NCBI GenBank assembly: GCA_001839685.1
Contig: MLAK01000565.1
Coordinates: 32,625 to 96,624 of the forward strand
DNA length: 64,000 nucleotides
Direction of reading: 5' to 3'
From: Tritrichomonas foetus
Taxonomy: Eukaryota > Parabasalia > Tritrichomonadida > Tritrichomonadidae
In this document: positions 1 through 64,000 of the stretch, in pieces
Position numbering within the stretch: position 1 is the first letter of the stretch
Layout of the letters: each line of letters opens with the position of its first letter
Position numbers and translations under genes: made by a program
The notes under the pieces: generated by a model
Told to the model about the DNA's origin: nothing
The model's database searches: none
What the model saw: only the letters and a program-made list of their open reading frames with translations

Positions 1-1
1 G

Positions 2-232
2 AAGAAGAAAAAAAATCCTCAATCTGACATTAGAAAAAAATTCATTCACAAAGAGAACTTACCGAAATTATTAGATCAGATGAATCATTTCATTGATTAT
101 ATTTCTAAAAAATATAATATTGATCTTAATTATCCAGCTATTAACAATAACATTAAAGGAACTAGTCTTATTGAATATTTTATAATTCTGATGAAAATTC
201 ATGACATTCATATTTTGGTGAATTCATTATGA
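2..232 (+). CDS. 3' end of an unidentified gene cut by the window edge
   Basis: An open frame enters from the left edge and stops with TGA at 230-232, giving about 76 residues of a Lys/Asn/Ile-rich protein. I recognise no motif. The C-terminal pattern of short helices vaguely resembles degenerate ankyrin-type repeats, which are abundant in trichomonads, but this is only an impression. The stop overlaps the ATG at 229 of the next open frame. The true start lies outside the window, so length and function cannot be judged. Confidence 0.4.
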   Translation, partial: KKKKNPQSDIRKKFIHKENLPKLLDQMNHFIDYISKKYNIDLNYPAINNNIKGTSLIEYFIILMKIHDIHILVNSL

Positions 233-306
233 TAAAAAGGTTCTGTTCACGATGTTTCACTCGTTCTCAAAATTCACACCATTGTGAATTCCCATCAGAT
301 GTAGAT

Positions 307-939
307 ATGGATTCAGGAAGAGATGAAGCACCTATTATATATTTATATCCTGATGTTGAAATGAGAGTTGAAGTGTCATTAAAAATGAATGGAATCATTG
401 AAACGATTTATCCAAAGAGAACATCTAGTAATAATAGAGATGAGTGCACATGGATAGTGAGAGCCAAGCCAACAGGAAAACTCGAAATGATTTCTTCTGA
501 ATCGACCAACTATTCCGTCAATCAGCGTAACATTGAGTATGATTATTTATTCTATGAAGGAATTCAGCCAAAACTAATTTTAAATGAACGTGAAGGTTTT
601 CTTTGTCAAAAAAGAGGAAGCTTCATTATTTTTAGAGACAAAATTACCCGAAATTGGGCTGAATGATTCAGAAATGAATGAATTCATTGTATTTTGGCTC
701 CAACGCCTTGAAAAAAATGATTATAACTTCATTTGCTTTAACGTTAATGAAAAAAATTCGGAAATTTCAACACTGGATGTGAATCTGAAACCAAACTCAA
801 TCCTTCGTGATTTTATGGTTTTTAAAGGCTATTCAAAAGAAGAGCACCAAAGCAAACTTGATTCTGAATTTCAATTTCAATTAATTCCTCAGACATTTCC
901 ACCATTTGAGAGAAAAGGATTCACCATTGTTGAGTGAGG
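307..939 (+). pseudogene. Broken YLYP-motif family gene (frameshift and premature stop)
   Basis: Two overlapping frames encode successive halves of one protein. The first (229-666) carries the IIYLYP motif and a YLFYEG motif; the second (584-937) carries FFVKKEEASLFLETKL, NEFIVFWLQRLE, DFMVFKGY and FERKGFTIVE. This order matches a family I know from bacteria and trichomonads as KPIIYLYP ... YLFWEG ... GFVV ... FLEEKL ... EFIVYWLP ... VFMVFKP ... ERKGFTVVEWGG. The frames differ by one base, and the break lies in a T-rich stretch near 597-604, consistent with one extra base. The final TGA at 935-937 sits where the family has the Trp of VEWGG, and Gly-Gly follows it in frame. The natural start is probably the ATG at 307, just before the YLYP segment; an earlier ATG at 229 is in the same frame. 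The family's function is unknown to me. Confidence 0.7.
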
Positions 940-1258
940 TGGAAGTGAATATCCAAAAGCATGACTCCAAACAAAATGAAATAATAATAATAAAAAGAAA
1001 TAATAATAATAAACATAATTCTTTGATTTCGATATTATATATATTGTATAATTTATTTTAGTGAAAAAGAGGAATTTTACGTTGCAAAAGAAGCCTTCAT
1101 TTTCATGAATTCAAATTGAAAATTATCATTTCTCCTCGTTTGAAGATTATGATTTCTTTCGAATCAAAAATAAATGATGTGAACGATGAAAGGATATTCA
1201 AAAAGTTATGATTTTACTTTCAATGGAAAATGTATACGTTTAACAAATCATCTGATTA
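940..1258. other. Intergenic, AT-rich with TAA microsatellite
   Basis: No coding frame is supported here. At about 977-1010 there is a short run of TAA/AATAAT triplets broken by AAAAGAAA. The rest is unstructured AT-rich DNA leading to the ATG at 1259. Confidence 0.6.
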
Positions 1259-2296
1259 ATGAATGCCCTTACATCGAGGTTCCAATTCAAAATACAGGAA
1301 GCGCTTAATATACAAGATGACCAAATCGCCAGATTGTCAGAATTGCTTGTGACGTACAAAAGTAAGATCGAAGAACTCAGATTAGAATCCGGATATTTAG
1401 ATCATCAAATATATAGCGCCAAACAAAGCATTAAAAATAACATGAAAGATGCCGATATAAATATAGGAGTTTCAAAATCACAAAAAATATCAGAACATCA
1501 TCAAGAAATTATTTTTCTTCAAGAACAGCACAACCAAGAAATTTTATTCCTTCAAAAAGAATTTGAAAACAAGATTAGCAGATTTCATGAATTCAGCCAA
1601 GAACAATTAAAAGATCAGGAGAATGGCTTTCTTGACGAATTCGAAAAAATACGAAAAGAAATTGCTGAAACTAGATCCCAAATTGCTAATTTTGTAAGAC
1701 CAGAAGAAGACCTTAATTCATCATCACTTAAAATAAAAAATGATTTAATTGTTCATCTTCAGGAAATCGTTGAAAGCAAATCACGAGAAAGAAAGCAAAT
1801 TTTATATGATTCAAAAATTCAATTAGAAGAATGTTTAAACATTATTTATGAGCTTGAAGAGAAACATCGAAAAGAAGCTGAAGAAATTCGAGAGTATAGT
1901 GAAGAAAACACTAGAAAATATAAAGCAACACTTCTTGCTTTAAAACAACAACGAAATAATGATATAATAATGTTGACTTCACAAAAAAAGAAAGCTGAAG
2001 AAGAATTAAAACAATTGACTAAACAATTGAATCAAATGAAAGTTGAGTTTACAAAATCATTTAATGATTCAACAATGAAACTGAAGGCTATGAAATCGCT
2101 AACAACTCCGGTTCAAAGGCCTGAAAATATTTCGCCAAATGTGGAAATGTCAAAAACTAAAAAGCAAATGGCCAAATCGCTTGAAATTAGACAAGAAAAA
2201 GAAAATAAACTTAATTCTGTGCGAAAAGAAAATTACCAACTTTTGCAGCAAATTTCAATGATGCGCCATTCAATGAGATATCCAAATTGTAAATAA
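1259..2296 (+). CDS. Coiled-coil protein, 345 aa
   Basis: The ORF opens with ATG and is complete. Nearly the whole protein (about residues 15-340) is rich in Glu, Lys, Gln, Leu and Ile in heptad-like order, interrupted near residues 150-160 (a NFVRPEED segment) and 280-300 (a Pro/Thr segment). No enzymatic motif, signal peptide or membrane segment is visible. Such proteins in trichomonads are often assigned to the cytoskeleton or flagellar apparatus, but that is inference from composition only. It is convergent with the next gene on the minus strand. It is very likely a real gene because the long frame has normal codon use; its function is unknown. Confidence 0.75.
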   Translation: MNALTSRFQFKIQEALNIQDDQIARLSELLVTYKSKIEELRLESGYLDHQIYSAKQSIKNNMKDADINIGVSKSQKISEHHQEIIFLQEQHNQEILFLQKEFENKISRFHEFSQEQLKDQENGFLDEFEKIRKEIAETRSQIANFVRPEEDLNSSSLKIKNDLIVHLQEIVESKSRERKQILYDSKIQLEECLNIIYELEEKHRKEAEEIREYSEENTRKYKATLLALKQQRNNDIIMLTSQKKKAEEELKQLTKQLNQMKVEFTKSFNDSTMKLKAMKSLTTPVQRPENISPNVEMSKTKKQMAKSLEIRQEKENKLNSVRKENYQLLQQISMMRHSMRYPNCK

Positions 2297-2607
2297 AATG
2301 TTTTTATTGTTACTAAATTTGTATATTATTTTTATTTCACTGGAAAATAAATAGTATGTTTGTTTAAAAAACAATTCATTATTTGCGGAGTGTTGCAAAA
2401 GAGAAATCAAAGATGAACGATAGGATACTATAAATTTAACTCATCCAATTGGAGAAAAAGATTTTATAATTGGACTGTTCTTTTTTATTGTAAAAAACAA
2501 TATTTTTTGATGAATTTTTTCTGTAAAGGATTCGTTGCTTTTTCAAGATATTTACCAGCTAGAAATAATTTCTTATTTGTTGAATTTACATTTTTAGATG
2601 AAAAAGT
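2297..2607. other. Convergent intergenic region, nothing distinctive
   Basis: This stretch lies between two convergent genes and is AT-rich. I see no ORF, repeat or RNA gene. It must hold the 3' ends of both transcripts. Confidence 0.5.
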
Positions 2608-4389
2608 TTATTTTTTTGGTAGTAAGAGATATTTTGGATCATGAAAATATAAAACTTTTTTTAAATCATAATTAATCTCCAATAGAAAATCAGAATTATA
2701 CATAATATTCAAGATAGCCGAATAATAATTCAATTCTGCTATTTCCATCATTTTTTGTGATTTTTCAAAATTTATGAGAAAGAAATTCACATCAATTTCT
2801 TCTTTATGGTAAACTTTTCTATCATTGTAATAGAAAGGCCAAGTTTCCGCTGCATATTTTCCAAAAGAAGTGAAACTAAAAATATTTGATTCTCTTAATG
2901 CTTTAGATGATAAAGAACGATTATAAATTTTGGAAATCATTCTATAAACTTTTTTAAAATTGAATAAATTATTTTTTACGATCATTTGCAAACGAACATG
3001 ATAAGGTAAAGATTTAATAAATGGCATTGCTAATGGAATTTTTACAAAAAAATGATGATCAATTGGAATATTTTGAAGTTCAGTTTGATCTTTATCATTA
3101 TTTTCAAGAAAACCTATTTTAAATAATAAATTTACATTCTTATTTGAGATCATTAAAGCTTTTTCTGATGAAATATAATCTTTTTTGGATATTTCGGTAA
3201 TCTGATTTAGAAAATTGGATATGCAATTTGTAGAATCTAAAGAAAAATATTTATCACGATCTTTTCTTGAACCAAAATGAGCGTAATGATCACCACTTGT
3301 ATAGCCAATTATTTCATCATATGGTAAATAGGGACGCCTAGGAAATTTATCTTTATTTGAGTGAAGAGTAACAGTGTGATAATTTTTTCTGCGCGCACCT
3401 CTTTTTGGATGATTAATTTCATTCTCCAAAAATCCAAAAGGAGTCCTTACACGACGACTACTAAATATACAACGATCCTTGATTTGATAAGATTCTTGAG
3501 GAGGAGATTGACTTGATGGTGGACTTGAAGAAGCTGTTCGAGGAGTAGTTGTTGGCGTTTGTGAATCAAAACTAGTTTCAAGGAATATATTATTTTTCAA
3601 TTTATCAGTGAACAAATCATTCATATAAGAAGAAGAATTTTGATCTCTATTATCGAATTGAGATGGAATAACCCTATTATCAACTTGAGCCAGTTTGTTC
3701 TCATTCATACTCTCATTAAAACCATTATCATTATTTGGGTTCTTGCCATTATTCGAATTAATATTACTTGGATTTGAATTAGTTTTTAATGTATCATATA
3801 TTAAACTATTATGATTTTTAGTAGAGTTTCGGATGGTAATTTGATTCATAAGTTTATCAATGTCTATGACATTATGGAAGTTGTTGTTTACATTATTGTC
3901 AATACGAGTGTTAACGTTAGAAGCTGGGATATTTTTCTTAGTTTTTATTTGCTTAGCTGTATTATTAATTTGCGCAATTGGAAAATGATTTGTGATATTG
4001 TCTGAATTAAAGTTACTATTGTGATTTAGATCAAAATTAGATTTTTTGTTATTTGGTGCGTTATGAATGTTTAGTTTTTGAGTGTGATTTAACGATAAAA
4101 CACTCACATTAGTTTTTACTTCTTCTTTTTCTTCATTTTGGTCAGAAATGTTTGGGTGGTTGAGCAAGTTGCAACGAACAAAATTTTGATGAATATTAAA
4201 GAATGGAATGAATGGATCTTCATCATGTGTCTTATTGAAGGAATTAATGATATTTTTCTGTGAAGTACTATTATTAATTGGCATTTTAGATTGATATTTT
4301 AAAGGCTTGATAATTTCTGATGAAATGTCTCCAGAAGGGGACCCAATATAATCATAACGAATGCCTTGCTGATTATTATTTTGATTCAT
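2608..4389 (-). CDS. Asn/Ser-rich protein of unknown function, 593 aa
   Basis: The frame opens upstream to a TTG; I take the first ATG, at 4389, whose product begins MNQNNNQQ. A TCATT initiator-like motif lies 22 bases upstream, supporting that choice. Residues 1-about 280 are low-complexity Asn/Ser/His-rich sequence. From about residue 305 the protein becomes ordered: a basic stretch (SSRRVRTPFGFLENE, then HPKRGARRKNYHTVTL) is followed by a helical C-terminal half with many aromatic and Lys residues. I recognise no family. The basic segment before a folded domain could fit a nuclear or nucleic-acid-binding protein, but this is not demonstrated. There are no membrane segments. Confidence 0.7.
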   Translation of the reverse strand: MNQNNNQQGIRYDYIGSPSGDISSEIIKPLKYQSKMPINNSTSQKNIINSFNKTHDEDPFIPFFNIHQNFVRCNLLNHPNISDQNEEKEEVKTNVSVLSLNHTQKLNIHNAPNNKKSNFDLNHNSNFNSDNITNHFPIAQINNTAKQIKTKKNIPASNVNTRIDNNVNNNFHNVIDIDKLMNQITIRNSTKNHNSLIYDTLKTNSNPSNINSNNGKNPNNDNGFNESMNENKLAQVDNRVIPSQFDNRDQNSSSYMNDLFTDKLKNNIFLETSFDSQTPTTTPRTASSSPPSSQSPPQESYQIKDRCIFSSRRVRTPFGFLENEINHPKRGARRKNYHTVTLHSNKDKFPRRPYLPYDEIIGYTSGDHYAHFGSRKDRDKYFSLDSTNCISNFLNQITEISKKDYISSEKALMISNKNVNLLFKIGFLENNDKDQTELQNIPIDHHFFVKIPLAMPFIKSLPYHVRLQMIVKNNLFNFKKVYRMISKIYNRSLSSKALRESNIFSFTSFGKYAAETWPFYYNDRKVYHKEEIDVNFFLINFEKSQKMMEIAELNYYSAILNIMYNSDFLLEINYDLKKVLYFHDPKYLLLPKK

Positions 4390-4408
4390 TTTCAGAACAA
4401 TACACAAG

Positions 4409-4413
4409 AATGA
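4409..4413 (-). promoter_or_regulatory. Initiator-like element TCATT
   Basis: On the minus strand TCATT matches the TCA(C/T)(A/T) initiator described for trichomonads. Its A lies at 4411, 22 bases before the chosen ATG at 4389. A second match (TCACT) lies a few bases further upstream. It helps decide the start of the Asn-rich gene. Confidence 0.45.
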
Positions 4414-4618
4414 TTTAGTGAAATTTGGATAATGTTCAGAAAAAGTGATACATCATCACTGAAAAAGTTCATCTTATTCAATCACAATTTCGAACTTTTT
4501 GATAAAAATATGAAAAATGAGAAAATTCAGGTTAATATTTTTCGAATTTGATTGCATGTTTATAACCATGAGATAATTATTGTAATATTGGTATAATTTA
4601 TTTTGTCATAATTTTATT

Positions 4619-4846
4619 TTATAAAATCGATTTTGAACTTTTTTTTATCAAATAATACCGTAAAAGTGACATTTTCTTTTTATTTCGTATCATGTTAATT
4701 TTTGGACGAAATTGGATTAAATTTTCTATTAGTTCTGAATCTTTGTTTTCACAACATCGATATGCATAACAATGAAAAGTCAATGCAGCAGTTTGATCAG
4801 TTGCATATTTTTCAATTGGTTCATTCAAAAAGCTTTGAGCTGACAT
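4619..4846 (-). CDS. Small ORF, possible ankyrin-like fragment, 75 aa
   Basis: The open frame begins with GTG at 4867; the first ATG is at 4846. The product has a Cys-containing helix (FHCYAYRCCENKD) followed by SELIENLIQFRPKIN, which looks like the helix-turn of an ankyrin-type repeat, and a Lys-rich end. No initiator motif is visible upstream. It may be a remnant of an ankyrin-type gene or a chance frame. Confidence 0.3.
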   Translation of the reverse strand: MSAQSFLNEPIEKYATDQTAALTFHCYAYRCCENKDSELIENLIQFRPKINMIRNKKKMSLLRYYLIKKSSKSIL

Positions 4847-5066
4847 CTGATTAATCAAACTTTTCACCTAACATGCCAAAAGGATTTCACCTTAAGGTGA
4901 AAAAATACCAATTCAAATGAGATATCAAACTTTTTAACAACTTATTCAAATTTCCCATGAAAGTTGTTAAAAAGTTATTAGACTTATTATTTCAATTGAA
5001 TCATCGATTGAGAATGTAATTTGATGACTTTTTGATTGAGATCGTTAGTGAAAGTTAGAATAGACA

Positions 5067-6635
5067 ATGGAAGGACAAGAGTCCTTTCCATCACAAGAAA
5101 ACTCGACAGATCTTACAATGTATGCACATTCAGTTGATTCAATGACCAACTTTCCACCATCCGATCGAGATGAGATGAATATTTTTTTCAACAATTATTC
5201 CAGTAATTTTGATCCCGATATAATTCCGAGAGAAAGCCCATTATCATTCAAAAATCTATCCAACTCGCTCACATCGCTTCCTGATTCCAAGATTTTACCA
5301 GAAGCCAAATGCCGCCAAAGCCTTCCAAACATTAGCATGAAACGACTTTCTGTGATTTATTCACCACCGCCAAATCAAGACAGACCAAACTCCTCAAATA
5401 ACGCATCAAAAATTAATTCATCCGATATCAAATCCGAAAAGAACGAAAAGATGAACGATCATAGTTCTGTAGAAGATGGCTCGCCAGCCAGCAAATCGAG
5501 TGAAAATAAAAACATTCAACACGTTGTGCCAATGGATCACATCGATCCAAAACTGTATCTCGATTTAACAGGTTTTACGCAAGGGTATGACAGTGAGCAA
5601 GGCTCCGGAAGAATCCCACCGAGACTCGCTAGAATTGTTACTCAACCAAAAGATAGTGTTTTTTATTTAGCATTATGCGGAGTTGATATTTCGGGATACA
5701 ATAAAGGCACCATTAGAGAAACAGTTGTTGAGCTGAAACGATATCTAAGCATCTGTGTTGAAAAACGCTATATTGCTGAATGCGCCTATTTGGAAGACAT
5801 TATTGATTCAATTCAATTTGAAGGAAAATTGTTGCAAAAATTGGATGATGCACCAATAATTGGTCAAACTGAAGATCAACTTGATGAAGCAGTAACAAAC
5901 TTCGAAGAGAAAGAAACACAATGGCGTAACTTAATGACCAAATTGGATGCTGAAGAAAAAATCACTCTTGATGATTTAGAAAGTAAATTCAAAATTGATT
6001 GTGAAAATTTGGAGATTGAATGGTCATCACATTCGAAACTGAAACAATTTAATAAACCATCGAAGAATTTAATGGAATTACGCAGTGTAGCGAGAAATTT
6101 AATGAAAACCAGAAGATTTAATGAATCAGTAAAAATGCTTGAAATTATCGCCAAACGCGAAAAAGAAGACGGAATTCGCGCATCTCAAAAAATGCAAGAA
6201 GCATATAATGTTGCTCAACAAAATTTGGAAAAACAATATCGAAATGAAGTTGAAAATACAAAAATTGCTTTTCAAAAGAAACGAAATGCGATTGAAAAGA
6301 AAAAATCAATTTCTTTATTGTCTTATAATCGAAGAGTGGACAAATTAGAAAAAACATTAGATATGCAAATCGAAAATACGAAAACGATCGAACGTACAAT
6401 TAAAAAAGAGGTTAAAGCTCCAAATCGAACAGTATTTTCAAATGCCTATATTAAAAAAGGAAATAATTTGATTTTACCGCCAATTATGCCTATAACAAGA
6501 AAAACTCTGCCAAACTCACGGCCAACTTCATCTATGAAAAAAGGAAATCATCCCAACAGGAGAAATACACAACTATCTCGGCCAAGTAGTAAAATGGGAA
6601 TGAGAGGATCAAGTTCGGGATATAGTAATATCTAA
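5067..6635 (+). CDS. Coiled-coil protein of a trichomonad-type family, 522 aa
   Basis: This complete ORF starts with ATG. Residues 1-150 are disordered and Ser/Asn/Pro-rich. Residues about 180-255 form a compact segment with RIPPRLARIV, LKRYLSICVEKRYIAECAYL and EDIIDSI, which reads like a conserved helical module; I have the impression it recurs in trichomonad proteins but cannot name it. Residues about 260-460 are Lys/Glu-rich coiled coil, and the tail (470-522) is basic and rich in Pro, Ser and Arg. There is no catalytic motif or membrane segment. A role as a cytoskeletal or scaffold protein is plausible but is inference. The 20-bp minisatellite lies just downstream. Confidence 0.75.
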   Translation: MEGQESFPSQENSTDLTMYAHSVDSMTNFPPSDRDEMNIFFNNYSSNFDPDIIPRESPLSFKNLSNSLTSLPDSKILPEAKCRQSLPNISMKRLSVIYSPPPNQDRPNSSNNASKINSSDIKSEKNEKMNDHSSVEDGSPASKSSENKNIQHVVPMDHIDPKLYLDLTGFTQGYDSEQGSGRIPPRLARIVTQPKDSVFYLALCGVDISGYNKGTIRETVVELKRYLSICVEKRYIAECAYLEDIIDSIQFEGKLLQKLDDAPIIGQTEDQLDEAVTNFEEKETQWRNLMTKLDAEEKITLDDLESKFKIDCENLEIEWSSHSKLKQFNKPSKNLMELRSVARNLMKTRRFNESVKMLEIIAKREKEDGIRASQKMQEAYNVAQQNLEKQYRNEVENTKIAFQKKRNAIEKKKSISLLSYNRRVDKLEKTLDMQIENTKTIERTIKKEVKAPNRTVFSNAYIKKGNNLILPPIMPITRKTLPNSRPTSSMKKGNHPNRRNTQLSRPSSKMGMRGSSSGYSNI

Positions 6636-6700
6636 TTCAAAGGGGAAAAATGTTTGTAGTTTTATAAAATACCGGATTTTTGATTTTAAATTTTATGATT

Positions 6701-6870
6701 GATGTTTGAATGTTATAATTGATGTTTGAATGTTATCATTGATGTTTGAACGTTATCATTGATGTTTGAATGTTATCATTGATGTTTGAATGTTATCATT
6801 GATGTTTGAATGTTATAATTGATGTTTGAATGTTATAATTGATGTTTGAATGTTATAATTGATGTTTGAA
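6701..6870. repeat. Minisatellite, 20-bp unit, about 8.5 copies
   Basis: The unit GATGTTTGAATGTTATAATT is tandemly repeated from 6701; copies differ mainly by A/C at one position (TTATAATT versus TTATCATT). The array starts 66 bases after the stop codon of the coiled-coil gene. Most of the rest of the 6636-7109 interval is plain AT-rich DNA. Confidence 0.9.
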
Positions 6871-7109
6871 AGTTTTTCTTCTGTGAATATCGACTTAAAT
6901 TCAAGTTCATGTGATTTTCTGAGTAGCTTTACAATAATAACCGGATTCCGAACAGTAATACAATAAAAATTGCATGAATACAAAAAGAGAAAAAATGAAA
7001 ATATAATAAAAAAATTAAAAATTATAACAAAATATTTAAATAAATTCACAGAAAATACGTGTTGAAGCATCTTGACATAAATCAAGCACCTGCTTTCCAA
7101 ATAACATAT

Positions 7110-7721
7110 TTATTCCAAATTTTTCAGCCATGATGGAAAATTCTCAGTATCAAACTCGTCTTTCGGTAATTCAAAAAGTTCAATATACCTCTCGTCAATT
7201 TGTCTTGCCTTTGTTCCTGCAAAACAGCGATACTCATCAAAAATTGAAGTGAGTGACCAATTCTGCAATTTCCTTAAACATCCGACAACTGTTCCAGTTC
7301 GATGAGTTCCTTTATTGCAGTGAACGAAAATTGGGTGGTTTCGTACATCTGTTAAGTGGCGCAGGGCCTCAACCATTTGCTCATTGGGTATGGTTTTGAA
7401 TGGGGCTTTGTTGCCCTCCATTTGAACTGTGATGAGTGTGATTCCGTTTTCCTTTAAAAATTCGAGATTTGTTGGCGGATAATCTTCCTCGCAGAGAAAT
7501 AAAAGCGTTTTCAATCCGAGATTTTTAAGAAAAGAAAAATTACTGTAATTTGGATAAGCGCCACGATATACTCCTTGAGCAACCATTGAGAAGTTAACAG
7601 GAGGAACAATGATTTCTTCTGGATTCGATCTTGATATTAAGTTGATCATTTGTAAATAAATGTAAACTATTGAATAATTACTATTCAAAAATCCACATTG
7701 TAAATACTGTTCATAGATCAT
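7110..7721 (-). CDS. Atypical dual-specificity phosphatase, PFA-DSP/Siw14 type
   Basis: The 203-aa product contains the protein-tyrosine-phosphatase signature HCNKGTHRTG, with catalytic Cys135 and Arg141 (CX5R). Upstream are the family landmarks FSMVAQGVYRGAYPNYSNF, LGLKTLLFLCEEDYPP and a later general-acid-region segment. This layout matches plant and fungal atypical phosphatases (PFA-DSP, yeast Siw14/Oca1), several of which remove the beta-phosphate of inositol pyrophosphates. All key residues for catalysis are present, so I expect an active enzyme; the substrate is inferred from the family. The first ATG is at 7721; a second in-frame ATG at 7649 would remove a 24-residue extension that has no equivalent in the family core. 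No membrane segment is convincing. Confidence 0.88.
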   Translation of the reverse strand: MIYEQYLQCGFLNSNYSIVYIYLQMINLISRSNPEEIIVPPVNFSMVAQGVYRGAYPNYSNFSFLKNLGLKTLLFLCEEDYPPTNLEFLKENGITLITVQMEGNKAPFKTIPNEQMVEALRHLTDVRNHPIFVHCNKGTHRTGTVVGCLRKLQNWSLTSIFDEYRCFAGTKARQIDERYIELFELPKDEFDTENFPSWLKNLE

Positions 7722-7974
7722 TGGTTGAACGTGATATAATACACTATAGAAAGGGGAATGACTTCAAAATCATTTTGTGCTTATGAATTCTTAATAATAA
7801 ATAGAAACATGTCACATCAAATTTGATTGAATCAAATTCGAGATGTGAAATCGTCCGTTATAACAATTTGAAAGATACGCCAAATTAAAATAATATGCAT
7901 ATATTTAATAAATAATAAAAATAATTAATAAAAAGGATATATAATATATCAATTTTTTTAAAACAATGGAAATT

Positions 7975-9012
7975 TTAAGCGTCAATGGCCATAACTGCTC
8001 TATATATTGGCCCTCTTACGCTTTGATAAGATCTCCTTTCATCAATTTTAATATAATCATTACCTGACAACCTGAGTTTTGTGAAATAGCCGTCACTTTT
8101 TGAAATTAAATCATCAGCGAGGGATAGAATCTTTTGATCATCACAAGCACTGAATGTCTTATTCTTTTTAATACTAGCGACAAGGTCTTTTAATGGAATT
8201 GATCTTTTCTTTAATGAACTGAATGAAAGGTTAAATATATCAGCCATTTTCAAAACTTCTTCATTTTGTTTATTTGCGCCTATTGAAAATAATGTTTGAT
8301 TCAAATGAACTTTTTCTTGGACTTTTTTAACAAGGTCAAAATAGTTGCTTAAATTTTGACAAGATTTTGGAACTTGTTGCTCAGATTCGTTAAATGGAAT
8401 TTCAGATGCACTTAACTTTTGCTTGATGTAAGGTTGTAATGACTCAGCGAGACTAACTTGTTTAGTAATTTCAGGTGGCTTTAAATCAACTGGAATAATT
8501 TCTGGGCATGTTTCGATATCAAATTGATGATGCCAAACTCGGACTTCTTTGGGCGGGCGTTGACCAATTGAATTTAAGAATTTGTTATGTTCACTTCGAA
8601 CAATATCTGTCAAATAATTTCTCGCGTATTCAACTAAGTTTGGAATCGGTTCGCCTGAAACTAAATTTATGTGGAGTTGATGTGGTAAATTTCTTCTCTT
8701 ATCTTCATACCATTGTAACGTGATTGCGCCTTCTGGTAAAATTCGAACGCATTTGCAAAGTGAAATTTGATTAAAAGTATGTCTTGTCTGTCTCTCAACG
8801 ACATCACGAACTTTTGATAAATTTGATACTTGCCTTCTCATTAAATATGTTTTGAGTATGGTAAGGAGTGCTTTGGTTTGCGAAAAGATAATTTCATACC
8901 TTTCTGGTAAAGGAAGATAACTGACAAGATCAGAATGTTTGATTGGTGCTTCGCTTCTGGAATCTTGAAGGAGATATTCGAATCTAGATGCATCTAAATG
9001 ATCAAGATTCAT
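7975..9012 (-). CDS. CDT1: Probable DNA replication licensing factor Cdt1
   Basis: The 345-aa product starts at an ATG. Residues about 31-170 match the order of the Cdt1 geminin-binding/winged-helix domain: LPLPERYEIIFSQTKALLTI, a short loop, LSKVRDVVERQTRHTF (like FAKVKQGVQ...RKRF), QISLCKCVRILPEGAITLQW (like GQIKTVYPGSYRFR). The C-terminus (about 240-330) resembles the Cdt1 C-terminal winged helix, ending SDGYFTKLRLSGNDYIKID, comparable with the family's LPDWLSLHRIRTDTYVKLD. Cdt1 loads the MCM2-7 helicase on origins with ORC and Cdc6 in the nucleus. The protein is shorter than animal Cdt1 because the disordered N-terminal degron region is almost absent. Assignment rests on pattern matching, not a search. 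It is divergent from the LRR-like gene 141 bases away. Confidence 0.75.
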   Translation of the reverse strand: MNLDHLDASRFEYLLQDSRSEAPIKHSDLVSYLPLPERYEIIFSQTKALLTILKTYLMRRQVSNLSKVRDVVERQTRHTFNQISLCKCVRILPEGAITLQWYEDKRRNLPHQLHINLVSGEPIPNLVEYARNYLTDIVRSEHNKFLNSIGQRPPKEVRVWHHQFDIETCPEIIPVDLKPPEITKQVSLAESLQPYIKQKLSASEIPFNESEQQVPKSCQNLSNYFDLVKKVQEKVHLNQTLFSIGANKQNEEVLKMADIFNLSFSSLKKRSIPLKDLVASIKKNKTFSACDDQKILSLADDLISKSDGYFTKLRLSGNDYIKIDERRSYQSVRGPIYRAVMAIDA

Positions 9013-9131
9013 ATGGATTTCTATTTTTAAACGGACAAGGATTTCTTTTTGACGTTTTTTTGAATAGTAATATGGCCATATTCAGAAATTTGTAAAGTAT
9101 AGAAAATTGCATATTTAGTGGCTAGTTATAT

Positions 9132-9136
9132 TCATA
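9132..9136 (+). promoter_or_regulatory. Initiator-like element TCATA
   Basis: TCATA fits the trichomonad initiator consensus. Its A at 9134 lies 20 bases before the ATG at 9154 and supports starting the LRR-like gene there rather than at the upstream GTG at 9118. Confidence 0.45.
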
Positions 9137-9153
9137 AAAAGTTTGATTTAATA

Positions 9154-10053
9154 ATGAGCAAAAAAACACCTAAAAAAGAATCCCAGCCACAGCTTAATGT
9201 AATATCTTATGCTAATCAAGGTCTCACAAACCTTTCATCTGTTTCAATTCAAGTCCCTATTGATACACTTGAATTATCAGGAAATCCTATTAAAAACTTT
9301 TTTGGATTGAAAGTTTTGCCATCAATAAACATTATTGAATGTTCAAACACACAATTGAATTCATTTTATTACTTCCCTCAGCAAGAGGGTGTGAAATCAT
9401 TTTTCTGCTATAAAACATCACTTGCTGGTCATCAATCACTAAATGTAATGTGTGCTATCGTATTTGGTGATTCACTTGAGTCAGTAAACGGAACATTGCT
9501 GAATAGCAGCACCAAAAAAATGGCATCGATAATGAAAGATGAAATTCGCCCGTTATTAGTAAATGGGTGGATTATTCAAAATTTTGATCCAGTTTGTCTT
9601 GTTAATACTTCAACAAGACAGAGGAAAACTTTCTTTTTTGATTTTAATGAACCGAGCAATCACAATCGTGCTGACAAAGAAAACTTGACTGAAACAAATG
9701 AAAATCATAATTCATGTCCAAATGAAAATGAACAAGAAGTTTATTTGATTTCTTCTGATGATGAAGATGTTTATTTGAATATTCTAAAAGATGAGCAAAA
9801 TGAGCATGTGAAATCCATACAAGAAATTGATGCAGAAGGAGATGAAATTGAGCTGAAATCCACATTTATGAAACTACAAGAAGTAATTTTAAATGAAATG
9901 AAACGGCCTGATATCATTTCTAATTTATCAAAAAGTGGTCGAACAACAGCAGCTAGCACGAGGCCTTCTACAGCTCTCAAAAACACCCCACTACAGTCAC
10001 CAAAACAGGAGGAGAATAAAAAACGATCACCACCCAAAGGAACTCGTCATTAA
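9154..10053 (+). CDS. LRR-like protein with acidic low-complexity tail, 299 aa
   Basis: The open frame extends to a GTG at 9118, but the first ATG is at 9154 with an initiator motif 20 bases upstream. Residues about 12-90 look like short leucine-rich repeats: LNVISYANQGLTNLSS, IDTLELSGNPIKNF, INIIECSNTQLNSF. Residues 90-145 may form an LRR cap. The rest is acidic and Asn-rich (a SSDDEDVYLN stretch) and ends in a basic Thr/Ser/Pro-rich tail. No enzymatic motif is seen. LRR proteins of this size act as binding adaptors; the partner is unknown. It shares a short divergent promoter region with the Cdt1 candidate. Confidence 0.7.
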   Translation: MSKKTPKKESQPQLNVISYANQGLTNLSSVSIQVPIDTLELSGNPIKNFFGLKVLPSINIIECSNTQLNSFYYFPQQEGVKSFFCYKTSLAGHQSLNVMCAIVFGDSLESVNGTLLNSSTKKMASIMKDEIRPLLVNGWIIQNFDPVCLVNTSTRQRKTFFFDFNEPSNHNRADKENLTETNENHNSCPNENEQEVYLISSDDEDVYLNILKDEQNEHVKSIQEIDAEGDEIELKSTFMKLQEVILNEMKRPDIISNLSKSGRTTAASTRPSTALKNTPLQSPKQEENKKRSPPKGTRH

Positions 10054-10540
10054 TTTTGGCAGAAGCTTTCGAAATTTCGGTTTTTGTGAATAAAAAGACG
10101 ATTTGCATTTGTGGTTTACTTAATCATATTTCTTTTTCTTTTAGTATTTGAAATATTGACAAGAAAGTATGCACTTAAGAAAGTATTCACTTAAGAAAGA
10201 ATGTTATTAAGAAAGAATGTTATTAAGAAAGAATGTTAATAAAAAAGAATGTACTTAAGACTACATTAGATTAAATAAGATCTAATTATGTCTAATGATT
10301 TACTCGCTGAGTCCAAAACGATTTTCATTTAGATCATTCATAAATTTTCAAACTATCTCTCAAAAAATTCTTTAACGAATAATGCAAAAGATTTCCCTGC
10401 AATTTCAAAATATTTTTACACAAAACTTCACTGAATATTACAAGGGTGATTTGCAAAAAAATACAGGCAAAACATGAAAAGATGTGTAAATCTAGATATA
10501 AAATTTATAAATATTTATAAAGAAGTCGATTGATTGTGAA
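10054..10540. other. Convergent intergenic region containing a minisatellite
   Basis: This interval between convergent genes carries the 16-bp repeat at 10161-10256, followed by a series of TAAGA/TCTAAT-like words. I see no gene. Confidence 0.55.
10161..10256. repeat. Minisatellite, 16-bp unit, 6 copies
   Basis: Six consecutive units of the form AAGAAAGAATGTTATT are visible, the first two and the last being diverged (AAGAAAGTATGCACTT and AAAAAAGAATGTACTT). The decay toward both edges suggests an older array with a homogenised core. Confidence 0.85.
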
Positions 10541-13500
10541 TTAATTATAAATTTTCACCGACTCATCTTGATAAGACTTTGCTTTCTTTTGTCGTGGATG
10601 TGTGATATAGATTTTAGGTTCATTATAAAGACTCAATTCATCCATTTGTTCCCCAATAGTTTTACCTGTTTTCAAAAAGCTATATTTTCCGGTAATGTCA
10701 GGCAAAGTGTCAGAAATTACAACATGGCATCGTGAGAAATCAGTTATTTTTAACTTTTCTTTTAGCCGATTTAAAAAGTCTTCGTATGACTCTGTTTTAT
10801 CAATCACAAAATAGAAGGGCTCACCTGTGGTACTTGTACTGGAATATTTTACAGTGATATGTACTCCTTGGACTAAAAGCAGATTTTCAGTCGATTCAAT
10901 ATCTAGCTCATTCGGTATGATGTCAAATCTAACTATATGGTCATCATACTGTAATGTATCATAGTCGCTAAATTCTCGATCATACTTATGGTCAGATATT
11001 TTACAAATTCTGACTTTTCCTTGGCCATTCCAAAGACCAATTTCAATAAGTCTATTTTTAATTTCAGTTCCAGTCGGCCCTCTTTCAAATAAAAGGTTTC
11101 GCCTTTTGGAAACTGTATATCCATCTTCTGAAACAGAAAGCTCAAGTGTAAACATTGACTTTACTTGGTCAGGTGTCAAATTGTGGTGTAATCGATATAA
11201 TAATTGAATTTGGGTTTGTGAATATGTCTTGAGAATAGATTCGACAGTAGAATGTTCGTATTCTTCATTTAAAGAATCTTGATAGCTGATACTAAAATCA
11301 TCATGTTTATATAATAATAAAGCATCATTTTCGGGATTATAGTCTAAATCAAATGCTTTTGCAACAAAATTGCGAAGTTGTTTCAAATGAAGTGATGGTG
11401 GAAACTCTAAGCGCATGAGTGGAATATCAGGTTCAGCGTAATTATAAGAAATGACTTCAATTTGAGATTTTAATGAATCATAATAATCAGATACATTATC
11501 AATTACTTGGAAATCCATAATTTCATTAAATGATTTCTTTGGTAAATTATCAGTTTCTGATTTTGTTTTCGTTTCATCAGTTTCTTTTTCATTTTTATCA
11601 TCATCTTTCTTATCGTCTTTTTGGTTTTCGTCTTGGTTAGTATTTAAAAATCGAGGTAGGTCACTTTCAACAATCCAAGGGAATGTGACTGTGCTTGGTA
11701 AATTCACTTTTGGTTTTAATTGAAAAATGAGTTGTTGTGTATAAGAACACTCGAATTTTTCGGATTTCTTTAATTTCCTCAGATTTGTTGCAGTTACTTG
11801 GTAAATTTGAAGCGGTGTATTTTCAGGGAGGCCAACAATTTCACATACTTTAGGGAAAAGGGCTGAAAGTGGTTCCGAATGATCATGAAGAGCTGTTCCA
11901 AGATACTGAACAGGTACTTGTAAAGAAGGATGGAAAAATCTCATGAATACAACCATTTTTCCTGGCTCTAATGGCTCTTCTGGATCTTTCTTTTGAAGGA
12001 GATAGATAGAACTGGTTCCAATTAAAGCTGATCCATCATTTTTCACTATTGAATAAGGTGTAAATCCAGAATATGCTGTCCAAAGTCTAAAACTATTTAT
12101 ATCTAAGTTATACAGTTCTGCAATTTTCTCATACAGGGTTGTTTGATTGTCATTTTGCTTATTTAATGTTAACGTTTTAACTATATCTTTGCATTCATAG
12201 CCAGGAACTTTTTTAATTGCATTGATAATCAAACCATCTTCAGAAATAACATTCAAAGTCATGTTTGAAGCAGTATCATCATTTCCATTTTTCAGGTAAT
12301 CTTTTACGTGTTGGGGAATTTCATCTTCTGAAACAGGTGAGAAAATCCTTGGTGCATCTTCTCTCCTAACATAAACCAACATGTATGCAGAGTAAGATTT
12401 ATCATTTGAATAATAATATGAGGATGATGATGAATAAGAAGTAGATGAAGAACCACCAAAGTTTTCATCAACGGCTTGTTCAACAGTAGCCTTAGAAACT
12501 GTTGAATCATTAAACTGATACCATTGTTCACCCGTTGTTGTTCGTAAGAATGCATAATAATGGCCAGCATTTATAGAACCACTATGAATGAGAACACCAT
12601 ACAGATCAAAAATATTTGATTTCCTTCTATCTGCATCAGCAGCAAGGTATGGAGATAAATCGATTGTTGTGGGAAATTCAAACTTCGAGTAAATTTTGAT
12701 CATTCGATCATAATTGAAATCATACTCAAAGCGGCGAAGATGTAAATGTAAAACTGATGGAAACTCTAGGAACTCTGATCCCATTTTTGCATCTTGTTTT
12801 CCATAATCATCAGTAGAATATTGATTATCACCTGTTAAAAGTTCAGTTGATATATATTTTTCAAAGGATTCTTGAAGATTTGGTGTATCTTTCACGACTA
12901 ATGAAAGATCATAAAATTCTTCAATTCGGGAACTTTCATATTTAACATTTATGCAGCGAATAAATGATCTATATTTACCGCGGAAAATGTTTGCAATTGA
13001 TCCATCAAGTTCTGTTTTCTTTAGTTTCATTTCTAGATTGTCGATAAGAACACGACAGAACTCTTGAACATCATGTTGAACAATAGTTTGATAATCATCC
13101 CAACCAAAGGACTTGGTTAATGCTTTTGTTGAACAGGCCGTATCGTTGCATTGCATTTTGGCAAAAAGACGCTGTAGGCATAATGGAATGGATTTTGAAA
13201 TATCTTCGGTTCCTGTTGTCGGCATTCGAAAAACAATACTTCGAAATGCAGGAATATGAAAAAGCGACTGCAGCATAGAATTCATATAGCATGTGGCGCC
13301 TTGGTTCCTTAAGCCAACATATCCTGTTTCCTCTTTGGAATTATCTTTATATGTATTACTATAATAATTGTTATTATAGTTATATGTTGTATAATTAGTA
13401 GAATAGCTTGTATTTGAATAATTATTAGGAAAACCATTATAATTATTATTGTAATTGTTATTATAGTTATTATCGTAATAGTTGTTATAGTTATCATTGG

Positions 13501-14383
13501 TGTAGTCTGTATTGTATGACATATTAGAAAATTCATCAGATTGAGTAATATCATAATTTGCATAAATCAATCGAATGACAATTGCACCATCAGCAATAAA
13601 GCCATCGTTATATGTTAATTCACCATACTTAAGATCGTCGAAATCTGCAGTAACTTTATCACCGGATTTTTCAAAGGAATGAGAAATGTACTTGATTGGA
13701 CTTTTTGATGGAAGCACATTTTGAATTTCGATTCCAAATGTGTAAGTCTCATTTCTGTTGACAACTGAATCACAAATAACATCAATTGTGACTGTTTTCA
13801 AGGAATTAAACATGTTATTTTCAAGAGAAAGATGGAAAGAAAAATCATTAAGATAATATTTTGGTGAAGTAAAAGTTTGATGATTAGTCTCAAATTTTTC
13901 TACAATCCATTTGGACTCTTGTGTTTTTGCTTCATTAGTACCAGCGTTTGATGGTGGCGATGTATAAATTAAATTTGCAATGGAATTATCATTCACTTCC
14001 GTCAGATTGATTAAAATTTTGAAAGAGTCGTCAATAATCCAACCGTCTTCTTCTGTGAGTTCGAAGTCGTAAATTGGAAGAGGAACGGTCTGTTCGAGAA
14101 CGTAATTGGTAAACATGATATCTTGAGAAAGTTCTGAATTTCGCATGGGATCCGCATTAAATAATGTGAATTGAGCGCGACACTTTAATATGTCGAGTTT
14201 GTGGTTTTCAAGCTTGACGATTATTTTAACTTTTTCGGAATGCGATATTTCTAAAATAAATTTGACTTGTTCTTCACCGAATTTATATGATTCTGATTTA
14301 ATTCGAGATTTTTGATGGTCTGACCAATTGGTGATTTTCCATTTCTGATTCAGTTTCGAGAGAGATTGATTTAAAATCACCAT
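10541..14383 (-). CDS. Ubiquitin-specific protease, USP7-like (MATH-MATH-USP-UBL)
   Basis: The 1280-aa product starts at ATG. Residues about 10-130 form a MATH/TRAF-like domain (QKWKITNW, DGWIIDDSF), and residues about 157-277 look like a second one (SKWIVEKFE, DGFIADGAIVIRL). A linker at about 283-350 is almost pure Asn/Tyr/Ser/Thr. The USP domain spans about 353-685: Cys box GLRNQGATCYMNSMLQSLF with Cys365, a middle LHLHLRRFEYDF, and the His box with GHYYAFLR (His608) followed by FNDSTV (Asp626). The whole triad is present, so an active deubiquitinase is expected. Residues about 730-1280 resemble the tandem ubiquitin-like region of USP7, broken by an acidic Lys/Asp/Glu insert near 945-990. 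USP7 removes ubiquitin from nuclear substrates; the target here is unknown. The second MATH-like unit is unusual, since USP7 usually has one. Confidence 0.9.
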   Translation of the reverse strand: MVILNQSLSKLNQKWKITNWSDHQKSRIKSESYKFGEEQVKFILEISHSEKVKIIVKLENHKLDILKCRAQFTLFNADPMRNSELSQDIMFTNYVLEQTVPLPIYDFELTEEDGWIIDDSFKILINLTEVNDNSIANLIYTSPPSNAGTNEAKTQESKWIVEKFETNHQTFTSPKYYLNDFSFHLSLENNMFNSLKTVTIDVICDSVVNRNETYTFGIEIQNVLPSKSPIKYISHSFEKSGDKVTADFDDLKYGELTYNDGFIADGAIVIRLIYANYDITQSDEFSNMSYNTDYTNDNYNNYYDNNYNNNYNNNYNGFPNNYSNTSYSTNYTTYNYNNNYYSNTYKDNSKEETGYVGLRNQGATCYMNSMLQSLFHIPAFRSIVFRMPTTGTEDISKSIPLCLQRLFAKMQCNDTACSTKALTKSFGWDDYQTIVQHDVQEFCRVLIDNLEMKLKKTELDGSIANIFRGKYRSFIRCINVKYESSRIEEFYDLSLVVKDTPNLQESFEKYISTELLTGDNQYSTDDYGKQDAKMGSEFLEFPSVLHLHLRRFEYDFNYDRMIKIYSKFEFPTTIDLSPYLAADADRRKSNIFDLYGVLIHSGSINAGHYYAFLRTTTGEQWYQFNDSTVSKATVEQAVDENFGGSSSTSYSSSSSYYYSNDKSYSAYMLVYVRREDAPRIFSPVSEDEIPQHVKDYLKNGNDDTASNMTLNVISEDGLIINAIKKVPGYECKDIVKTLTLNKQNDNQTTLYEKIAELYNLDINSFRLWTAYSGFTPYSIVKNDGSALIGTSSIYLLQKKDPEEPLEPGKMVVFMRFFHPSLQVPVQYLGTALHDHSEPLSALFPKVCEIVGLPENTPLQIYQVTATNLRKLKKSEKFECSYTQQLIFQLKPKVNLPSTVTFPWIVESDLPRFLNTNQDENQKDDKKDDDKNEKETDETKTKSETDNLPKKSFNEIMDFQVIDNVSDYYDSLKSQIEVISYNYAEPDIPLMRLEFPPSLHLKQLRNFVAKAFDLDYNPENDALLLYKHDDFSISYQDSLNEEYEHSTVESILKTYSQTQIQLLYRLHHNLTPDQVKSMFTLELSVSEDGYTVSKRRNLLFERGPTGTEIKNRLIEIGLWNGQGKVRICKISDHKYDREFSDYDTLQYDDHIVRFDIIPNELDIESTENLLLVQGVHITVKYSSTSTTGEPFYFVIDKTESYEDFLNRLKEKLKITDFSRCHVVISDTLPDITGKYSFLKTGKTIGEQMDELSLYNEPKIYITHPRQKKAKSYQDESVKIYN

Positions 14384-14632
14384 TTTTTTATTTGAAATGA
14401 GTAAAGAAATTTATCGGTGACATATTAACTTTTGAAAAGAAAAAAGTGGGCCATGAAATCAAAATTTTGAAATGGTCAAATTAGTCGGACATTTAGTAAC
14501 AGAATAACAGTCATTTTTTACATCGTCCTTCGAAAACTAGTAAGCATTCAAAAAAGATAACCCAAAAGCTATACAAATGTAAACTTCATAAATTCTAAAG
14601 ACTTTGACGATACAAATAATATTCGAAAATAC

Positions 14633-14637
14633 TCATA
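14633..14637 (+). promoter_or_regulatory. Initiator-like element TCATA
   Basis: TCATA lies with its A at 14635, 28 bases before the ATG at 14663 of the pseudokinase, and matches the trichomonad initiator consensus. The spacing is slightly longer than typical. Confidence 0.35.
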
Positions 14638-14662
14638 TTAAAGAGAAAAGTGGCAATCTCGA

Positions 14663-15658
14663 ATGACTGAAACAATTCAAGATCCATCAAAGCGCTATAC
14701 CAGACGAGAAGAGATTTCTCGAACAGATCGTTGTATTGAATACAGAGCAGCTGATCAAAATGAAGGAACAGAAGTTTTGTGGCACGAATTTAAGCTTGAC
14801 CCACTTGATTCAGCAAACAAAAATTTAATTGAGCATATCAAAACGCTTGGACGTACCAAACACCCAAATCTTATTAACTTATATCACGCCTGGCTCGATA
14901 AAAAAAAGCATATTATATATTTTTTAACAGAATACTTCGCAAATCAAACTCTTTCGTCATACGTTCAAAATGTTGGCCATAACTTAACACGGACGGCAAT
15001 TGGAAACTGGTGTGTTCAAATTATGGATGCATTGGAATTTCTACATTCAATGATGCCACCTTTTATACATAGTGATGTTAGTTGTCAGAACATTTTTATT
15101 GATCCTTCTGAGGGAATTGTGAAGCTTGGCTTACCTGATCTCGATATGTATCTCAGCAATGAGATCAAACCGATGCAAGCCCCGGAAGCACAGGAATATG
15201 TGTCAGATCCAAAAAGTGACGTTTGGACTCTTGGAATGGCTGTTTTAGAGATGATCACATCTAAAAAACCATTCTCTGAGGCTAAAACTGATATCCAGCT
15301 TAGAGAAGCTATTTGCTCAAGATCTATGCCATCAGAATTTTTGGAAATTGATGATCCAATTATTGCTGATTTTATTCAGGTTTGTTTTCTGCCGCTTGAA
15401 CAAAGGCCTTCAATTTCTCAACTGAGAGATCACCCGCTATTTGCTGAAATTGAACTAAACCAGGACACTGGAAGCCAGTCTACAACCGATGTACAATATA
15501 GAGAAATTTCATCAGATATTAAAAATATGCCAGAATTTACCGCACTTTTGCAAAGGCAGAAGGCAGAGAAACAGGAAATCCTCAAAAAGCACGATTTACA
15601 GAAAATGGAGACTCGCGAAAGAATCAGGCAGAGACTTCAGAATTTGGGAAGATTATAA
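14663..15658 (+). CDS. NRBP/WNK-like pseudokinase, 331 aa
   Basis: The protein has a kinase fold layout but lacks the catalytic residues. The ATP-lysine position is replaced in VLWHEFKL (compare VVWNEV in NRBP1). The HRD motif reads IHSDVSCQNIFID, and the DFG position reads LPDLD. Later motifs are kept: APEAQEYVSDPKSDVWTLGM (APE, DVW) and RPSISQLRDHPLF. This pattern fits the nuclear-receptor-binding-protein (NRBP) branch of WNK-related pseudokinases, which act as adaptors rather than enzymes. Residues about 285-331 form a charged helical tail. Start and stop are intact, so it is a functional pseudokinase gene rather than a broken gene. The exact partner is unknown. Confidence 0.85.
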   Translation: MTETIQDPSKRYTRREEISRTDRCIEYRAADQNEGTEVLWHEFKLDPLDSANKNLIEHIKTLGRTKHPNLINLYHAWLDKKKHIIYFLTEYFANQTLSSYVQNVGHNLTRTAIGNWCVQIMDALEFLHSMMPPFIHSDVSCQNIFIDPSEGIVKLGLPDLDMYLSNEIKPMQAPEAQEYVSDPKSDVWTLGMAVLEMITSKKPFSEAKTDIQLREAICSRSMPSEFLEIDDPIIADFIQVCFLPLEQRPSISQLRDHPLFAEIELNQDTGSQSTTDVQYREISSDIKNMPEFTALLQRQKAEKQEILKKHDLQKMETRERIRQRLQNLGRL

Positions 15659-15978
15659 CTTTGTTCTCAACCATGTTTTTATGTTATTTTTTTTTCGATC
15701 TAAAAATATTTTATTTTCCAATTTTTGTTTTCTATTGGTTGTTACAAAGTTAGAGGTTTATTTTTGTTTCATTGTGATTATTACATCGAGGAATAATTTT
15801 GTGATTTATGAAAGACAGAATAAAGTATCTTGATTCATTACAGATAAAGTGAGCCCTTCTAGAAGGGCTTTATTAAGATAACTTGATAAGAAAAATGTAA
15901 TTGAATTGATCTAAAAGAAATTAAATAGTCCTTTTACTATATAAAAACAAATTGGAAATCCTATAAGATTTTTCTGTA
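15659..15978. other. Convergent intergenic region with an 18-bp palindrome
   Basis: No gene is supported. The interval carries the perfect palindrome AGCCCTTCTAGAAGGGCT at 15852-15869, unusually GC-rich for this DNA. In RNA it could form a 7- to 9-bp stem. It lies between two convergent genes. Confidence 0.6.
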
Positions 15979-17157
15979 TCAAAATTCATGATTACCATCA
16001 TCTTCATCATCGTCAATATTGGCAACTCTAACATTTATGAACTCTAAATATACAAATAATCCAATTGTAATGAATGCGATTACAGCCACAAGCGCTATGG
16101 CTGTTATATTTTGAATTTGATTTGGAAAAATTAAACCAGTATAATTAATGCTTGCTATTGAATTCATCATTTCGACACATTGTTGTTCACCGTAGTAAGG
16201 AATTGATATAGTCATTATATTTTTTCGGTTAAATTGACCGGAATTTCCTTCAACAGCGGATATATTAAATCGTGGATAAGAAATTTGACATCCGTAAGCC
16301 ATAAAAGATGCTTCTTTATCTAATAAATATGCAATTACATCAGTATTATGAATATTAGGATCATATGAAAATTCACCAATAATCGAATTATAATTACTTG
16401 ATAATTTATACTTTGCGACTCCAAAAATTGCAAGCCTAAAACTATTATTGACGAAATTATTATAATTTACACCCATTACATGTGATTCTGAAAACACTGT
16501 AAAGGTTCCAACATTTTGAGAAAATAATGAATATGAAATAGATGAAGTAGAAGTATAATCAGTAGTAGCTTCAATTACTGCTAAAGATCCGATTAAATTT
16601 TTGGTATTGAATTGATTATTTGATAAATTCAAACCACGAATTGTTGCTGGATTACCAGTGAAGCCTACAGTTGGTCCAGATGAAGTTTTTCCATTTCCAC
16701 CACAATAAAAAACAGCAAGCTCATTATTTAAGGAAGTTGCTCCAGTTGTGTAAAAATAACATGAATCATGAGTGACTGAATAACAATCGCTAAAACAAGT
16801 GAAAGAAAGTTTGGCTGCTTGTCCTGTGAAATAAATGCCACCGCCATCTATGCCCGACGTGCATGAGACAAATGCAGATCGTGAAAGCGTAAATGTTCCG
16901 GTCTTTAATTCAAGAAGGACAGCCCCGCCTTTGATCGTAGGTGACTGGCATTGATAGAAATATGCGGAAGTAATTTGAAAGGCCCCTGATGTGACGTATT
17001 CGGTTCTGGAAGTGTAAAGACCTGATATTGAAACTTGCGAGAAAATCAAACTATGACGATTTCTGTGAAAATGTGATGTTCCTTTGAGTAGTTCGATCGT
17101 ATACGTTGAGAAAGACAGAATTTTGGCAATTACCCATGAAAGACAGAAAAATCCCAT
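15979..17157 (-). CDS. Beta-helix-like surface membrane protein, 392 aa
   Basis: The protein has a hydrophobic N-terminus (from MGFFCLSWVIAKIL) that could act as a signal sequence, an ectodomain of short repeated strand-turn units (FTLSRSAFVSCTSGIDGGGI, KLSFTCFSDCYS, SISYSLFSQNVGTFTVF), one C-terminal membrane span (AIALVAVIAFITIGLFVYL) and a short acidic tail (DDDEDDGNHEF). GGAV/GGGI-type turns and scattered Cys are typical of Pmp-like or right-handed beta-helix surface proteins, which are numerous in trichomonads and are suspected to bind host cells or bacteria. That role is inferred from the family. The start is an ATG. It is divergent from the SelM-like gene. Confidence 0.7.
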   Translation of the reverse strand: MGFFCLSWVIAKILSFSTYTIELLKGTSHFHRNRHSLIFSQVSISGLYTSRTEYVTSGAFQITSAYFYQCQSPTIKGGAVLLELKTGTFTLSRSAFVSCTSGIDGGGIYFTGQAAKLSFTCFSDCYSVTHDSCYFYTTGATSLNNELAVFYCGGNGKTSSGPTVGFTGNPATIRGLNLSNNQFNTKNLIGSLAVIEATTDYTSTSSISYSLFSQNVGTFTVFSESHVMGVNYNNFVNNSFRLAIFGVAKYKLSSNYNSIIGEFSYDPNIHNTDVIAYLLDKEASFMAYGCQISYPRFNISAVEGNSGQFNRKNIMTISIPYYGEQQCVEMMNSIASINYTGLIFPNQIQNITAIALVAVIAFITIGLFVYLEFINVRVANIDDDEDDGNHEF

Positions 17158-17332
17158 GGGTTTCAGAAAAACTCCATTTACATATTACTTTGAAAAAGTT
17201 TGCGAGGTTTTATATTTTGATTCAAATGCCTCATAATTCACAATATTCAATAAACTGCTCTAAGAAAAAGTGGGAGAAATAATAGTTGACTTTTTCATAA
17301 TATATCTGACCATTTATATTCTTATTGGCGCG

Positions 17333-17356
17333 GTTAACCATTTAAATATGGTTAAC
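17333..17356. promoter_or_regulatory. Inverted repeat in a divergent promoter region
   Basis: The 9-base arms GTTAACCAT and ATGGTTAAC are exact reverse complements separated by six bases. The dyad lies between two divergent genes, 54 bases before the ATG at 17410. It could bind a dimeric factor such as a Myb-type protein; this is inference. Confidence 0.4.
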
Positions 17357-17409
17357 TAGATCAGATACAATATTGACTTACTTTGTTTGATTAGTTAAAG
17401 TGAGAAGAT

Positions 17410-17910
17410 ATGTTTCTTTTCTTATTATTATCCCTTTTCGTTCGCGCTGAAGACTCCGATGGCGATGATTTTTGGGACCAGCTCGCTGATGACGATGTTG
17501 TTATTGATGATAAAGTTACAGGTAATCTTTATGATAAGGCCCGATTCAATCTTCCCGTTCGCAGGAGACTAAAGCTCTATCCACAAGTTTCTAAAACAGT
17601 TAAATATCTTCAAGGAAGACAAAATATTGAATTCATCTACGAAGCTCGTATTCCAACATTAGTTTTCCTCGATTCCGACGACGTCACCGTTGATACGATC
17701 GACATCAGTAAAATGTCGCATGACGAAATCATTGCACTTCTCGCTCTTCGTGGTTTCAAAGATATCGAAGATGAGCCATTACCAAAAACACGAACCAATT
17801 CAACTTCCACAAATGAAACAACAGCTGCTACTGACAGCACTGAAACCTCAAGCCAATCAGCATCACAAGAGGCAGCTCAGCAAACTGACCAAACAACAAA
17901 AGAACTTTAA
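17410..17910 (+). CDS. ER-luminal Sep15/SelM-like protein lacking the redox motif
   Basis: The 166-aa product opens with a clear signal peptide (MFLFLLLSLFVRA). Residues about 52-118 match the Sep15/SelM domain: RLKLYPQVSKTVKYL (like LNRLPEVKAFV), FIYEARIPTLVFLDSDD (like the PGADPELVLL region) and DTIDISKMSHDEIIALLALR (like ERIPLSEMTREEINAL). In the family a CXXU or CXXC redox motif stands just before the first segment. Here that place reads NLPVRR, with no Cys or Sec, and the protein contains no Cys at all. The tail is Thr/Ser/Gln-rich and ends TKEL, which could act like a KDEL-type ER retention signal; mammalian SelM ends in a similar four-residue signal. A non-redox chaperone or partner role in the ER is inferred. 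Confidence 0.72.
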   Translation: MFLFLLLSLFVRAEDSDGDDFWDQLADDDVVIDDKVTGNLYDKARFNLPVRRRLKLYPQVSKTVKYLQGRQNIEFIYEARIPTLVFLDSDDVTVDTIDISKMSHDEIIALLALRGFKDIEDEPLPKTRTNSTSTNETTAATDSTETSSQSASQEAAQQTDQTTKEL

Positions 17911-19252
17911 AACGAGCTTAGTTACATTGATATATTGATGTTATGAGTCCTTTCTATAAATCTTTGTGCTTATTAAAAAGAAAAAGTCTTTTCTTTTAAA
18001 CTCTTTTGATATTTTTGATTGAATTGCTTTTTAAGCTTGATTAATGTTGGAAAATTATCAATTTTTAATCTTTTATTGCCAATTTTGAATTAATAATGAC
18101 AATTTTTGTGAAATAATTGGTATGTCTTCACACAAATGATTGAAGCAAAAGGAATCTTGATTCCATTTTTAGTGACTATTAATCGAATCATCCTTAAATA
18201 TTTTTATCAAAAAATACTTAAGGAGTCTTTTGAGGAATAAGATGTTCATAAGAATAATATGTTCATAAAGAATAAGATGTTCATAAGAATAAGATGTTCA
18301 TAAGAATAAGATGTTCATAAAGAATAAGATGTTCATAAAGAATAAGATGTTCATAAAGAATAAGATGTTCATAAAGAATAAGATGCTCATAAAGAATAAG
18401 ATGTTCACTGGCTATGAACTCAACTGGAAGTTGGACGATGGACTTATACTGTTAATGAAAATTACAGTAAATATCATTTATATATGTTCATTTTTGCACA
18501 TACATGAAAATAATGCAATTGAGGCTTTCTGAAAGATCGGAAAAAAGCTCCACCAAATATGCATCGGAAAAGAAAATTTCCTGATGTTGTATTTATTATT
18601 AATTCCATTCCCATTGGTTCTCTCCTTTGAATTAAAACATAATGTCAAAAATTAATGATGAGTTTATTGATAATGAAATGATCTACTGAGATATGACGAC
18701 CGTTTAAGATGAACCTGATTGAAATATGAATTTACATATGAATATCATATCTCAAGATTTTTCATTCAATATTTTTTCAATATGAATTGAAAAAGATTAA
18801 TTCCATCTAATTCAACTGTTCGTTGTATTCAATTCATGAAATAATTATATCTTATGCTAATGCATATTTATCTTTTATTTTTATCAAATTATTTGTTTAA
18901 CATCTTTTGATTATTACTGGAAGAACAATAAATACTATTAACATAATAAACAAAGGAGATATTTTTGATCTTTATTTTTGTCAAAATTTTGAAACGCATT
19001 TATCTTGATTCCACTTTAATAAATAGGTAAAAATACCCAGTAATATTGTTAACAATCATATTAATAATATTATATTCCAAAATAATATACTAAAATATAA
19101 TACCCATTATGTAAAATTTGAAATCCGAATTGAGCAATATTTGTGTAATTTACCAATAATTCAATACTTATTTGGATTAATTTTCAGAATATTCATGAAA
19201 TTAAGGCCAATTTTTTTTAGTTACAATTCAGAAAAAACATACAATTCTAGTT
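17911..19252. other. Long intergenic region containing a minisatellite
   Basis: About 1.3 kb without a credible gene. It contains the 17/18-bp array at 18235-18407 and a long AT-rich stretch (18540-19240) with short direct repeats of AATAATAT type. One 73-codon frame crosses the array only because an 18-bp unit keeps frame. Confidence 0.6.
18235..18407. repeat. Minisatellite, 17/18-bp unit, about 10 copies
   Basis: The unit GAATAAGATGTTCATAAA (18 bp) alternates with a 17-bp form lacking one A. The 5' copies mix both lengths, while the 3' copies are uniform 18-mers, which makes an open frame of MFIKNK repeats. Length variation argues against coding function. Confidence 0.9.
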
Positions 19253-19257
19253 TCATT
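19253..19257 (+). promoter_or_regulatory. Initiator-like element TCATT, 8 bases before the ATG
   Basis: TCATT is an exact match to the trichomonad initiator consensus, with the predicted start A at 19255 and the ATG at 19263. It predicts a leader of only eight bases, typical for trichomonad genes, and makes the ATG choice firm. Confidence 0.55.
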
Positions 19258-19262
19258 TTTGC

Positions 19263-21998
19263 ATGAAGAAAATTGGGCCTCTGCTCGATAATCTTCCTGT
19301 TTTAATGGATCCCTCATATGGAGACATTCCGGGATACACAAGCGTTCTCTCTTCCTACTCGAATTACGAAAAACAGTCAATTGTTGATAGTATTCTGAAG
19401 TGCTTCCTTCCGTCGAATCCTCAGTATAAATCGCTGTCAAAAAATGCTTTCGATTATGCAAATTTAGTTGTTCCATACGCGCTTCGATATGATGATGAAA
19501 AAGATGGAAATAATTCATTTTTCTTGAAAGCGTTCAATTTATACTTCCATTGGATTGAAGGCCTCCCCTTCGAAACGGACGACCATACGCGGCAGGCCTA
19601 CATTCAAAAATTTTTGATACATTTAAGTCAGATTTTCTTAAATCCATCTTTCAAGCCTCATATCAACAAATTTTGCGAAAATATAAAACAGTTATTTTTA
19701 TCAGGAGCGATTCACATTGGCGAAGAAACAAAAACTGTCTTAATTAAAGTATTAATATGCGGATGCATTGATATCCAGAAATCGCAGGAGTTTAAAATAC
19801 TTGCGGCTCTTCTGGTCGACACAGTTCTGTTATATGTGTCCAACGCCGATGATGGATGGTTTAATCCATTCCTGCCAAGAATTCAACCATTGTTCCAATT
19901 ATCAACATTTTTGGCAATTGTCACGAAAAAGTTTGCTCAGTCATATTCTTCATTTATAAAGAGTCCCAATCCTCTTGCTGAAAAAATTCTCAATTTCTTG
20001 AGGTTTCTAATATCAACTTATTTCCCACCAAAAGAGAAGCATGAAGCATTGGACAAAGCTATTGGTTGTTGTATTCAAATTGAACTCGACAACTCTAAAA
20101 TGGTAACTGAAGTTAAAAAATTGTTTAAAGTTAAATGGCAAACAGAAACCATTAAATCATTATTTTTTTCATGGTTTTCAATTGATTATGAATGTGCACC
20201 AAGTAAATTAAGAAGACCGCCGATTTTTGATCTTTTAAAACATGGTGAACCTGAAACTAATCCAGATCTTCAAAAAATTGCCGAAAATATAATAATCAGA
20301 ATGTTTTCACAACCAGAAAAATCTAACATTTTTTGGTTTATTCCAGTTTTTTCAAAATCGTTCTTTAGAAATCATCCTATGTTTTTAATAGATAATAATC
20401 ATTATGAAATTATTTTCCAATATATAGAAAAATTGAAAGGGTCTCAACTGATTTCAAATATCAAAATTGTAAACTCAACCATAAAAATCTTGAATTTGCT
20501 TCTACAATTAAGTATTTCGTTAAATCGCCCTGATTTAATTGATCGAGTTTCAAACTGCTTAAATACTTTAAATGTCAAAAAATTCCCAAACATTGCACTT
20601 TATATCTCATATTGTCATTTTAGTGCTCGAAAAATCGATTTATTATGGAATTTAATTCATTCAAGTATAAATGATCCTGTTTTTGCTCAAAATTCATATT
20701 TATTCTATTTATTTGCTGCATTTTATACTCTTTTTTCGGAGAATATATTCAAGTATTATTCAATCACACAAGAATTTTGGACTAATATTATTCAATCTAT
20801 TCAAAGAAGTGAAGGAAATGCAAAAGATTTGTATTATTTAGCGCTTTTTACATTCGCTAGGAATACTGATATCTTTAAACAGTTTCCTGAAAGTGGATCA
20901 ATCTTTTCAAATTTACCAAATGATAAAATGCCCTCAAATTCTTACGCGTATTACCTAAAAACAGCTATCATAGCAGGCCCGAATAATGAATTGTTGCCAA
21001 AGCAGCCTTATGACTACAAAGATGAAAAGTTCTTCGTAACTGCAAGATATATCATATCTATAGTAAATAACAATACAGTTAGAATTAGATCACCACTTGG
21101 AATTTGTTCATTTGATATCAAAAAGGAATCAGGGCATGTTGTAAAGCCTATTCCTTATGTACCTCAAAAGAAAGAACCTGGGCCGAAAATTAATTTTGTA
21201 CCTGAAAACGCTCAAGGTAAAGAAATTTCACAATTACTTAGTCAAATTCCAGATAATCTTGATTTTACACCATATCAACCTATCCCGAAGAAAGATCCAT
21301 GCTTTGATTCTTTCTGTTTCTTGAGTGACTTGGGACTTTTTTCAACAAAAGAAGCAGAAACTGCAAAACTGGTATCCTCTTCATATTTGAAACATATTAT
21401 TGATATTGATACAATTAGTGCCAAAGCTTACTTCGAAGTAAGTGTAATGCAAGCCATTGGTGATAATGAAACTTTGGTTTCTTCTAAAACATCAGCATTG
21501 ATCAAACTATTAACTGATATTTGTCCTGGTTTCCAAAATGGTCGAATATCTAATGCATTATGTGATATTCAATATATCATTCCATGTTTGATGAAACCTG
21601 GATCATCAAGGAAAACGCAAATTTTACTTCTTTTGAACGAAACTGATTTCATCATTCGAAAATATAACCAAGAAATTGCTGAGTATGATTATGTAATTAT
21701 TGTGAAGCCTATGGAAAATGACTTATATTATGTGAAAATATTTTCTCACCAAATTGTTTTTGCACCATTTGGATCATTCCATATTATTCATAGAACACAA
21801 ATTTGTGAATTAATCACTTTCTTGATTATGCTATATAATGCAACACCACCAGAATCCAGAAAAGTCATACGCGGTCCAATGAAATTCATAGAAAGAATGT
21901 CATTAAGAACAAATCGAATATTCAGTTTATTTAATCAACCAAAAATTAGCCCACAAGAAGTAGTTCATGTGTTTTCTGGGTTTAGTAACAACTCGTGA
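19263..21998 (+). CDS. RalGAP/tuberin-like protein with degenerate Rap-GAP domain, 911 aa
   Basis: The first 600 residues are alpha-helical and HEAT-like. Near residue 610 a strand segment, ARYIISIVNNNTVRIRSPLG, resembles the region before the GAP domain in RalGAP and tuberin. At about 785-870 the order ILLLLNETDF, DYVIIVKP, LYYVKIFSHQ, FAPFG, then an ICELITFLIMLYNA helix, follows the Rap-GAP pattern (VVWNENER, VLIVIYP, GLYRVKI, FGPL, LVRQTAINA). The catalytic HIGND asparagine-thumb segment is replaced by LMKPGSSRKTQ, so this copy probably has no GAP activity of its own. RalGAP-beta is a comparable non-catalytic partner that heterodimerises with an active alpha subunit to inactivate Ral/Rheb-like GTPases. 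The match is by pattern only, so I hold it at medium confidence. The start is supported by an initiator eight bases upstream. Confidence 0.55.
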   Translation: MKKIGPLLDNLPVLMDPSYGDIPGYTSVLSSYSNYEKQSIVDSILKCFLPSNPQYKSLSKNAFDYANLVVPYALRYDDEKDGNNSFFLKAFNLYFHWIEGLPFETDDHTRQAYIQKFLIHLSQIFLNPSFKPHINKFCENIKQLFLSGAIHIGEETKTVLIKVLICGCIDIQKSQEFKILAALLVDTVLLYVSNADDGWFNPFLPRIQPLFQLSTFLAIVTKKFAQSYSSFIKSPNPLAEKILNFLRFLISTYFPPKEKHEALDKAIGCCIQIELDNSKMVTEVKKLFKVKWQTETIKSLFFSWFSIDYECAPSKLRRPPIFDLLKHGEPETNPDLQKIAENIIIRMFSQPEKSNIFWFIPVFSKSFFRNHPMFLIDNNHYEIIFQYIEKLKGSQLISNIKIVNSTIKILNLLLQLSISLNRPDLIDRVSNCLNTLNVKKFPNIALYISYCHFSARKIDLLWNLIHSSINDPVFAQNSYLFYLFAAFYTLFSENIFKYYSITQEFWTNIIQSIQRSEGNAKDLYYLALFTFARNTDIFKQFPESGSIFSNLPNDKMPSNSYAYYLKTAIIAGPNNELLPKQPYDYKDEKFFVTARYIISIVNNNTVRIRSPLGICSFDIKKESGHVVKPIPYVPQKKEPGPKINFVPENAQGKEISQLLSQIPDNLDFTPYQPIPKKDPCFDSFCFLSDLGLFSTKEAETAKLVSSSYLKHIIDIDTISAKAYFEVSVMQAIGDNETLVSSKTSALIKLLTDICPGFQNGRISNALCDIQYIIPCLMKPGSSRKTQILLLLNETDFIIRKYNQEIAEYDYVIIVKPMENDLYYVKIFSHQIVFAPFGSFHIIHRTQICELITFLIMLYNATPPESRKVIRGPMKFIERMSLRTNRIFSLFNQPKISPQEVVHVFSGFSNNS

Positions 21999-22429
21999 AT
22001 TTATATTTAAAGCAGAATTCGGTAACATCCATCTTTTTTATTTTTCTTTCTTCTTCTTAATTATTTTAATTCTTTGCTTTCTCAACGTCTTGTAGAAATA
22101 ACATCTACACTAAAAGTATTATTAGTTAATAATTCCACTGATCGCAACAAATATAAATTTCATTTCAAAATAATTGGAGTGCCATTGCATTGCCTTTGAG
22201 ATTTTTCTTGGTGGAAGGTGATTCTCATTTTGATAAAAGACGAACAAAGAAATATGGTTGATTGGGACTTATTTACAACAGAAAAGGAAAGAAATCAAAA
22301 ATATAAATATAAAGAAAATAATATAGGGATTCCAATATAAGAGATTTTATTATTTTATCAAATACAAAAATAAGCTTTAAAAAAAAAATATTCACAGTCA
22401 TTTTTCATTTTCTCCAACAACTAATTAAA
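21999..22429. other. Convergent intergenic region, nothing distinctive
   Basis: AT-rich DNA between two convergent genes, with a pyrimidine tract near 22040-22060. I see no ORF, repeat array or RNA gene. Confidence 0.5.
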
Positions 22430-23362
22430 TTAGTGTTTGAAATTCAGTTTCAGAGGTCCATTTCCAGGTGCTTTTTTCACTGGAGGAGTGGAAGTTTTGG
22501 TGAGTCCGACGAGAGGTGTTTGTGACGTGTTCATCTTTGTTTCGCGCAATGGAACAGGCACCTTTGTTGATGTGAACCAAGGATGTCTCAAAAGATCAGA
22601 TGCCGATGGCCTATTTGCTGGAGTCTCATCCAATGCCATTTTTATTAGTTGATTGCATTCTGCAGAAACGTCCAAAATTGGTGGTGGCCCTTTTTTCATT
22701 TCATTCATAAGCATGATCTGAGAAGTTCCTCTCCACGGAATTTTTCCAGTTAGCATTGTATATAACAAAACGCCGCTTGACCAAATATCTGCTGCTACCC
22801 CGTTATAATTATGGCCAGCGAAACATTCGGGTGCAGCAAACATGATAGTTCCGCATTGTGTTGACATTAAATTTTCTGATCCCATTATTCCAGATAGACC
22901 AAAATCCGACAACTTAATGTTCGGAAACTTTGTAACAAGAATGTTGGAGGGCTTCAAATCGCGATGGGCGATGTCTTTGGAATGACAAAATGTGAGAGCA
23001 TTTAAAATCTGCTGGAAAACATTTCGAGCTGTCACTTCATCGAGTTTCTTCTGTTTAGTAATTTCTATGTCGAGGCCGCCGCCTTCACAAAGTTCCATTA
23101 ATACGCAAAAATGTGTTTCGGTTTCTACAACTGAGTGTAATTTGATAATGTTTGGGTGTGAAAGCGTTTTTAATGCATTTATTTCTTGTTTGAGCATTTT
23201 TGTGGCCTTAGCCGGATCAGCGATTGAAGATCTTTCGAATGATTTACATGCAAGTCGAGTTCCATTTTTTTGACTGACGACAATATAAACATCTGCGAAA
23301 GCACCTCGTCCGATAAATTTACCTGTTGTGTATCCAGTGATATGAGGGCGTGAATGAGACAT
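22430..23362 (-). CDS. Ser/Thr protein kinase, CAMK/ULK-like, 310 aa
   Basis: This is a complete kinase domain (residues about 11-265) with an ATG start. Visible motifs are the glycine loop IGRGAFADV, Lys40 in LACKSF, Glu60 of the C-helix, HRDLKPSN with Asp135 and Asn140, DFG at 153-155, AAPE ending at Glu179, DIWSSGVLLYTML, and the final Arg in RPSASDLLRHPWF. All catalytic residues are kept, so an active enzyme is expected. The overall style, a short kinase with HPWF at the end, fits the CAMK group or ULK/Aurora-like kinases. The tail of about 45 residues is basic and rich in Pro and Thr, with no recognised domain. Substrates are unknown. Confidence 0.92.
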   Translation of the reverse strand: MSHSRPHITGYTTGKFIGRGAFADVYIVVSQKNGTRLACKSFERSSIADPAKATKMLKQEINALKTLSHPNIIKLHSVVETETHFCVLMELCEGGGLDIEITKQKKLDEVTARNVFQQILNALTFCHSKDIAHRDLKPSNILVTKFPNIKLSDFGLSGIMGSENLMSTQCGTIMFAAPECFAGHNYNGVAADIWSSGVLLYTMLTGKIPWRGTSQIMLMNEMKKGPPPILDVSAECNQLIKMALDETPANRPSASDLLRHPWFTSTKVPVPLRETKMNTSQTPLVGLTKTSTPPVKKAPGNGPLKLNFKH

Positions 23363-23981
23363 TTTAAATTGATATAAAACTTCTAGATAATATTTGTTGA
23401 ATTAAAAAGGTGAATTCCAATACTGGTTATTATGTGAAAATTCAAGTCTTATGTGGCCGGAATTCAAGTCTAAAATAAAATCATTCCCATATTTGAACAA
23501 GTCGGCCATCATCATTATTCAAAAGTAGTCAAAATATTTCTATGTTTTGAATGCCTTTGATGAGAATATCAGTAATTGACTAGTTTATTAAATAATATCA
23601 CCAGAATTGTCTGTCACCAACATTTGGTGAATGGATTGCTGATTGAATAAGTGTTTGCGTGTTTTCTGTTGGATCTTTCATCTAAAATGTAATAAGCAAT
23701 TGTTTACCAAATTATTTAAATAGTTTATGTAATATCTCCAATTGGGGAAATATTTTTTGGGATATTTGGTTTATTATATAATATATTCTATTCTTAGTTA
23801 GAATTTCTAACATAATTATGTTATGTAGTCATGAGTCATGACGAGTTTGATTCCAATGAAATACTCTTGAGAGAGAGTTCATCATAAATTGTTTAATTAA
23901 TATTTTCATAATGAAGCTATTACAATGTGGTCATTAACAAGAGGACAGTTGCCTTTTTCCATCATCAATTTCCTGGTTTGA
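23363..23981. other. Divergent intergenic region, no gene seen
   Basis: Between the divergent kinase and the next gene there are about 620 bases of AT-rich DNA. Just before 23982 the sequence CATCATCAATTTCC has a near match to the initiator. No ORF or repeat array is supported. Confidence 0.5.
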
Positions 23982-25694
23982 ATGTTCGCTGATGGCAGAA
24001 ATGTCTTCTTTGAAAAATTCAATAGAAATAGATTTGGCATATTTCATTTCAAAAACTGTGGCAAAATGGAGTATGATGATTATAATCATCATACTCTCGA
24101 TTTTTATGATGAGTTAGAAAATGTTATCACTGAAAAACAACAACACTTTAACTTGAATGATGAATACCACAAAAAAATGAAAAAAGAGAATCAATTGATC
24201 AAACCAAATATCATTTTTGAAAATGGCAAACCCACTTTTTCTCAGAAAGATCCATTTCGTTTTTTTAGGAAAGAAGGACCACACGTATATATTAAAGAAA
24301 ATGATGATTATTTTGAATATTTACCAAAAAAGCCATCTTTTACAAATAAAAATGACGAAGTGTCAATCAATAAAAAAAAAATTATATATTTTGAATATGA
24401 TGAAATTTCAAACGATCCTATTATGAAAATCAACTCTCAGTTTTTAGATAAGTTCCAAAAGATCAAATATGCAATTTTTGGTAAAGATTGTCGATCATTT
24501 CGATCTTCAGAGACAGAACCTTTTTTATGCTATGATAAAAAAACAAAAAGCATAACTTTTTATCAACCAACGTTTTTATATGATAGGAAAAAGTCTAAAA
24601 ATGGTATCGATTCGAATTATGTTGATAAAGCGCGTGATCAAGCATATTGTTTATTAAAATTTTTAGGAATACCAATTGTTATTCATGCATTAGGTGCCAA
24701 AATTGAATATAATTATTTTATTAATGTTGCAACATCACCTTTTCTGAGATATCCATCAGTACTTTCGAAACTAAAAGATGAAACTGACGAAAACAAGACA
24801 AATGAAAACAATTACACACTCATTTACACTTCTTTGAAAAAAATTCCAGAAATTAAAAAAAATATGAGTAAATCCTTCGAAGACTTTTCTGTTAGATTTA
24901 TTTTATTAACAGAATTATCTGAAATGGACGAAAAAACAATAAAATTCAGTGCTTTACCAAAAACAATCATTTCAACAACATATAAACAGTTTCCTGATTT
25001 TGACTGTGTGAAAACTTCTTTTATTCCACTTTGGAAACATTATTCCAACATTTATTATAAAATGCATCAAATTTTAACAACAAATAGTGCTGTTTATATT
25101 TTGTCTTTTTTGGATCTTGGTTTAGCGGATCCAATTATGGCGCTTGCAGCGGAAACAACGAAAACTTTATTTTTCAATGAGTTGCCTGGCTCTGTTCAAA
25201 TTTACACAGAAAATAAAAGGAATAATTATATTTTAACTTTTTATTCACGGAATCCAGATTCTGTGATGGCGAATGCAAATGCAATTGTTGGTGCGTTTCG
25301 AACATCAAATGTTGTGGTTATTCCTATTTCTTCTCCAGTAACACCTTTTATTAATGCATTAAGGTGTGCTTTTCTCAACTGGAGCCAGTTTTGTCTTGTG
25401 AAAAATGTAAAATTAAATTTAAATGTTATTTTATTTATCAATGAACATGAAAGAAAATTTGAAATCGAAAATTCAATCAGGACTTGTGAATTGTTTAAAC
25501 ATCAAATTAGTTTCTTTTCAACAGTGAAATTTTATTTTGCCTTTAATGATCATGAATTACAATCACTAATTGAAGAGCTCAAACAATCAACGCAGCAAAT
25601 AGAACACCTCAACGTATCAACAGTTAGGCATGGAATTGCTGCTTTTTCCACAGTAAATGATTTTGCTGAATTTTTAGAGCTGTCCGATGATTGA
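23982..25694 (+). CDS. Unrecognised protein, 570 aa
   Basis: The first ATG is at 23982; a second, at 24066, begins MEYDDYNHH and may be the real start. Residues 29-170 are very rich in Lys, Asp, Asn and Tyr and look disordered. From about residue 190 the sequence looks folded, with alternating hydrophobic strands (YCLLKFLGIPIVIHALGAKI, DFSVRFILLTELSEM, NVVVIPISSPVTPFINALRC, LNVILFINEHERKF) that suggest an alpha/beta fold. The segment IPIVIHALGAKIEYNYF is the most family-like, but I cannot place it. There are no signal or membrane segments. A 28-bp perfect palindrome lies directly after the second ATG. Confidence 0.65.
   Translation: MFADGRNVFFEKFNRNRFGIFHFKNCGKMEYDDYNHHTLDFYDELENVITEKQQHFNLNDEYHKKMKKENQLIKPNIIFENGKPTFSQKDPFRFFRKEGPHVYIKENDDYFEYLPKKPSFTNKNDEVSINKKKIIYFEYDEISNDPIMKINSQFLDKFQKIKYAIFGKDCRSFRSSETEPFLCYDKKTKSITFYQPTFLYDRKKSKNGIDSNYVDKARDQAYCLLKFLGIPIVIHALGAKIEYNYFINVATSPFLRYPSVLSKLKDETDENKTNENNYTLIYTSLKKIPEIKKNMSKSFEDFSVRFILLTELSEMDEKTIKFSALPKTIISTTYKQFPDFDCVKTSFIPLWKHYSNIYYKMHQILTTNSAVYILSFLDLGLADPIMALAAETTKTLFFNELPGSVQIYTENKRNNYILTFYSRNPDSVMANANAIVGAFRTSNVVVIPISSPVTPFINALRCAFLNWSQFCLVKNVKLNLNVILFINEHERKFEIENSIRTCELFKHQISFFSTVKFYFAFNDHELQSLIEELKQSTQQIEHLNVSTVRHGIAAFSTVNDFAEFLELSDD
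24069..24096. repeat. Perfect 28-bp palindrome inside the 5' coding region
   Basis: The 14-base arms, GAGTATGATGATTA and TAATCATCATACTC, are exact reverse complements with no spacer. The palindrome starts on the base after an ATG at 24066-24068. In mRNA it could fold into a strong hairpin at the second start codon. It encodes EYDDYNHHT. Confidence 0.9.
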
Positions 25695-26448
25695 ATATTA
25701 TTTTCCTGTAATTAAATTTTAATTTTATATGTTATAGTAAATATAATTTTTACCAATGTTTATATATATGTTTTGTTTTCTAATACATCATCCAATGGCC
25801 AAATGAGTTGAAGGGGCCCCAATGTCATATCACATTTTATGTGTCAGAAAATGAAACTCATAGGCTAAAAATTGTGTCACTTTTTTTATTACAAAATACA
25901 AATCTAATATTTGATTACATTGGTAAAAATTAAATGGTTTATATCTGGCACTAATGAGAAGAACAACAAGAGAAAATAGCTTTATTTAGTTTCGAATTAG
26001 GTTAAAATGAGCTCAAAAAATCGTCAATAGAATTATGGTATTTAGGTATTATAGATGTGGATTATCAACTACTTTAGTATGGATATGATGAGGTTATCTT
26101 AGGAGCAGCAGTTGCTCTTACTAATTTTGGATCTTTTCATTGAAATATATCTGCTGTAGTTTAGAAAAAGTTATATATTCTGTATGTATATTCAGAATAA
26201 TCCTTTTCCAACGGAATATTTCTGATACTTTTTTTTTATTTTCACTCAATTTGCTTTCTAACGTGGATTGATTCTCAATTTGAGTAAAACCAATTGAAGG
26301 TGATTTCAAATAATAATTCAATTAATAATGAGGTGTGAAGTATTTCTAATGCTACTTGGCCGAACATCATATATTTTTGAATGCCTATCAATTTCACACT
26401 TCGTCTCATTCTATATCTTCTTTCTAAAGAGCAACAATTCAACACGAA
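25695..26448. other. Intergenic region, no gene seen
   Basis: About 750 bases of AT-rich sequence separate two genes on the same strand. Short frames on both strands look like chance. TCACT and TCATT initiator-like words occur at 26390-26410, 40-60 bases before the transporter ATG at 26449. Confidence 0.5.
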
Positions 26449-27756
26449 ATGAAGATTCCCAAATTAAAGATCCCGATTATTATTGGACTTATCCTCATGA
26501 TGGGTGGCACCTGCACAGGTCTTACTCTTGCATATGCCTCACCATCGGCCGCTTACATCATCGAGAAATTCAAACTCACGTCAATGCAAAACACATGGTT
26601 TAATGTTTCTGCCTTCATTTGCGCGATCGTCGGTGCTGTTTCGATCAATGCATTTATTCCGAAATTCGGGAAGCCTGTTTGCACGTTTGTTGGGACTATT
26701 TTCTATGCTTTATCGTTCTGCATTATCGGTGTTGCTGAGAAATTCTGGCTTTTAATGTTGTTCAGATGCATTAATGGCTTCACTTGTGGATTTTACTCGA
26801 CATTGATTCCATGCCAACTTGCAGAGAATTCACCACCAGGAAAGATTAATCTTTATGGATATTTGTTCCAAATTGGGCTGGCAATTGGATATTTACTTCC
26901 ATCTTTATTTGGTTTCTTTTCAGATTATAGACAAATTGCATTTCTTTGTATGATTCCACCACTTATTTTGGTATGTGGCTCTCTCTTCATTCCTAGAATT
27001 GAATCTGAAAATGTTTCTAAAGTCAGTCCTTTTGTTGTTTTCAAATATCCCAAACAATTAGTGATATCATTCCTTTTAATGTTCTTCTTACAATTCTCTG
27101 GAATTAATGCATTAATGTCAAATTTAGAACCCATTATTATTAATTCCAAAATTGGCGCCAGTCCATCTTTGATTGCTACTATTGCAAATTTATCACAAAT
27201 ATTATTAACGATTGTTTCTGCATTCATTGTTGATAAACTTGGAAACAAATTCTGCTGGATTAGTTCAGCGGCTGCCCAATTGTTAGCTTTTATTCTTTTA
27301 TGCCTTCAGCAAAAGTTGAATTTGCATGGTGCTGTTTTTATGGTTGGACTTTTCATTGAACAAATGGGGTATGGTTTTGGAACAGGACCTATTCCATTTT
27401 CACTTGCTGCACAACTTTTCCCACCTGATGTTTCTGCTGTTGCAGTTGGACTTGCCACTGGAATCTCTTGGGTTTTGTCATCCACTATTGTATTCTTGTG
27501 GCCTGTTATGGAAAGTGGTATGGGACTTGGTTATTCATTTTTATTCTTTGCTGGAGTATCACTTCTTTCCGTCATATTTGGAATTTTCGTAGTTCAAGGA
27601 AAACAAAAGAATGAAGAGAAAGAAGAAAAAGAACAAAGTGATATTGACATTGATTCATACTACAATAGTACCTCTTCTCAAGAAAGCTCAGAATCAACTT
27701 CCACTTCTTCTTCAACATCGTCTAAAAAGGATTCTTCACAAAATATTGAAGTATAA
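26449..27756 (+). CDS. Sugar-type major facilitator transporter, 435 aa
   Basis: The protein has about 12 hydrophobic segments in two six-helix halves and starts with ATG. Family features include GGTCTGLTLAYASPS in helix 1 (compare GY..G..S), the LFRCINGFTCGFYSTLIPCQ region ending in AENSPPGK (compare the sugar-porter G-x-x-x-G ... P.Y..E..P signature), and LQFSGINALMSNLEPII near helix 7, which matches the QQ.SGIN...YY segment where hexose is bound. One Gln of the usual QQ pair is kept. The C-terminal tail (about residues 385-435) is cytosolic, rich in Glu and Ser, and likely phosphorylated. Uptake of a hexose across the plasma membrane is the likely role; the substrate is inferred. Confidence 0.88.
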   Translation: MKIPKLKIPIIIGLILMMGGTCTGLTLAYASPSAAYIIEKFKLTSMQNTWFNVSAFICAIVGAVSINAFIPKFGKPVCTFVGTIFYALSFCIIGVAEKFWLLMLFRCINGFTCGFYSTLIPCQLAENSPPGKINLYGYLFQIGLAIGYLLPSLFGFFSDYRQIAFLCMIPPLILVCGSLFIPRIESENVSKVSPFVVFKYPKQLVISFLLMFFLQFSGINALMSNLEPIIINSKIGASPSLIATIANLSQILLTIVSAFIVDKLGNKFCWISSAAAQLLAFILLCLQQKLNLHGAVFMVGLFIEQMGYGFGTGPIPFSLAAQLFPPDVSAVAVGLATGISWVLSSTIVFLWPVMESGMGLGYSFLFFAGVSLLSVIFGIFVVQGKQKNEEKEEKEQSDIDIDSYYNSTSSQESSESTSTSSSTSSKKDSSQNIEV

Positions 27757-27930
27757 ATTTGTTTTTAATACTCGAACATTGTTAAAGATTGTTGTTTAAA
27801 TTCTTTAATTGTATACAACAATTTGCATTAAAAATATATACCTGTTGTCATTTCTCTTTCTTCCTTTTTAGTTTTCTTCTTTTTATTTCTTTGGTTTTCT
27901 TGGAAAGGAGAACTTTCAACATAAGTCAAT

Positions 27931-28043
27931 CTTAAAATAAAGAAATAACTCTTAAAATAAAGAAATAACTCTTAAAATATAGAAATAACTCTTAAAATAA
28001 AAATATAATTCTTAAAATAAAGAAATAACTCTTAAAAGAAAGA
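27931..28043. repeat. Minisatellite, 20-bp unit, about 5.5 copies
   Basis: The unit CTTAAAATAAAGAAATAACT is repeated with a few changes in the third and fourth copies. The array fills the gap between the convergent transporter and PROPPIN-like genes and ends about 24 bases before the latter's stop codon. Confidence 0.88.
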
Positions 28044-28066
28044 CAATTTTCGATCTCTTAATTTAT

Positions 28067-29011
28067 TCAAACATCAAAATGGATTTCCTTTTCTTTCTCC
28101 AAACATTTTGCTTTTTTATTATAATTCAAATAGATAATCTTGTTGTTACTTGTAATCACGATCATTTTATACAACTCTGATCCAAAACATGTCCAAAATT
28201 GTTTTTTCGATGGTGAAAAAGTGCAAGATGGTTTTATATTTGTTTGTGATTCAGTTTCAGACAAGATATCGAAAACAGGCAAATCGAATAAATATATATT
28301 GTTTGTCTCTGTTTGCGCAAAAAGTTGGTTTCCATATTCATTGAATGCAATGTATCCAATTTTATGAGTTCGAAGTTCTGTTACTGACAAATTTAAGGTT
28401 GCTTGGAGTTCACCAGTTGGCACTTTATATATTTTGATTTTATTACCATCATGACTTGATGCAGCCAAAAACCGACCGTCTCTTGAGAATTTCAAATTTT
28501 TCAGTGGTTTTTTGAATGCCTGAACGATAGAAATTGGATATTCTGCTTCAAGATAGTTATAAAAAGCAAAACTTCCTACATTTTCTAATGGAACAGCCAT
28601 TAAATAAGATGAATATGAAGGTGAAATATCAAAAGCACTTGTATTTTTGTTAGTTGGAAAAAAGAGGATTTTATTTTGGTTGTATAAACTATATGCATAA
28701 ACTGTACCCAATGTAATGATAAAAATGACATCTGGCCGAATTTTAATTGCTTTGATATTTTCCTTTGGGTCGATGCAAAAGGACAGGAAGTGGCTATTCT
28801 TGCAACGGTCCCACACTTGAACGTCATTCTTTCCTTCACGTGAAAGCGCAATCAAATTTGAATCTGCGAGATTGGAAATATTATCGATATTTTTATATGG
28901 AGTTTTCGTGAATGATAACTTTTCGCCTGTTTCCGCATTATAGAGGCCAAAGCCAAGCGAGAATCCGCATGAATAAAACTGGGTCATCTCATCAATAAAG
29001 CAGCATTTCAT
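28067..29011 (-). CDS. PROPPIN/WIPI-like beta-propeller protein, 314 aa
   Basis: The sequence follows the Atg18/WIPI order: an opening FYSCGFSLGFGLYNAETGEK (like FNQDCSCFAVGT..GFRVY), LIALSREGKNDVQVWDRCKN (like NKVMIWDD), IKIRPDVIFIITLGTVYAYS (like VRLRRDRIVVVL...IYVY), SYLMAVPLENVGSFAFYNY, and LKNLKFSRDGRFLAASSHDG with a KIKIYKVPTG strand after it (like GTLIRIFDT). PROPPINs bind PI3P on autophagosomal and endosomal membranes through an F/LRRG motif. Here the matching place reads LNLSVTELRTHK, so the two neighbouring Arg residues are lost and lipid binding is doubtful. The start is an ATG; the gene is divergent from the DHHC-type gene with only 62 bases between starts, so the two probably share a promoter region. 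Confidence 0.65.
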   Translation of the reverse strand: MKCCFIDEMTQFYSCGFSLGFGLYNAETGEKLSFTKTPYKNIDNISNLADSNLIALSREGKNDVQVWDRCKNSHFLSFCIDPKENIKAIKIRPDVIFIITLGTVYAYSLYNQNKILFFPTNKNTSAFDISPSYSSYLMAVPLENVGSFAFYNYLEAEYPISIVQAFKKPLKNLKFSRDGRFLAASSHDGNKIKIYKVPTGELQATLNLSVTELRTHKIGYIAFNEYGNQLFAQTETNNIYLFDLPVFDILSETESQTNIKPSCTFSPSKKQFWTCFGSELYKMIVITSNNKIIYLNYNKKAKCLEKEKEIHFDV

Positions 29012-29073
29012 TCCCAGATGAAACTTTTATTCGCTCGTATGAAATGGCCAAATAAACATTCAATTTTTGCTAA

Positions 29074-30198
29074 ATGATTGATGAAATCGAAACTCAAAAT
29101 GAAAAACCACTTGATATAAATCCTGACGATATAAATCCTAACGATTCAAATGACGAAGAGAGAATTCACGACGACTTCAATCAAAATCCGAATGAAGGCG
29201 AAACAGTTTTCCCTGGCTTTTCAAAATGGTCAAGGACATCGTATTGTTGCTTTAAAAACGCAATCAAAGTCGAAAACATTGACAGTTTATTTCTCGGTCA
29301 CTGGGAGATTGATGTTGCCTTACCAATTACAGTAACGATCATTATTGTAAGCTCATATTTGGTTGCCATGATTTTAATCTTTCCGGACTTGGCAAATCTT
29401 GGAATCTATATGGCTCCTATTTTTTCCATATTGTTCTTTTTGTTTATCTATTCATATTTTCGAATCATCATTGATGGACCGGGATATCTTCCATTTTATT
29501 GGCCAATGTCACATCATGATAATCCTTTGGCTGCACATCACAATGAAAGCAATGGCGATGATCTATCGTCTCTTCTTGATCATGATGATTTGTCGCCATC
29601 AGGAATCCTTTCAACATCTGAGCAATATTTATGGGCAAGAAGTCGTCCAAGGCCAAACAGATGCACTCTTTCAAAAGAAGGGAGGCGATTTGTTCTTCGG
29701 CCAGATCATGTTTGTGGCTGGACGGCTTCCTGGATCGGGAAACGAAATTACAAATTTTTCTTGTTATTTAATTTCTGGGGATTTGTATATATTTTCACTT
29801 TTACTTTCTTTTGTGTTTATGAAATCATTAAACAAGCGAGATCTGACTTTCCTTCTCCAATTCTCGCTGTTTTTTATATGTATACATTTTTGGCTCTATC
29901 GTTTTCATTGTTTACTGGATCTTTTTGTCTGTCACACACTCACCAAATGCTTGTGAATCAAACATCCTGGGAAGAATGGAAATATATTGACTCTTCATAC
30001 TTCGACGAAGGTGTGAAAAAGAATATAGAAGATGTTTGCGGGCCAATGTCGAAATGGTATACATATTTTTGTCCAATTTCACCTTGGATTGGGAAAACAA
30101 ACGAAGAACTCATTTCAAACTATCCACCTTATCCACAAATGTCAAAGAAGATGAAGAAAAAAGCTACGCCTGTGCCTCCACGTGCTTTTAAATCATAA
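29074..30198 (+). CDS. DHHC-family palmitoyltransferase with a DHVC active site, 374 aa
   Basis: The 374-aa protein has four membrane spans (about 82-103, 111-131, 228-250, 265-285). After span 2 is IDGPGYLP, the DPG-type motif. The cytosolic loop ends in LRPDHVCGWTASWIGKRNYKF, which aligns with DHHCPW..NCIG..N...F; the active-site quartet is D211-H212-V213-C214. After span 4, NQTSWEEW matches the TTxE motif. DHHC enzymes attach palmitate to Cys of membrane proteins. Catalytic Cys214 is kept, but the second His is Val and most zinc-binding Cys of the CRD are missing (only Cys197 remains nearby). It may have low or altered activity. The N-terminus (1-45) is acidic and disordered. Confidence 0.85.
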   Translation: MIDEIETQNEKPLDINPDDINPNDSNDEERIHDDFNQNPNEGETVFPGFSKWSRTSYCCFKNAIKVENIDSLFLGHWEIDVALPITVTIIIVSSYLVAMILIFPDLANLGIYMAPIFSILFFLFIYSYFRIIIDGPGYLPFYWPMSHHDNPLAAHHNESNGDDLSSLLDHDDLSPSGILSTSEQYLWARSRPRPNRCTLSKEGRRFVLRPDHVCGWTASWIGKRNYKFFLLFNFWGFVYIFTFTFFCVYEIIKQARSDFPSPILAVFYMYTFLALSFSLFTGSFCLSHTHQMLVNQTSWEEWKYIDSSYFDEGVKKNIEDVCGPMSKWYTYFCPISPWIGKTNEELISNYPPYPQMSKKMKKKATPVPPRAFKS

Positions 30199-31093
30199 AT
30201 GTTATTAAAAAAAATTCTAGGATCATATTATAAATGTTACTTTTCTTTTTTGTTGATTGATATTACTTTGTTTTTGATTTTTAGTTATTTCCTTTTTAAT
30301 ATACAGTGTTTTAATTTTGAGATATTTCTATTTCTTTCTATTTTTGGTGCATGTGATTACTTTGTATTGGTGATGAATCAATTTGTAAAATATAAACTCA
30401 TTATATCTTATGTAGCTCAGAAATATATTTACTAAAACTTTTCATTTTTATATTCATGATCATTCCATTCTTGAGTTTCATTTATGGAATTTTTACAGCT
30501 TAGCAAAAGTGAATCAAATATGATAATAATTACAATAATGTTTAATGATTATGCAACAAAATATTATTTCCAAAATAAAATAGTTATTAATACTACGTGT
30601 TTCCTGAAGTTTTAGAATGGACTTCAGTATTATCAAGCCATACTAATCGAAATTCTACCATAAAAAAGTATTTCGATAACCAAATGGAAGTGCTGTGAAT
30701 ATTTTAATAAGATTTCCTTATTTACTGTAGATGTTTTCTGGAACCTTTGAAGGTATGGTCTCTTCATAATCAGAAAACCATTCTTTTGAATTCGTCAATC
30801 CATTCAAATTTAAAAACCTTTCTTATTTTGTCTTTTCTAGAGACCAATTTTTACTCTATCTCTTATTAGAAGTGATTTACAGAGAAATATTTTGGAATAA
30901 CAAATTTTTTTCACATCTATACAAAAGATCTGAAATAGTTTCTGTACATTTAGTTTCAATTGAACTCTGAATTAATACGAAGTTTTCAGAATGAGTATTT
31001 CTATTCAATTATTTTATTTAGGAAGTTTTTGTATAACCAATATTTATTCCGATGCAATCACTTGACCCATGACAAAAAAATTTATTTTTATCA
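30199..31093. other. Intergenic region, no credible gene
   Basis: Nearly 900 bases of AT-rich DNA. A 78-codon Phe/Ile/Tyr-rich frame (30199-30435) begins directly after the preceding stop, but its composition is that of translated AT-rich DNA. No repeats stand out. Confidence 0.5.
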
Positions 31094-32284
31094 ATGATAA
31101 TATTCACGTTTCCCTTTTATATAATACTGGTAATTGTGGTGTTAATGATTATACCAACAAGTATTGGCATACATATCCATTGCATTTTTCTAGAAAGATC
31201 CCAAATTTACTACAATGAAAAATATAACCTTACACAATCAAAGGTTTTCAATTTAAGCGATAATATGAAAATAATATATGGTTGGATTGATTTTGCTAAC
31301 ATTGAAAACCATTCATTTCATTCTTACAGTAATTTTTCTAAATGTCAAATGTGCAATTTTTCTCCTCATAACCATGGATTTATTGATCATGATGATTCCA
31401 ATGACCTTATTGTGTCTTTTTTAATCGGAAAAATGGCAGGAGTTATTCCATTTATTCAAAGTCTAAGGACGACTGGAAGCAAAGCACAAATTGCCATATT
31501 TGTTGATACTCTTACATTACATACAATTCATCAAAGATTTGGAAGCTTTATGGATTATTGTGGAGTGAATTTGATAGAGATTGGGGATTATCAGAAAGTG
31601 AAGTATTATAGACACATTTATTACATTAAGTATCTCACAGCTGCATCATTTCTTTCAACACACAATCAATTCAATCGAATTCTTATTACCGATGTTTCCG
31701 ACGTGATTTTTCAAGGAAATCCTTTTTTAACACCATTTCCACATAACAATACATTTATTGTTTCACCAGAATTCGAAAAAAATGGACTAAATACAAGTCA
31801 TTGGAATACAGGGAAAGAGTATAAAATCATAAGATTATTAGCTGAGAATAAAAATCATACCAACACATTCGCCTACCATCGACAGAGACGGTATTACAAT
31901 GGTGGAATAATTCTTACTACTCAATATTTAGCTATTAATCATACTTTAAACGTGATTAACATACTCAATAAATTGACAACAAGTCAATGGAATCGATTAG
32001 ATCGATTAAATATTCGTGTGGAAGAACAAAATGTTCATAATTTTGCAATAAATGAATATTTATGGAAGAACAAATCAATAAAAGTAATAAGTGATGGCCC
32101 AAATCATGAAATATTTATGTTATGGGGAAGAAAAATTGTCAGAGGTCAGAAATTCCCTGATTTCAAATATAAAGGGAAATATGTTTTGCTATTTCATCTA
32201 ACATATATTGATAAAAAATATTGTAAATCTATTAAATATAAATGCCCTCCTATATTCAAGTTTAAGCCGTATTATCGGTGCTGA
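31094..32284 (+). CDS. Type II membrane glycosyltransferase-like protein, 396 aa
   Basis: An N-terminal signal anchor (about residues 5-30) leads into a luminal domain with many NxS/T sequons. Residues about 105-300 show a GT-A nucleotide-sugar fold: LIVSFLIGKMAGVIPFIQSL, AQIAIFVDTLT, then FNRILITDVSDVIFQGNPF, in which D200-V-S-D203 is the metal-binding DxD-type motif, and later RRYYNGGIILTTQ, typical of the acceptor-loop N-G-G. The layout is complete, so a Golgi transferase building surface glycans is likely. Donor and acceptor sugars cannot be named. The ATG lies right after TTTATCA; no clean initiator is seen. Confidence 0.75.
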   Translation: MIIFTFPFYIILVIVVLMIIPTSIGIHIHCIFLERSQIYYNEKYNLTQSKVFNLSDNMKIIYGWIDFANIENHSFHSYSNFSKCQMCNFSPHNHGFIDHDDSNDLIVSFLIGKMAGVIPFIQSLRTTGSKAQIAIFVDTLTLHTIHQRFGSFMDYCGVNLIEIGDYQKVKYYRHIYYIKYLTAASFLSTHNQFNRILITDVSDVIFQGNPFLTPFPHNNTFIVSPEFEKNGLNTSHWNTGKEYKIIRLLAENKNHTNTFAYHRQRRYYNGGIILTTQYLAINHTLNVINILNKLTTSQWNRLDRLNIRVEEQNVHNFAINEYLWKNKSIKVISDGPNHEIFMLWGRKIVRGQKFPDFKYKGKYVLLFHLTYIDKKYCKSIKYKCPPIFKFKPYYRC

Positions 32285-32644
32285 TTAGATTTTCTAATCA
32301 AATTGAATAAAATATTATTTAATAAAATAAACTATTATATCAATTTATTGTTCCTAATGCTATATTCTATACTTTTTATGCTATTTAGAGACATGCAAAA
32401 TGCGTATATCATTATTACAAGATGAAATTAATCATTCATTATTAAAATACGAAGAGGCTTGATATCAAACATTGTTTTTCTAATCTCATTCGTTGGACTT
32501 GGACTCTAGAACGATAACAATCATGAAGGGTTGGCAATAGCAATATCATCAAATGAAGTCATTTCCTGTGAAAATTCCCCTGTGAAATTTCAATGTTGGG
32601 ATTATCAATGTTTTCAGAAAAAGTGAAAAATGATCGTCAATTAA
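32285..32644. other. Intergenic region, no gene seen
   Basis: About 360 bases of AT-rich DNA between two plus-strand genes. A frame starting at 32593 overlaps the hydrolase in another frame and is a shadow. No other structure is visible. Confidence 0.5.
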
Positions 32645-33502
32645 ATGACAGACGAACAAGAAGATTACTCATCAAAATTCGCTCAAACACGACGCGGCAA
32701 TATCCACTACCTCGAATTTCAACAGGAAGGAGCTCCTACCATTTGTATTTTACCTGGATTCACAATGCCAGCCCAATTATATGTCAGCATGGGAAAGAGC
32801 CTCCACAGCTACAATTTTTCAGTAATTATCGTCGACTATTGGGGAAGAGGTGAAACGATGTCTCCAAGCGATGGCAATTTTGCTCTATCCTCCCAAATAT
32901 CATTAGTTTCGACTTTACTTGAGCATTTACAAATTTCTAAGTGCCACATCATTGGAATTTCTTACGGAGCTGCTGTCGCGTCAGGTTTGGTTTCTCGCTC
33001 GCCTGATTTGGTCGATAAAATGGCATTCATCTCGCCTCTCCATTTTACAGACGATTCGCCATCACCACTCCAAAAGTTTGTCCTTGGTACCTCCTACATT
33101 GGGCCAATGATTCTAAATTGGGCAGCCCCATCAATCATACCCGACCAAATAAAGGCTCAATTTGTTCATCCAGAGAAACATCCAGAAATTGTGAAGGAGG
33201 CAACTCGAATTTGTCTTGAACAATTTAAGAAAAACAAGTCACATGCTTACGCAATATCAAAATCTATCTCTCAGTTTGATAATAGTGACATTGAACAAGT
33301 CTTTGCTGGATTATCAACAGTGAACAAAAAAATGCTCGTTTTTATCGGAATTGACGATAGACTTATTAATTTGACAGAGTGTAAATCATGGTGGACCAGG
33401 TGGATTCAAAATGCTGTAATTTGTGATTGTGATGATTTGGGACACTTAATGTACTTGGAGAAAGAGAGAATGGTCACCAAGCGACTTGCCAAATTTTTCT
33501 GA
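32645..33502 (+). CDS. Alpha/beta hydrolase, 285 aa
   Basis: The fold is readable end to end: LPGFT oxyanion segment at about 36-40, VIIVDYWGRGET (strand and turn, like DxxGxGxS), the nucleophile elbow HIIGISYGAAVA with Ser106 in G-x-S-x-G, a cap region (about 135-215), the acid in LVFIGIDDRLI (Asp237 or Asp238) and His267 in DLGHLMYLE. The triad is intact, so an active esterase, lipase or peptidase is expected. There is no signal peptide or membrane segment, so the enzyme is cytosolic. The substrate is unknown; the family is too broad to say more. The start ATG at 32645 is preceded by TCAATTAA, a weak initiator. Confidence 0.88.
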   Translation: MTDEQEDYSSKFAQTRRGNIHYLEFQQEGAPTICILPGFTMPAQLYVSMGKSLHSYNFSVIIVDYWGRGETMSPSDGNFALSSQISLVSTLLEHLQISKCHIIGISYGAAVASGLVSRSPDLVDKMAFISPLHFTDDSPSPLQKFVLGTSYIGPMILNWAAPSIIPDQIKAQFVHPEKHPEIVKEATRICLEQFKKNKSHAYAISKSISQFDNSDIEQVFAGLSTVNKKMLVFIGIDDRLINLTECKSWWTRWIQNAVICDCDDLGHLMYLEKERMVTKRLAKFF

Positions 33503-33771
33503 TTATTTCTGAAGTTCTCTTTTTTTAATTTTTCTTCATTTTTTATATCAAGTTTCCCTAAACATGTTTTTTAAATAATACAATCTATTTTATTTTCTTC
33601 AATTTTTATTTTCAGTAACCGAATTATTGCAATCAGACGAAAGGTCAAATATAAGGTCAAATATAATGATGAAGCAATGAAAGAAAAAAGGCGTGAAAAA
33701 AAAGATAAAAATACAGAAAAAAAATAGGAGCAAGGTTGATTATTGTGTGAAGAGTTTAATTAGGCAATCAT

Positions 33772-34293
33772 TTAGGCAGTCTTTGACTTTTGAGCTGGAG
33801 CGCTTGTTTTGGTAACAAGCCACATAACAAATGGAACAAAAATAGCAGCAAGGGCTGCAAGGACTGTGATGGCGTATCCACGGAAGTTGTCTCTGGCGCC
33901 GATTGAGCGGGTTGATCTTGATTCGAACCAGAAAGCTTGGGATGAGAGGGCGATCTTCTTTTGTCCGTCTGCTGTGAACCTAAGGCGTGATGATCCCATA
34001 CGGAGGTTTCCAGCGATGAGTGGCTTAACATCGAAAATATGTGTGATATTGCCACCAGCGTTGAGTGTAGACCAGTGGAGGTTGTTGGCGCTCTTTGGGA
34101 AGTCCCATTGTTCAAGTGGAATTCCTGCATCGTCGATGTGAAGGTCGTGAGCTGGTGAATCTCCAAGATTGTAAATGCGGTACATAACGTGAACTGGTTC
34201 GTTAATTTTACCATCGTCAGCTAATATTTTCTTGTCGAAAACAATGAAAGGAGTGCACTGTGCAAGGCTTGCGAATAACAAAGAAACAAGCAT
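33772..34293 (-). CDS. SSR2: Translocon-associated protein beta subunit (TRAP-beta)
   Basis: The 173-aa form begins MLVSLLFASLAQC, a clean signal peptide. The lumenal domain matches TRAP-beta: FDKKILADDGKINEPVHVMY (like SKSLLNRYAVEGRDLTLQY), RIYNLGDSPAHDLHIDDAG (like NIYNVGSSAALDVELSDD), NLHWSTLNAGGNITHIFDVK (like VKWDRIAPASNVSHTVVLR) and PLIAGNLRMGSSRLRF. One membrane span near the C-terminus (AITVLAALAAIFVPFVMWLV) and a short basic tail complete the family's layout. TRAP sits beside Sec61 in the ER membrane and helps insertion of some signal sequences. The open frame extends to an ATG at 34329, which would add 12 residues before the signal; I prefer 34293 because it reproduces the family's signal-to-domain spacing. 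Confidence 0.85.
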   Translation of the reverse strand: MLVSLLFASLAQCTPFIVFDKKILADDGKINEPVHVMYRIYNLGDSPAHDLHIDDAGIPLEQWDFPKSANNLHWSTLNAGGNITHIFDVKPLIAGNLRMGSSRLRFTADGQKKIALSSQAFWFESRSTRSIGARDNFRGYAITVLAALAAIFVPFVMWLVTKTSAPAQKSKTA

Positions 34294-34329
34294 TGATCTG
34301 GCCTCATAACATTTTACATCACATGTCAT

Positions 34330-34859
34330 AACTTCACTTGAATATTCATTCTATGAGAATAAGACGATCTAACAAGTGCATACAATCTATTAAAATAATA
34401 AAAAACCATTTTAAGTAATTAAAAAAATATTCTGAAGAAAATTATCGAAATTGTGATCTCTTATCATCTTAGATGGCTTATATGTCTCATTAAAATATTA
34501 ATTTAAGTAGTCTAAAAAATGATTTTATCATTGTCTTCATAAATCTCTAAAATATTTTTTTCCATCTGTGATAGATTTTCTGGTAGAGTCAGATTTAAAC
34601 AATTTTAGAATCACCAAACCAAGAACAGTTGAATGAAATTCATGAATTCTTAGTACCATCGATTTTCATTCAATTTTCATGAAAATGAAATCTTTGTCAG
34701 AATCTCACCATCTTTTGTTCTTCTAAAAATATTATAATCCCTAGTTTTAAAGGGAAATGAACAGAAATAATATCTAAAAAATATCCTCAAACCAGGTTAT
34801 CGGCTAAAATTTAGGAATGTGGTTTTTCAAAAGGTTTGTTCAATTTTGAAAGGATAAAA
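34330..34859. other. Divergent intergenic region, no gene seen
   Basis: AT-rich DNA between TRAP-beta and the HOOK-domain gene. No ORF or array. Two loosely similar TTTAAGTA words occur near 34410 and 34503. Confidence 0.45.
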
Positions 34860-37086
34860 ATGAGCAACGAGGGAGAAGCACTTCTCGCTTTCCTGAACAC
34901 TTTCCCCGAAGTACAGCAATTAAACATAACGAACTTTATCGATCTTCGAGATGGCCGCGCTATTGCACACCTTTGGAACGCTGTTCACCCTTCCAAAATC
35001 GACGTCGCAGCTTTAGGGACACCTTCGAGTCCAACTGACTGGATTACAGTTTTCAAAAATCTCCGCGCAATTGATGCTGTCATAGGAAGAGTTTATACGG
35101 AAAAGAATTTGAAAGAAAAAGTAGATTTTACACAAATTGCACGAAGTTCAAACGAAGAAGAGCTCGTAAAATACGTTTCACCACTTGTCATCATATCAGC
35201 GAGCTCCTCCCTCAAGAAGGAAGTCGTTCTAAGAATTAAATCTTTATCTCCATCACACAGAAAAGTCCTCCAAACAATCATTCAAAACTTCGCTCAGAAG
35301 AAAAAAGAAACAGCCGCTCAAAACGCACATCAACAACCAGCAGCTCCACCAAAACCAGCAGAAGCTGCAAAACCAGCAGAAACTGCAAAGCCAGTTGAAG
35401 CTGCAAAGCCAGTTGAAGTTGCAAAACCAGCTGAAGTTGCAAAACCAGNNNNNNNNNNNNNNNNNNNNNNNNNNNNNNNNNNNNNNNNNNNNNNNNNNNN
35501 NNNNNNNNNNNNNNNNNNNNNNNNNNNNNNNNNNNNNNNNNNNNNNNNNNNNNNNNNNNNNNNNNNNNNNNNNNNNNNNNNNNNNNNNNNNNNNNNNNNN
35601 NNNNNNNNNNNNNNNNNNNNNNNNNNNNNNNNNNNNTGAAGTTGCAAAACCAGTTGAAGTTGCAAAGCCAGCTGAAGTTGCAAAGCCAGCTGAAGTTGCA
35701 AAGCCAGCTGAAGTTGCAAAGCCAGCTGAAGTTGCAAAACCAGTTGAAGCTGAAAAACCAGTTGAAGCTGCAAAACCAGTTGAAGTTGCAAAACCAGTTG
35801 AAGCTGCAAAACCAGCAGAAGCTGCAAAACCAGTTGAAGTTGCAAAACCAGTTGAAGCTGCAAAACCAGTTGAAGCTGCAAAACCAGCTGAAGTAACACC
35901 AAGTTCGGTTGAAGAGCAGAAAGCCGAAGAAGAGTCACCAAAACCTGTTCAAGTTGAGGAAGCAAAAGCCGAAATTGAAAAGCCACAAGAATCACAACAA
36001 AAACCACAAGAAGAACCTACCAGTGATATTCCAAAACCAGCCGATGTTCCAAACTCTGCTGAAGAACCAGACAAACCTTCACCAGGCTCGCCAATGAAAC
36101 AAGAAAACTTCGAGATTCTCGTTCAACAATCAGAAATTGAAATTTCACGTCTCCGTAAAGAAATCGAAAATAAAGAAAACGAACTTCGTGAGTTGCAAGA
36201 ACAAGCAGAAAAAATCTACAAAAAAGCTGACCAATCCACTGCTCAAATTATTAACCAGACCGAGCAAATGCTTGCTGACCTTGTCCAAGAAAATAAGGAG
36301 AATAAAGCTCGACTTGATCGTTTGAAAACCGATGATGAAACAACCAAAAGTGAATTTTCGAGAATTAAAGGAAGACTTGATGCTCTTCGGGAAATGTCCT
36401 CAAAAACTATCTCCGATTACACTGTTAAGAAAGAATTGGTTCACCAGATTAAACAATTAGAGGAAACTATTACAGAAAGTACCCTCCTCGATGCCCAACT
36501 CATCAAACTTCAGGCAAGTTACTCTGAATTTGATAAAAACCAAAAAGATAAAAATGGTGATGACCCTGAGAAAATTGACTATGAAAAAGAAATTGAAAAA
36601 GTTAAAGAAGAAATAACTACATCAATTATGTTGGCTGACAAATATGGAGCAGTTACTTCTGAAGATGTGAAACCTGCTGACAATGAAAATCGTGAAACAG
36701 TTCCAGAACTTGCAACAAGAATCACACAAATGGAAATCGAACTTGCTGTCATTAAAGATGCAATTGAATCTGGACAAAGTGGAATACCACCAGATTTACT
36801 CACCGAACAGAAAGAATTGTCAAAAGTAATCAAAAAACTCGTGGCAAGAAGAGACCAACTTGCCAAAAATGAGGAAACAAGAAAACAACTGAGAGAAGAC
36901 ATGATACGCGTGCAAAAGATGATGGTCGAACAAAGAGAAGAGGTTGAAAGAGAACTCGATAAGCTGACAGATGACATCAACGCAAGGAACGTTGATCTCA
37001 CCAACTGGCTTTCGTTCTCTTCATCGTTTGATGCATGGCGCGGTTCTTCTACTTTTATTGCTGATTTGAGACACAAACATCTTTGA
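34860..37086 (+). CDS. HOOK-domain coiled-coil protein with (K-P-A/V-E-V/A-A)n repeats
   Basis: The frame is open from a TTG at 34836; the first ATG is 34860, beginning MSNEGEALL. Residues about 1-145 match a HOOK-type calponin-homology domain: LLAFLNTFP, LRDGRAIAHLWNAVHPSKID, DWITVFKNLRAIDAVIG, and the last helix LSPSHRKVLQTIIQNF (like EESVQHVVMTAIQEL). Next come hexapeptide repeats, then a long Glu/Lys/Gln coiled coil (about 36110-37000). HOOK proteins link cargo to dynein; that role is inferred. A run of N at 35449-35636 sits inside the repeat. The frame before and after the gap differs, so two frames appear, but they are clearly one gene with a wrong gap length. Confidence 0.78.
35352..35892 (+). 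repeat. Coding 18-bp tandem repeat array
   Basis: Units of the form GTTGCAAAACCAGTTGAA encode VAKPVE, VAKPAE, AAKPVE and similar. About 5 units precede the gap and about 14 follow it. Codon changes are mainly GTT/GCT and AAA/AAG, so copies are nearly identical and likely to vary in number. Confidence 0.92.
35449..35636. other. Assembly gap (188 N) inside the repeat array
   Basis: The bases are unknown. The flanks are CCAG on the left and TGAA on the right. In the repeat phase this requires one base plus whole 18-bp units, so 181 or 199 bases would fit but 188 does not. The written length also breaks the reading frame. Confidence 0.95.
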
Positions 37087-37372
37087 TTATCTTTCCTAAT
37101 AATAAATATGAATATTTTTGATAAGTTCATTAATCTTTGTTTTATCACGCTTTTTGTGTTAATCTCTCCTTTTGTAGTATTCTTGGAGATGGATAACTAT
37201 GAGTATCTCTTCACACTTGATAATGGGAGAATAATGAAAACAAATTTATTTTTATATAATAGAGATATCTGTGAACAGTTAAAAATAAATCATTTTCGCT
37301 TTATTACACATGAAAGTAGTACCTGCAGATAGCAATGATTCGTTCACCAAATCAGATCTGCATCAGTTCTCC

Positions 37373-38677
37373 CTACTTTTGTATGGCTGGGCTTGAAATA
37401 TTCGGTTTTGGGATGCTTTCGTCGGAATCGTCATCAGTTTCATCAGCAGAATTTAAAACCATTGGAAGGAAATCTGACGATGCTGAATGAGCAATTGACA
37501 CTTCAATGCTTTGTCGGGTCATTTGTCTATTTGGTGTGGAAATATCGATTTTCTCTCTTCTTGGCGGATTATCTTTGGACTCATTCAATTCGGAGTGTGT
37601 ATTAGAGCTGCTTCCTGTTTTGAAGTTAGAGCTTACATCTTTGAGGTTTTGGGCAACAGTCTTCAGATTGGTGACCATGGCTTGATAATCGTCATCTGTT
37701 AATTTTTGATATTTTTCTTCTTCTTCTTCCATTTCATTGTCAGTCGACATCAATTCTGATGCGTGAAGCTCTGGCATCATTGAATGGCTTCCATTTGAAT
37801 CATCATTTAAAAGATCATCGCTGAAATTAGGCTTGATGTCAAATGATAAATTAGTAGGCGTTTTTGGAGATTCAATATTTTGGAAAGTGGAATTTCCATC
37901 GTTTGATTGGTTACCAGAAATATTGTGGGGAATATATTGAGGTGGCAGTTCAGGTGAATCAAAATGACCGTTTAAATGTGTCTCATACTGTCCATCAAAT
38001 TGGATATGTATTGGTGGTGGAATTTGTGAAGTTATTTGGCCGTCTGGAATATTCACGGGTGAATCGCTTTCTTGATGTAAATTGGAGAAGGCGTGAAAAG
38101 AACTTGTTGGTTCTTCTTGTCTACTGTTTGCGGACAAATGTAGAGAACGATGAGAGCCAGAATTGGCTGTCTGTGGTGAATTTGAATGCAGCGATATATT
38201 TGATTGAACATGAGATGATAAATGCGCTGATGTCTGTGTTGCTTTATGCGATCCGGAATTAGAATGCGTGTTTGAATGCGAATTTGATGAGTTTGGCATC
38301 ATATTGGAAAATCGTAAGTAGGAAGGGTTTGCATGATTAGACGGTGTATTTTTTTTAATTTGGAATGAAGCTGGAGGAACATCTCCTGTTACTTTTTTAT
38401 AAAGCTCATCTAATTGCTCCGATTTAGAATTTGTCGAATATTGATTTCGATTTTTGGGTTTTGTGCGTGGCTGCAAATACAGTAATTCTGGGTTTCCGCC
38501 AAACAATTGAATGTCCAAAGCCCGCTCGTATGACGTATCAAAAGCATCTCGATAATAATTTCCTTCTTTTTCACGTAGACTGTAGCTTTTGCGAAATTTG
38601 GAATACTGTCGCGCCTGGAAAATTGATGCGTGAGAAATTGTGTTTCGAGGAGAGGCGCTTGATCGAAGATTCCTCAT
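37373..38677 (-). CDS. Ser/Asn/His-rich protein of unknown function, 434 aa
   Basis: Complete ORF with an ATG start. Residues 1-110 look ordered and basic-aromatic (QARQYSKFRKSYSLREKEG, YYRDAFDTSYERALDIQLFG, NPELLYLQPR). Residues 125-290 are low-complexity Ser, Asn, His and Gln. An acidic helix (EEEEEKYQKLTDDDYQAMV) and an amphipathic segment (TNLKTVAQNLKDVSSNFK) lie at about 315-350. I recognise no family. There are no membrane or signal segments. It may be a scaffold or regulatory protein; nothing in the neighbourhood helps. Confidence 0.65.
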   Translation of the reverse strand: MRNLRSSASPRNTISHASIFQARQYSKFRKSYSLREKEGNYYRDAFDTSYERALDIQLFGGNPELLYLQPRTKPKNRNQYSTNSKSEQLDELYKKVTGDVPPASFQIKKNTPSNHANPSYLRFSNMMPNSSNSHSNTHSNSGSHKATQTSAHLSSHVQSNISLHSNSPQTANSGSHRSLHLSANSRQEEPTSSFHAFSNLHQESDSPVNIPDGQITSQIPPPIHIQFDGQYETHLNGHFDSPELPPQYIPHNISGNQSNDGNSTFQNIESPKTPTNLSFDIKPNFSDDLLNDDSNGSHSMMPELHASELMSTDNEMEEEEEKYQKLTDDDYQAMVTNLKTVAQNLKDVSSNFKTGSSSNTHSELNESKDNPPRREKIDISTPNRQMTRQSIEVSIAHSASSDFLPMVLNSADETDDDSDESIPKPNISSPAIQK

Positions 38678-39438
38678 TTGAAAATTAACAATATAAACGG
38701 TCGGCGAGTTATTTTGGATTTCTAATTTTTAACCCAAGTTTTGGCGATTTTTTTCATCAGCCTCTGCTTGGAATACCAAAATAACCATTTCTCTTTCTTG
38801 CTGGTGGATGAATGAAATCTTGTTTCTCATGAAATGATGAAAAGGAATATTTTTCTTTCCAGAATTCATTCATCCAATTTGGATTCACTTGAAATTCAAT
38901 CGGAAATCTCACAAAACATACAAAAAATATGATAAGCTGATTCTTTCACAACCAGGCACTTTTATTTTTTATATTGTAGATTGCTTTTATTTGATTTGTT
39001 TTAAAGTTGTATTTATTTAATGAATCATCACAGTTCCATTATTTAACATATCAGATTTGTATTTGTAACTAGAAGAAACAATTTTCCTGAACGAATATTC
39101 CAAAATCATTCATTATTTTTTATTTTTATCACTTCTAGCCTAAGCAGATGATCAAAAAGAAATACGTATCAGAAGCATACAGAATAGATATATTTACTTA
39201 ACAACTCGTTTTTTTTCTTCTTTTTTCTTTTCTTGTTTTTTGTCCCAATTGTGTGATTCTTTCTCGATTTTAACTTTGATTATCAAATCATTTTTTTTTT
39301 TTTTTTTTAAGAATATTAACATTTTTTAGAATATTAACATTCAAATCAATCACTTTTGGTTCAAATGAAAACAAAATTGAAAATTTCAATTTTCATTCAA
39401 AGCACTCATGAGATATTAACTGCAAAAAAAGGATATTT
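38678..39438. other. Intergenic region with an 18-base T run
   Basis: No gene is supported. A pyrimidine-rich stretch at about 39210-39240 precedes an uninterrupted T run at 39291-39308. AGAATATTAACATT occurs twice just after it (from about 39310 and 39328). Confidence 0.55.
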
Positions 39439-40440
39439 TCAAAAGTCTTCAAAATCCGTATCAAAGTCACTACAATCAGTCAGAACATTTATCGCATAAA
39501 GGTCAAATACCAAAGAATTCTTTTCATTTTTCGCCTTTGCTGCAGCAGCACTAATTGTTCTCCGAGGCTTCTTCTTTTTCTTCGGAGTTTTTTGCGATCG
39601 AGGCGTATAAGCTACCTCTATTTCTGGAATTATATACGAATCAATCATCTGTTTCCGCAACTTGTCAGTTTGTTCATCATTCATTGTATTTCCTTCGCTG
39701 TCCCAGCAGCGATCTTCCCAAAATTTGGGCTTCATTTGTTTCACTTCAATCTCAACATAATGCCCAAATTTGTTATTTTCGTCTTTCGATACAATATAGT
39801 GTGGGTTTTCATCAAGAGCCTTTATTGCAAGAGCTGGATGGGGATGCTCCTCATCGAGTCCTAGCTGGATTCTTGATTCAAATAATTCCATTTTTTGATG
39901 CGCCAAAATTTGATCAAATTCTTTTAAATCAACCTCAGAAATTTCTGCAGATAAATTTTCGGAAATCAATGGAGATGAAACAGAAATGGTTGGAATTGTA
40001 ACTGGTTGAAGCAATTCACTCATTGGCGTAAACGATCGTCTAATATATGGACGATTATCGTATTTAAAAGCAGATTTTTGGACGCGCGTTTTTCGAATTT
40101 TTGGTGCTGTTGGATTTGAATTTAATGACGAATTTGTGGAGTTATTTTGATTGGTAGAACCGCTTGAATTCGAACTCGGATTTGTTGTTCGAGGCCGTTT
40201 CGGGATAGTATCTTTTATACTTACGAAAGAAGCAGTAGATGTCGATGAAGTAAGCGTAGGAGATGTCGCTGGCGTTGTCGGTTTTGATTCGAGGCTCGAT
40301 TTTAGAGAAGATGCTATTTTGCTCCGCTGCGGATTGTTCATATAAACTTGTTGTAATTGCATGAGTATTTTCTGTATGGTAGGACAAAGCCTATCATTTA
40401 AGGTGAGTTTGGTCATGGAAGCTGCCTTTGGCTGCTCCAT
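39439..40440 (-). CDS. Unrecognised protein with basic C-terminal patch, 333 aa
   Basis: ATG start at 40440. Residues 1-45 form an amphipathic helix pair; residues 50-115 are Ser/Thr/Pro/Asn-rich. A central segment (about 115-165) is basic and Tyr-rich (TRVQKSAFKYDNRPYIRRSF). Residues 185-270 contain acidic helices and a Trp-rich element (PKFWEDRCWDSEGN). Near 285-310 is a strong basic cluster (TPRSQKTPKKKKKPRRT) that looks like a nuclear localisation signal. The function is unknown, possibly nuclear. A DNA transposon is inserted only 57 bases upstream of its start codon, which may have replaced part of its promoter. Confidence 0.65.
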   Translation of the reverse strand: MEQPKAASMTKLTLNDRLCPTIQKILMQLQQVYMNNPQRSKIASSLKSSLESKPTTPATSPTLTSSTSTASFVSIKDTIPKRPRTTNPSSNSSGSTNQNNSTNSSLNSNPTAPKIRKTRVQKSAFKYDNRPYIRRSFTPMSELLQPVTIPTISVSSPLISENLSAEISEVDLKEFDQILAHQKMELFESRIQLGLDEEHPHPALAIKALDENPHYIVSKDENNKFGHYVEIEVKQMKPKFWEDRCWDSEGNTMNDEQTDKLRKQMIDSYIIPEIEVAYTPRSQKTPKKKKKPRRTISAAAAKAKNEKNSLVFDLYAINVLTDCSDFDTDFEDF

Positions 40441-40496
40441 TTACTCAATTTCTATGAACATTCGGTTTTTCACAGAATTTTTTGAATTGGAAATCA

Positions 40497-40505
40497 TTCT
40501 TTGAT
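40497..40505. repeat. Target-site duplication, left copy
   Basis: TTCTTTGAT directly precedes the left transposon copy, and the same nine bases follow it at 41601-41609. Such a 9-bp duplication is typical of Mutator-like insertion. Confidence 0.85.
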
Positions 40506-41600
40506 AGATGTATACAAACTAACTAGATCTAGATGTAGAAGACTATTGAGAGATCTAAATGAATAATTGTTGATATTATTGTCATCTAAAAATTATTTAA
40601 TTGTAATCCTATTAATAATATATAAATATTATAATTTAAAAATCAAGATACAGAGAAAACCAAATCCAAAAAAAAATTGTGAGAAAAAAATAAACCCAAC
40701 AGAAATTTCTGAGAATTATTGAGATAAAAAGTGATTTTATAGCATTAATATCTTGATTATTTATTATCATAAATCGTGCTTTTTATTATCATATGACCCT
40801 CCATCGAAAATTATAATGTTTTCCAAAATACAAAAATGAAGTATAAAAAAAATATTAATAATTTTGATATAAATAAAAAAAATTTAGGCATCAATGAGAA
40901 GATTACGAATGTTTTGCCATCTAAATGGCGAGTCATCAGAAAATTCACTTGGCATCGAGTCTGGAAAAAAACATATTGGATTCCATTTTTCTTGATTTGG
41001 TCTTTCAATCGTTGTATCTGTATCCCTGCTTGAGAATGTGCTGTTGAGGACTGCCAGTCTATTTTCTTCATATACTAAAATTTTATGACAGAAAAGATTT
41101 CAATACATTCATATTTGTCAAATGGAAATTGAATTAATTCAACATCACTGAGTTAAAACTATCAAAATTTTCGCGATTTTTAATTAAAAATCGATAGAAG
41201 AAGTGTAAATAGAATTATGGGAAGCAGTATTATAATCTTTGTGATTCTTGGAAAAAAAGCTTCTCACAATTTTTTTTAAGCTTCCTCCAAAATCGCTCTT
41301 TTTTCGGTTTAATTGTTGCAAAATTTCAAAACTATGAATAAATATGGCTCATAACTATAAAAAATAGATTTAACAATTGACTGAAAGCTGTTCACCCGAA
41401 AACTGAAACAATAGCTTCTTCAGAATCATTTTCGAAATATTTTTGAATTCGGCCATTTGCGAAGTTTGCGATAAGGGAAATTTTCGTCATTCTTTTAGNT
41501 ATTTGGGTTTTGATTTTTGACTGATGGTATTAAGTAATACTGATGATAAGGATCATTTTAGTGATTTCGTACGTTAAGACTATTTGGTTTGTATACATCT
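40506..41600 (-). mobile_element. 1.1-kb DNA transposon copy A (terminal inverted repeats)
   Basis: The element begins AGATGTATACAAAC and ends with its reverse complement, GTTTGTATACATCT. It is flanked by the 9-bp duplication TTCTTTGAT. A near-identical copy lies in inverted orientation at 48582-49677; differences seen are a few bases near 41275-41290 plus one ambiguous base at 41499. It carries one small frame and no recognisable transposase, so it is probably non-autonomous. The 8-9 bp duplications and TIRs suggest a Mutator-like (MULE) or related superfamily. Internal subterminal inverted words (TTGTGAG with an A/T tract) occur near 40678 and 41266. Confidence 0.88.
40811..41071 (-). CDS. 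Transposon-borne small ORF, copy A, 86 aa
   Basis: The frame starts with ATG and encodes an 86-aa product identical to that of copy B. The first 60 residues are polar (MKKIDWQSSTAHSQAG at the start) and the last 30 are strongly hydrophobic and Phe-rich. A TCATA initiator-like motif (minus strand, 41084-41088) lies 15 bases upstream. I recognise no transposase motif. It may be a transposase remnant or a chance frame; identity between copies reflects recent transposition, not proven selection. Confidence 0.35.
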   Translation of the reverse strand: MKKIDWQSSTAHSQAGIQIQRLKDQIKKNGIQYVFFQTRCQVNFLMTRHLDGKTFVIFSLMPKFFLFISKLLIFFLYFIFVFWKTL

Positions 41601-42245
41601 TTCTTTGATATCATTTTAAACTTTTTAAGATAGTATTAAAATGAGATTGAATACATTCTTAGAAATCTTTGAAAATACATAGAAATTGTGATGAGATAAC
41701 AGAAACTGATGTGTGTTTCGGTGTAACATAAAATTCAAACCTATTTAAGCAATCTTATCAGATTGATCCTAACGAACTTCTAACTGCATTCTTAATGATT
41801 TTCAAGTTTCTCTAAATTTGCTACATATCGTGGATTAACTTCAGATAATTGACCAAATACCGCTAGATTGAAAGTGATACCTTTATTTTCAACCACTATC
41901 TCAAACGCATTCAAATAATTGAATAGAAGTATGTATTCAATTTATTTGTTCACATCATTTTTGATGTTTTCTCATATATCATTCACCCAGAAAGAATCGT
42001 TCCATCATTCCCCATTTCAAACTACAGCATACAGTAATGTAATATCACAAAATCATTAAATCTTAAAAAATGTAGAAATAATTCAAATATTTATGAGATA
42101 TTTTTAATAAAGAATAATCTTTTAGCTGTTCAAGTGCGTAACATCTTATTTGAATCATTATGAGCCATTTCATTTATTTCTATTTCATTTTTTATTTGTA
42201 AACTTTTGAATATCGAAATTATGATGATTGATTCGAGAAATCTAA
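41601..42245. other. Intergenic region between transposon A and EMC3
   Basis: AT-rich sequence starting with the right-hand target duplication at 41601-41609. I see no gene and no further element. Confidence 0.5.
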
Positions 42246-42905
42246 TCATTTCATTTTAGAATCAATCATAGCGAGAAGCTCATCTTCTGCGTTTTCAAGT
42301 TCCCATTTATGTGGATCAGCAGCAAGACGATTTGCATATTGCTTGTAGTTGCTTTTATTCGTGTATGTCATCTTGAAAGCCTTTCCCATAGGAACCATCA
42401 ATGCAAAGAGCTCGCTGCATGTTTGCAAAGCCAAATATAATCCATAGGCACTAACTGTGTAGTTGTCAACCTCAAAATTGCTTGGAAATCCATACTGCAG
42501 GAATTTCTTCAATAATGGGGGGATTTCAAACGGCAAAATAAGGGCGGGCTTCGAGCCGATAGAGAACGACATATAAAGACTGAATCCCATTCCAAATAAC
42601 ATCGGCAAAATCATCAAGAATGGATTTTCTGGAAAGACGAATTTGTCGGCTCGGAGTGGCTTTTCCATTTTGTTCAAAGCAAAAGTCCTCCTAATGTCGA
42701 TGGCTGAGCGGCAGTATTTAAAGTTGTTTCTGATCCAGAATTTCGTCCTGTAAAATAGCGCGTTGTTGCGGCGAGAGATTGGTCCATTTGATATATTATT
42801 GTATAACTTGATATAAAGGAAAATTACTTGTGAGAAAATCGACACAACAAATACTTCGAGGGCTGTGAAGTAATACGATTCGAGAAATTCATCAATCGAA
42901 ATCAT
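42246..42905 (-). CDS. EMC3: ER membrane protein complex subunit 3 (EMC3)
   Basis: The 219-aa product has three membrane spans (about 14-34, 95-115, 145-170) with a long cytosolic loop after the first, the Oxa1-superfamily layout. Landmarks agree with EMC3: ENPFLMILPMLFGMGFSLYM (like DMMKGNVTNVLPMILIGG), LPFEIPPLLKKFLQYG (like VPFPLTLRFKPMLQQG), YTVSAYGLYLALQTCSELFA, and the C-terminal DPHKWELENAEDELLAMI (like DHQWALDDVEEELM). EMC3 is the insertase core of the ER membrane complex and inserts tail-anchored and polytopic proteins. The protein is somewhat shorter than the human one (about 260 aa), mostly in the N-terminal loop. The ATG is at 42905. Confidence 0.82.
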   Translation of the reverse strand: MISIDEFLESYYFTALEVFVVSIFSQVIFLYIKLYNNISNGPISRRNNALFYRTKFWIRNNFKYCRSAIDIRRTFALNKMEKPLRADKFVFPENPFLMILPMLFGMGFSLYMSFSIGSKPALILPFEIPPLLKKFLQYGFPSNFEVDNYTVSAYGLYLALQTCSELFALMVPMGKAFKMTYTNKSNYKQYANRLAADPHKWELENAEDELLAMIDSKMK

Positions 42906-43988
42906 CAGCGAAATTGGAAAGATTTAATTGAAAAGAAATTTGTTGATCGTGGTTTCTTTGATCTTGGTGACCGTTTACACTTGGGCTAATGTTTATCAAT
43001 GATGAAATATTCAGATATGGGCCATATTAGGCCTGAAAAAGTTTGGAAATCACATCAAGAAACCTGCTCTAGTTTCGGCAACATGAATAAATCAGTAATA
43101 TTATGAAGATATTATATTCAAGATAACAACTAATTGAAAATATAATTTTGAACAATTCATGAAGTGATTGTTATCATGGATTCCAAAATTGCACAATCTT
43201 TGATTTTACACTAATACGAGATATTATAATAGAAAATTTCAATGAATTTTATTAAATAATAATCACATTGAGGTTTCAAAAAGACAGAAAAGTTGAATTT
43301 GTAAACTAACCACTTAATTTCATTCACTTATGGACTATAAATCATTGTATCAGAATAAAAACAAATCAATACATCATCTTTTGATAATAGATTTATCTCT
43401 TTTTGATGAAAATGTCTTCGATGGTTATGTTACTATGATCCTATAATTTATATCCTATTCGCGAATCTTATGTAGAAGGCTCGCTAGGGTCAGTAAAATT
43501 GAATAGCATGATCTACTCCTTGGACATGACAAGTTATAGTATACAGTACAGTGAGTTTTGACCAGTTGGAAGATAACAGTACAATAATTGTTATGAAATT
43601 GTTGTATTTCATGTATTTTATTTCAGTTGATTATTATGAGATGAAATCTATTTCAAATTGTTCATCTTGATAATTAGATTTTAATTCAATAATTTTATCT
43701 TTTATACCTCATTCCATTGAGATTGATGGGTAAAACAATCCAATTAACTTGTCAAAAATTATAGTAAGATTAGACATTGCGATCTAATTATTTGTATTCA
43801 TGATATCGACAAGCTTTTTAGGTCAAAATTTCCCTATTAAAGTGAGTCAATATTGTGTTGAGTCTTAATTGCCAATTAAAATGGAAATCGTGACTATAAT
43901 TCTCTAAGAACATCAAAGGCATACCTATTTAATGTCTAATATCAATTTGATCAATGATTATATTGAATGTTCCATAATCTTTGCATAA
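42906..43988. other. Intergenic region, no gene recognised
   Basis: More than 1 kb of AT-rich DNA with no usable frame on either strand. Since an actin-like relic follows it, part of this stretch could be further decayed gene sequence, but I could not recognise any. Confidence 0.45.
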
Positions 43989-44021
43989 AATATCACTAAT
44001 TGGACGAGATTATCGAAAATA

Positions 44022-44482
44022 ACATTCCAAGGAAACAACCAAAGCATTTATAGTTTTGTTTATCCAAATGAAATATCATTTGGGCTGATTTCCTCAGATT
44101 GTGATCTTGACTTTTCTAACAGTCAAAGTTCTAAGTTACATGACCACACTGTAGTTCATTCTGGCTATTCCATGGATTTCACTTATATAATGTTAAAGTG
44201 AATATAAATGATTGTAATTTTCAAACAGTAACTGATGAATTTATTGCCTCAATGGAATATGCATCATCAAATAGTTTTACACCATCTTCACATTTTAGAA
44301 CTTCAAGATATCAACTTCCTGATGGAAAACCTTTAGTAAATGTAGGTGTTGAACCCTTATCATTTATTTTCGAAAAAAAAAGATACTATATCATTAATAA
44401 ACGATTTTCTCTTTCCTTAATCCCATTGATATTTGATGTGAAACTCACTATCTTGGAAAGATTTTCAAATTTGGAGGACTAA
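44022..44482 (+). pseudogene. Actin-family pseudogene fragment
   Basis: Two frames together recall the middle of actin or an actin-related protein. In the first (44022-44201) are QSIYSFVYPNEISFGLISSD (like QSALSLYSSGRTSGLVVDSG) and HDHTVVHSGYSMDFTYIM (like THTVPIYEGYALPHAI), ending in a stop. In the second frame (from 44198) are FIASMEYASSNSF and SRYQLPDGKPLVNVGVEPL (like the E-M..A..SS ... YELPDGQVITIGNERF region). About 45 residues that should lie between the two parts are missing. Neither the ATP-binding N-terminus nor the C-terminus is present. The frame change, stop and deletion make it a relic. The match is by eye. Confidence 0.55.
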
Positions 44483-44709
44483 TTTTTTACATTTGAATAT
44501 TTAAAGTGGAATATCTTTTCTCAGAACACTTTATATGAAAATTGTGTAGATTGTTAAGGGGTAAAGTTTTTATTGGTTTTTGTCGATCTATGAATTTCAA
44601 GTATAATAGATGCCTCAGTACATAACACAGATACATTAAAAGGGAATTATTTTATTCGTTTTAGAGTCGCCAATTGGTGTGATTTGTTTTTGTGATGTAC
44701 GATGAAAAA

Positions 44710-44714
44710 TCACT
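44710..44714 (+). promoter_or_regulatory. Initiator-like element TCACT
   Basis: TCACT matches the trichomonad initiator consensus; its A at 44712 lies 25 bases before the ATG at 44737. It supports transcription of the small coiled-coil gene. Confidence 0.4.
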
Positions 44715-44736
44715 CAAAGTGACATTTAAGCATTGA

Positions 44737-45276
44737 ATGTTTCTTTTCGTCATTTTATGGCTTAAAGGAATGGGGATCAGCAAAACTAATGATGAAAGTA
44801 TTAAAAAAGAATATGGCATCTTTATTATGGACATAATTAAAGATGAAATAAAAAAATCGATGCAAGAGTTGAGGATTCAAAAACAGTTAAAGCAAATTGC
44901 AATGGATACAATTGATGTATCTTCTCTCAGAAGACCTAATGAACAAATTAGTGAAGTTCAGAAGCTTCAAAAAAGTATAAGTGATCTCAGGAAAGAAATT
45001 CGAAACGAACAATGGAAGGAATATCAAGCAAGAGCCAATAACATGAAACAAATTCAAAAAGATAGACTCAAAGTTCATATTTCTCATATTTTACCATCTA
45101 TCAAAGCACAAAATTATCCATTTCCACAATATTCTACTTTGCCTTTTTTCCCATCAACATTTCAAAACCCACAGCAGTATTCTCAATACAACAGGATGAT
45201 AACCAATGCCAATTCCAATAGAAAAAGAAGACTACCAAATACTATCAAACGATACAAGAATAAAATACGAAAATAA
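44737..45276 (+). CDS. Small coiled-coil protein with basic tail, 179 aa
   Basis: ATG start with an initiator 25 bases upstream. The first 11 residues are hydrophobic (MFLFVILWLKG) but short for a signal peptide; an alternative ATG gives MGISKTND. Residues 25-115 are Lys/Gln/Glu/Ile-rich helix, likely coiled coil (VQKLQKSISDLRKEIRNEQW). The C-terminus is Pro/Tyr/Phe-rich and then strongly basic (NRKRRLPNTIKRYKNKIRK). No family is recognised. It may be nucleic-acid or membrane associated; nothing decides. The last 20 coding bases are duplicated 30 bases downstream. Confidence 0.5.
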   Translation: MFLFVILWLKGMGISKTNDESIKKEYGIFIMDIIKDEIKKSMQELRIQKQLKQIAMDTIDVSSLRRPNEQISEVQKLQKSISDLRKEIRNEQWKEYQARANNMKQIQKDRLKVHISHILPSIKAQNYPFPQYSTLPFFPSTFQNPQQYSQYNRMITNANSNRKRRLPNTIKRYKNKIRK

Positions 45277-45305
45277 TGTATGATTAAGAATAAAATACGA
45301 AAATA
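45256..45305. repeat. 20-bp direct repeat, 30-bp period
   Basis: AAGAATAAAATACGAAAATA occurs at 45256-45275, overlapping the end of the coiled-coil ORF, and again at 45286-45305 beyond its stop. A short tandem duplication at the gene's 3' end. Confidence 0.8.
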
Positions 45306-45678
45306 AAGTTGTGATTGACGATTTATGAAGAAAGAATTACTTTTGAAAATCAATGGGCTGTTTTTTTATCGATAATCTGAGTAATCAAGTTATTTATGCA
45401 ATTCTGGAACAATCACCCAACACATTCTATTTTTTTTATCCGCTTGGTATTTTCTGAGAGTAGGATTCACATCAAACATTCAAAATGAAACAACGAATAT
45501 TCATAATGAAGCAAGAGAATCCAAAAGAAAGAAAGAAGAAAATAAAAGACATAAAAATAAAAATTCGCATTATTTAAAAACTATATATATGTATCTGTAT
45601 ATGTATGTTATAAAGCATATCAATGTAAGAGTCTAATAATCCGCATACCAGTCTCCTTTTCTTTTTTATTTCGGAAGT
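45306..45678. other. Convergent intergenic region, nothing distinctive
   Basis: AT-rich DNA with a short TATATGTATCTGTATATGTATG stretch near 45583-45605 (a dinucleotide-like patch). No gene. Confidence 0.45.
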
Positions 45679-47368
45679 TCAGACATTTTCTTTATTTCCT
45701 GCAATCATTTCTTCAACAGCTTTACAAACATTTGCAAAGGCATCTGGATTACCCTGAAAGAGTTGCAAAGTCAAAACGGTGTCAATTTCCGAATCCAGTG
45801 ATGCACTTTGGAAAATTATATATCCTCCAATTTGGTCACTTCTTGAAAGTATTGTAAAATCGTCTGGGAAAAACCATTGCATACCAAGGCTTCTTACAAG
45901 GACTTGCATTAATCTCATTAATTCTGTGATTAAAATACCACTTATTTTCACCTCAAATGTTTGCACGATATCCATTGGTTGTGTTTCAAGGACGTTCCAT
46001 TCTGGACGATTTGCCAAAGAGTTTCCAGCTTCCAAAGACTGTGAAGAAAAAGATGAACCGTACCGATGGAATGGATCACTTCCAGTCATTGTGAACGCTT
46101 GATTGACTGCATTCAGTATGATTTCTTCGCCGGCAGGAAGTTGAACATTTGCATCGACAGAAAGTGACCAGTCAAGTTGATCAAAAGACACGCGAGTTGT
46201 CAGCATATAATAAAATACTTTGGCCATCGAATGCGTTGGTGATGCAAAATCAATAGCAAGCTCAGAATCATCGTTATATCCAATTTTCCTCAGGATATCG
46301 ATGATTTCTGGTGAAACCTTGGTTGGATCAACTGGCTGAATAAAATTGGGAAATGGAATGGGCGTAGGCGAAATGTAATCATATGGAAGATTAATCCGAA
46401 AGAATGGATGTTGTTTAATTTGCGGAATCGTAATCCTCTTTATGGGATCAAGTGTAAGGAGCTGTGAAATTAAGTCTTTTGCGGGTTCACTAAATGGCGG
46501 CATTGTATAAATTCCTCTTTTCACTTTGTTCAGAAGCGCGCGAACTGATGAATCATCGAAAGGTAAATATCCCTGTGAATTAGATTTTCTTAAAGCCGTA
46601 ATCAGCGAAATAATTTTTCGACCACATTTTATTGTTAAAAAAGTCAATTTTTCATTTTTCTTCAAAATATTATTGTCATATATATTTTCTTTCAAAAAAT
46701 AAAAAATTGAATTAAAATGTCCAAAAAAGCATTTTGCATCATACGGAAAAAAAACATACAGCAAGCAAAGCGTATAAAATAACTCCGCAGCTCCAAATGT
46801 CTGCAGCACGACCATCGTATGGCTGCCCACGGATGACTTCAGGAGCCGCATAATGTGGAGATCCACACGACGTTTCGGCAATATTCGTTTTAACAAATCG
46901 AGCAAATCCAAAATCGGCAATTTTGATGTTTAAATTTTCGTCAAGAAGAATATTTTCCGGTTTTAAGTCGCGATGACAAATTCCAAGCGAATGAAGATAT
47001 TCTAATCCATAAATTATTTGCCGAAAGAATCTCATCGCAACTTCTTCAGGCAAAGTGTTATTTTCCACCAAATAGTCAAATAATTCGCCTTTTGAAGCAT
47101 ATTCGAGAACAATATATAAATGTCGTGGTGATTCTAGGAAATCAACAAGTTTCAAAATGTGTGGATGATCGACTAATCGCATTAAAGCTATTTCTCTTTG
47201 AATTTTTAATAATAGGTTTGGTCTATCATTAAAACTATCTTTTTTTATGATTTTTATTGCATACTTCTTTTGTGTTTCTTTGTGGAGTGCTAATTTGACC
47301 TTTCCTGTTGTTCCGCAACCAAGGGGGTTTAAAAGAACATAAGGTCCGAGATTAATAGTATTTTCCAT
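45679..47368 (-). CDS. CAMK/AMPK-like Ser/Thr kinase with one intron, 500 aa
   Basis: The CDS is join(45679..46572, 46760..47368) on the minus strand. The ORF extends to a TTG, but the first ATG is 47368. Exon 1 encodes 203 residues with LGCGTTGKV, Lys39, HRDLKPEN (Asp134, Asn139), DFG 152-154, APE 175-177 and DIWSCGVILYALLA. Exon 2 continues exactly with GYLPFDDSSVRALLNKVKRG and HPFF. Splicing in phase 0 restores a full kinase domain; without it the protein stops after a few intron codons. Residues about 285-325 look like a UBA-type helix bundle (VSPEIIDILRKIGYNDD), and the C-terminus ends with a KA1-like segment (GNPDAFANVCKAVEEMIAG). The layout fits BRSK/MARK/AMPK-related kinases. All catalytic residues are kept. 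Confidence 0.9.
46573..46759 (-). other. Spliceosomal intron, 187 bp, GTATGT ... TCTAATTCACAG
   Basis: On the minus strand GTATGT begins at 46759 and CAG ends at 46573. The 3' end TCTAATTCACAG resembles the trichomonad fused branch point and 3' splice site ACTAACACACAG. The exon junction falls between the LLA and GYLPFDD codons, a position of unbroken kinase homology. Length lies within the range I recall for T. vaginalis introns. Confidence 0.9.
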
Positions 47369-48282
47369 TTTGCCTGGCCATGTAAGGCGAAATAACAAGG
47401 TGAATTGAGTAAATTTTCACCTAATATAATTGTATCATTATTTGGTCAAAATGAAATTGCCAATGTCAGTGAAAAATCTCTCATACGTAAGTTGTATTAT
47501 ACTGGCAGTATAGGTATAGTTATACGTTTGTTATTTGGTCGTTCTTATCAGAGTTTCACTTATCATGATGGATAAATTGAGACATCTTTGAAAATCTATT
47601 AGAAAAAGTTCGCCAACATAGAAATGAAAATGAATCAAAGCAACGAACAGAAACATATTATTTACACATTTTGTAGTTGCATTAGTGCAAGATGATATTG
47701 CCCTGGATATGTGAAGATAACAAACGATATCTTTTTCTTTGTTGAAATTTCGTCCTCACAAAATATTGAATTATGAAAAAGAAAGTTGAAGAAATAAAGA
47801 ATTGAAAAAAATATCGTCATCACAAAATATTGAATTTTTTACTTCGTGATATTGAATCATCAAAACACTGTTATTCTTTGAACTTATATAAAAAACGCAA
47901 AAGAAGAGATGAAACACTTAGTATTTCTGTTGATGACCGCATTATATATAAACAATAAATATATCATTAAAATGATTAGGTAATATTCGAAAGTGGTTTT
48001 AAATTCTATTAATTTCCATTGAATAAATTTTGGTTTTTTAAAATAATAATATCTCAATTCTCAACGGGATCATATGACTTATATTGTGAAACATTTATTA
48101 TATTAGTATAGATGAAATATATTCAAATATTCAAAAGAATTTCTCGTAAGAAAATCAAGATATATTAATTTTTGTTTCAATGTCATTATCAATGTCAATC
48201 TATTGACCTCAAAATTTGACCATTAAAAACAGTTCTAGATGTGGAAATCGACCAGTTCCAGAAAAATCTTATTCTCGCCTAA
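47369..48282. other. Intergenic region with a 22-bp imperfect direct repeat
   Basis: No gene is supported. CGTCCTCACAAAATATTGAA at 47751 recurs at 47815 with one change (CGTCATCACAAAATATTGAA), 64 bases apart. The rest is AT-rich. Confidence 0.5.
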
Positions 48283-48516
48283 ATGAAACTTGGAAAAGCA
48301 TGTGAAAAGATTAATAGCTACCCACAAATTAATCTCTACCGTCATAACGATCGAGATCCTGTAGAATTTTTTGAGGAAGGCAACTACGACGAATTTCTAT
48401 ATCACAATAACATTTTTGATCATATATCGATCAATTCCAATCGTAACTTAAATCTCTCTTTTTTTTTTTTGAAAGTGTTCTCATATGCAGTTCTATTTCT
48501 GTTGACAAACAATTGA
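48283..48516 (+). CDS. Small ORF of doubtful status, 77 aa
   Basis: ATG start. The first 50 residues look protein-like (KINSYPQINLYRHNDRDPVE, FFEEGNYDEFLYHNNIFDHI) with mixed polar and aromatic residues; the end is a hydrophobic tail derived from a poly-T stretch. No initiator motif is seen. It stops 65 bases before transposon copy B. It could be the 5' remnant of a gene or a chance frame. Confidence 0.25.
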   Translation: MKLGKACEKINSYPQINLYRHNDRDPVEFFEEGNYDEFLYHNNIFDHISINSNRNLNLSFFFLKVFSYAVLFLLTNN

Positions 48517-48573
48517 AAAATTCGTACAAAGATTATATTGATACTATTATATTCGGAAGATAAGATTTAGAAG

Positions 48574-48581
48574 ATATAAAT
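48574..48581. repeat. Target-site duplication, right copy
   Basis: ATATAAAT flanks transposon copy B on both sides (48574-48581 and 49678-49685). It is 8 bp and unrelated to the 9-bp duplication of copy A, so the two copies inserted independently. Confidence 0.75.
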
Positions 48582-49094
48582 AGATGTATACAAACCAAAT
48601 AGTCTTAACGTACGAAATCACTAAAATGATCCTTATCATCAGTATTACTTAATACCATCAGTCAAAAATCAAAACCCAAATAACTAAAAGAATGACGAAA
48701 ATTTCCCTTATCGCAAACTTCGCAAATGGCCGAATTCAAAAATATTTCGAAAATGATTCAGAAGAAGCTATTGTTTCAGTTTTCGGGTGAACAGCTTTCA
48801 GTCAATTGTTAAATCTATTTTTTATAGTTATGAGCCATATTTATTCATAGTTTTGAAATTTTGCAACAATTAAACCGAAAAAAGAGCGATTTTGGAGAAA
48901 GCATAAAAAAAAATTGTGAGAAGCTTTTTTTCCAAGAATCACAAAGATTATAATACTGCTTCCCATAATTCTATTTACACTTCTTCTATCGATTTTTAAT
49001 TAAAAATCGCGAAAATTTTGATAGTTTTAACTCAGTGATGTTGAATTAATTCAATTTCCATTTGACAAATATGAATGTATTGAAATCTTTTCTG

Positions 49095-49099
49095 TCATA
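49095..49099 (+). promoter_or_regulatory. Initiator-like element TCATA inside transposon B
   Basis: TCATA matches the initiator consensus with its A at 49097, 15 bases before the ATG of the element's ORF. The same motif exists in copy A (minus strand, 41084-41088). It suggests the element could be transcribed. Confidence 0.35.
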
Positions 49100-49111
49100 A
49101 AATTTTAGTAT

Positions 49112-49372
49112 ATGAAGAAAATAGACTGGCAGTCCTCAACAGCACATTCTCAAGCAGGGATACAGATACAACGATTGAAAGACCAAATCAAGAAAAATGG
49201 AATCCAATATGTTTTTTTCCAGACTCGATGCCAAGTGAATTTTCTGATGACTCGCCATTTAGATGGCAAAACATTCGTAATCTTCTCATTGATGCCTAAA
49301 TTTTTTTTATTTATATCAAAATTATTAATATTTTTTTTATACTTCATTTTTGTATTTTGGAAAACATTATAA
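49112..49372 (+). CDS. Transposon-borne small ORF, copy B, 86 aa
   Basis: Identical in product to the frame in copy A: polar first two thirds, Phe/Leu/Ile-rich last third. It has an initiator-like motif 15 bases upstream. No transposase signature such as a DDE pattern is visible, and the element is too short for a full transposase. Confidence 0.35.
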   Translation: MKKIDWQSSTAHSQAGIQIQRLKDQIKKNGIQYVFFQTRCQVNFLMTRHLDGKTFVIFSLMPKFFLFISKLLIFFLYFIFVFWKTL

Positions 49373-49677
49373 TTTTCGATGGAGGGTCATATGATAATAA
49401 AAAGCACGATTTATGATAATAAATAATCAAGATATTAATGCTATAAAATCACTTTTTATCTCAATAATTCTCAGAAATTTCTGTTGGGTTTATTTTTTTC
49501 TCACAATTTTTTTTTGGATTTGGTTTTCTCTGTATCTTGATTTTTAAATTATAATATTTATATATTATTAATAGGATTACAATTAAATAATTTTTAGATG
49601 ACAATAATATCAACAATTATTCATTTAGATCTCTCAATAGTCTTCTACATCTAGATCTAGTTAGTTTGTATACATCT

Positions 49678-50100
49678 ATATAAATGGAAAATTCAATGCG
49701 ATATATTCACAAAAAGTCGAAATAATTTGTGAAATTGAATGAATTATTGAATCTTCATTATAGCTTCTTTTTTCTTTGAATTACACACAATATAACCGAG
49801 AGAAAATAATCAATGTATAATGAGGAATAAGTAAGCTAAACTTAAAAGTTGATAATCACAAAAATATCAATATTTAGACTCAATACATTCCGAGAACATG
49901 ATATCAAGTAAACTTTTTGATTGACGATATAATTTTTTCAGGAAATTTTATATTCAGAAAGAAATAAAATTGCTTGAATTCATTTTAAGTCTTTTTTCAA
50001 AATGAATTCCAGTATTTCATCAATTGAAAATAAAATCGTTTCTTATCTAAAGAAAAAGTGAAAGAAAGAATATAGAAAGAAGCTCAGAAAACTGAAGCGA
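49678..50100. other. Region upstream of the adenylyl cyclase
   Basis: AT-rich DNA after transposon B. From 50062 a frame without stop joins the cyclase frame, but no ATG occurs in it. I find no GTATGT donor or ACTAAC-type acceptor that would supply an upstream exon. Confidence 0.45.
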
Positions 50101-50241
50101 ATTGAACTCGAGAGCTCTCAAGTCTCGAGGGCATCGCATTCCCAGAGTATTTCGTCAGCACCAGACCAAGTTAACATCAGTGCCAAGAGTTCACTTGGCT
50201 TTATCTTTCCTTTATTCGATCAAATTACAAAATTGACGTCA

Positions 50242-53200
50242 ATGCCGAAATTCATCACATTTTTAGTTGCTTTATTCTTTTACTGTCAGATCATTTTCAG
50301 TTCAATTTGGCCTTACACAGCTTTTTTCCGACTTGAAACAAATGTCAATTCGAATGTCGTAATCGGCTACGAAACTCAAATTTTTTGGTTTTTGAATCAT
50401 GAGATTAGTTTTGAATCGTCCTATGCTTCATTTCTCACATGCTTAGTCGTTTTTATCATCTGCTTCGCATGGTTCCTTTTCATTGCTACCTTTTATCACC
50501 TTCGAAGGAGATACATGAAATGGACGCTTTATCCAACCAGGGTTATTATCGAGATTATAGCACCAATATTTTTGCACCCATCAACAGCAGCAGCAGGCTC
50601 AGCTTTGCTAACTTTAATGAACACAAAAACAGCTTTATCATGGGTATTTTTCGTTATTGGTGTCATTATTTATGTCTGCTTTTTATTCATATTTTTAACA
50701 GGTTATTCTTTCATGTGTAATTCTGCTATTTTGGTTACAACTTTATATACAGCATTTGATCCAACTTTTATGAAAATCATGTCAATTACTTCATCGTTGA
50801 TGGTATTTTTGTCGTTTTTATTTTATAATTTCGAGGGTTGGGTTACAAACATTCTTCAGATTGTTCACTTTGCTATTTTCCTTTATTTATTTATCCAAGT
50901 CTTTCAAATTAAGTTCCATAGTAAGGTAGGGAATTACCTCGTTTTTTCATTTGTTTTGACCAGCCTCCTTTGTGATCTTTTACTCTTGATATGCAATTTA
51001 GCACCAACAATACTTTTCGGAATGATTCCTATTTTCGTTTCTATTATCGCTTTCGTCTTATTCTACGTTATTGGAATTTTTGTAATAAAAGCTACTTTTA
51101 AAAAGGTTGCTAATCAAATGAAATATGATATAGAAGAAGACGAAGAAGTAACTGCAGAATTCCAGTCTAACCTCTTTCGAAGTCTCCGAATTGACACGAG
51201 CCGTAATAAAGCATTGTTATATTTACGAATTGGCCTTGTTGAAATGACGGAACCGTTTACAGACTGGAGCTTGGTTAAATTTATCATAGCTAATTATGCA
51301 GACGATCAATCTGTTTTATGCCCTGTGATTCAAATTTTGTCATTTTTCCCATGTCAACAACAACTTTTAAATGGATGTTTTGTTCAGGTTTTGAAGAAGA
51401 AGAAATTGAATCTCGGACAAAGATTCTTGATCTATCAGGCTTATAGAATTAAGACTATGAGACAGTCATCTATTCCACTTGAAGCCAATGAAAGAATGCT
51501 TCATTTGAGACTCAATACCCGCGACTGTGAATTTGCAATTAAATCAGTCTGGGGTTCTAAAGTAACACCCTCTATCGGGTTATTTGAAACCATCAATAGT
51601 ATGACGGAAAAAACTGATGGACTTTGGCAAGAAGGAATTAGAGACTATCCAAACAACTCTAAGATTAGTGAAGATTATTGTAGATTCTTAACTGAATGTC
51701 GAATGGACTTTAAAGGTGCAGTTGTACAAAAACAAAGAATTGATATGATTGATAATGGCCACAACTTTTCACGCGATTATTCTTTCAGAAGCTTTGTTCA
51801 AAATTTCCCACTTTATTTGAAAAAGAATCTCGTTGATACAAGCGGCAATATGATTAGAAAGAACCGCCATACAAAAGGCACCAATTCTTCAAATTCCAGT
51901 CATTCAAAACAGACTTATTCAACTTCAGGAAGTTTGGTGAATATTGATTTTGAACTTGAAATGATGCAAGCACGTGTTCTATTTTCACAATCAAAGTTGA
52001 GAATGGCTCTTTATAATGCATTAAAGAATACAAGATTGATGGTTTCTAATTTAATGATTGTTACTGCCATTATTTCATTTGTTGTTTGTGTTATATGTTT
52101 TGTAGTAATGGACATTTTAATTAAACAATGGCTTTATGAACGTTCTCTTGATTCAGCAAACTCGGAAAAATTGACAAATTCATTCTTTTATATGAATGTT
52201 GCCAGTCTAAATATTTTAATCGAGTTTATGATGCTTAATAACAGGTTTTTGAACATGGAATACATGATGGAATTCCGAAAAGTCGAATCGAATCTCACTT
52301 CTTATATTGTTTTTGGTATCGATATGAGACCAGATTTAATTAAAAATATGATTAAATCCCAAAATTATTTCGAAGAGTTCCTTAATGAAATATCTAATCA
52401 AGCATCATCTGGCTTAAATGTTTATGATATGGCTTTATCACTATTCAAACCTCGTGTTCCCGGAATAGTTTGCTGGCATGGTCGACCGACCAATACATAT
52501 AATCGTTCAATGAAAGATTCAATGACTGATTTATTCTATGACTTTAACAGGCTTCAAGCATTTCCATCCGATTTACATTTATATATGACTGATCCTTACT
52601 GCGAAATTCCTACAAACATGATTTTAATTGGTGATCCTTTGAGATATCTACTAGAAAACCTTCATTCAGCGCAAGTGAATTCTAGTTCTTCGTTCAATGC
52701 TAATGTCAACACTAATTTGATCATTATTCCTACTATTCTACTTATAATGACATTGATTCCATTTTTGATAGTTGGGATAGTATACTCGATGAAAATGAAG
52801 AAATTCGCATCACTATTAATAGGATTGGATCCAAAGACTAAAGAAGGATGTAAGAAACCAATCCTTGTCTCTTCTGATCAACAAAATGATGTAACAACAT
52901 CGGATCATATTGAAGTTGGCCATAAATGGCTAGTTAATATGTTCATTCATGTATTTTTCTCAATTCTTGCTTTTATCGTCATTTTTATTATGATTTACAG
53001 ATCAAGTCATACAAATAATATCCTAAAGAAGATTAATGATTGGCAATATCTTAGTTCAATGCGATTCATTTATTCTATTGAACTTACACATATTATTTGG
53101 CATGCTGTTATCTTAAATGGATCATTCGAATCACGTACTTTAAGCCAAAAAGCTATGGCTAATGTTTGTAATCGTTTAATAACTAATTTAAAGGCTGTAA

Positions 53201-54864
53201 ATACATTATTACTTAAAGGATCAGCAAATTATCAATCATGCGTTGGTTTTGATAGAGAACTTGATGAAATTAATACTAAAGAGCAATGCAACTTAAATGA
53301 AACAAATGAAACAGAAAGTATTCATGACCTTTATCGATGTGCTTCTGCCAATCAAGCTATTAATGTGTTTGCGGATATAGTGCAAACAGTTACAACAAAG
53401 ATAGAATCATATGGTGGTAAAATCGAGGATCCAATTCTAATTAACTTGATTCACTTAGCAAATGCACATCTTTGGCATCATTTAAGTCTTGGAAATTCTC
53501 GACTTTTAGAACTTATTCTCTTTTACTATCAAGATTATTCAGATAGTTGCGATGTTTATATGCTTTGTGGAATTATAGTTGGATTCATCATTCTTGTTTT
53601 CCAGATCTATTGCTCGATTTATTCACATAAATTGTATCATGTTGGCTTATCACTTGTAAGAAGGATTCCACTTCAACAATTCGTTGCGAACAAAACATTG
53701 CTGAACTTTGTTTTAAATAGAAAATCTGTACACATGTCTTCAATCACTTGCACATCACAAAGCGTTATTATGCACTCGAATGATGGTATGATTGGTGTTA
53801 ATAATGAAGGCATCATTGAAATTATTAATCCAGCTGTTACAACCATCCTTGGATACACTCCAGACCAACTTCTTGGTCAACCAATCACTGAAATCTTTAA
53901 ACCAGATGATGGTGAACATATCGCACAACAAATGAAATCAATGTCAAACGGTCAAGGTCTTTTAATTAATGAAAAACACTTGATTTGCATATCAGATAAT
54001 GCCAATGAAGTTCCTTGCCATATCTTCATTATTGGTCTTAAAGGAAAAACACATTCAGTTGTTGAATCATATGCATTCTTATGTCGTGATGAATCATCTC
54101 TTGTTGAACAACAGACAGCAGCAGAAGAAGCTAAAGCACAGAGTGAAAAATTATTGTTCCAAATCCTTCCAAGAAATATCGTTACAAAACTTAATAGAGG
54201 TGAACATGATATTTCATTTTCAGTTCCATCAGCCTCAATCATATTTACAGATATTGTTAGATTTAGTGATTATTCATCCAATCTTTCACCATCTGAAGTT
54301 ATGGGTAACTTATCACAGATATTTGCATCATTTGATGAAGCAGTGAAACAGCATACACTTATTACTAAAATCAAGCTTATTGGTGATATTTATATGGCAG
54401 CTGCTGGTTTGTTCAGTGAAGAAGGATCTAATCCATCACTTCATGCTGAACAAACTGTTAAATTCGGTTTGGACTGTCTTCAATGCATTGAAGACATGAA
54501 TATCAAGCTCGACGCAAACTTGCAACTTCGTATTGGTGTAAACAGTGGAGGTCCACTTTACGCAGGTGTTCTCGGATCTGATAAACCTGTCTTCGATATC
54601 ATTGGTGACCCAATTAACGTTGCAGCTAGACTTCAAACAACAGATTTACCTGGAAGAATTCAAATTCCTCAATCAACATATGATCTGATTGCTCAATGCG
54701 GCTTTTTGATTGAGCAGAGAGGTGAAGTTTTCTTGAAAGGTAAAGGAAAAACAGTGGCGTATTTCGTAAACCCAATGTCAGCGACATTTGCATCAATGAG
54801 TGAAGAACAAATGACATTGACATCAAATGACAAAATGAAGACATCTTCACCTTTCTTTTCTTAG
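50242..54864 (+). CDS. Multi-membrane PAS-adenylyl cyclase, about 1540 aa
   Basis: The N-terminal 300 residues hold several membrane spans. A cytosolic helical region follows (about 300-600), then further spans near 610, 835, 910 and 1110, separated by large ectodomain-like loops. A PAS domain (about 1175-1285: GMIGVNNEGIIEIINPAVTT, LGYTPDQLLGQPITEIF) precedes the class III cyclase domain (about 1330-1515). Both metal-binding aspartates are present (IIFTDIVRFS, Asp1337; KIKLIGDIY). The Lys in KIKLIG and the Asp in VFDIIGDPINVAARL match the adenine-selecting pair, so ATP is the expected substrate. A homodimer at the plasma membrane making cAMP is inferred. The first ATG is 50242 (MPKFITF); the frame continues upstream to 50062 with family-like sequence (SISSAPDQVNISAKSS, FPLFDQITKL), so the true start is uncertain. 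Confidence 0.9.
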   Translation: MPKFITFLVALFFYCQIIFSSIWPYTAFFRLETNVNSNVVIGYETQIFWFLNHEISFESSYASFLTCLVVFIICFAWFLFIATFYHLRRRYMKWTLYPTRVIIEIIAPIFLHPSTAAAGSALLTLMNTKTALSWVFFVIGVIIYVCFLFIFLTGYSFMCNSAILVTTLYTAFDPTFMKIMSITSSLMVFLSFLFYNFEGWVTNILQIVHFAIFLYLFIQVFQIKFHSKVGNYLVFSFVLTSLLCDLLLLICNLAPTILFGMIPIFVSIIAFVLFYVIGIFVIKATFKKVANQMKYDIEEDEEVTAEFQSNLFRSLRIDTSRNKALLYLRIGLVEMTEPFTDWSLVKFIIANYADDQSVLCPVIQILSFFPCQQQLLNGCFVQVLKKKKLNLGQRFLIYQAYRIKTMRQSSIPLEANERMLHLRLNTRDCEFAIKSVWGSKVTPSIGLFETINSMTEKTDGLWQEGIRDYPNNSKISEDYCRFLTECRMDFKGAVVQKQRIDMIDNGHNFSRDYSFRSFVQNFPLYLKKNLVDTSGNMIRKNRHTKGTNSSNSSHSKQTYSTSGSLVNIDFELEMMQARVLFSQSKLRMALYNALKNTRLMVSNLMIVTAIISFVVCVICFVVMDILIKQWLYERSLDSANSEKLTNSFFYMNVASLNILIEFMMLNNRFLNMEYMMEFRKVESNLTSYIVFGIDMRPDLIKNMIKSQNYFEEFLNEISNQASSGLNVYDMALSLFKPRVPGIVCWHGRPTNTYNRSMKDSMTDLFYDFNRLQAFPSDLHLYMTDPYCEIPTNMILIGDPLRYLLENLHSAQVNSSSSFNANVNTNLIIIPTILLIMTLIPFLIVGIVYSMKMKKFASLLIGLDPKTKEGCKKPILVSSDQQNDVTTSDHIEVGHKWLVNMFIHVFFSILAFIVIFIMIYRSSHTNNILKKINDWQYLSSMRFIYSIELTHIIWHAVILNGSFESRTLSQKAMANVCNRLITNLKAVNTLLLKGSANYQSCVGFDRELDEINTKEQCNLNETNETESIHDLYRCASANQAINVFADIVQTVTTKIESYGGKIEDPILINLIHLANAHLWHHLSLGNSRLLELILFYYQDYSDSCDVYMLCGIIVGFIILVFQIYCSIYSHKLYHVGLSLVRRIPLQQFVANKTLLNFVLNRKSVHMSSITCTSQSVIMHSNDGMIGVNNEGIIEIINPAVTTILGYTPDQLLGQPITEIFKPDDGEHIAQQMKSMSNGQGLLINEKHLICISDNANEVPCHIFIIGLKGKTHSVVESYAFLCRDESSLVEQQTAAEEAKAQSEKLLFQILPRNIVTKLNRGEHDISFSVPSASIIFTDIVRFSDYSSNLSPSEVMGNLSQIFASFDEAVKQHTLITKIKLIGDIYMAAAGLFSEEGSNPSLHAEQTVKFGLDCLQCIEDMNIKLDANLQLRIGVNSGGPLYAGVLGSDKPVFDIIGDPINVAARLQTTDLPGRIQIPQSTYDLIAQCGFLIEQRGEVFLKGKGKTVAYFVNPMSATFASMSEEQMTLTSNDKMKTSSPFFS

Positions 54865-55477
54865 GAAATGTGATATGAAAAACATAAGAATAATTTCACC
54901 GTGCTTGACCTTGGATCTTTTTATTTTTTTATTGTGATATTATAATTATTATATTCTCCATAGTCATAAGATATTGTTATAACCTTAATTTTGATAAAAT
55001 TTATTTTTTTCGATTTTTATCAATTTTTTTTTTCTTTTCTTTCTTTTATTGAATATTACTTCATTTTAGTAAACTTAATCAGTATTCACTAGTGAATAGA
55101 CCATCAATTCTCTTCAACGAGAAGTTCACCAAATTTTGATTATTCAAAAACTTTTTTCATTGAATTCATTAATAAATGCAAATTACTGGAATCCATGCAA
55201 TATACTGTGCTTTATTTCTTTGATATAATCCGATATGAAAGATGATTAATCGAATTGAAAGCATTATTTGATATTTCCTCAAATTTTAATGTAATCGAAA
55301 ATTTAATTTAAATTGAACATCAACGAAAAACAAACAAATTGAATTTTTCTGATGAGACATTCATTTACATTGAATTGAAAGAATTCCTTTGAGGGACTTT
55401 TGGAGTATTTGAGAAAATTATGTAAAAAATATCCATTCAATTTTCAATTCGAATCTTTCGATTCTTCTTGTTGCATA
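54865..55477. other. Intergenic region between tandem cyclase genes
   Basis: AT-rich with a T/C-rich stretch near 55005-55050. The frame of the next gene opens at a TTG at 55400, but its first ATG is at 55478. A TCATT word occurs near 55360. No gene. Confidence 0.5.
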
Positions 55478-58400
55478 ATGGAGAGTGCAACAAATAATAG
55501 CTCGACCACCACCACCTCATCATCATACGAAACAAAAAAAGATCATCTTCCATTTCTCAAAAAGTCATATCTTTCGCGTTTTCGACTTACGTTTTGTGAA
55601 TTTTTCGCCTTCGCCTATTGCTCATGCCCGATTCACCCTTTATTCATGAAGATATGCAGTGTAATTCGATTGATACAAATTTATATCCCTTCAATGCTCC
55701 TCACTCTGTCGTCTCTTTTTTCGCATAGTTTCGTTTTGCGCAGAATGCGAAAAATTCTCACTGTTTTCACTCGCGCGTTGCCGGTTGATACAGACATCGA
55801 TAAGGTCCGTGTCGCAAGCTACGTAGTTTTGGCTTTCTTGATATTCGAATTTTTATTCTTATTTTATAATACGAACAGATTTCAAAAGAAAACCACAATT
55901 CATCCTTTTTCGCTTCAATACATTTGTATATTCTCATTCAATATCAATGTTATCGTCAAGCCAATAGCCGTCTCAATATCAACTTTTCTGATTCTATCAA
56001 AACATCAAACATCTGCTGACTTTATTGTGTGCATTTTCATTTATGTTGTTTTAATTCTGAATGTTTTGATCGATCTGGCTCAAAATTCTGTTTCTTTATT
56101 TTTCTTACCAACTTCGTTTTTAACATTAAAACAAAAATCACATTTTGCATTTACGTTAATTTGTCCATTATTAACATTTTTCAATGAACTGATGGTTTTT
56201 GCTAACTATTATTATATCTGCCAAGCCATTTTAATTATTTTATATATTTTACTTTACTTGTCAGTAGAAAGTTATGGGTTTATAATACAATTATGGGAAG
56301 CCAAAGCTTTTTTTGCTACAATATTCACTTCTATCGTGACTATTATAACATTGACTTGTTTTGATATCTTTCAAAAACATATTCCTATATATTTACTGAT
56401 TATTTTATTCGCTATTTGGGTTCTTGCATATATCATGAGTCATTTTTATCGAAACCACCAAATAACCAGATCTCTGCGGATTTTGACTGAATTACAAGAA
56501 GATTCCGTTAATTTCCAACAATTTAAAACACCTCATAAACTTTCACGTGTGATTTTACATGGCTTTATTTTTGCTCATGAATATTGTATTAATTTTTCGA
56601 TTTTCCGAGATTCGTTAGAATATTTCCCAGATAATTTATCGATATTATATATCTTTGCTAAATTTCTAGCAATTTATCCTGAAGAAGGTCATCAACTATC
56701 ATGGATTCAATTAAGTATTAATCGAAATCATAGAAAGAAGTTCACTTCGAAATATATAACAACGCAAATTAATGCAATTTTAATGAAAAGAGATACATCA
56801 CTTTCACCTGAATTGAAAAGGAAGCTTCAATCAATCTCACAATTAATGGCAACGTCGAAATTAAGAGTTCGGAATGCTTGGGAATCTGCCATAAGTGGAA
56901 ATTCGTCGCGACTTTTACCACTTTTCGAAAAGGCGACTGTTTTAATCGATCAAATTAATTTAAAATTTACCAATCTTCAATCTTATCATTCTAATAATCA
57001 TTATGCTTTATCTTTACAAGCATCTTATTGTAAAGATATTCTTGCTGATTATAAAGAAGCCGAACGACTTTTCGAAAAAATAAGATTTTTACAATCTGGA
57101 AAGGCTTCATCTATTGATCAACCATTTTTGTTTGGTCGAATATACTTTCCACTCCTCCCCTCGAAAATCACAGTGTCTTCAAGCCAACTTGTGATAAATG
57201 AAATTCCACAACATTCATCACAAGAAGAATATGCTATTATTCCTAAAGATGAAGAATCCTCACTTGATATGTCATTTGATGCAATGACTTTACACTCACA
57301 AATGAAGTCATCCATTGATTCAATTAATGTTCCATCAATCAACTTTTCAATTTATTTTATTGTTTTTTCGATGTTCATTATCTTCTTTGCATATTTTATA
57401 ACCATGTTGTGTGTAACACCAACACTATCTTCCAAAATTTCTGATCCTTCCAAATATTTGTCAATTGTTGGAAACATTCGATATTCTTTTCACATGGTTG
57501 CAGCAACTGCAGCACGATTGCATGGTGAAATTTCTGATGGGTTTTCAGATAAATGCGAATATGATGAAAATATCAATGAATTAATTGGCGGTTCTTGTTC
57601 ATCATTAAATAAACTTCAATATATATGCAATCAAGCATTAAAAGCACTTGAAGAAATACCAGCAATGCAACTTATTACTGCCACAAACAGATACTTGAAA
57701 AATGCACAAACAATCATTTTCAATAAAAAACATCAATATAAAGATTACCAAAATTGGACATCATATATTACAGTTGAAAGAACTTTACATGAAGAATTAA
57801 TTTATTATATTGAAACAGTGATTCTTTTATCTTCAGATGAAACCTACCTGAATGATACAACCTCACATTATTATGCAAATATAATGATGAATTTTAATGA
57901 AATAAGTGACCCACTTTTACAAGCAAGTGATTTGTTGATGGAATTTCTTGAAAGTCAAGTTACTGTTATTCAATCGAAATTTACTTTAGCACAAATAATA
58001 GTTTGTACTATAGTACCACTGATAGACATTATTGTTGTTATTATTTTATCGAAATGGATTGTTTCTAATCAACAAAAAGTTTACCATTGTTTTACTTCAT
58101 TACCAAAAAGTACTTTACAAATCATGATGAGTAAATTAGATAATACAACGATACAAACTGGTCATCAGACAACTGTTTCTATTGCTTTAGATGATGTTAC
58201 AGATACAAAGGCTAAAGACGATAAAATTATCGCACTTTTCCATACAGCTCAACATGGAAGCTCCAATAAAAACGTTATTCTATTTGTATGTTCAATGATA
58301 GTAATTGCTGCTATCAAATCTGCCTATTTATACTTTTCTATGGCTCTTTTTATAAATGGTTCTGATTCATTTAAACAATCTACTCCACATTTGGAATCAA

Positions 58401-59995
58401 TTGTTACATCATTTGTGGATATGCTTGAATCATGCTCAACTCTTTCTCTTTATGGAAATTCCAATAGACCTATTCATTTAACAATTCAACAGCTAAATGA
58501 TACTTTTATGAATACTTTTTCTGGATCATTGACTAAGTTTCACACATTTTATTTCGGAAATAAATCAATGAATATTGATCCTATTGTTCTAACAACTTCT
58601 GCTGTTTATGACCAAATTACTGAAATATTTGAATTTCAATCAAATATAAGCTCCAGGCATGAATTATATACATCATATCCATTTGACATAATGTATTATT
58701 TTGCTATGAATTATCTTTTAATGACTTATTCAACCACTTTGAAGAGTTCCATTCCACTAAATCCAACAAATGATTATTTAATGAATGCTTGGCACATAGT
58801 TGTTTATCATTTGTATCCGTATTTCTTCGTACCTTTATTTAAGGTAGTTTCTTCTGATATTTCCAGATTAATTACAAATCAATTAGTTCAACATTATTTG
58901 GTTAATATATTTCTTGATATTTTGGGAATTATTTTTTCCTTTATTGCCATTTATCTCCTTGTTAAGACACACCAACAATTAGTTTCAGCATTGAGGCTTT
59001 TACTTCATGCACCGACTCATATTCTCCTTCAAAGTCGTTACATTACAGCCATTCTTTCAAATAACTTTTCTTTTCTTGAAATGAACCTTTCGATGATTGA
59101 CGAATCAACTTTTGATAAAGTAATCATCGATTTTCCTGAAGGTTTTGCCAAATTGGACGCGAATGGAAATGTTTTAAAAGTGAATGTTTTAGGTCAGCAT
59201 TTAATCGGCGATCTTAGCTATATTGATATAAAGCAAAAGAAATCTGTTGTAATGATTAACGATGTTTCTATTGAAATTAGTATATCCAAATATGGAACAG
59301 GATATTTAGCAACATTTCATGATTTAACAAACCAACTGAAAAATCAAAAACTTATTGAAGAAGAAGAAAAGCGAAGAGATTCGCTATATAAAATGATTAT
59401 TCCAGAATCAATAATAAAAAATTATGGCGATCCTTCACCCAACAAAATGATTGCATTTAAATCAAACAATGTTGTTGTCTCTGCAATTCAAGTGAAACCA
59501 CGTGATTCAACTGATATGAAGAGACTTTATTCCGAAATTATTGATCAACTACGCATAATGCAGAAACAATATGAATGTATTGAATACATTGATATTGAAT
59601 TCACCAAAATTATAATCATTGGTGGATTGGTCGATTCTAATACATCAGCTGAAGCCGTTGCTGAGCAAGTTCTTCAATATACTTATGAAGCAGTAGTCTA
59701 TATAAAATCTTTACGAGATGATAAACAAAAAGATTTTGATGTTCTTACTGGTTTTGTTTCAGGTGGACCAATCTCTTGTGGTCTGGTTTTTTTGAGCAGT
59801 GTTCCACAATTTGATGTGTTTGGAGATGTGATTGATTATGCCAAAATTATGTGTGAATATGGATCTGATAATTCAATACATTTGACAAGATCTTCATATG
59901 AATTGATTTATGGAGCGAATTTTGATATACGTGAACAGGGGGCATTGAATCTTCCATTACTGGGTGATATTATGACATATAATATTTTGTTATAA
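55478..59995 (+). CDS. Cyclase-like membrane protein with degenerate catalytic domain, 1505 aa
   Basis: This is a tandem relative of the preceding cyclase with the same plan: N-terminal span cluster, helical region, spans near residues 600-640, 835-860, 925-950 and 1145-1170, and a C-terminal region of cyclase shape. Recognisable remains are VSGGPISCGLVFLSSVPQFD and VFGDVIDYAKIMCEYG (like NSGG.LYAGVLG..KPVFD and IIGDPINVAARL). The metal-binding motif FTDI is replaced by VVSAIQVKP and the KLIGD motif by KIIIIGGLVD, so both catalytic Asp are missing and NVAAR is lost. No clear PAS domain is seen, only a short remnant near 1215-1290. It is probably inactive as a cyclase and may be a receptor or a partner subunit. 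The first ATG is 55478; the ORF opens at a TTG. Confidence 0.82.
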   Translation: MESATNNSSTTTTSSSYETKKDHLPFLKKSYLSRFRLTFCEFFAFAYCSCPIHPLFMKICSVIRLIQIYIPSMLLTLSSLFSHSFVLRRMRKILTVFTRALPVDTDIDKVRVASYVVLAFLIFEFLFLFYNTNRFQKKTTIHPFSLQYICIFSFNINVIVKPIAVSISTFLILSKHQTSADFIVCIFIYVVLILNVLIDLAQNSVSLFFLPTSFLTLKQKSHFAFTLICPLLTFFNELMVFANYYYICQAILIILYILLYLSVESYGFIIQLWEAKAFFATIFTSIVTIITLTCFDIFQKHIPIYLLIILFAIWVLAYIMSHFYRNHQITRSLRILTELQEDSVNFQQFKTPHKLSRVILHGFIFAHEYCINFSIFRDSLEYFPDNLSILYIFAKFLAIYPEEGHQLSWIQLSINRNHRKKFTSKYITTQINAILMKRDTSLSPELKRKLQSISQLMATSKLRVRNAWESAISGNSSRLLPLFEKATVLIDQINLKFTNLQSYHSNNHYALSLQASYCKDILADYKEAERLFEKIRFLQSGKASSIDQPFLFGRIYFPLLPSKITVSSSQLVINEIPQHSSQEEYAIIPKDEESSLDMSFDAMTLHSQMKSSIDSINVPSINFSIYFIVFSMFIIFFAYFITMLCVTPTLSSKISDPSKYLSIVGNIRYSFHMVAATAARLHGEISDGFSDKCEYDENINELIGGSCSSLNKLQYICNQALKALEEIPAMQLITATNRYLKNAQTIIFNKKHQYKDYQNWTSYITVERTLHEELIYYIETVILLSSDETYLNDTTSHYYANIMMNFNEISDPLLQASDLLMEFLESQVTVIQSKFTLAQIIVCTIVPLIDIIVVIILSKWIVSNQQKVYHCFTSLPKSTLQIMMSKLDNTTIQTGHQTTVSIALDDVTDTKAKDDKIIALFHTAQHGSSNKNVILFVCSMIVIAAIKSAYLYFSMALFINGSDSFKQSTPHLESIVTSFVDMLESCSTLSLYGNSNRPIHLTIQQLNDTFMNTFSGSLTKFHTFYFGNKSMNIDPIVLTTSAVYDQITEIFEFQSNISSRHELYTSYPFDIMYYFAMNYLLMTYSTTLKSSIPLNPTNDYLMNAWHIVVYHLYPYFFVPLFKVVSSDISRLITNQLVQHYLVNIFLDILGIIFSFIAIYLLVKTHQQLVSALRLLLHAPTHILLQSRYITAILSNNFSFLEMNLSMIDESTFDKVIIDFPEGFAKLDANGNVLKVNVLGQHLIGDLSYIDIKQKKSVVMINDVSIEISISKYGTGYLATFHDLTNQLKNQKLIEEEEKRRDSLYKMIIPESIIKNYGDPSPNKMIAFKSNNVVVSAIQVKPRDSTDMKRLYSEIIDQLRIMQKQYECIEYIDIEFTKIIIIGGLVDSNTSAEAVAEQVLQYTYEAVVYIKSLRDDKQKDFDVLTGFVSGGPISCGLVFLSSVPQFDVFGDVIDYAKIMCEYGSDNSIHLTRSSYELIYGANFDIREQGALNLPLLGDIMTYNILL

Positions 59996-60479
59996 CATGT
60001 TAGTTAGTTTTGTTTGTAAATTAATAAATAATAATAGACTTGACATTTTAACGTTTTCTTTAAAATATTTAAAGATAATCATCTTTCTTCTATATGAAAA
60101 GAAATAGCTACATATTTAATGATATTAATCGAGAATGAAGGTTATTCATTTTTCAATTGTGGAACAATATTGTTATTCGAAAAAATGAATTCTTGGTATC
60201 AATGAATTTCATCTATGTCAGATTTGATCCCTTTTTCTTCCAACACATAATTGTCACTCTTTAATATTTCTACAATATATTGATATGATGGTCCCATTGT
60301 TGGTTCTTTTGACTGACACATATTCAGATAAAGTAATCATGGCAATGATGAAAAAGCGATGGAACCTGCCACTATTTTAAAGGCCTAATGAATATTAGTC
60401 TTCAAAGAAAATCGTACTTATATTTTTTTTCTATTTTTTCTCAACAACAGTAATTTTTTTCACCATAACCGTCAGCTTT
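59996..60479. other. Intergenic region, nothing distinctive
   Basis: AT-rich DNA downstream of the second cyclase. No ORF, repeat array or RNA gene was recognised. Confidence 0.45.
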
Positions 60480-60484
60480 TCATT
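60480..60484 (+). promoter_or_regulatory. Initiator-like element TCATT
   Basis: TCATT with its A at 60482 lies 26 bases before the ATG at 60508. It matches the trichomonad initiator consensus and supports the start of the four-span protein. Confidence 0.4.
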
Positions 60485-60507
60485 ACGTTTAAAAATTAAA
60501 ATCTGAA

Positions 60508-61257
60508 ATGTTTCGAAATCTATCTTCACAGAAAAGAGTGATCGGAGTTGGTGTTTTTTGGCTCGATTGGGCCTTAGACGTTATACCTGTTGGATTCACC
60601 GCTTATTGTATCTATTTATGCACGTTATTAGCACACAGTTATTGGCAAAAAGTCAACGGATCAGGATCTTTGGCGTGCTGCGCCATCGCCGCCATTTTCG
60701 CAGCAGCAGCGATAGCCACACATATGCTTTTTCAGTTCGGATGCCTTCAATCCTTACAATCGATGATGAAATACATTTCTTTTGGTTCTACAGTCGTCGC
60801 TCTCATCATTCACGCTATTCTCTTGACATTCTTCACGCCCATTACAGCATCTCGCTCATACATTAACTTCAACGAATATACAATTATGAATGCAGCATCA
60901 GATGCAGATGCTCAGTACTATTCACAATTGAACACAACAAATTCAGGTAAGTACCAAATATTTAAATTTGTGTGGGACAGAACAGTTAACCAAAAAATTC
61001 CACTTACCGCATTTTTCATATTGTGGGGGGTTTGCTTTTCTTTATATTTTCTGGGTTTTAATTACTTGGAGTGTCATAAACCATCACCGAGCAGGCAAAT
61101 TCCTCAACAATCACAATTCCATCAACCTGAAGATCAAACAAATGATGATCTTCAACCACTTCACCAAGTACCAAATAACGACAATGAAGAAAACAATAAT
61201 GATGATTTTGAAGATGATGATCACGATGAAGGAAGTGACAAAAGCAACCCACTTTAA
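60508..61257 (+). CDS. Four-span membrane protein with acidic tail, 249 aa
   Basis: ATG start with an initiator 26 bases upstream. Four membrane spans are visible: about 22-44 (DVIPVGFTAYCIYLCTLLA), 54-75 (LACCAIAAIFAAAAIATHML), 92-112 (FGSTVVALIIHAILLTFF) and 164-185 (LTAFFILWGVCFSLYFLGF). Between spans 3 and 4 is an extracellular-type loop with an N-linked sequon (NTT). The C-terminal 60 residues are Gln/Pro, then very acidic (DDFEDDDHDEG), and probably cytosolic. The layout recalls tetraspan families (tetraspanin, claudin or MARVEL type), but the Cys signatures of tetraspanins are absent. Its function is unknown. Confidence 0.72.
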   Translation: MFRNLSSQKRVIGVGVFWLDWALDVIPVGFTAYCIYLCTLLAHSYWQKVNGSGSLACCAIAAIFAAAAIATHMLFQFGCLQSLQSMMKYISFGSTVVALIIHAILLTFFTPITASRSYINFNEYTIMNAASDADAQYYSQLNTTNSGKYQIFKFVWDRTVNQKIPLTAFFILWGVCFSLYFLGFNYLECHKPSPSRQIPQQSQFHQPEDQTNDDLQPLHQVPNNDNEENNNDDFEDDDHDEGSDKSNPL

Positions 61258-61368
61258 TTCATCGAGATACTTTGTTTGCTAGATATTAAAGAAAATATAG
61301 AAATTACTGACTTATTTATTTTACCTTTTGCTTCGTTAACATTTGAAATTTTCCTTTTTAAAAAGAAT

Positions 61369-63600
61369 ATGGTTAGAATTAGAAGAGACCGTTTAAATCG
61401 GTCTTATCAAGAACTCGAAAAAATGGAATTCACAATTATCTTTTATTGTGATCCTCCATTTGGCGCATTATATCATGTCAACGCAGACGAACTCGAAAAA
61501 ACCTTCAACGAAATTAAAATAGATTTTTTTGAAAATGTGAAAGAGAATATCGGTCTAGATTTTGATTTTGACTTCAATTCATGCAGAATTTACGCACTTG
61601 ACATGTCAAATCCATTGATTGCTCCTCCATACACAGAAATAACAGATTTAAATTTGCCTATTTCGTCGATAAAATATGCCAAATTTGATTTGCTAGTTTC
61701 TCCATACGATCCGTATTTTCAACCACCAACAGACGTCGGTTTTAACGAACTTTCCGCACAGAATGATGAGACACCTGGCGATAGCCTCATCCAAGAAGGA
61801 TTTATTTTAGTCGAGGCCAAAGATTATCATAACGCATTGAAAATCTTCCAAGAGGTTCGAGAATTACTTCCGAACGATCCCCGCCCAATTCACTACCTTA
61901 TTGAAATTTTATTGAAAATGCATAAATACAAACAAGCTTTAGTTTTTGCACAATCACATGTCCAAATTTTCCCATCTGATATCAGAATGCAGGTGCTGAA
62001 TGCCAAAGCGCATTATAAAAACAAAAATTATAAAAAATCATTAAAAATTTTACGATCAATTCAAAGTGTTTCTAAAATGAGCCAAAAAGATACTCAGATC
62101 ATCAATGTATTGATGGTTAAAAATTTAATCGCAATGGATTGTATTTCTGAAGCCAATATTTTAATTTCGACTTTACGACGGGAATTTGACACAAACATCA
62201 AACTTGTTAAATTAAGTGCGAAATTAGAAATCGCACAAGGAGATTTATTGGAAGCCACTAAACTAGTGCTCTCATCATTAGTTTATAATCCAAATTATCA
62301 AGACCTCCAAAAATTCATTGGAAAATATATCATTGGTTACAAGGCTGCTTCAATTTTCATGAATGAAATGTTCGATTGTTTTAAAGATCCAAATCAAATG
62401 TTTTTCCTTGCTAAAACATTTTATGATTATGGACGTTGTGACCAGGCGCATCCTTGTTTTGTTCAGGCATTTATGATGCAAACCAAAAAACCATCAATGG
62501 CTTTAATGCTTTTGAAAAATAGTATTGCAAAAAATTTAGTAGCTACCAAAATAATTGAAATTGTAAACTGTTTCTTATTCGCAAGTTATCCTCTTGTTTC
62601 ATTTTTATTTGGAACAAGAAATTATAACATCGATCATATTATTGGAAAGCCACCAGTTTCTGACTTTAATCAAGAAACTGAAAAGAAACCTCCTTCTCAA
62701 ATGAAACAAATGAAATATGAGAATTTTGAATCTCCTTTTATTACAAGCCAATTAGAAACCATTGAAATTATTATGCTTTTACAAATTTATTTATTTACAA
62801 ATGGTTTTATTTCTGCAGCTGAACGTTTAGTCCCTCATAATTTATTACAATTCATGCTTCCAAGAACAATTATTTCAAAAACTGCACGAACATCATTACT
62901 TGTTTTGTCCTTTGTACCAACAATTGAAAGACCTCTTCCGATTTTACAACCAATTTATGTGTTTGGGTATGAATCAGTAGTACCTATTGCTTATCGGACA
63001 ATAGACTTCCGTGGTACAAAAATGATTCTACAGCCAATTATGATTCAAGATTTATCTTATGAAAATTTCGCACAAAAGAAAAATCCAGCATATTTTGAAT
63101 TTAGTCGAAGAATATATAATATTCCCGAATATTCAACATTAATTTTTGAATTTGGTCGAAGTGATTGTCGCAAGTATGTAATAGAAGCGACGAAAATGAT
63201 TGATTTTTCAAGTTTGCGCGAAGCGCTTTTGGAACCTATTCTAAGTTTAGTTGAAGGAATTAAAGATTTGAGATCACAAAGAAAATTACGAATTTTAATT
63301 CATCCTGTGATGGTGACTGGAAGCAAATTCCACCAAAGGTTTATCGATTTCAATAAATTACTTAAAGAAAAAATTGATGAATTGAGTAATGAAATCGAAG
63401 AACTTCAGTTTTTGGACTTTTACAATGAAATGCTTGAGGAAACACAGAACACGTTGAAAGAAGAATTCGTTTATGACAATAAAATATGGAATTCAAACTA
63501 TTTACCAATAATGGAGAAATATATAAATACAAATATGCCAAAGAAACCATTTCCTCCAATCGAAGAACCTCTTAAATTCATTGATCCCGATTTTGAATGA
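61369..63600 (+). CDS. TPR protein with degenerate SGNH-hydrolase-like C-terminus, 743 aa
   Basis: The frame opens at a TTG at 61276; the first ATG is 61369, giving MVRIRRDRLNRSYQEL. Residues about 15-120 are a small alpha/beta domain. TPR-type helices run from about 133 to 360 (GFILVEAKDYHNALKIFQEV, LNAKAHYKNKNYKKSLKILR). At about 525-720 the order VFGYES, TLIFEFGRSDCRKYV, ILIHPVMVTGSKFHQRFIDF and a final DFYNEMLEET resembles a TPR-associated SGNH domain I recall as GDSH ... IFIFGEIDCREG ... IHPVLPVLDVTR..V..FN. Here the catalytic Ser of GDSH and the Asp/His of DGTH are gone, so enzymatic activity is unlikely. It may serve as a binding module. The match is from memory and medium confidence. 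Confidence 0.7.
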   Translation: MVRIRRDRLNRSYQELEKMEFTIIFYCDPPFGALYHVNADELEKTFNEIKIDFFENVKENIGLDFDFDFNSCRIYALDMSNPLIAPPYTEITDLNLPISSIKYAKFDLLVSPYDPYFQPPTDVGFNELSAQNDETPGDSLIQEGFILVEAKDYHNALKIFQEVRELLPNDPRPIHYLIEILLKMHKYKQALVFAQSHVQIFPSDIRMQVLNAKAHYKNKNYKKSLKILRSIQSVSKMSQKDTQIINVLMVKNLIAMDCISEANILISTLRREFDTNIKLVKLSAKLEIAQGDLLEATKLVLSSLVYNPNYQDLQKFIGKYIIGYKAASIFMNEMFDCFKDPNQMFFLAKTFYDYGRCDQAHPCFVQAFMMQTKKPSMALMLLKNSIAKNLVATKIIEIVNCFLFASYPLVSFLFGTRNYNIDHIIGKPPVSDFNQETEKKPPSQMKQMKYENFESPFITSQLETIEIIMLLQIYLFTNGFISAAERLVPHNLLQFMLPRTIISKTARTSLLVLSFVPTIERPLPILQPIYVFGYESVVPIAYRTIDFRGTKMILQPIMIQDLSYENFAQKKNPAYFEFSRRIYNIPEYSTLIFEFGRSDCRKYVIEATKMIDFSSLREALLEPILSLVEGIKDLRSQRKLRILIHPVMVTGSKFHQRFIDFNKLLKEKIDELSNEIEELQFLDFYNEMLEETQNTLKEEFVYDNKIWNSNYLPIMEKYINTNMPKKPFPPIEEPLKFIDPDFE

Positions 63601-63852
63601 TTATATTTAATAATTTGTTTTTATTGATTTTTATATAAAAATATCATTTATAAAACTTCTTTTGAATCTAATTTTTCAATTTCAATAATTTATCTTATTT
63701 GTTTTAACGTTAGTTTCGCTCCACATAATGTTTATCCATTTCTATAAATGAAAACAAGAAAACGAAACTCTTTTGAAAAATGCAAGATTTTTTTTCCACA
63801 ACTTTGCTCCACCTTCACACATATCAGCAAAAAAAGAAGAATATCGTTCATT

Positions 63853-64000
63853 AACAATAATACCTAATCAACAATAATACCTAATCAACAATAATACCTA
63901 ATCAACAATAATACCTAATCAACAATAATACCTAATCAACAATAATACCTAATCAACAATAATACCTAATCAACAATAATACCTAATCAACAATAATACA
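63853..64000. repeat. Minisatellite, 17-bp unit, at least 8.7 copies, running off the edge
   Basis: The unit AACAATAATACCTAATC is repeated almost perfectly from 63853 to the end of the window. The first copies are as clean as the last, so the array is young and may continue well beyond the edge. Confidence 0.92.

Follow-up and report, generated by a model that had tools for sequence, protein, structure and literature searches.

What kind of element are the two nearly identical 1.1-kb sequences at this locus, and what enzyme moved them? The window, the whole stretch of DNA that was analysed, spans 64,000 nucleotides of Tritrichomonas foetus, a single-celled cattle parasite in which the family described here is abundant. 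Two copies lie in it in opposite orientations, each with terminal inverted repeats (TIRs) and flanking target duplications:

40506..41600, plus strand: copy 1, a probable non-autonomous P-superfamily element of 1.1 kb (1095 bp)
48582..49677, minus strand: copy 2, in the orientation opposite to copy 1 (1096 bp)
40497..40505, no strand: left target duplication of copy 1, TTCTTTGAT (9 bp)
41601..41609, no strand: right target duplication of copy 1, TTCTTTGAT (9 bp)
48574..48581, no strand: left target duplication of copy 2, ATATAAAT (8 bp)
49678..49685, no strand: right target duplication of copy 2, ATATAAAT (8 bp)
40506..40519, plus strand: 14-bp TIR of copy 1, left end of the element
41587..41600, minus strand: 14-bp TIR of copy 1, right end of the element
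48582..48595, plus strand: 14-bp TIR of copy 2, right end of the element
49664..49677, minus strand: 14-bp TIR of copy 2, left end of the element

The TIR, AGATGTATACAAAC, is exact at all four ends, and the two copies are three substitutions apart. A scan of the window for this TIR with up to two mismatches returned four matches, all exact; with mismatches allowed, shuffled controls had a mean of 0.80 matches, and one of 100 shuffles had four. The preliminary description had reported near-identical copies of 1,095 and 1,096 bp with 14-bp TIRs and differing target duplications of 9 and 8 bp, inserted independently and recently. Our data bear out each of these statements.

Exact AGATGTATACAAAC ends occur 544 times in forward and 545 times in reverse orientation across the genome, while the reversed pattern has 0 and 0 matches. 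The window pair belongs to a family of some 500 or more copies in T. foetus, among which divergence is low. From the first 100 of the 1089 listed places, exact ends that converge on each other over less than 6 kb were matched up by eye, which gave 39 pairs. Exact 8-bp target duplications flank 33 of these and exact 9-bp duplications two more; one pair (L095) has an 8-bp duplication with one mismatch, and two (L013 and L017) have flanks of N in which duplications cannot be scored. The remaining pair (L009) is without a duplication, and both its ends are left ends flanking a 2.4-kb assembly gap. At loci picked for holding longer copies, 11 more pairs comprised nine with 8-bp duplications and two without, the latter forming an adjacent inverted pair in L079.

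These counts bear on whether the window pair is a segmental inverted duplication, as its inverted arrangement, 7 kb apart, might suggest. The preliminary description had proposed a check for other copies that lack duplications or matching ends; we ran it, and the 33 of 39 pairs with exact 8-bp duplications favour its claim of a DNA transposon family with matching TIRs. The flanking duplications of the two copies differ, hundreds of other copies exist, and the target duplications of the 39-pair sample together with these other copies refute a segmental origin, whose probability we consider negligible. In short, the window pair is not a segmental inverted duplication because paired copies elsewhere carry target duplications.

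Duplication lengths of 8-9 bp had been expected to decide the superfamily. An 8-bp majority with a 9-bp minority, however, cannot by itself separate P from hAT. The longest family copy, 2.1 kb long and on contig C546, retains a frame of 215 aa in which two Pfam domains of P transposases exceed the cut-off: a P-type helix-turn-helix (HTH) and the N-terminal half of a P-type RNase H domain. Judged by the sequence of this HTH and N-terminal RNase H half, the C546 copy is a member of the P superfamily, and the window copies are very probably internal-deletion derivatives of such a transposon. Of the D, D, D(2)H, E signature, the first two Asp are all that this T. foetus copy retains (D93 and D162 of P0001, 69 apart). 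Among structure matches, that to the Drosophila P transposase ranks first, yet it is tied with unrelated folds, and in the structure comparison (PDB, VIA) the P transposase did not clearly outrank other RNase H-like folds. Sequence searches of the PDB, one with the frame and one with alignment A3, yielded nothing of use.

The MULE or hAT transposase suggested in the preliminary description finds no counterpart in the C546 frame, which has P-type domains instead. MULE target duplications are about 9 bp or more; we rejected MULE membership since the coding copy is P-type and the duplications are mostly 8 bp. A family of hAT MITEs would be equally well suited by short TIRs and by the 8-bp duplications of 33 of the 39 pairs. 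It is nonetheless highly improbable, as the sole long coding copy of the family has P-type domains and no hAT domain, and the 1.1-kb copies derive from that very copy by deletion. We have rejected hAT membership on the P-type domains of the C546 copy.

Four short forms, the 1.1-kb form among them, can be aligned to the C546 copy as internal deletions whose microhomology measures 2-13 bp. The traces of this history in the window, and the subterminal inverted repeats of copy 1, are as follows:

40988..40991, no strand: internal-deletion junction of copy 1, 4-bp microhomology TTTC
40811..41071, minus strand: 86-aa frame of copy 1, made up of transposase codons 1-28 (coiled coil) and then an out-of-frame remnant of the transposase end
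49112..49372, plus strand: 86-aa frame of copy 2, a remnant as in copy 1
40669..40685, plus strand: left arm of the 17-bp subterminal inverted repeat of copy 1
41261..41277, minus strand: right arm of the same repeat

The earlier statement that no transposase is visible holds in that there is no working gene, but both copies have the 86-aa frame, in which the first 28 transposase codons are joined out of frame to the end of the gene. The short product could in principle be retained as a repressor of transposition, like the 207-aa KP protein, a repressor that a small Drosophila P element encodes (PMC7776569). The frame is open in 31 of 37 copies, and substitutions per column of the copy alignment are fewer inside it (0.11) than outside (0.20). 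However, its distinct changes comprise 12 that alter an amino acid against one that is silent, with silent sites making up about one fifth of all, and beyond codon 28 its reading frame no longer matches that of the transposase. Young copies are expected to have open frames anyway. The frame bears no sign of coding constraint; the 12:1 changes do not support a repressor of this kind, which we think very improbable.

A perfect internal repeat of 17 bp was equalled or exceeded in one of 300 shuffles, and a 15-base core of its arms is retained in 35 of 37 and 37 of 37 copies. TIRs accompanied by subterminal inverted repeats, a P-superfamily trait, are present by this reading of the copies.

The best explanation, to which we assign a probability of about 90%, is a non-autonomous, internally deleted P-superfamily family moved by a P-type transposase in trans. 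The enzyme would come from an autonomous copy that is missing from the assembly or has since been lost; it would bind the ends, excise the element and insert it with an 8-bp stagger. Deletions in the Drosophila P element are thought to arise by incomplete repair of excision gaps, and the same process may have generated the internal deletions here, one 1.1-kb product then being amplified most. Of the earlier proposal of non-autonomous copies with a longer partner, the longer relative exists (C546), but the partial T. foetus assembly yielded no autonomous copy that is intact. Two candidates were rejected: the 3.1-kb pair on C55 (L009), with its two left ends around a gap of 2448 bases and no duplication, and a 2.0-kb copy on C39 (L010), a composite with a second MITE. 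Alternatively, another intact P-like transposase of the same genome (e.g. the 789- or 826-aa frames, C887 and C310) may mobilise the family. The genome contains several long open frames that are 23-29% identical to P0011, and a complete cognate copy was not found; at such low identity, these enzymes are unlikely to recognise the same ends, and we consider this source unlikely overall.

The second MITE, unrelated and 895 bp long, lies within the left end of some copies and regenerated that end. It travels along with its host element: all six testable composites have 8-bp target duplications. Its position in the left TIR shifted all sequence inside that end by ~0.9 kb. Composites seem still to jump with their interior so displaced, so the subterminal repeat may need no fixed distance. 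In the longer B segment, a 188-aa frame scored above the cut-off for none of the Pfam families; any likeness to hAT would be by eye only.

Described P transposases carry a THAP zinc finger, and GTP-binding insertions between the RNase H halves are a trait of the superfamily. Among proteins P0001-P0016, 12 of 16 have DxxH and five reach the last signature position (three Glu, two Lys), about 170-177 residues on from DxxH in the relatives; P0011 has all four positions. The five relatives with long N-termini (P0002, P0003, P0006, P0009 and P0012) open with a coiled coil, carry no more than two Cys ahead of the HTH and gave no THAP match, and the region upstream of the transposase start codon is broken by stops in the copies. 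Genome profile searches for THAP (PF05485) and the C-terminal RNase H domain (PF21789) had no match, and their controls were silent too, so absence is not shown. NCBIfam had no match for the P proteins, and the P0011 structure model and its matches were uninformative. As far as the sequences go, the transposase lineage seems to lack the THAP zinc finger. Perhaps the Tritrichomonas P lineage never had THAP, its transposase beginning directly at the coiled coil and HTH, with THAP a later animal addition to an older P transposase, the HTH alone recognising the ends and composites tolerating the ~0.9-kb shift; we offer this tentatively, at somewhat less than even odds.

P elements, famous from fruit flies, are the textbook recently invading transposon and are mostly discussed in animals. 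If a metamonad has a young P family of high copy number that lacks THAP, the joining of THAP and the P core would become easier to date. Consistent with the family's having been called undescribed, no description was found in the literature searched (Repbase lay outside that search). The family is a ready marker for comparing strains and gives a name to part of the T. foetus repeat fraction; unclassified repeats form 16% of the genome in the 2024 assembly (PMC11415386).

Among known systems, the zebrafish Pdre2 / THAP9 element has 13-bp TIRs, 8-bp duplications and, at a long distance from the ends, 12-bp subterminal inverted repeats. It resembles our family in its short TIRs, subterminal inverted repeats, 8-bp duplications and internally deleted copies. 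It differs in that its THAP9 gene is intact and includes a THAP domain, whereas in the T. foetus family no intact gene was found and no THAP is seen; the TIR sequences of the two are unrelated (PMC10983969, PMC7776569). The D. melanogaster P element shares the 8-bp duplications, subterminal inverted repeats, deleted forms of 0.5-2.8 kb such as KP, and the order coiled coil, HTH, RNase H; it has 31-bp TIRs and THAP, in contrast to 14-bp TIRs and no THAP seen here, and the T. foetus short product, unlike KP, is without sign of retention by selection (PMC7776569). The P-MITEs of Anopheles gambiae are likewise non-autonomous, with P-element ends and 8-bp duplications, but their centre is unrelated to P, whereas the T. 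foetus interior is plainly a deleted transposase gene, and THAP domains occur in the masters of the P-MITEs (PMC1562414). Galileo, a P-superfamily element of Drosophila, has the P-type DDE and D(2)H signature and differs in its mostly 7-bp duplications, long TIRs and THAP (PMC4168063). IS481EU is also a DNA transposon of parabasalids, T. foetus included, but its duplications measure about 4, 15 or 25 bp and its transposase is unrelated (PMC10045372).

The 1.1-kb element represents a real, young and high-copy family of non-autonomous P-superfamily transposons, which is a known kind. The preliminary description of the window copies as independent insertions sharing terminal inverted repeats (TIRs) is borne out: the copies are 1095 and 1096 bp long, mutually inverted, carry AGATGTATACAAAC at all four ends, are flanked by duplicated TTCTTTGAT and ATATAAAT, and differ by 3 substitutions. 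In the 63.7-Mb genome assembly, exact AGATGTATACAAAC ends occur 544 times in forward and 545 times in reverse orientation (reversed-pattern control, 0). Taking half of the ends as one ~1.1-kb copy each, rather than counting copy by copy, we estimate ~545 copies, ~0.6 Mb or ~0.9% of the assembly. The assignment of this genome to T. foetus, a parabasalid, is supported by its inosine monophosphate dehydrogenase gene, whose 503-aa product shows no difference in alignment with PDB 1ak5, the T. foetus enzyme. A published chromosome-level T. foetus assembly is far larger (148 Mb; PMC12428144), indicating that much repeated DNA is absent from the present one. The first bases of contigs C2, C48, C119, C379, C390 and C443 fall inside an element end; the family therefore breaks the assembly. 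Three TIR copies, one with a mismatch, lie head to tail at a single site at locus L087:1287-1328.

Target duplications were checked in 39 convergent exact-end pairs, which were identified visually from the first 100 end positions in a list of 1089. Of these, 33 pairs have exact 8-bp and 2 have exact 9-bp duplications, one has 8 bp with 1 mismatch, two have N flanks and one has none. The 9-bp duplications, as in window copy 1, are genuine because the 8 adjoining bases mismatch in register. Among 11 further pairs, from loci selected for longer copies, 9 have 8-bp duplications; the other two, a 1096-bp and a 1249-bp copy in opposite orientation and 46 bp apart (L079:71-2461), both lack one. Base counts at 45 target sites, drawn from overlapping locus sets and some perhaps counted repeatedly, are A+T-rich without a strong motif. 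For 37 copies between 1066 and 1103 bp in length, namely the two window copies and 35 taken from the 39 pairs, divergence averages 0.86% with a maximum of 1.65%, and is 0.49% against the majority base. Several variants are common to at least 5 of these copies, which implies activity of multiple source copies.

The superfamily assignment comes from longer copies. Copies of 1255-1260 bp retain more of an N-terminal frame (a 77-aa query matched full-length at 21 places, 96-100%), those of 1249 bp retain more of a C-terminal frame (94-aa query, 8 full-length places, 99-100%), and one on contig C456 measures 1301 bp. The copy on contig C546 (L069) reaches 2113 bp, with 1015 additional bases where the 1.1-kb copies show TTTC. 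Against this copy, each short class aligns as a simple internal deletion, the overlaps being 4 (TTTC), 2 (CA), 13 (with mismatches) and 6 (ATTTTT) bases. A 215-aa frame in the extra bases, listed as TRFO_32366 [Tritrichomonas foetus], contains Tnp_P_element (PF12017, E 2.4e-6) followed by TNP-like_RNaseH_N (PF21787, E 2.8e-5); both exceed the Pfam cut-offs, PF21787 only narrowly. The C546 copy is damaged: it has 1 stop in the N-terminal region, its outermost right-end bases are altered, and its frame stops past the second Asp region.

Searches with the C546 fragment, then with its relatives, gathered 16 proteins (P0001-P0016), including one named 'Transposase protein [Tritrichomonas musculus]' (P0006). 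The relatives are ~40% identical in alignment to the T. foetus fragment, P0001, and most score under the Pfam cut-offs. Drosophila P transposase has D230, D303, the D(2)H-motif residue D339, and E531 (PMC8230255, PMC7776569). In our set, wherever both members of a pair are present, the two Asp lie 69-70 apart and DxxH follows the second Asp by 43-44; DxxH is found in 12 of 16 proteins, and the last position of the series is reached in 5 (Glu in 3, Lys in 2). Only P0011 has the complete series.

The autonomous partner foreseen in the preliminary description was not found in this assembly with P0011 as query. The search returned C546 (41%) and 18 more matches at 23-36%, among them these long open frames:

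C887, 789 aa
C310, 826 aa
C532, 706 aa
C745, 608 aa
C142, 808 aa

One match, on C214, sits within an open frame of 4044 aa. The partner is either lost or located in the half of the genome that is not assembled; alternatively, another P-like enzyme serves in its place.

The short copies retain an 86-aa frame, made up of the first 28 transposase codons and an out-of-frame remnant of its end, which is intact in 31 of 37 copies. As far as one can see, its product is not kept as a repressor: distinct changes comprise 12 that alter an amino acid versus 1 silent, and the sole contrary point is that per-column substitutions are rarer inside the frame (0.11) than outside (0.20).

Within the window, the neighbouring genes include two adjoining long genes (50233-54864 and 55400-59995), both with terminal adenylate/guanylate cyclase domains and the first with PAS. 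On the minus strand at 45679-47398 lie two overlapping frames, one of which matches no more than the final part of a protein kinase domain; they may represent a disrupted kinase gene or reflect a sequencing error.

Some P elements carry a second, unrelated MITE, B (894-895 bp; L110:39-933, L113-L132), with TIR AAAAGTACACAACCT. Exact AAAAGTACACAACCT TIRs number 107 + 117 = 224 in the genome (reversed-pattern control, 0 and 2), and 10 of 10 hand-picked stand-alone copies have 8-bp duplications. One B landed in the left TIR of a P element and duplicated ATACAAAC (TIR bases 7-14), thereby restoring the outer 14-bp end. Such junctions number 49 (45 exact). All six composites fetched with both ends (C39, C171, C234, C345, C561, C596) have outer 8-bp duplications; the right B junction was read directly in three, C39 and C561 have an assembly gap at that point, and C345 has lost the junction by deletion. 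In C561, a complete left TIR follows the gap; this is at odds with simple insertion, and misassembly may be the cause. The P-element deletion class differs between the 1999-bp and 2151-bp composites, so either B-bearing elements underwent at least two deletions or there is recombination between copies. The C345 composite holds a longer B segment with a 188-aa frame (L070:2990-3556), which is matched at 3 other genomic places and has no Pfam family above cut-off; the frame may be part of the transposase of B itself.

Each side of the element also bears a subterminal repeat, which in window copy 1 is perfect and lies inward of the TIRs:

40669-40685 and 41261-41277, 17-bp inverted repeat

One of 300 dinucleotide shuffles reached this length, and the 15-base core is kept in 35 of 37 copies on one side and in 37 of 37 on the other.

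Our search of openly licensed papers, with Repbase outside its scope, found no description of a P-superfamily element in parabasalids. P transposases described to date are reported to begin with a THAP finger (PMC1562414). The T. foetus lineage shows none in the sequences seen. The relatives with long N-termini (P0002, P0003, P0006, P0009, P0012) start with a coiled coil, contain 0-2 Cys ahead of the HTH and gave no match in a THAP domain search; neither did an 807-aa protein on C142 (L094). In the T. foetus frame, the coiled coil directly follows the start codon, and stops interrupt the displayed frames upstream of it within the element, although the gene may have a separate exon far upstream. 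A whole-genome THAP search gave no match, but its control was equally silent, so absence is not shown by that search. A THAP-less transposase together with a self-restoring passenger is a variant worth reporting. The 17-bp subterminal repeat of the family mirrors the 11-bp repeat of Drosophila P (PMC7776569) and the 12-bp repeat of zebrafish Pdre2, which has ~400-bp spacers (PMC10983969, PMC7776569), and its 8-bp target duplications are shared with both.
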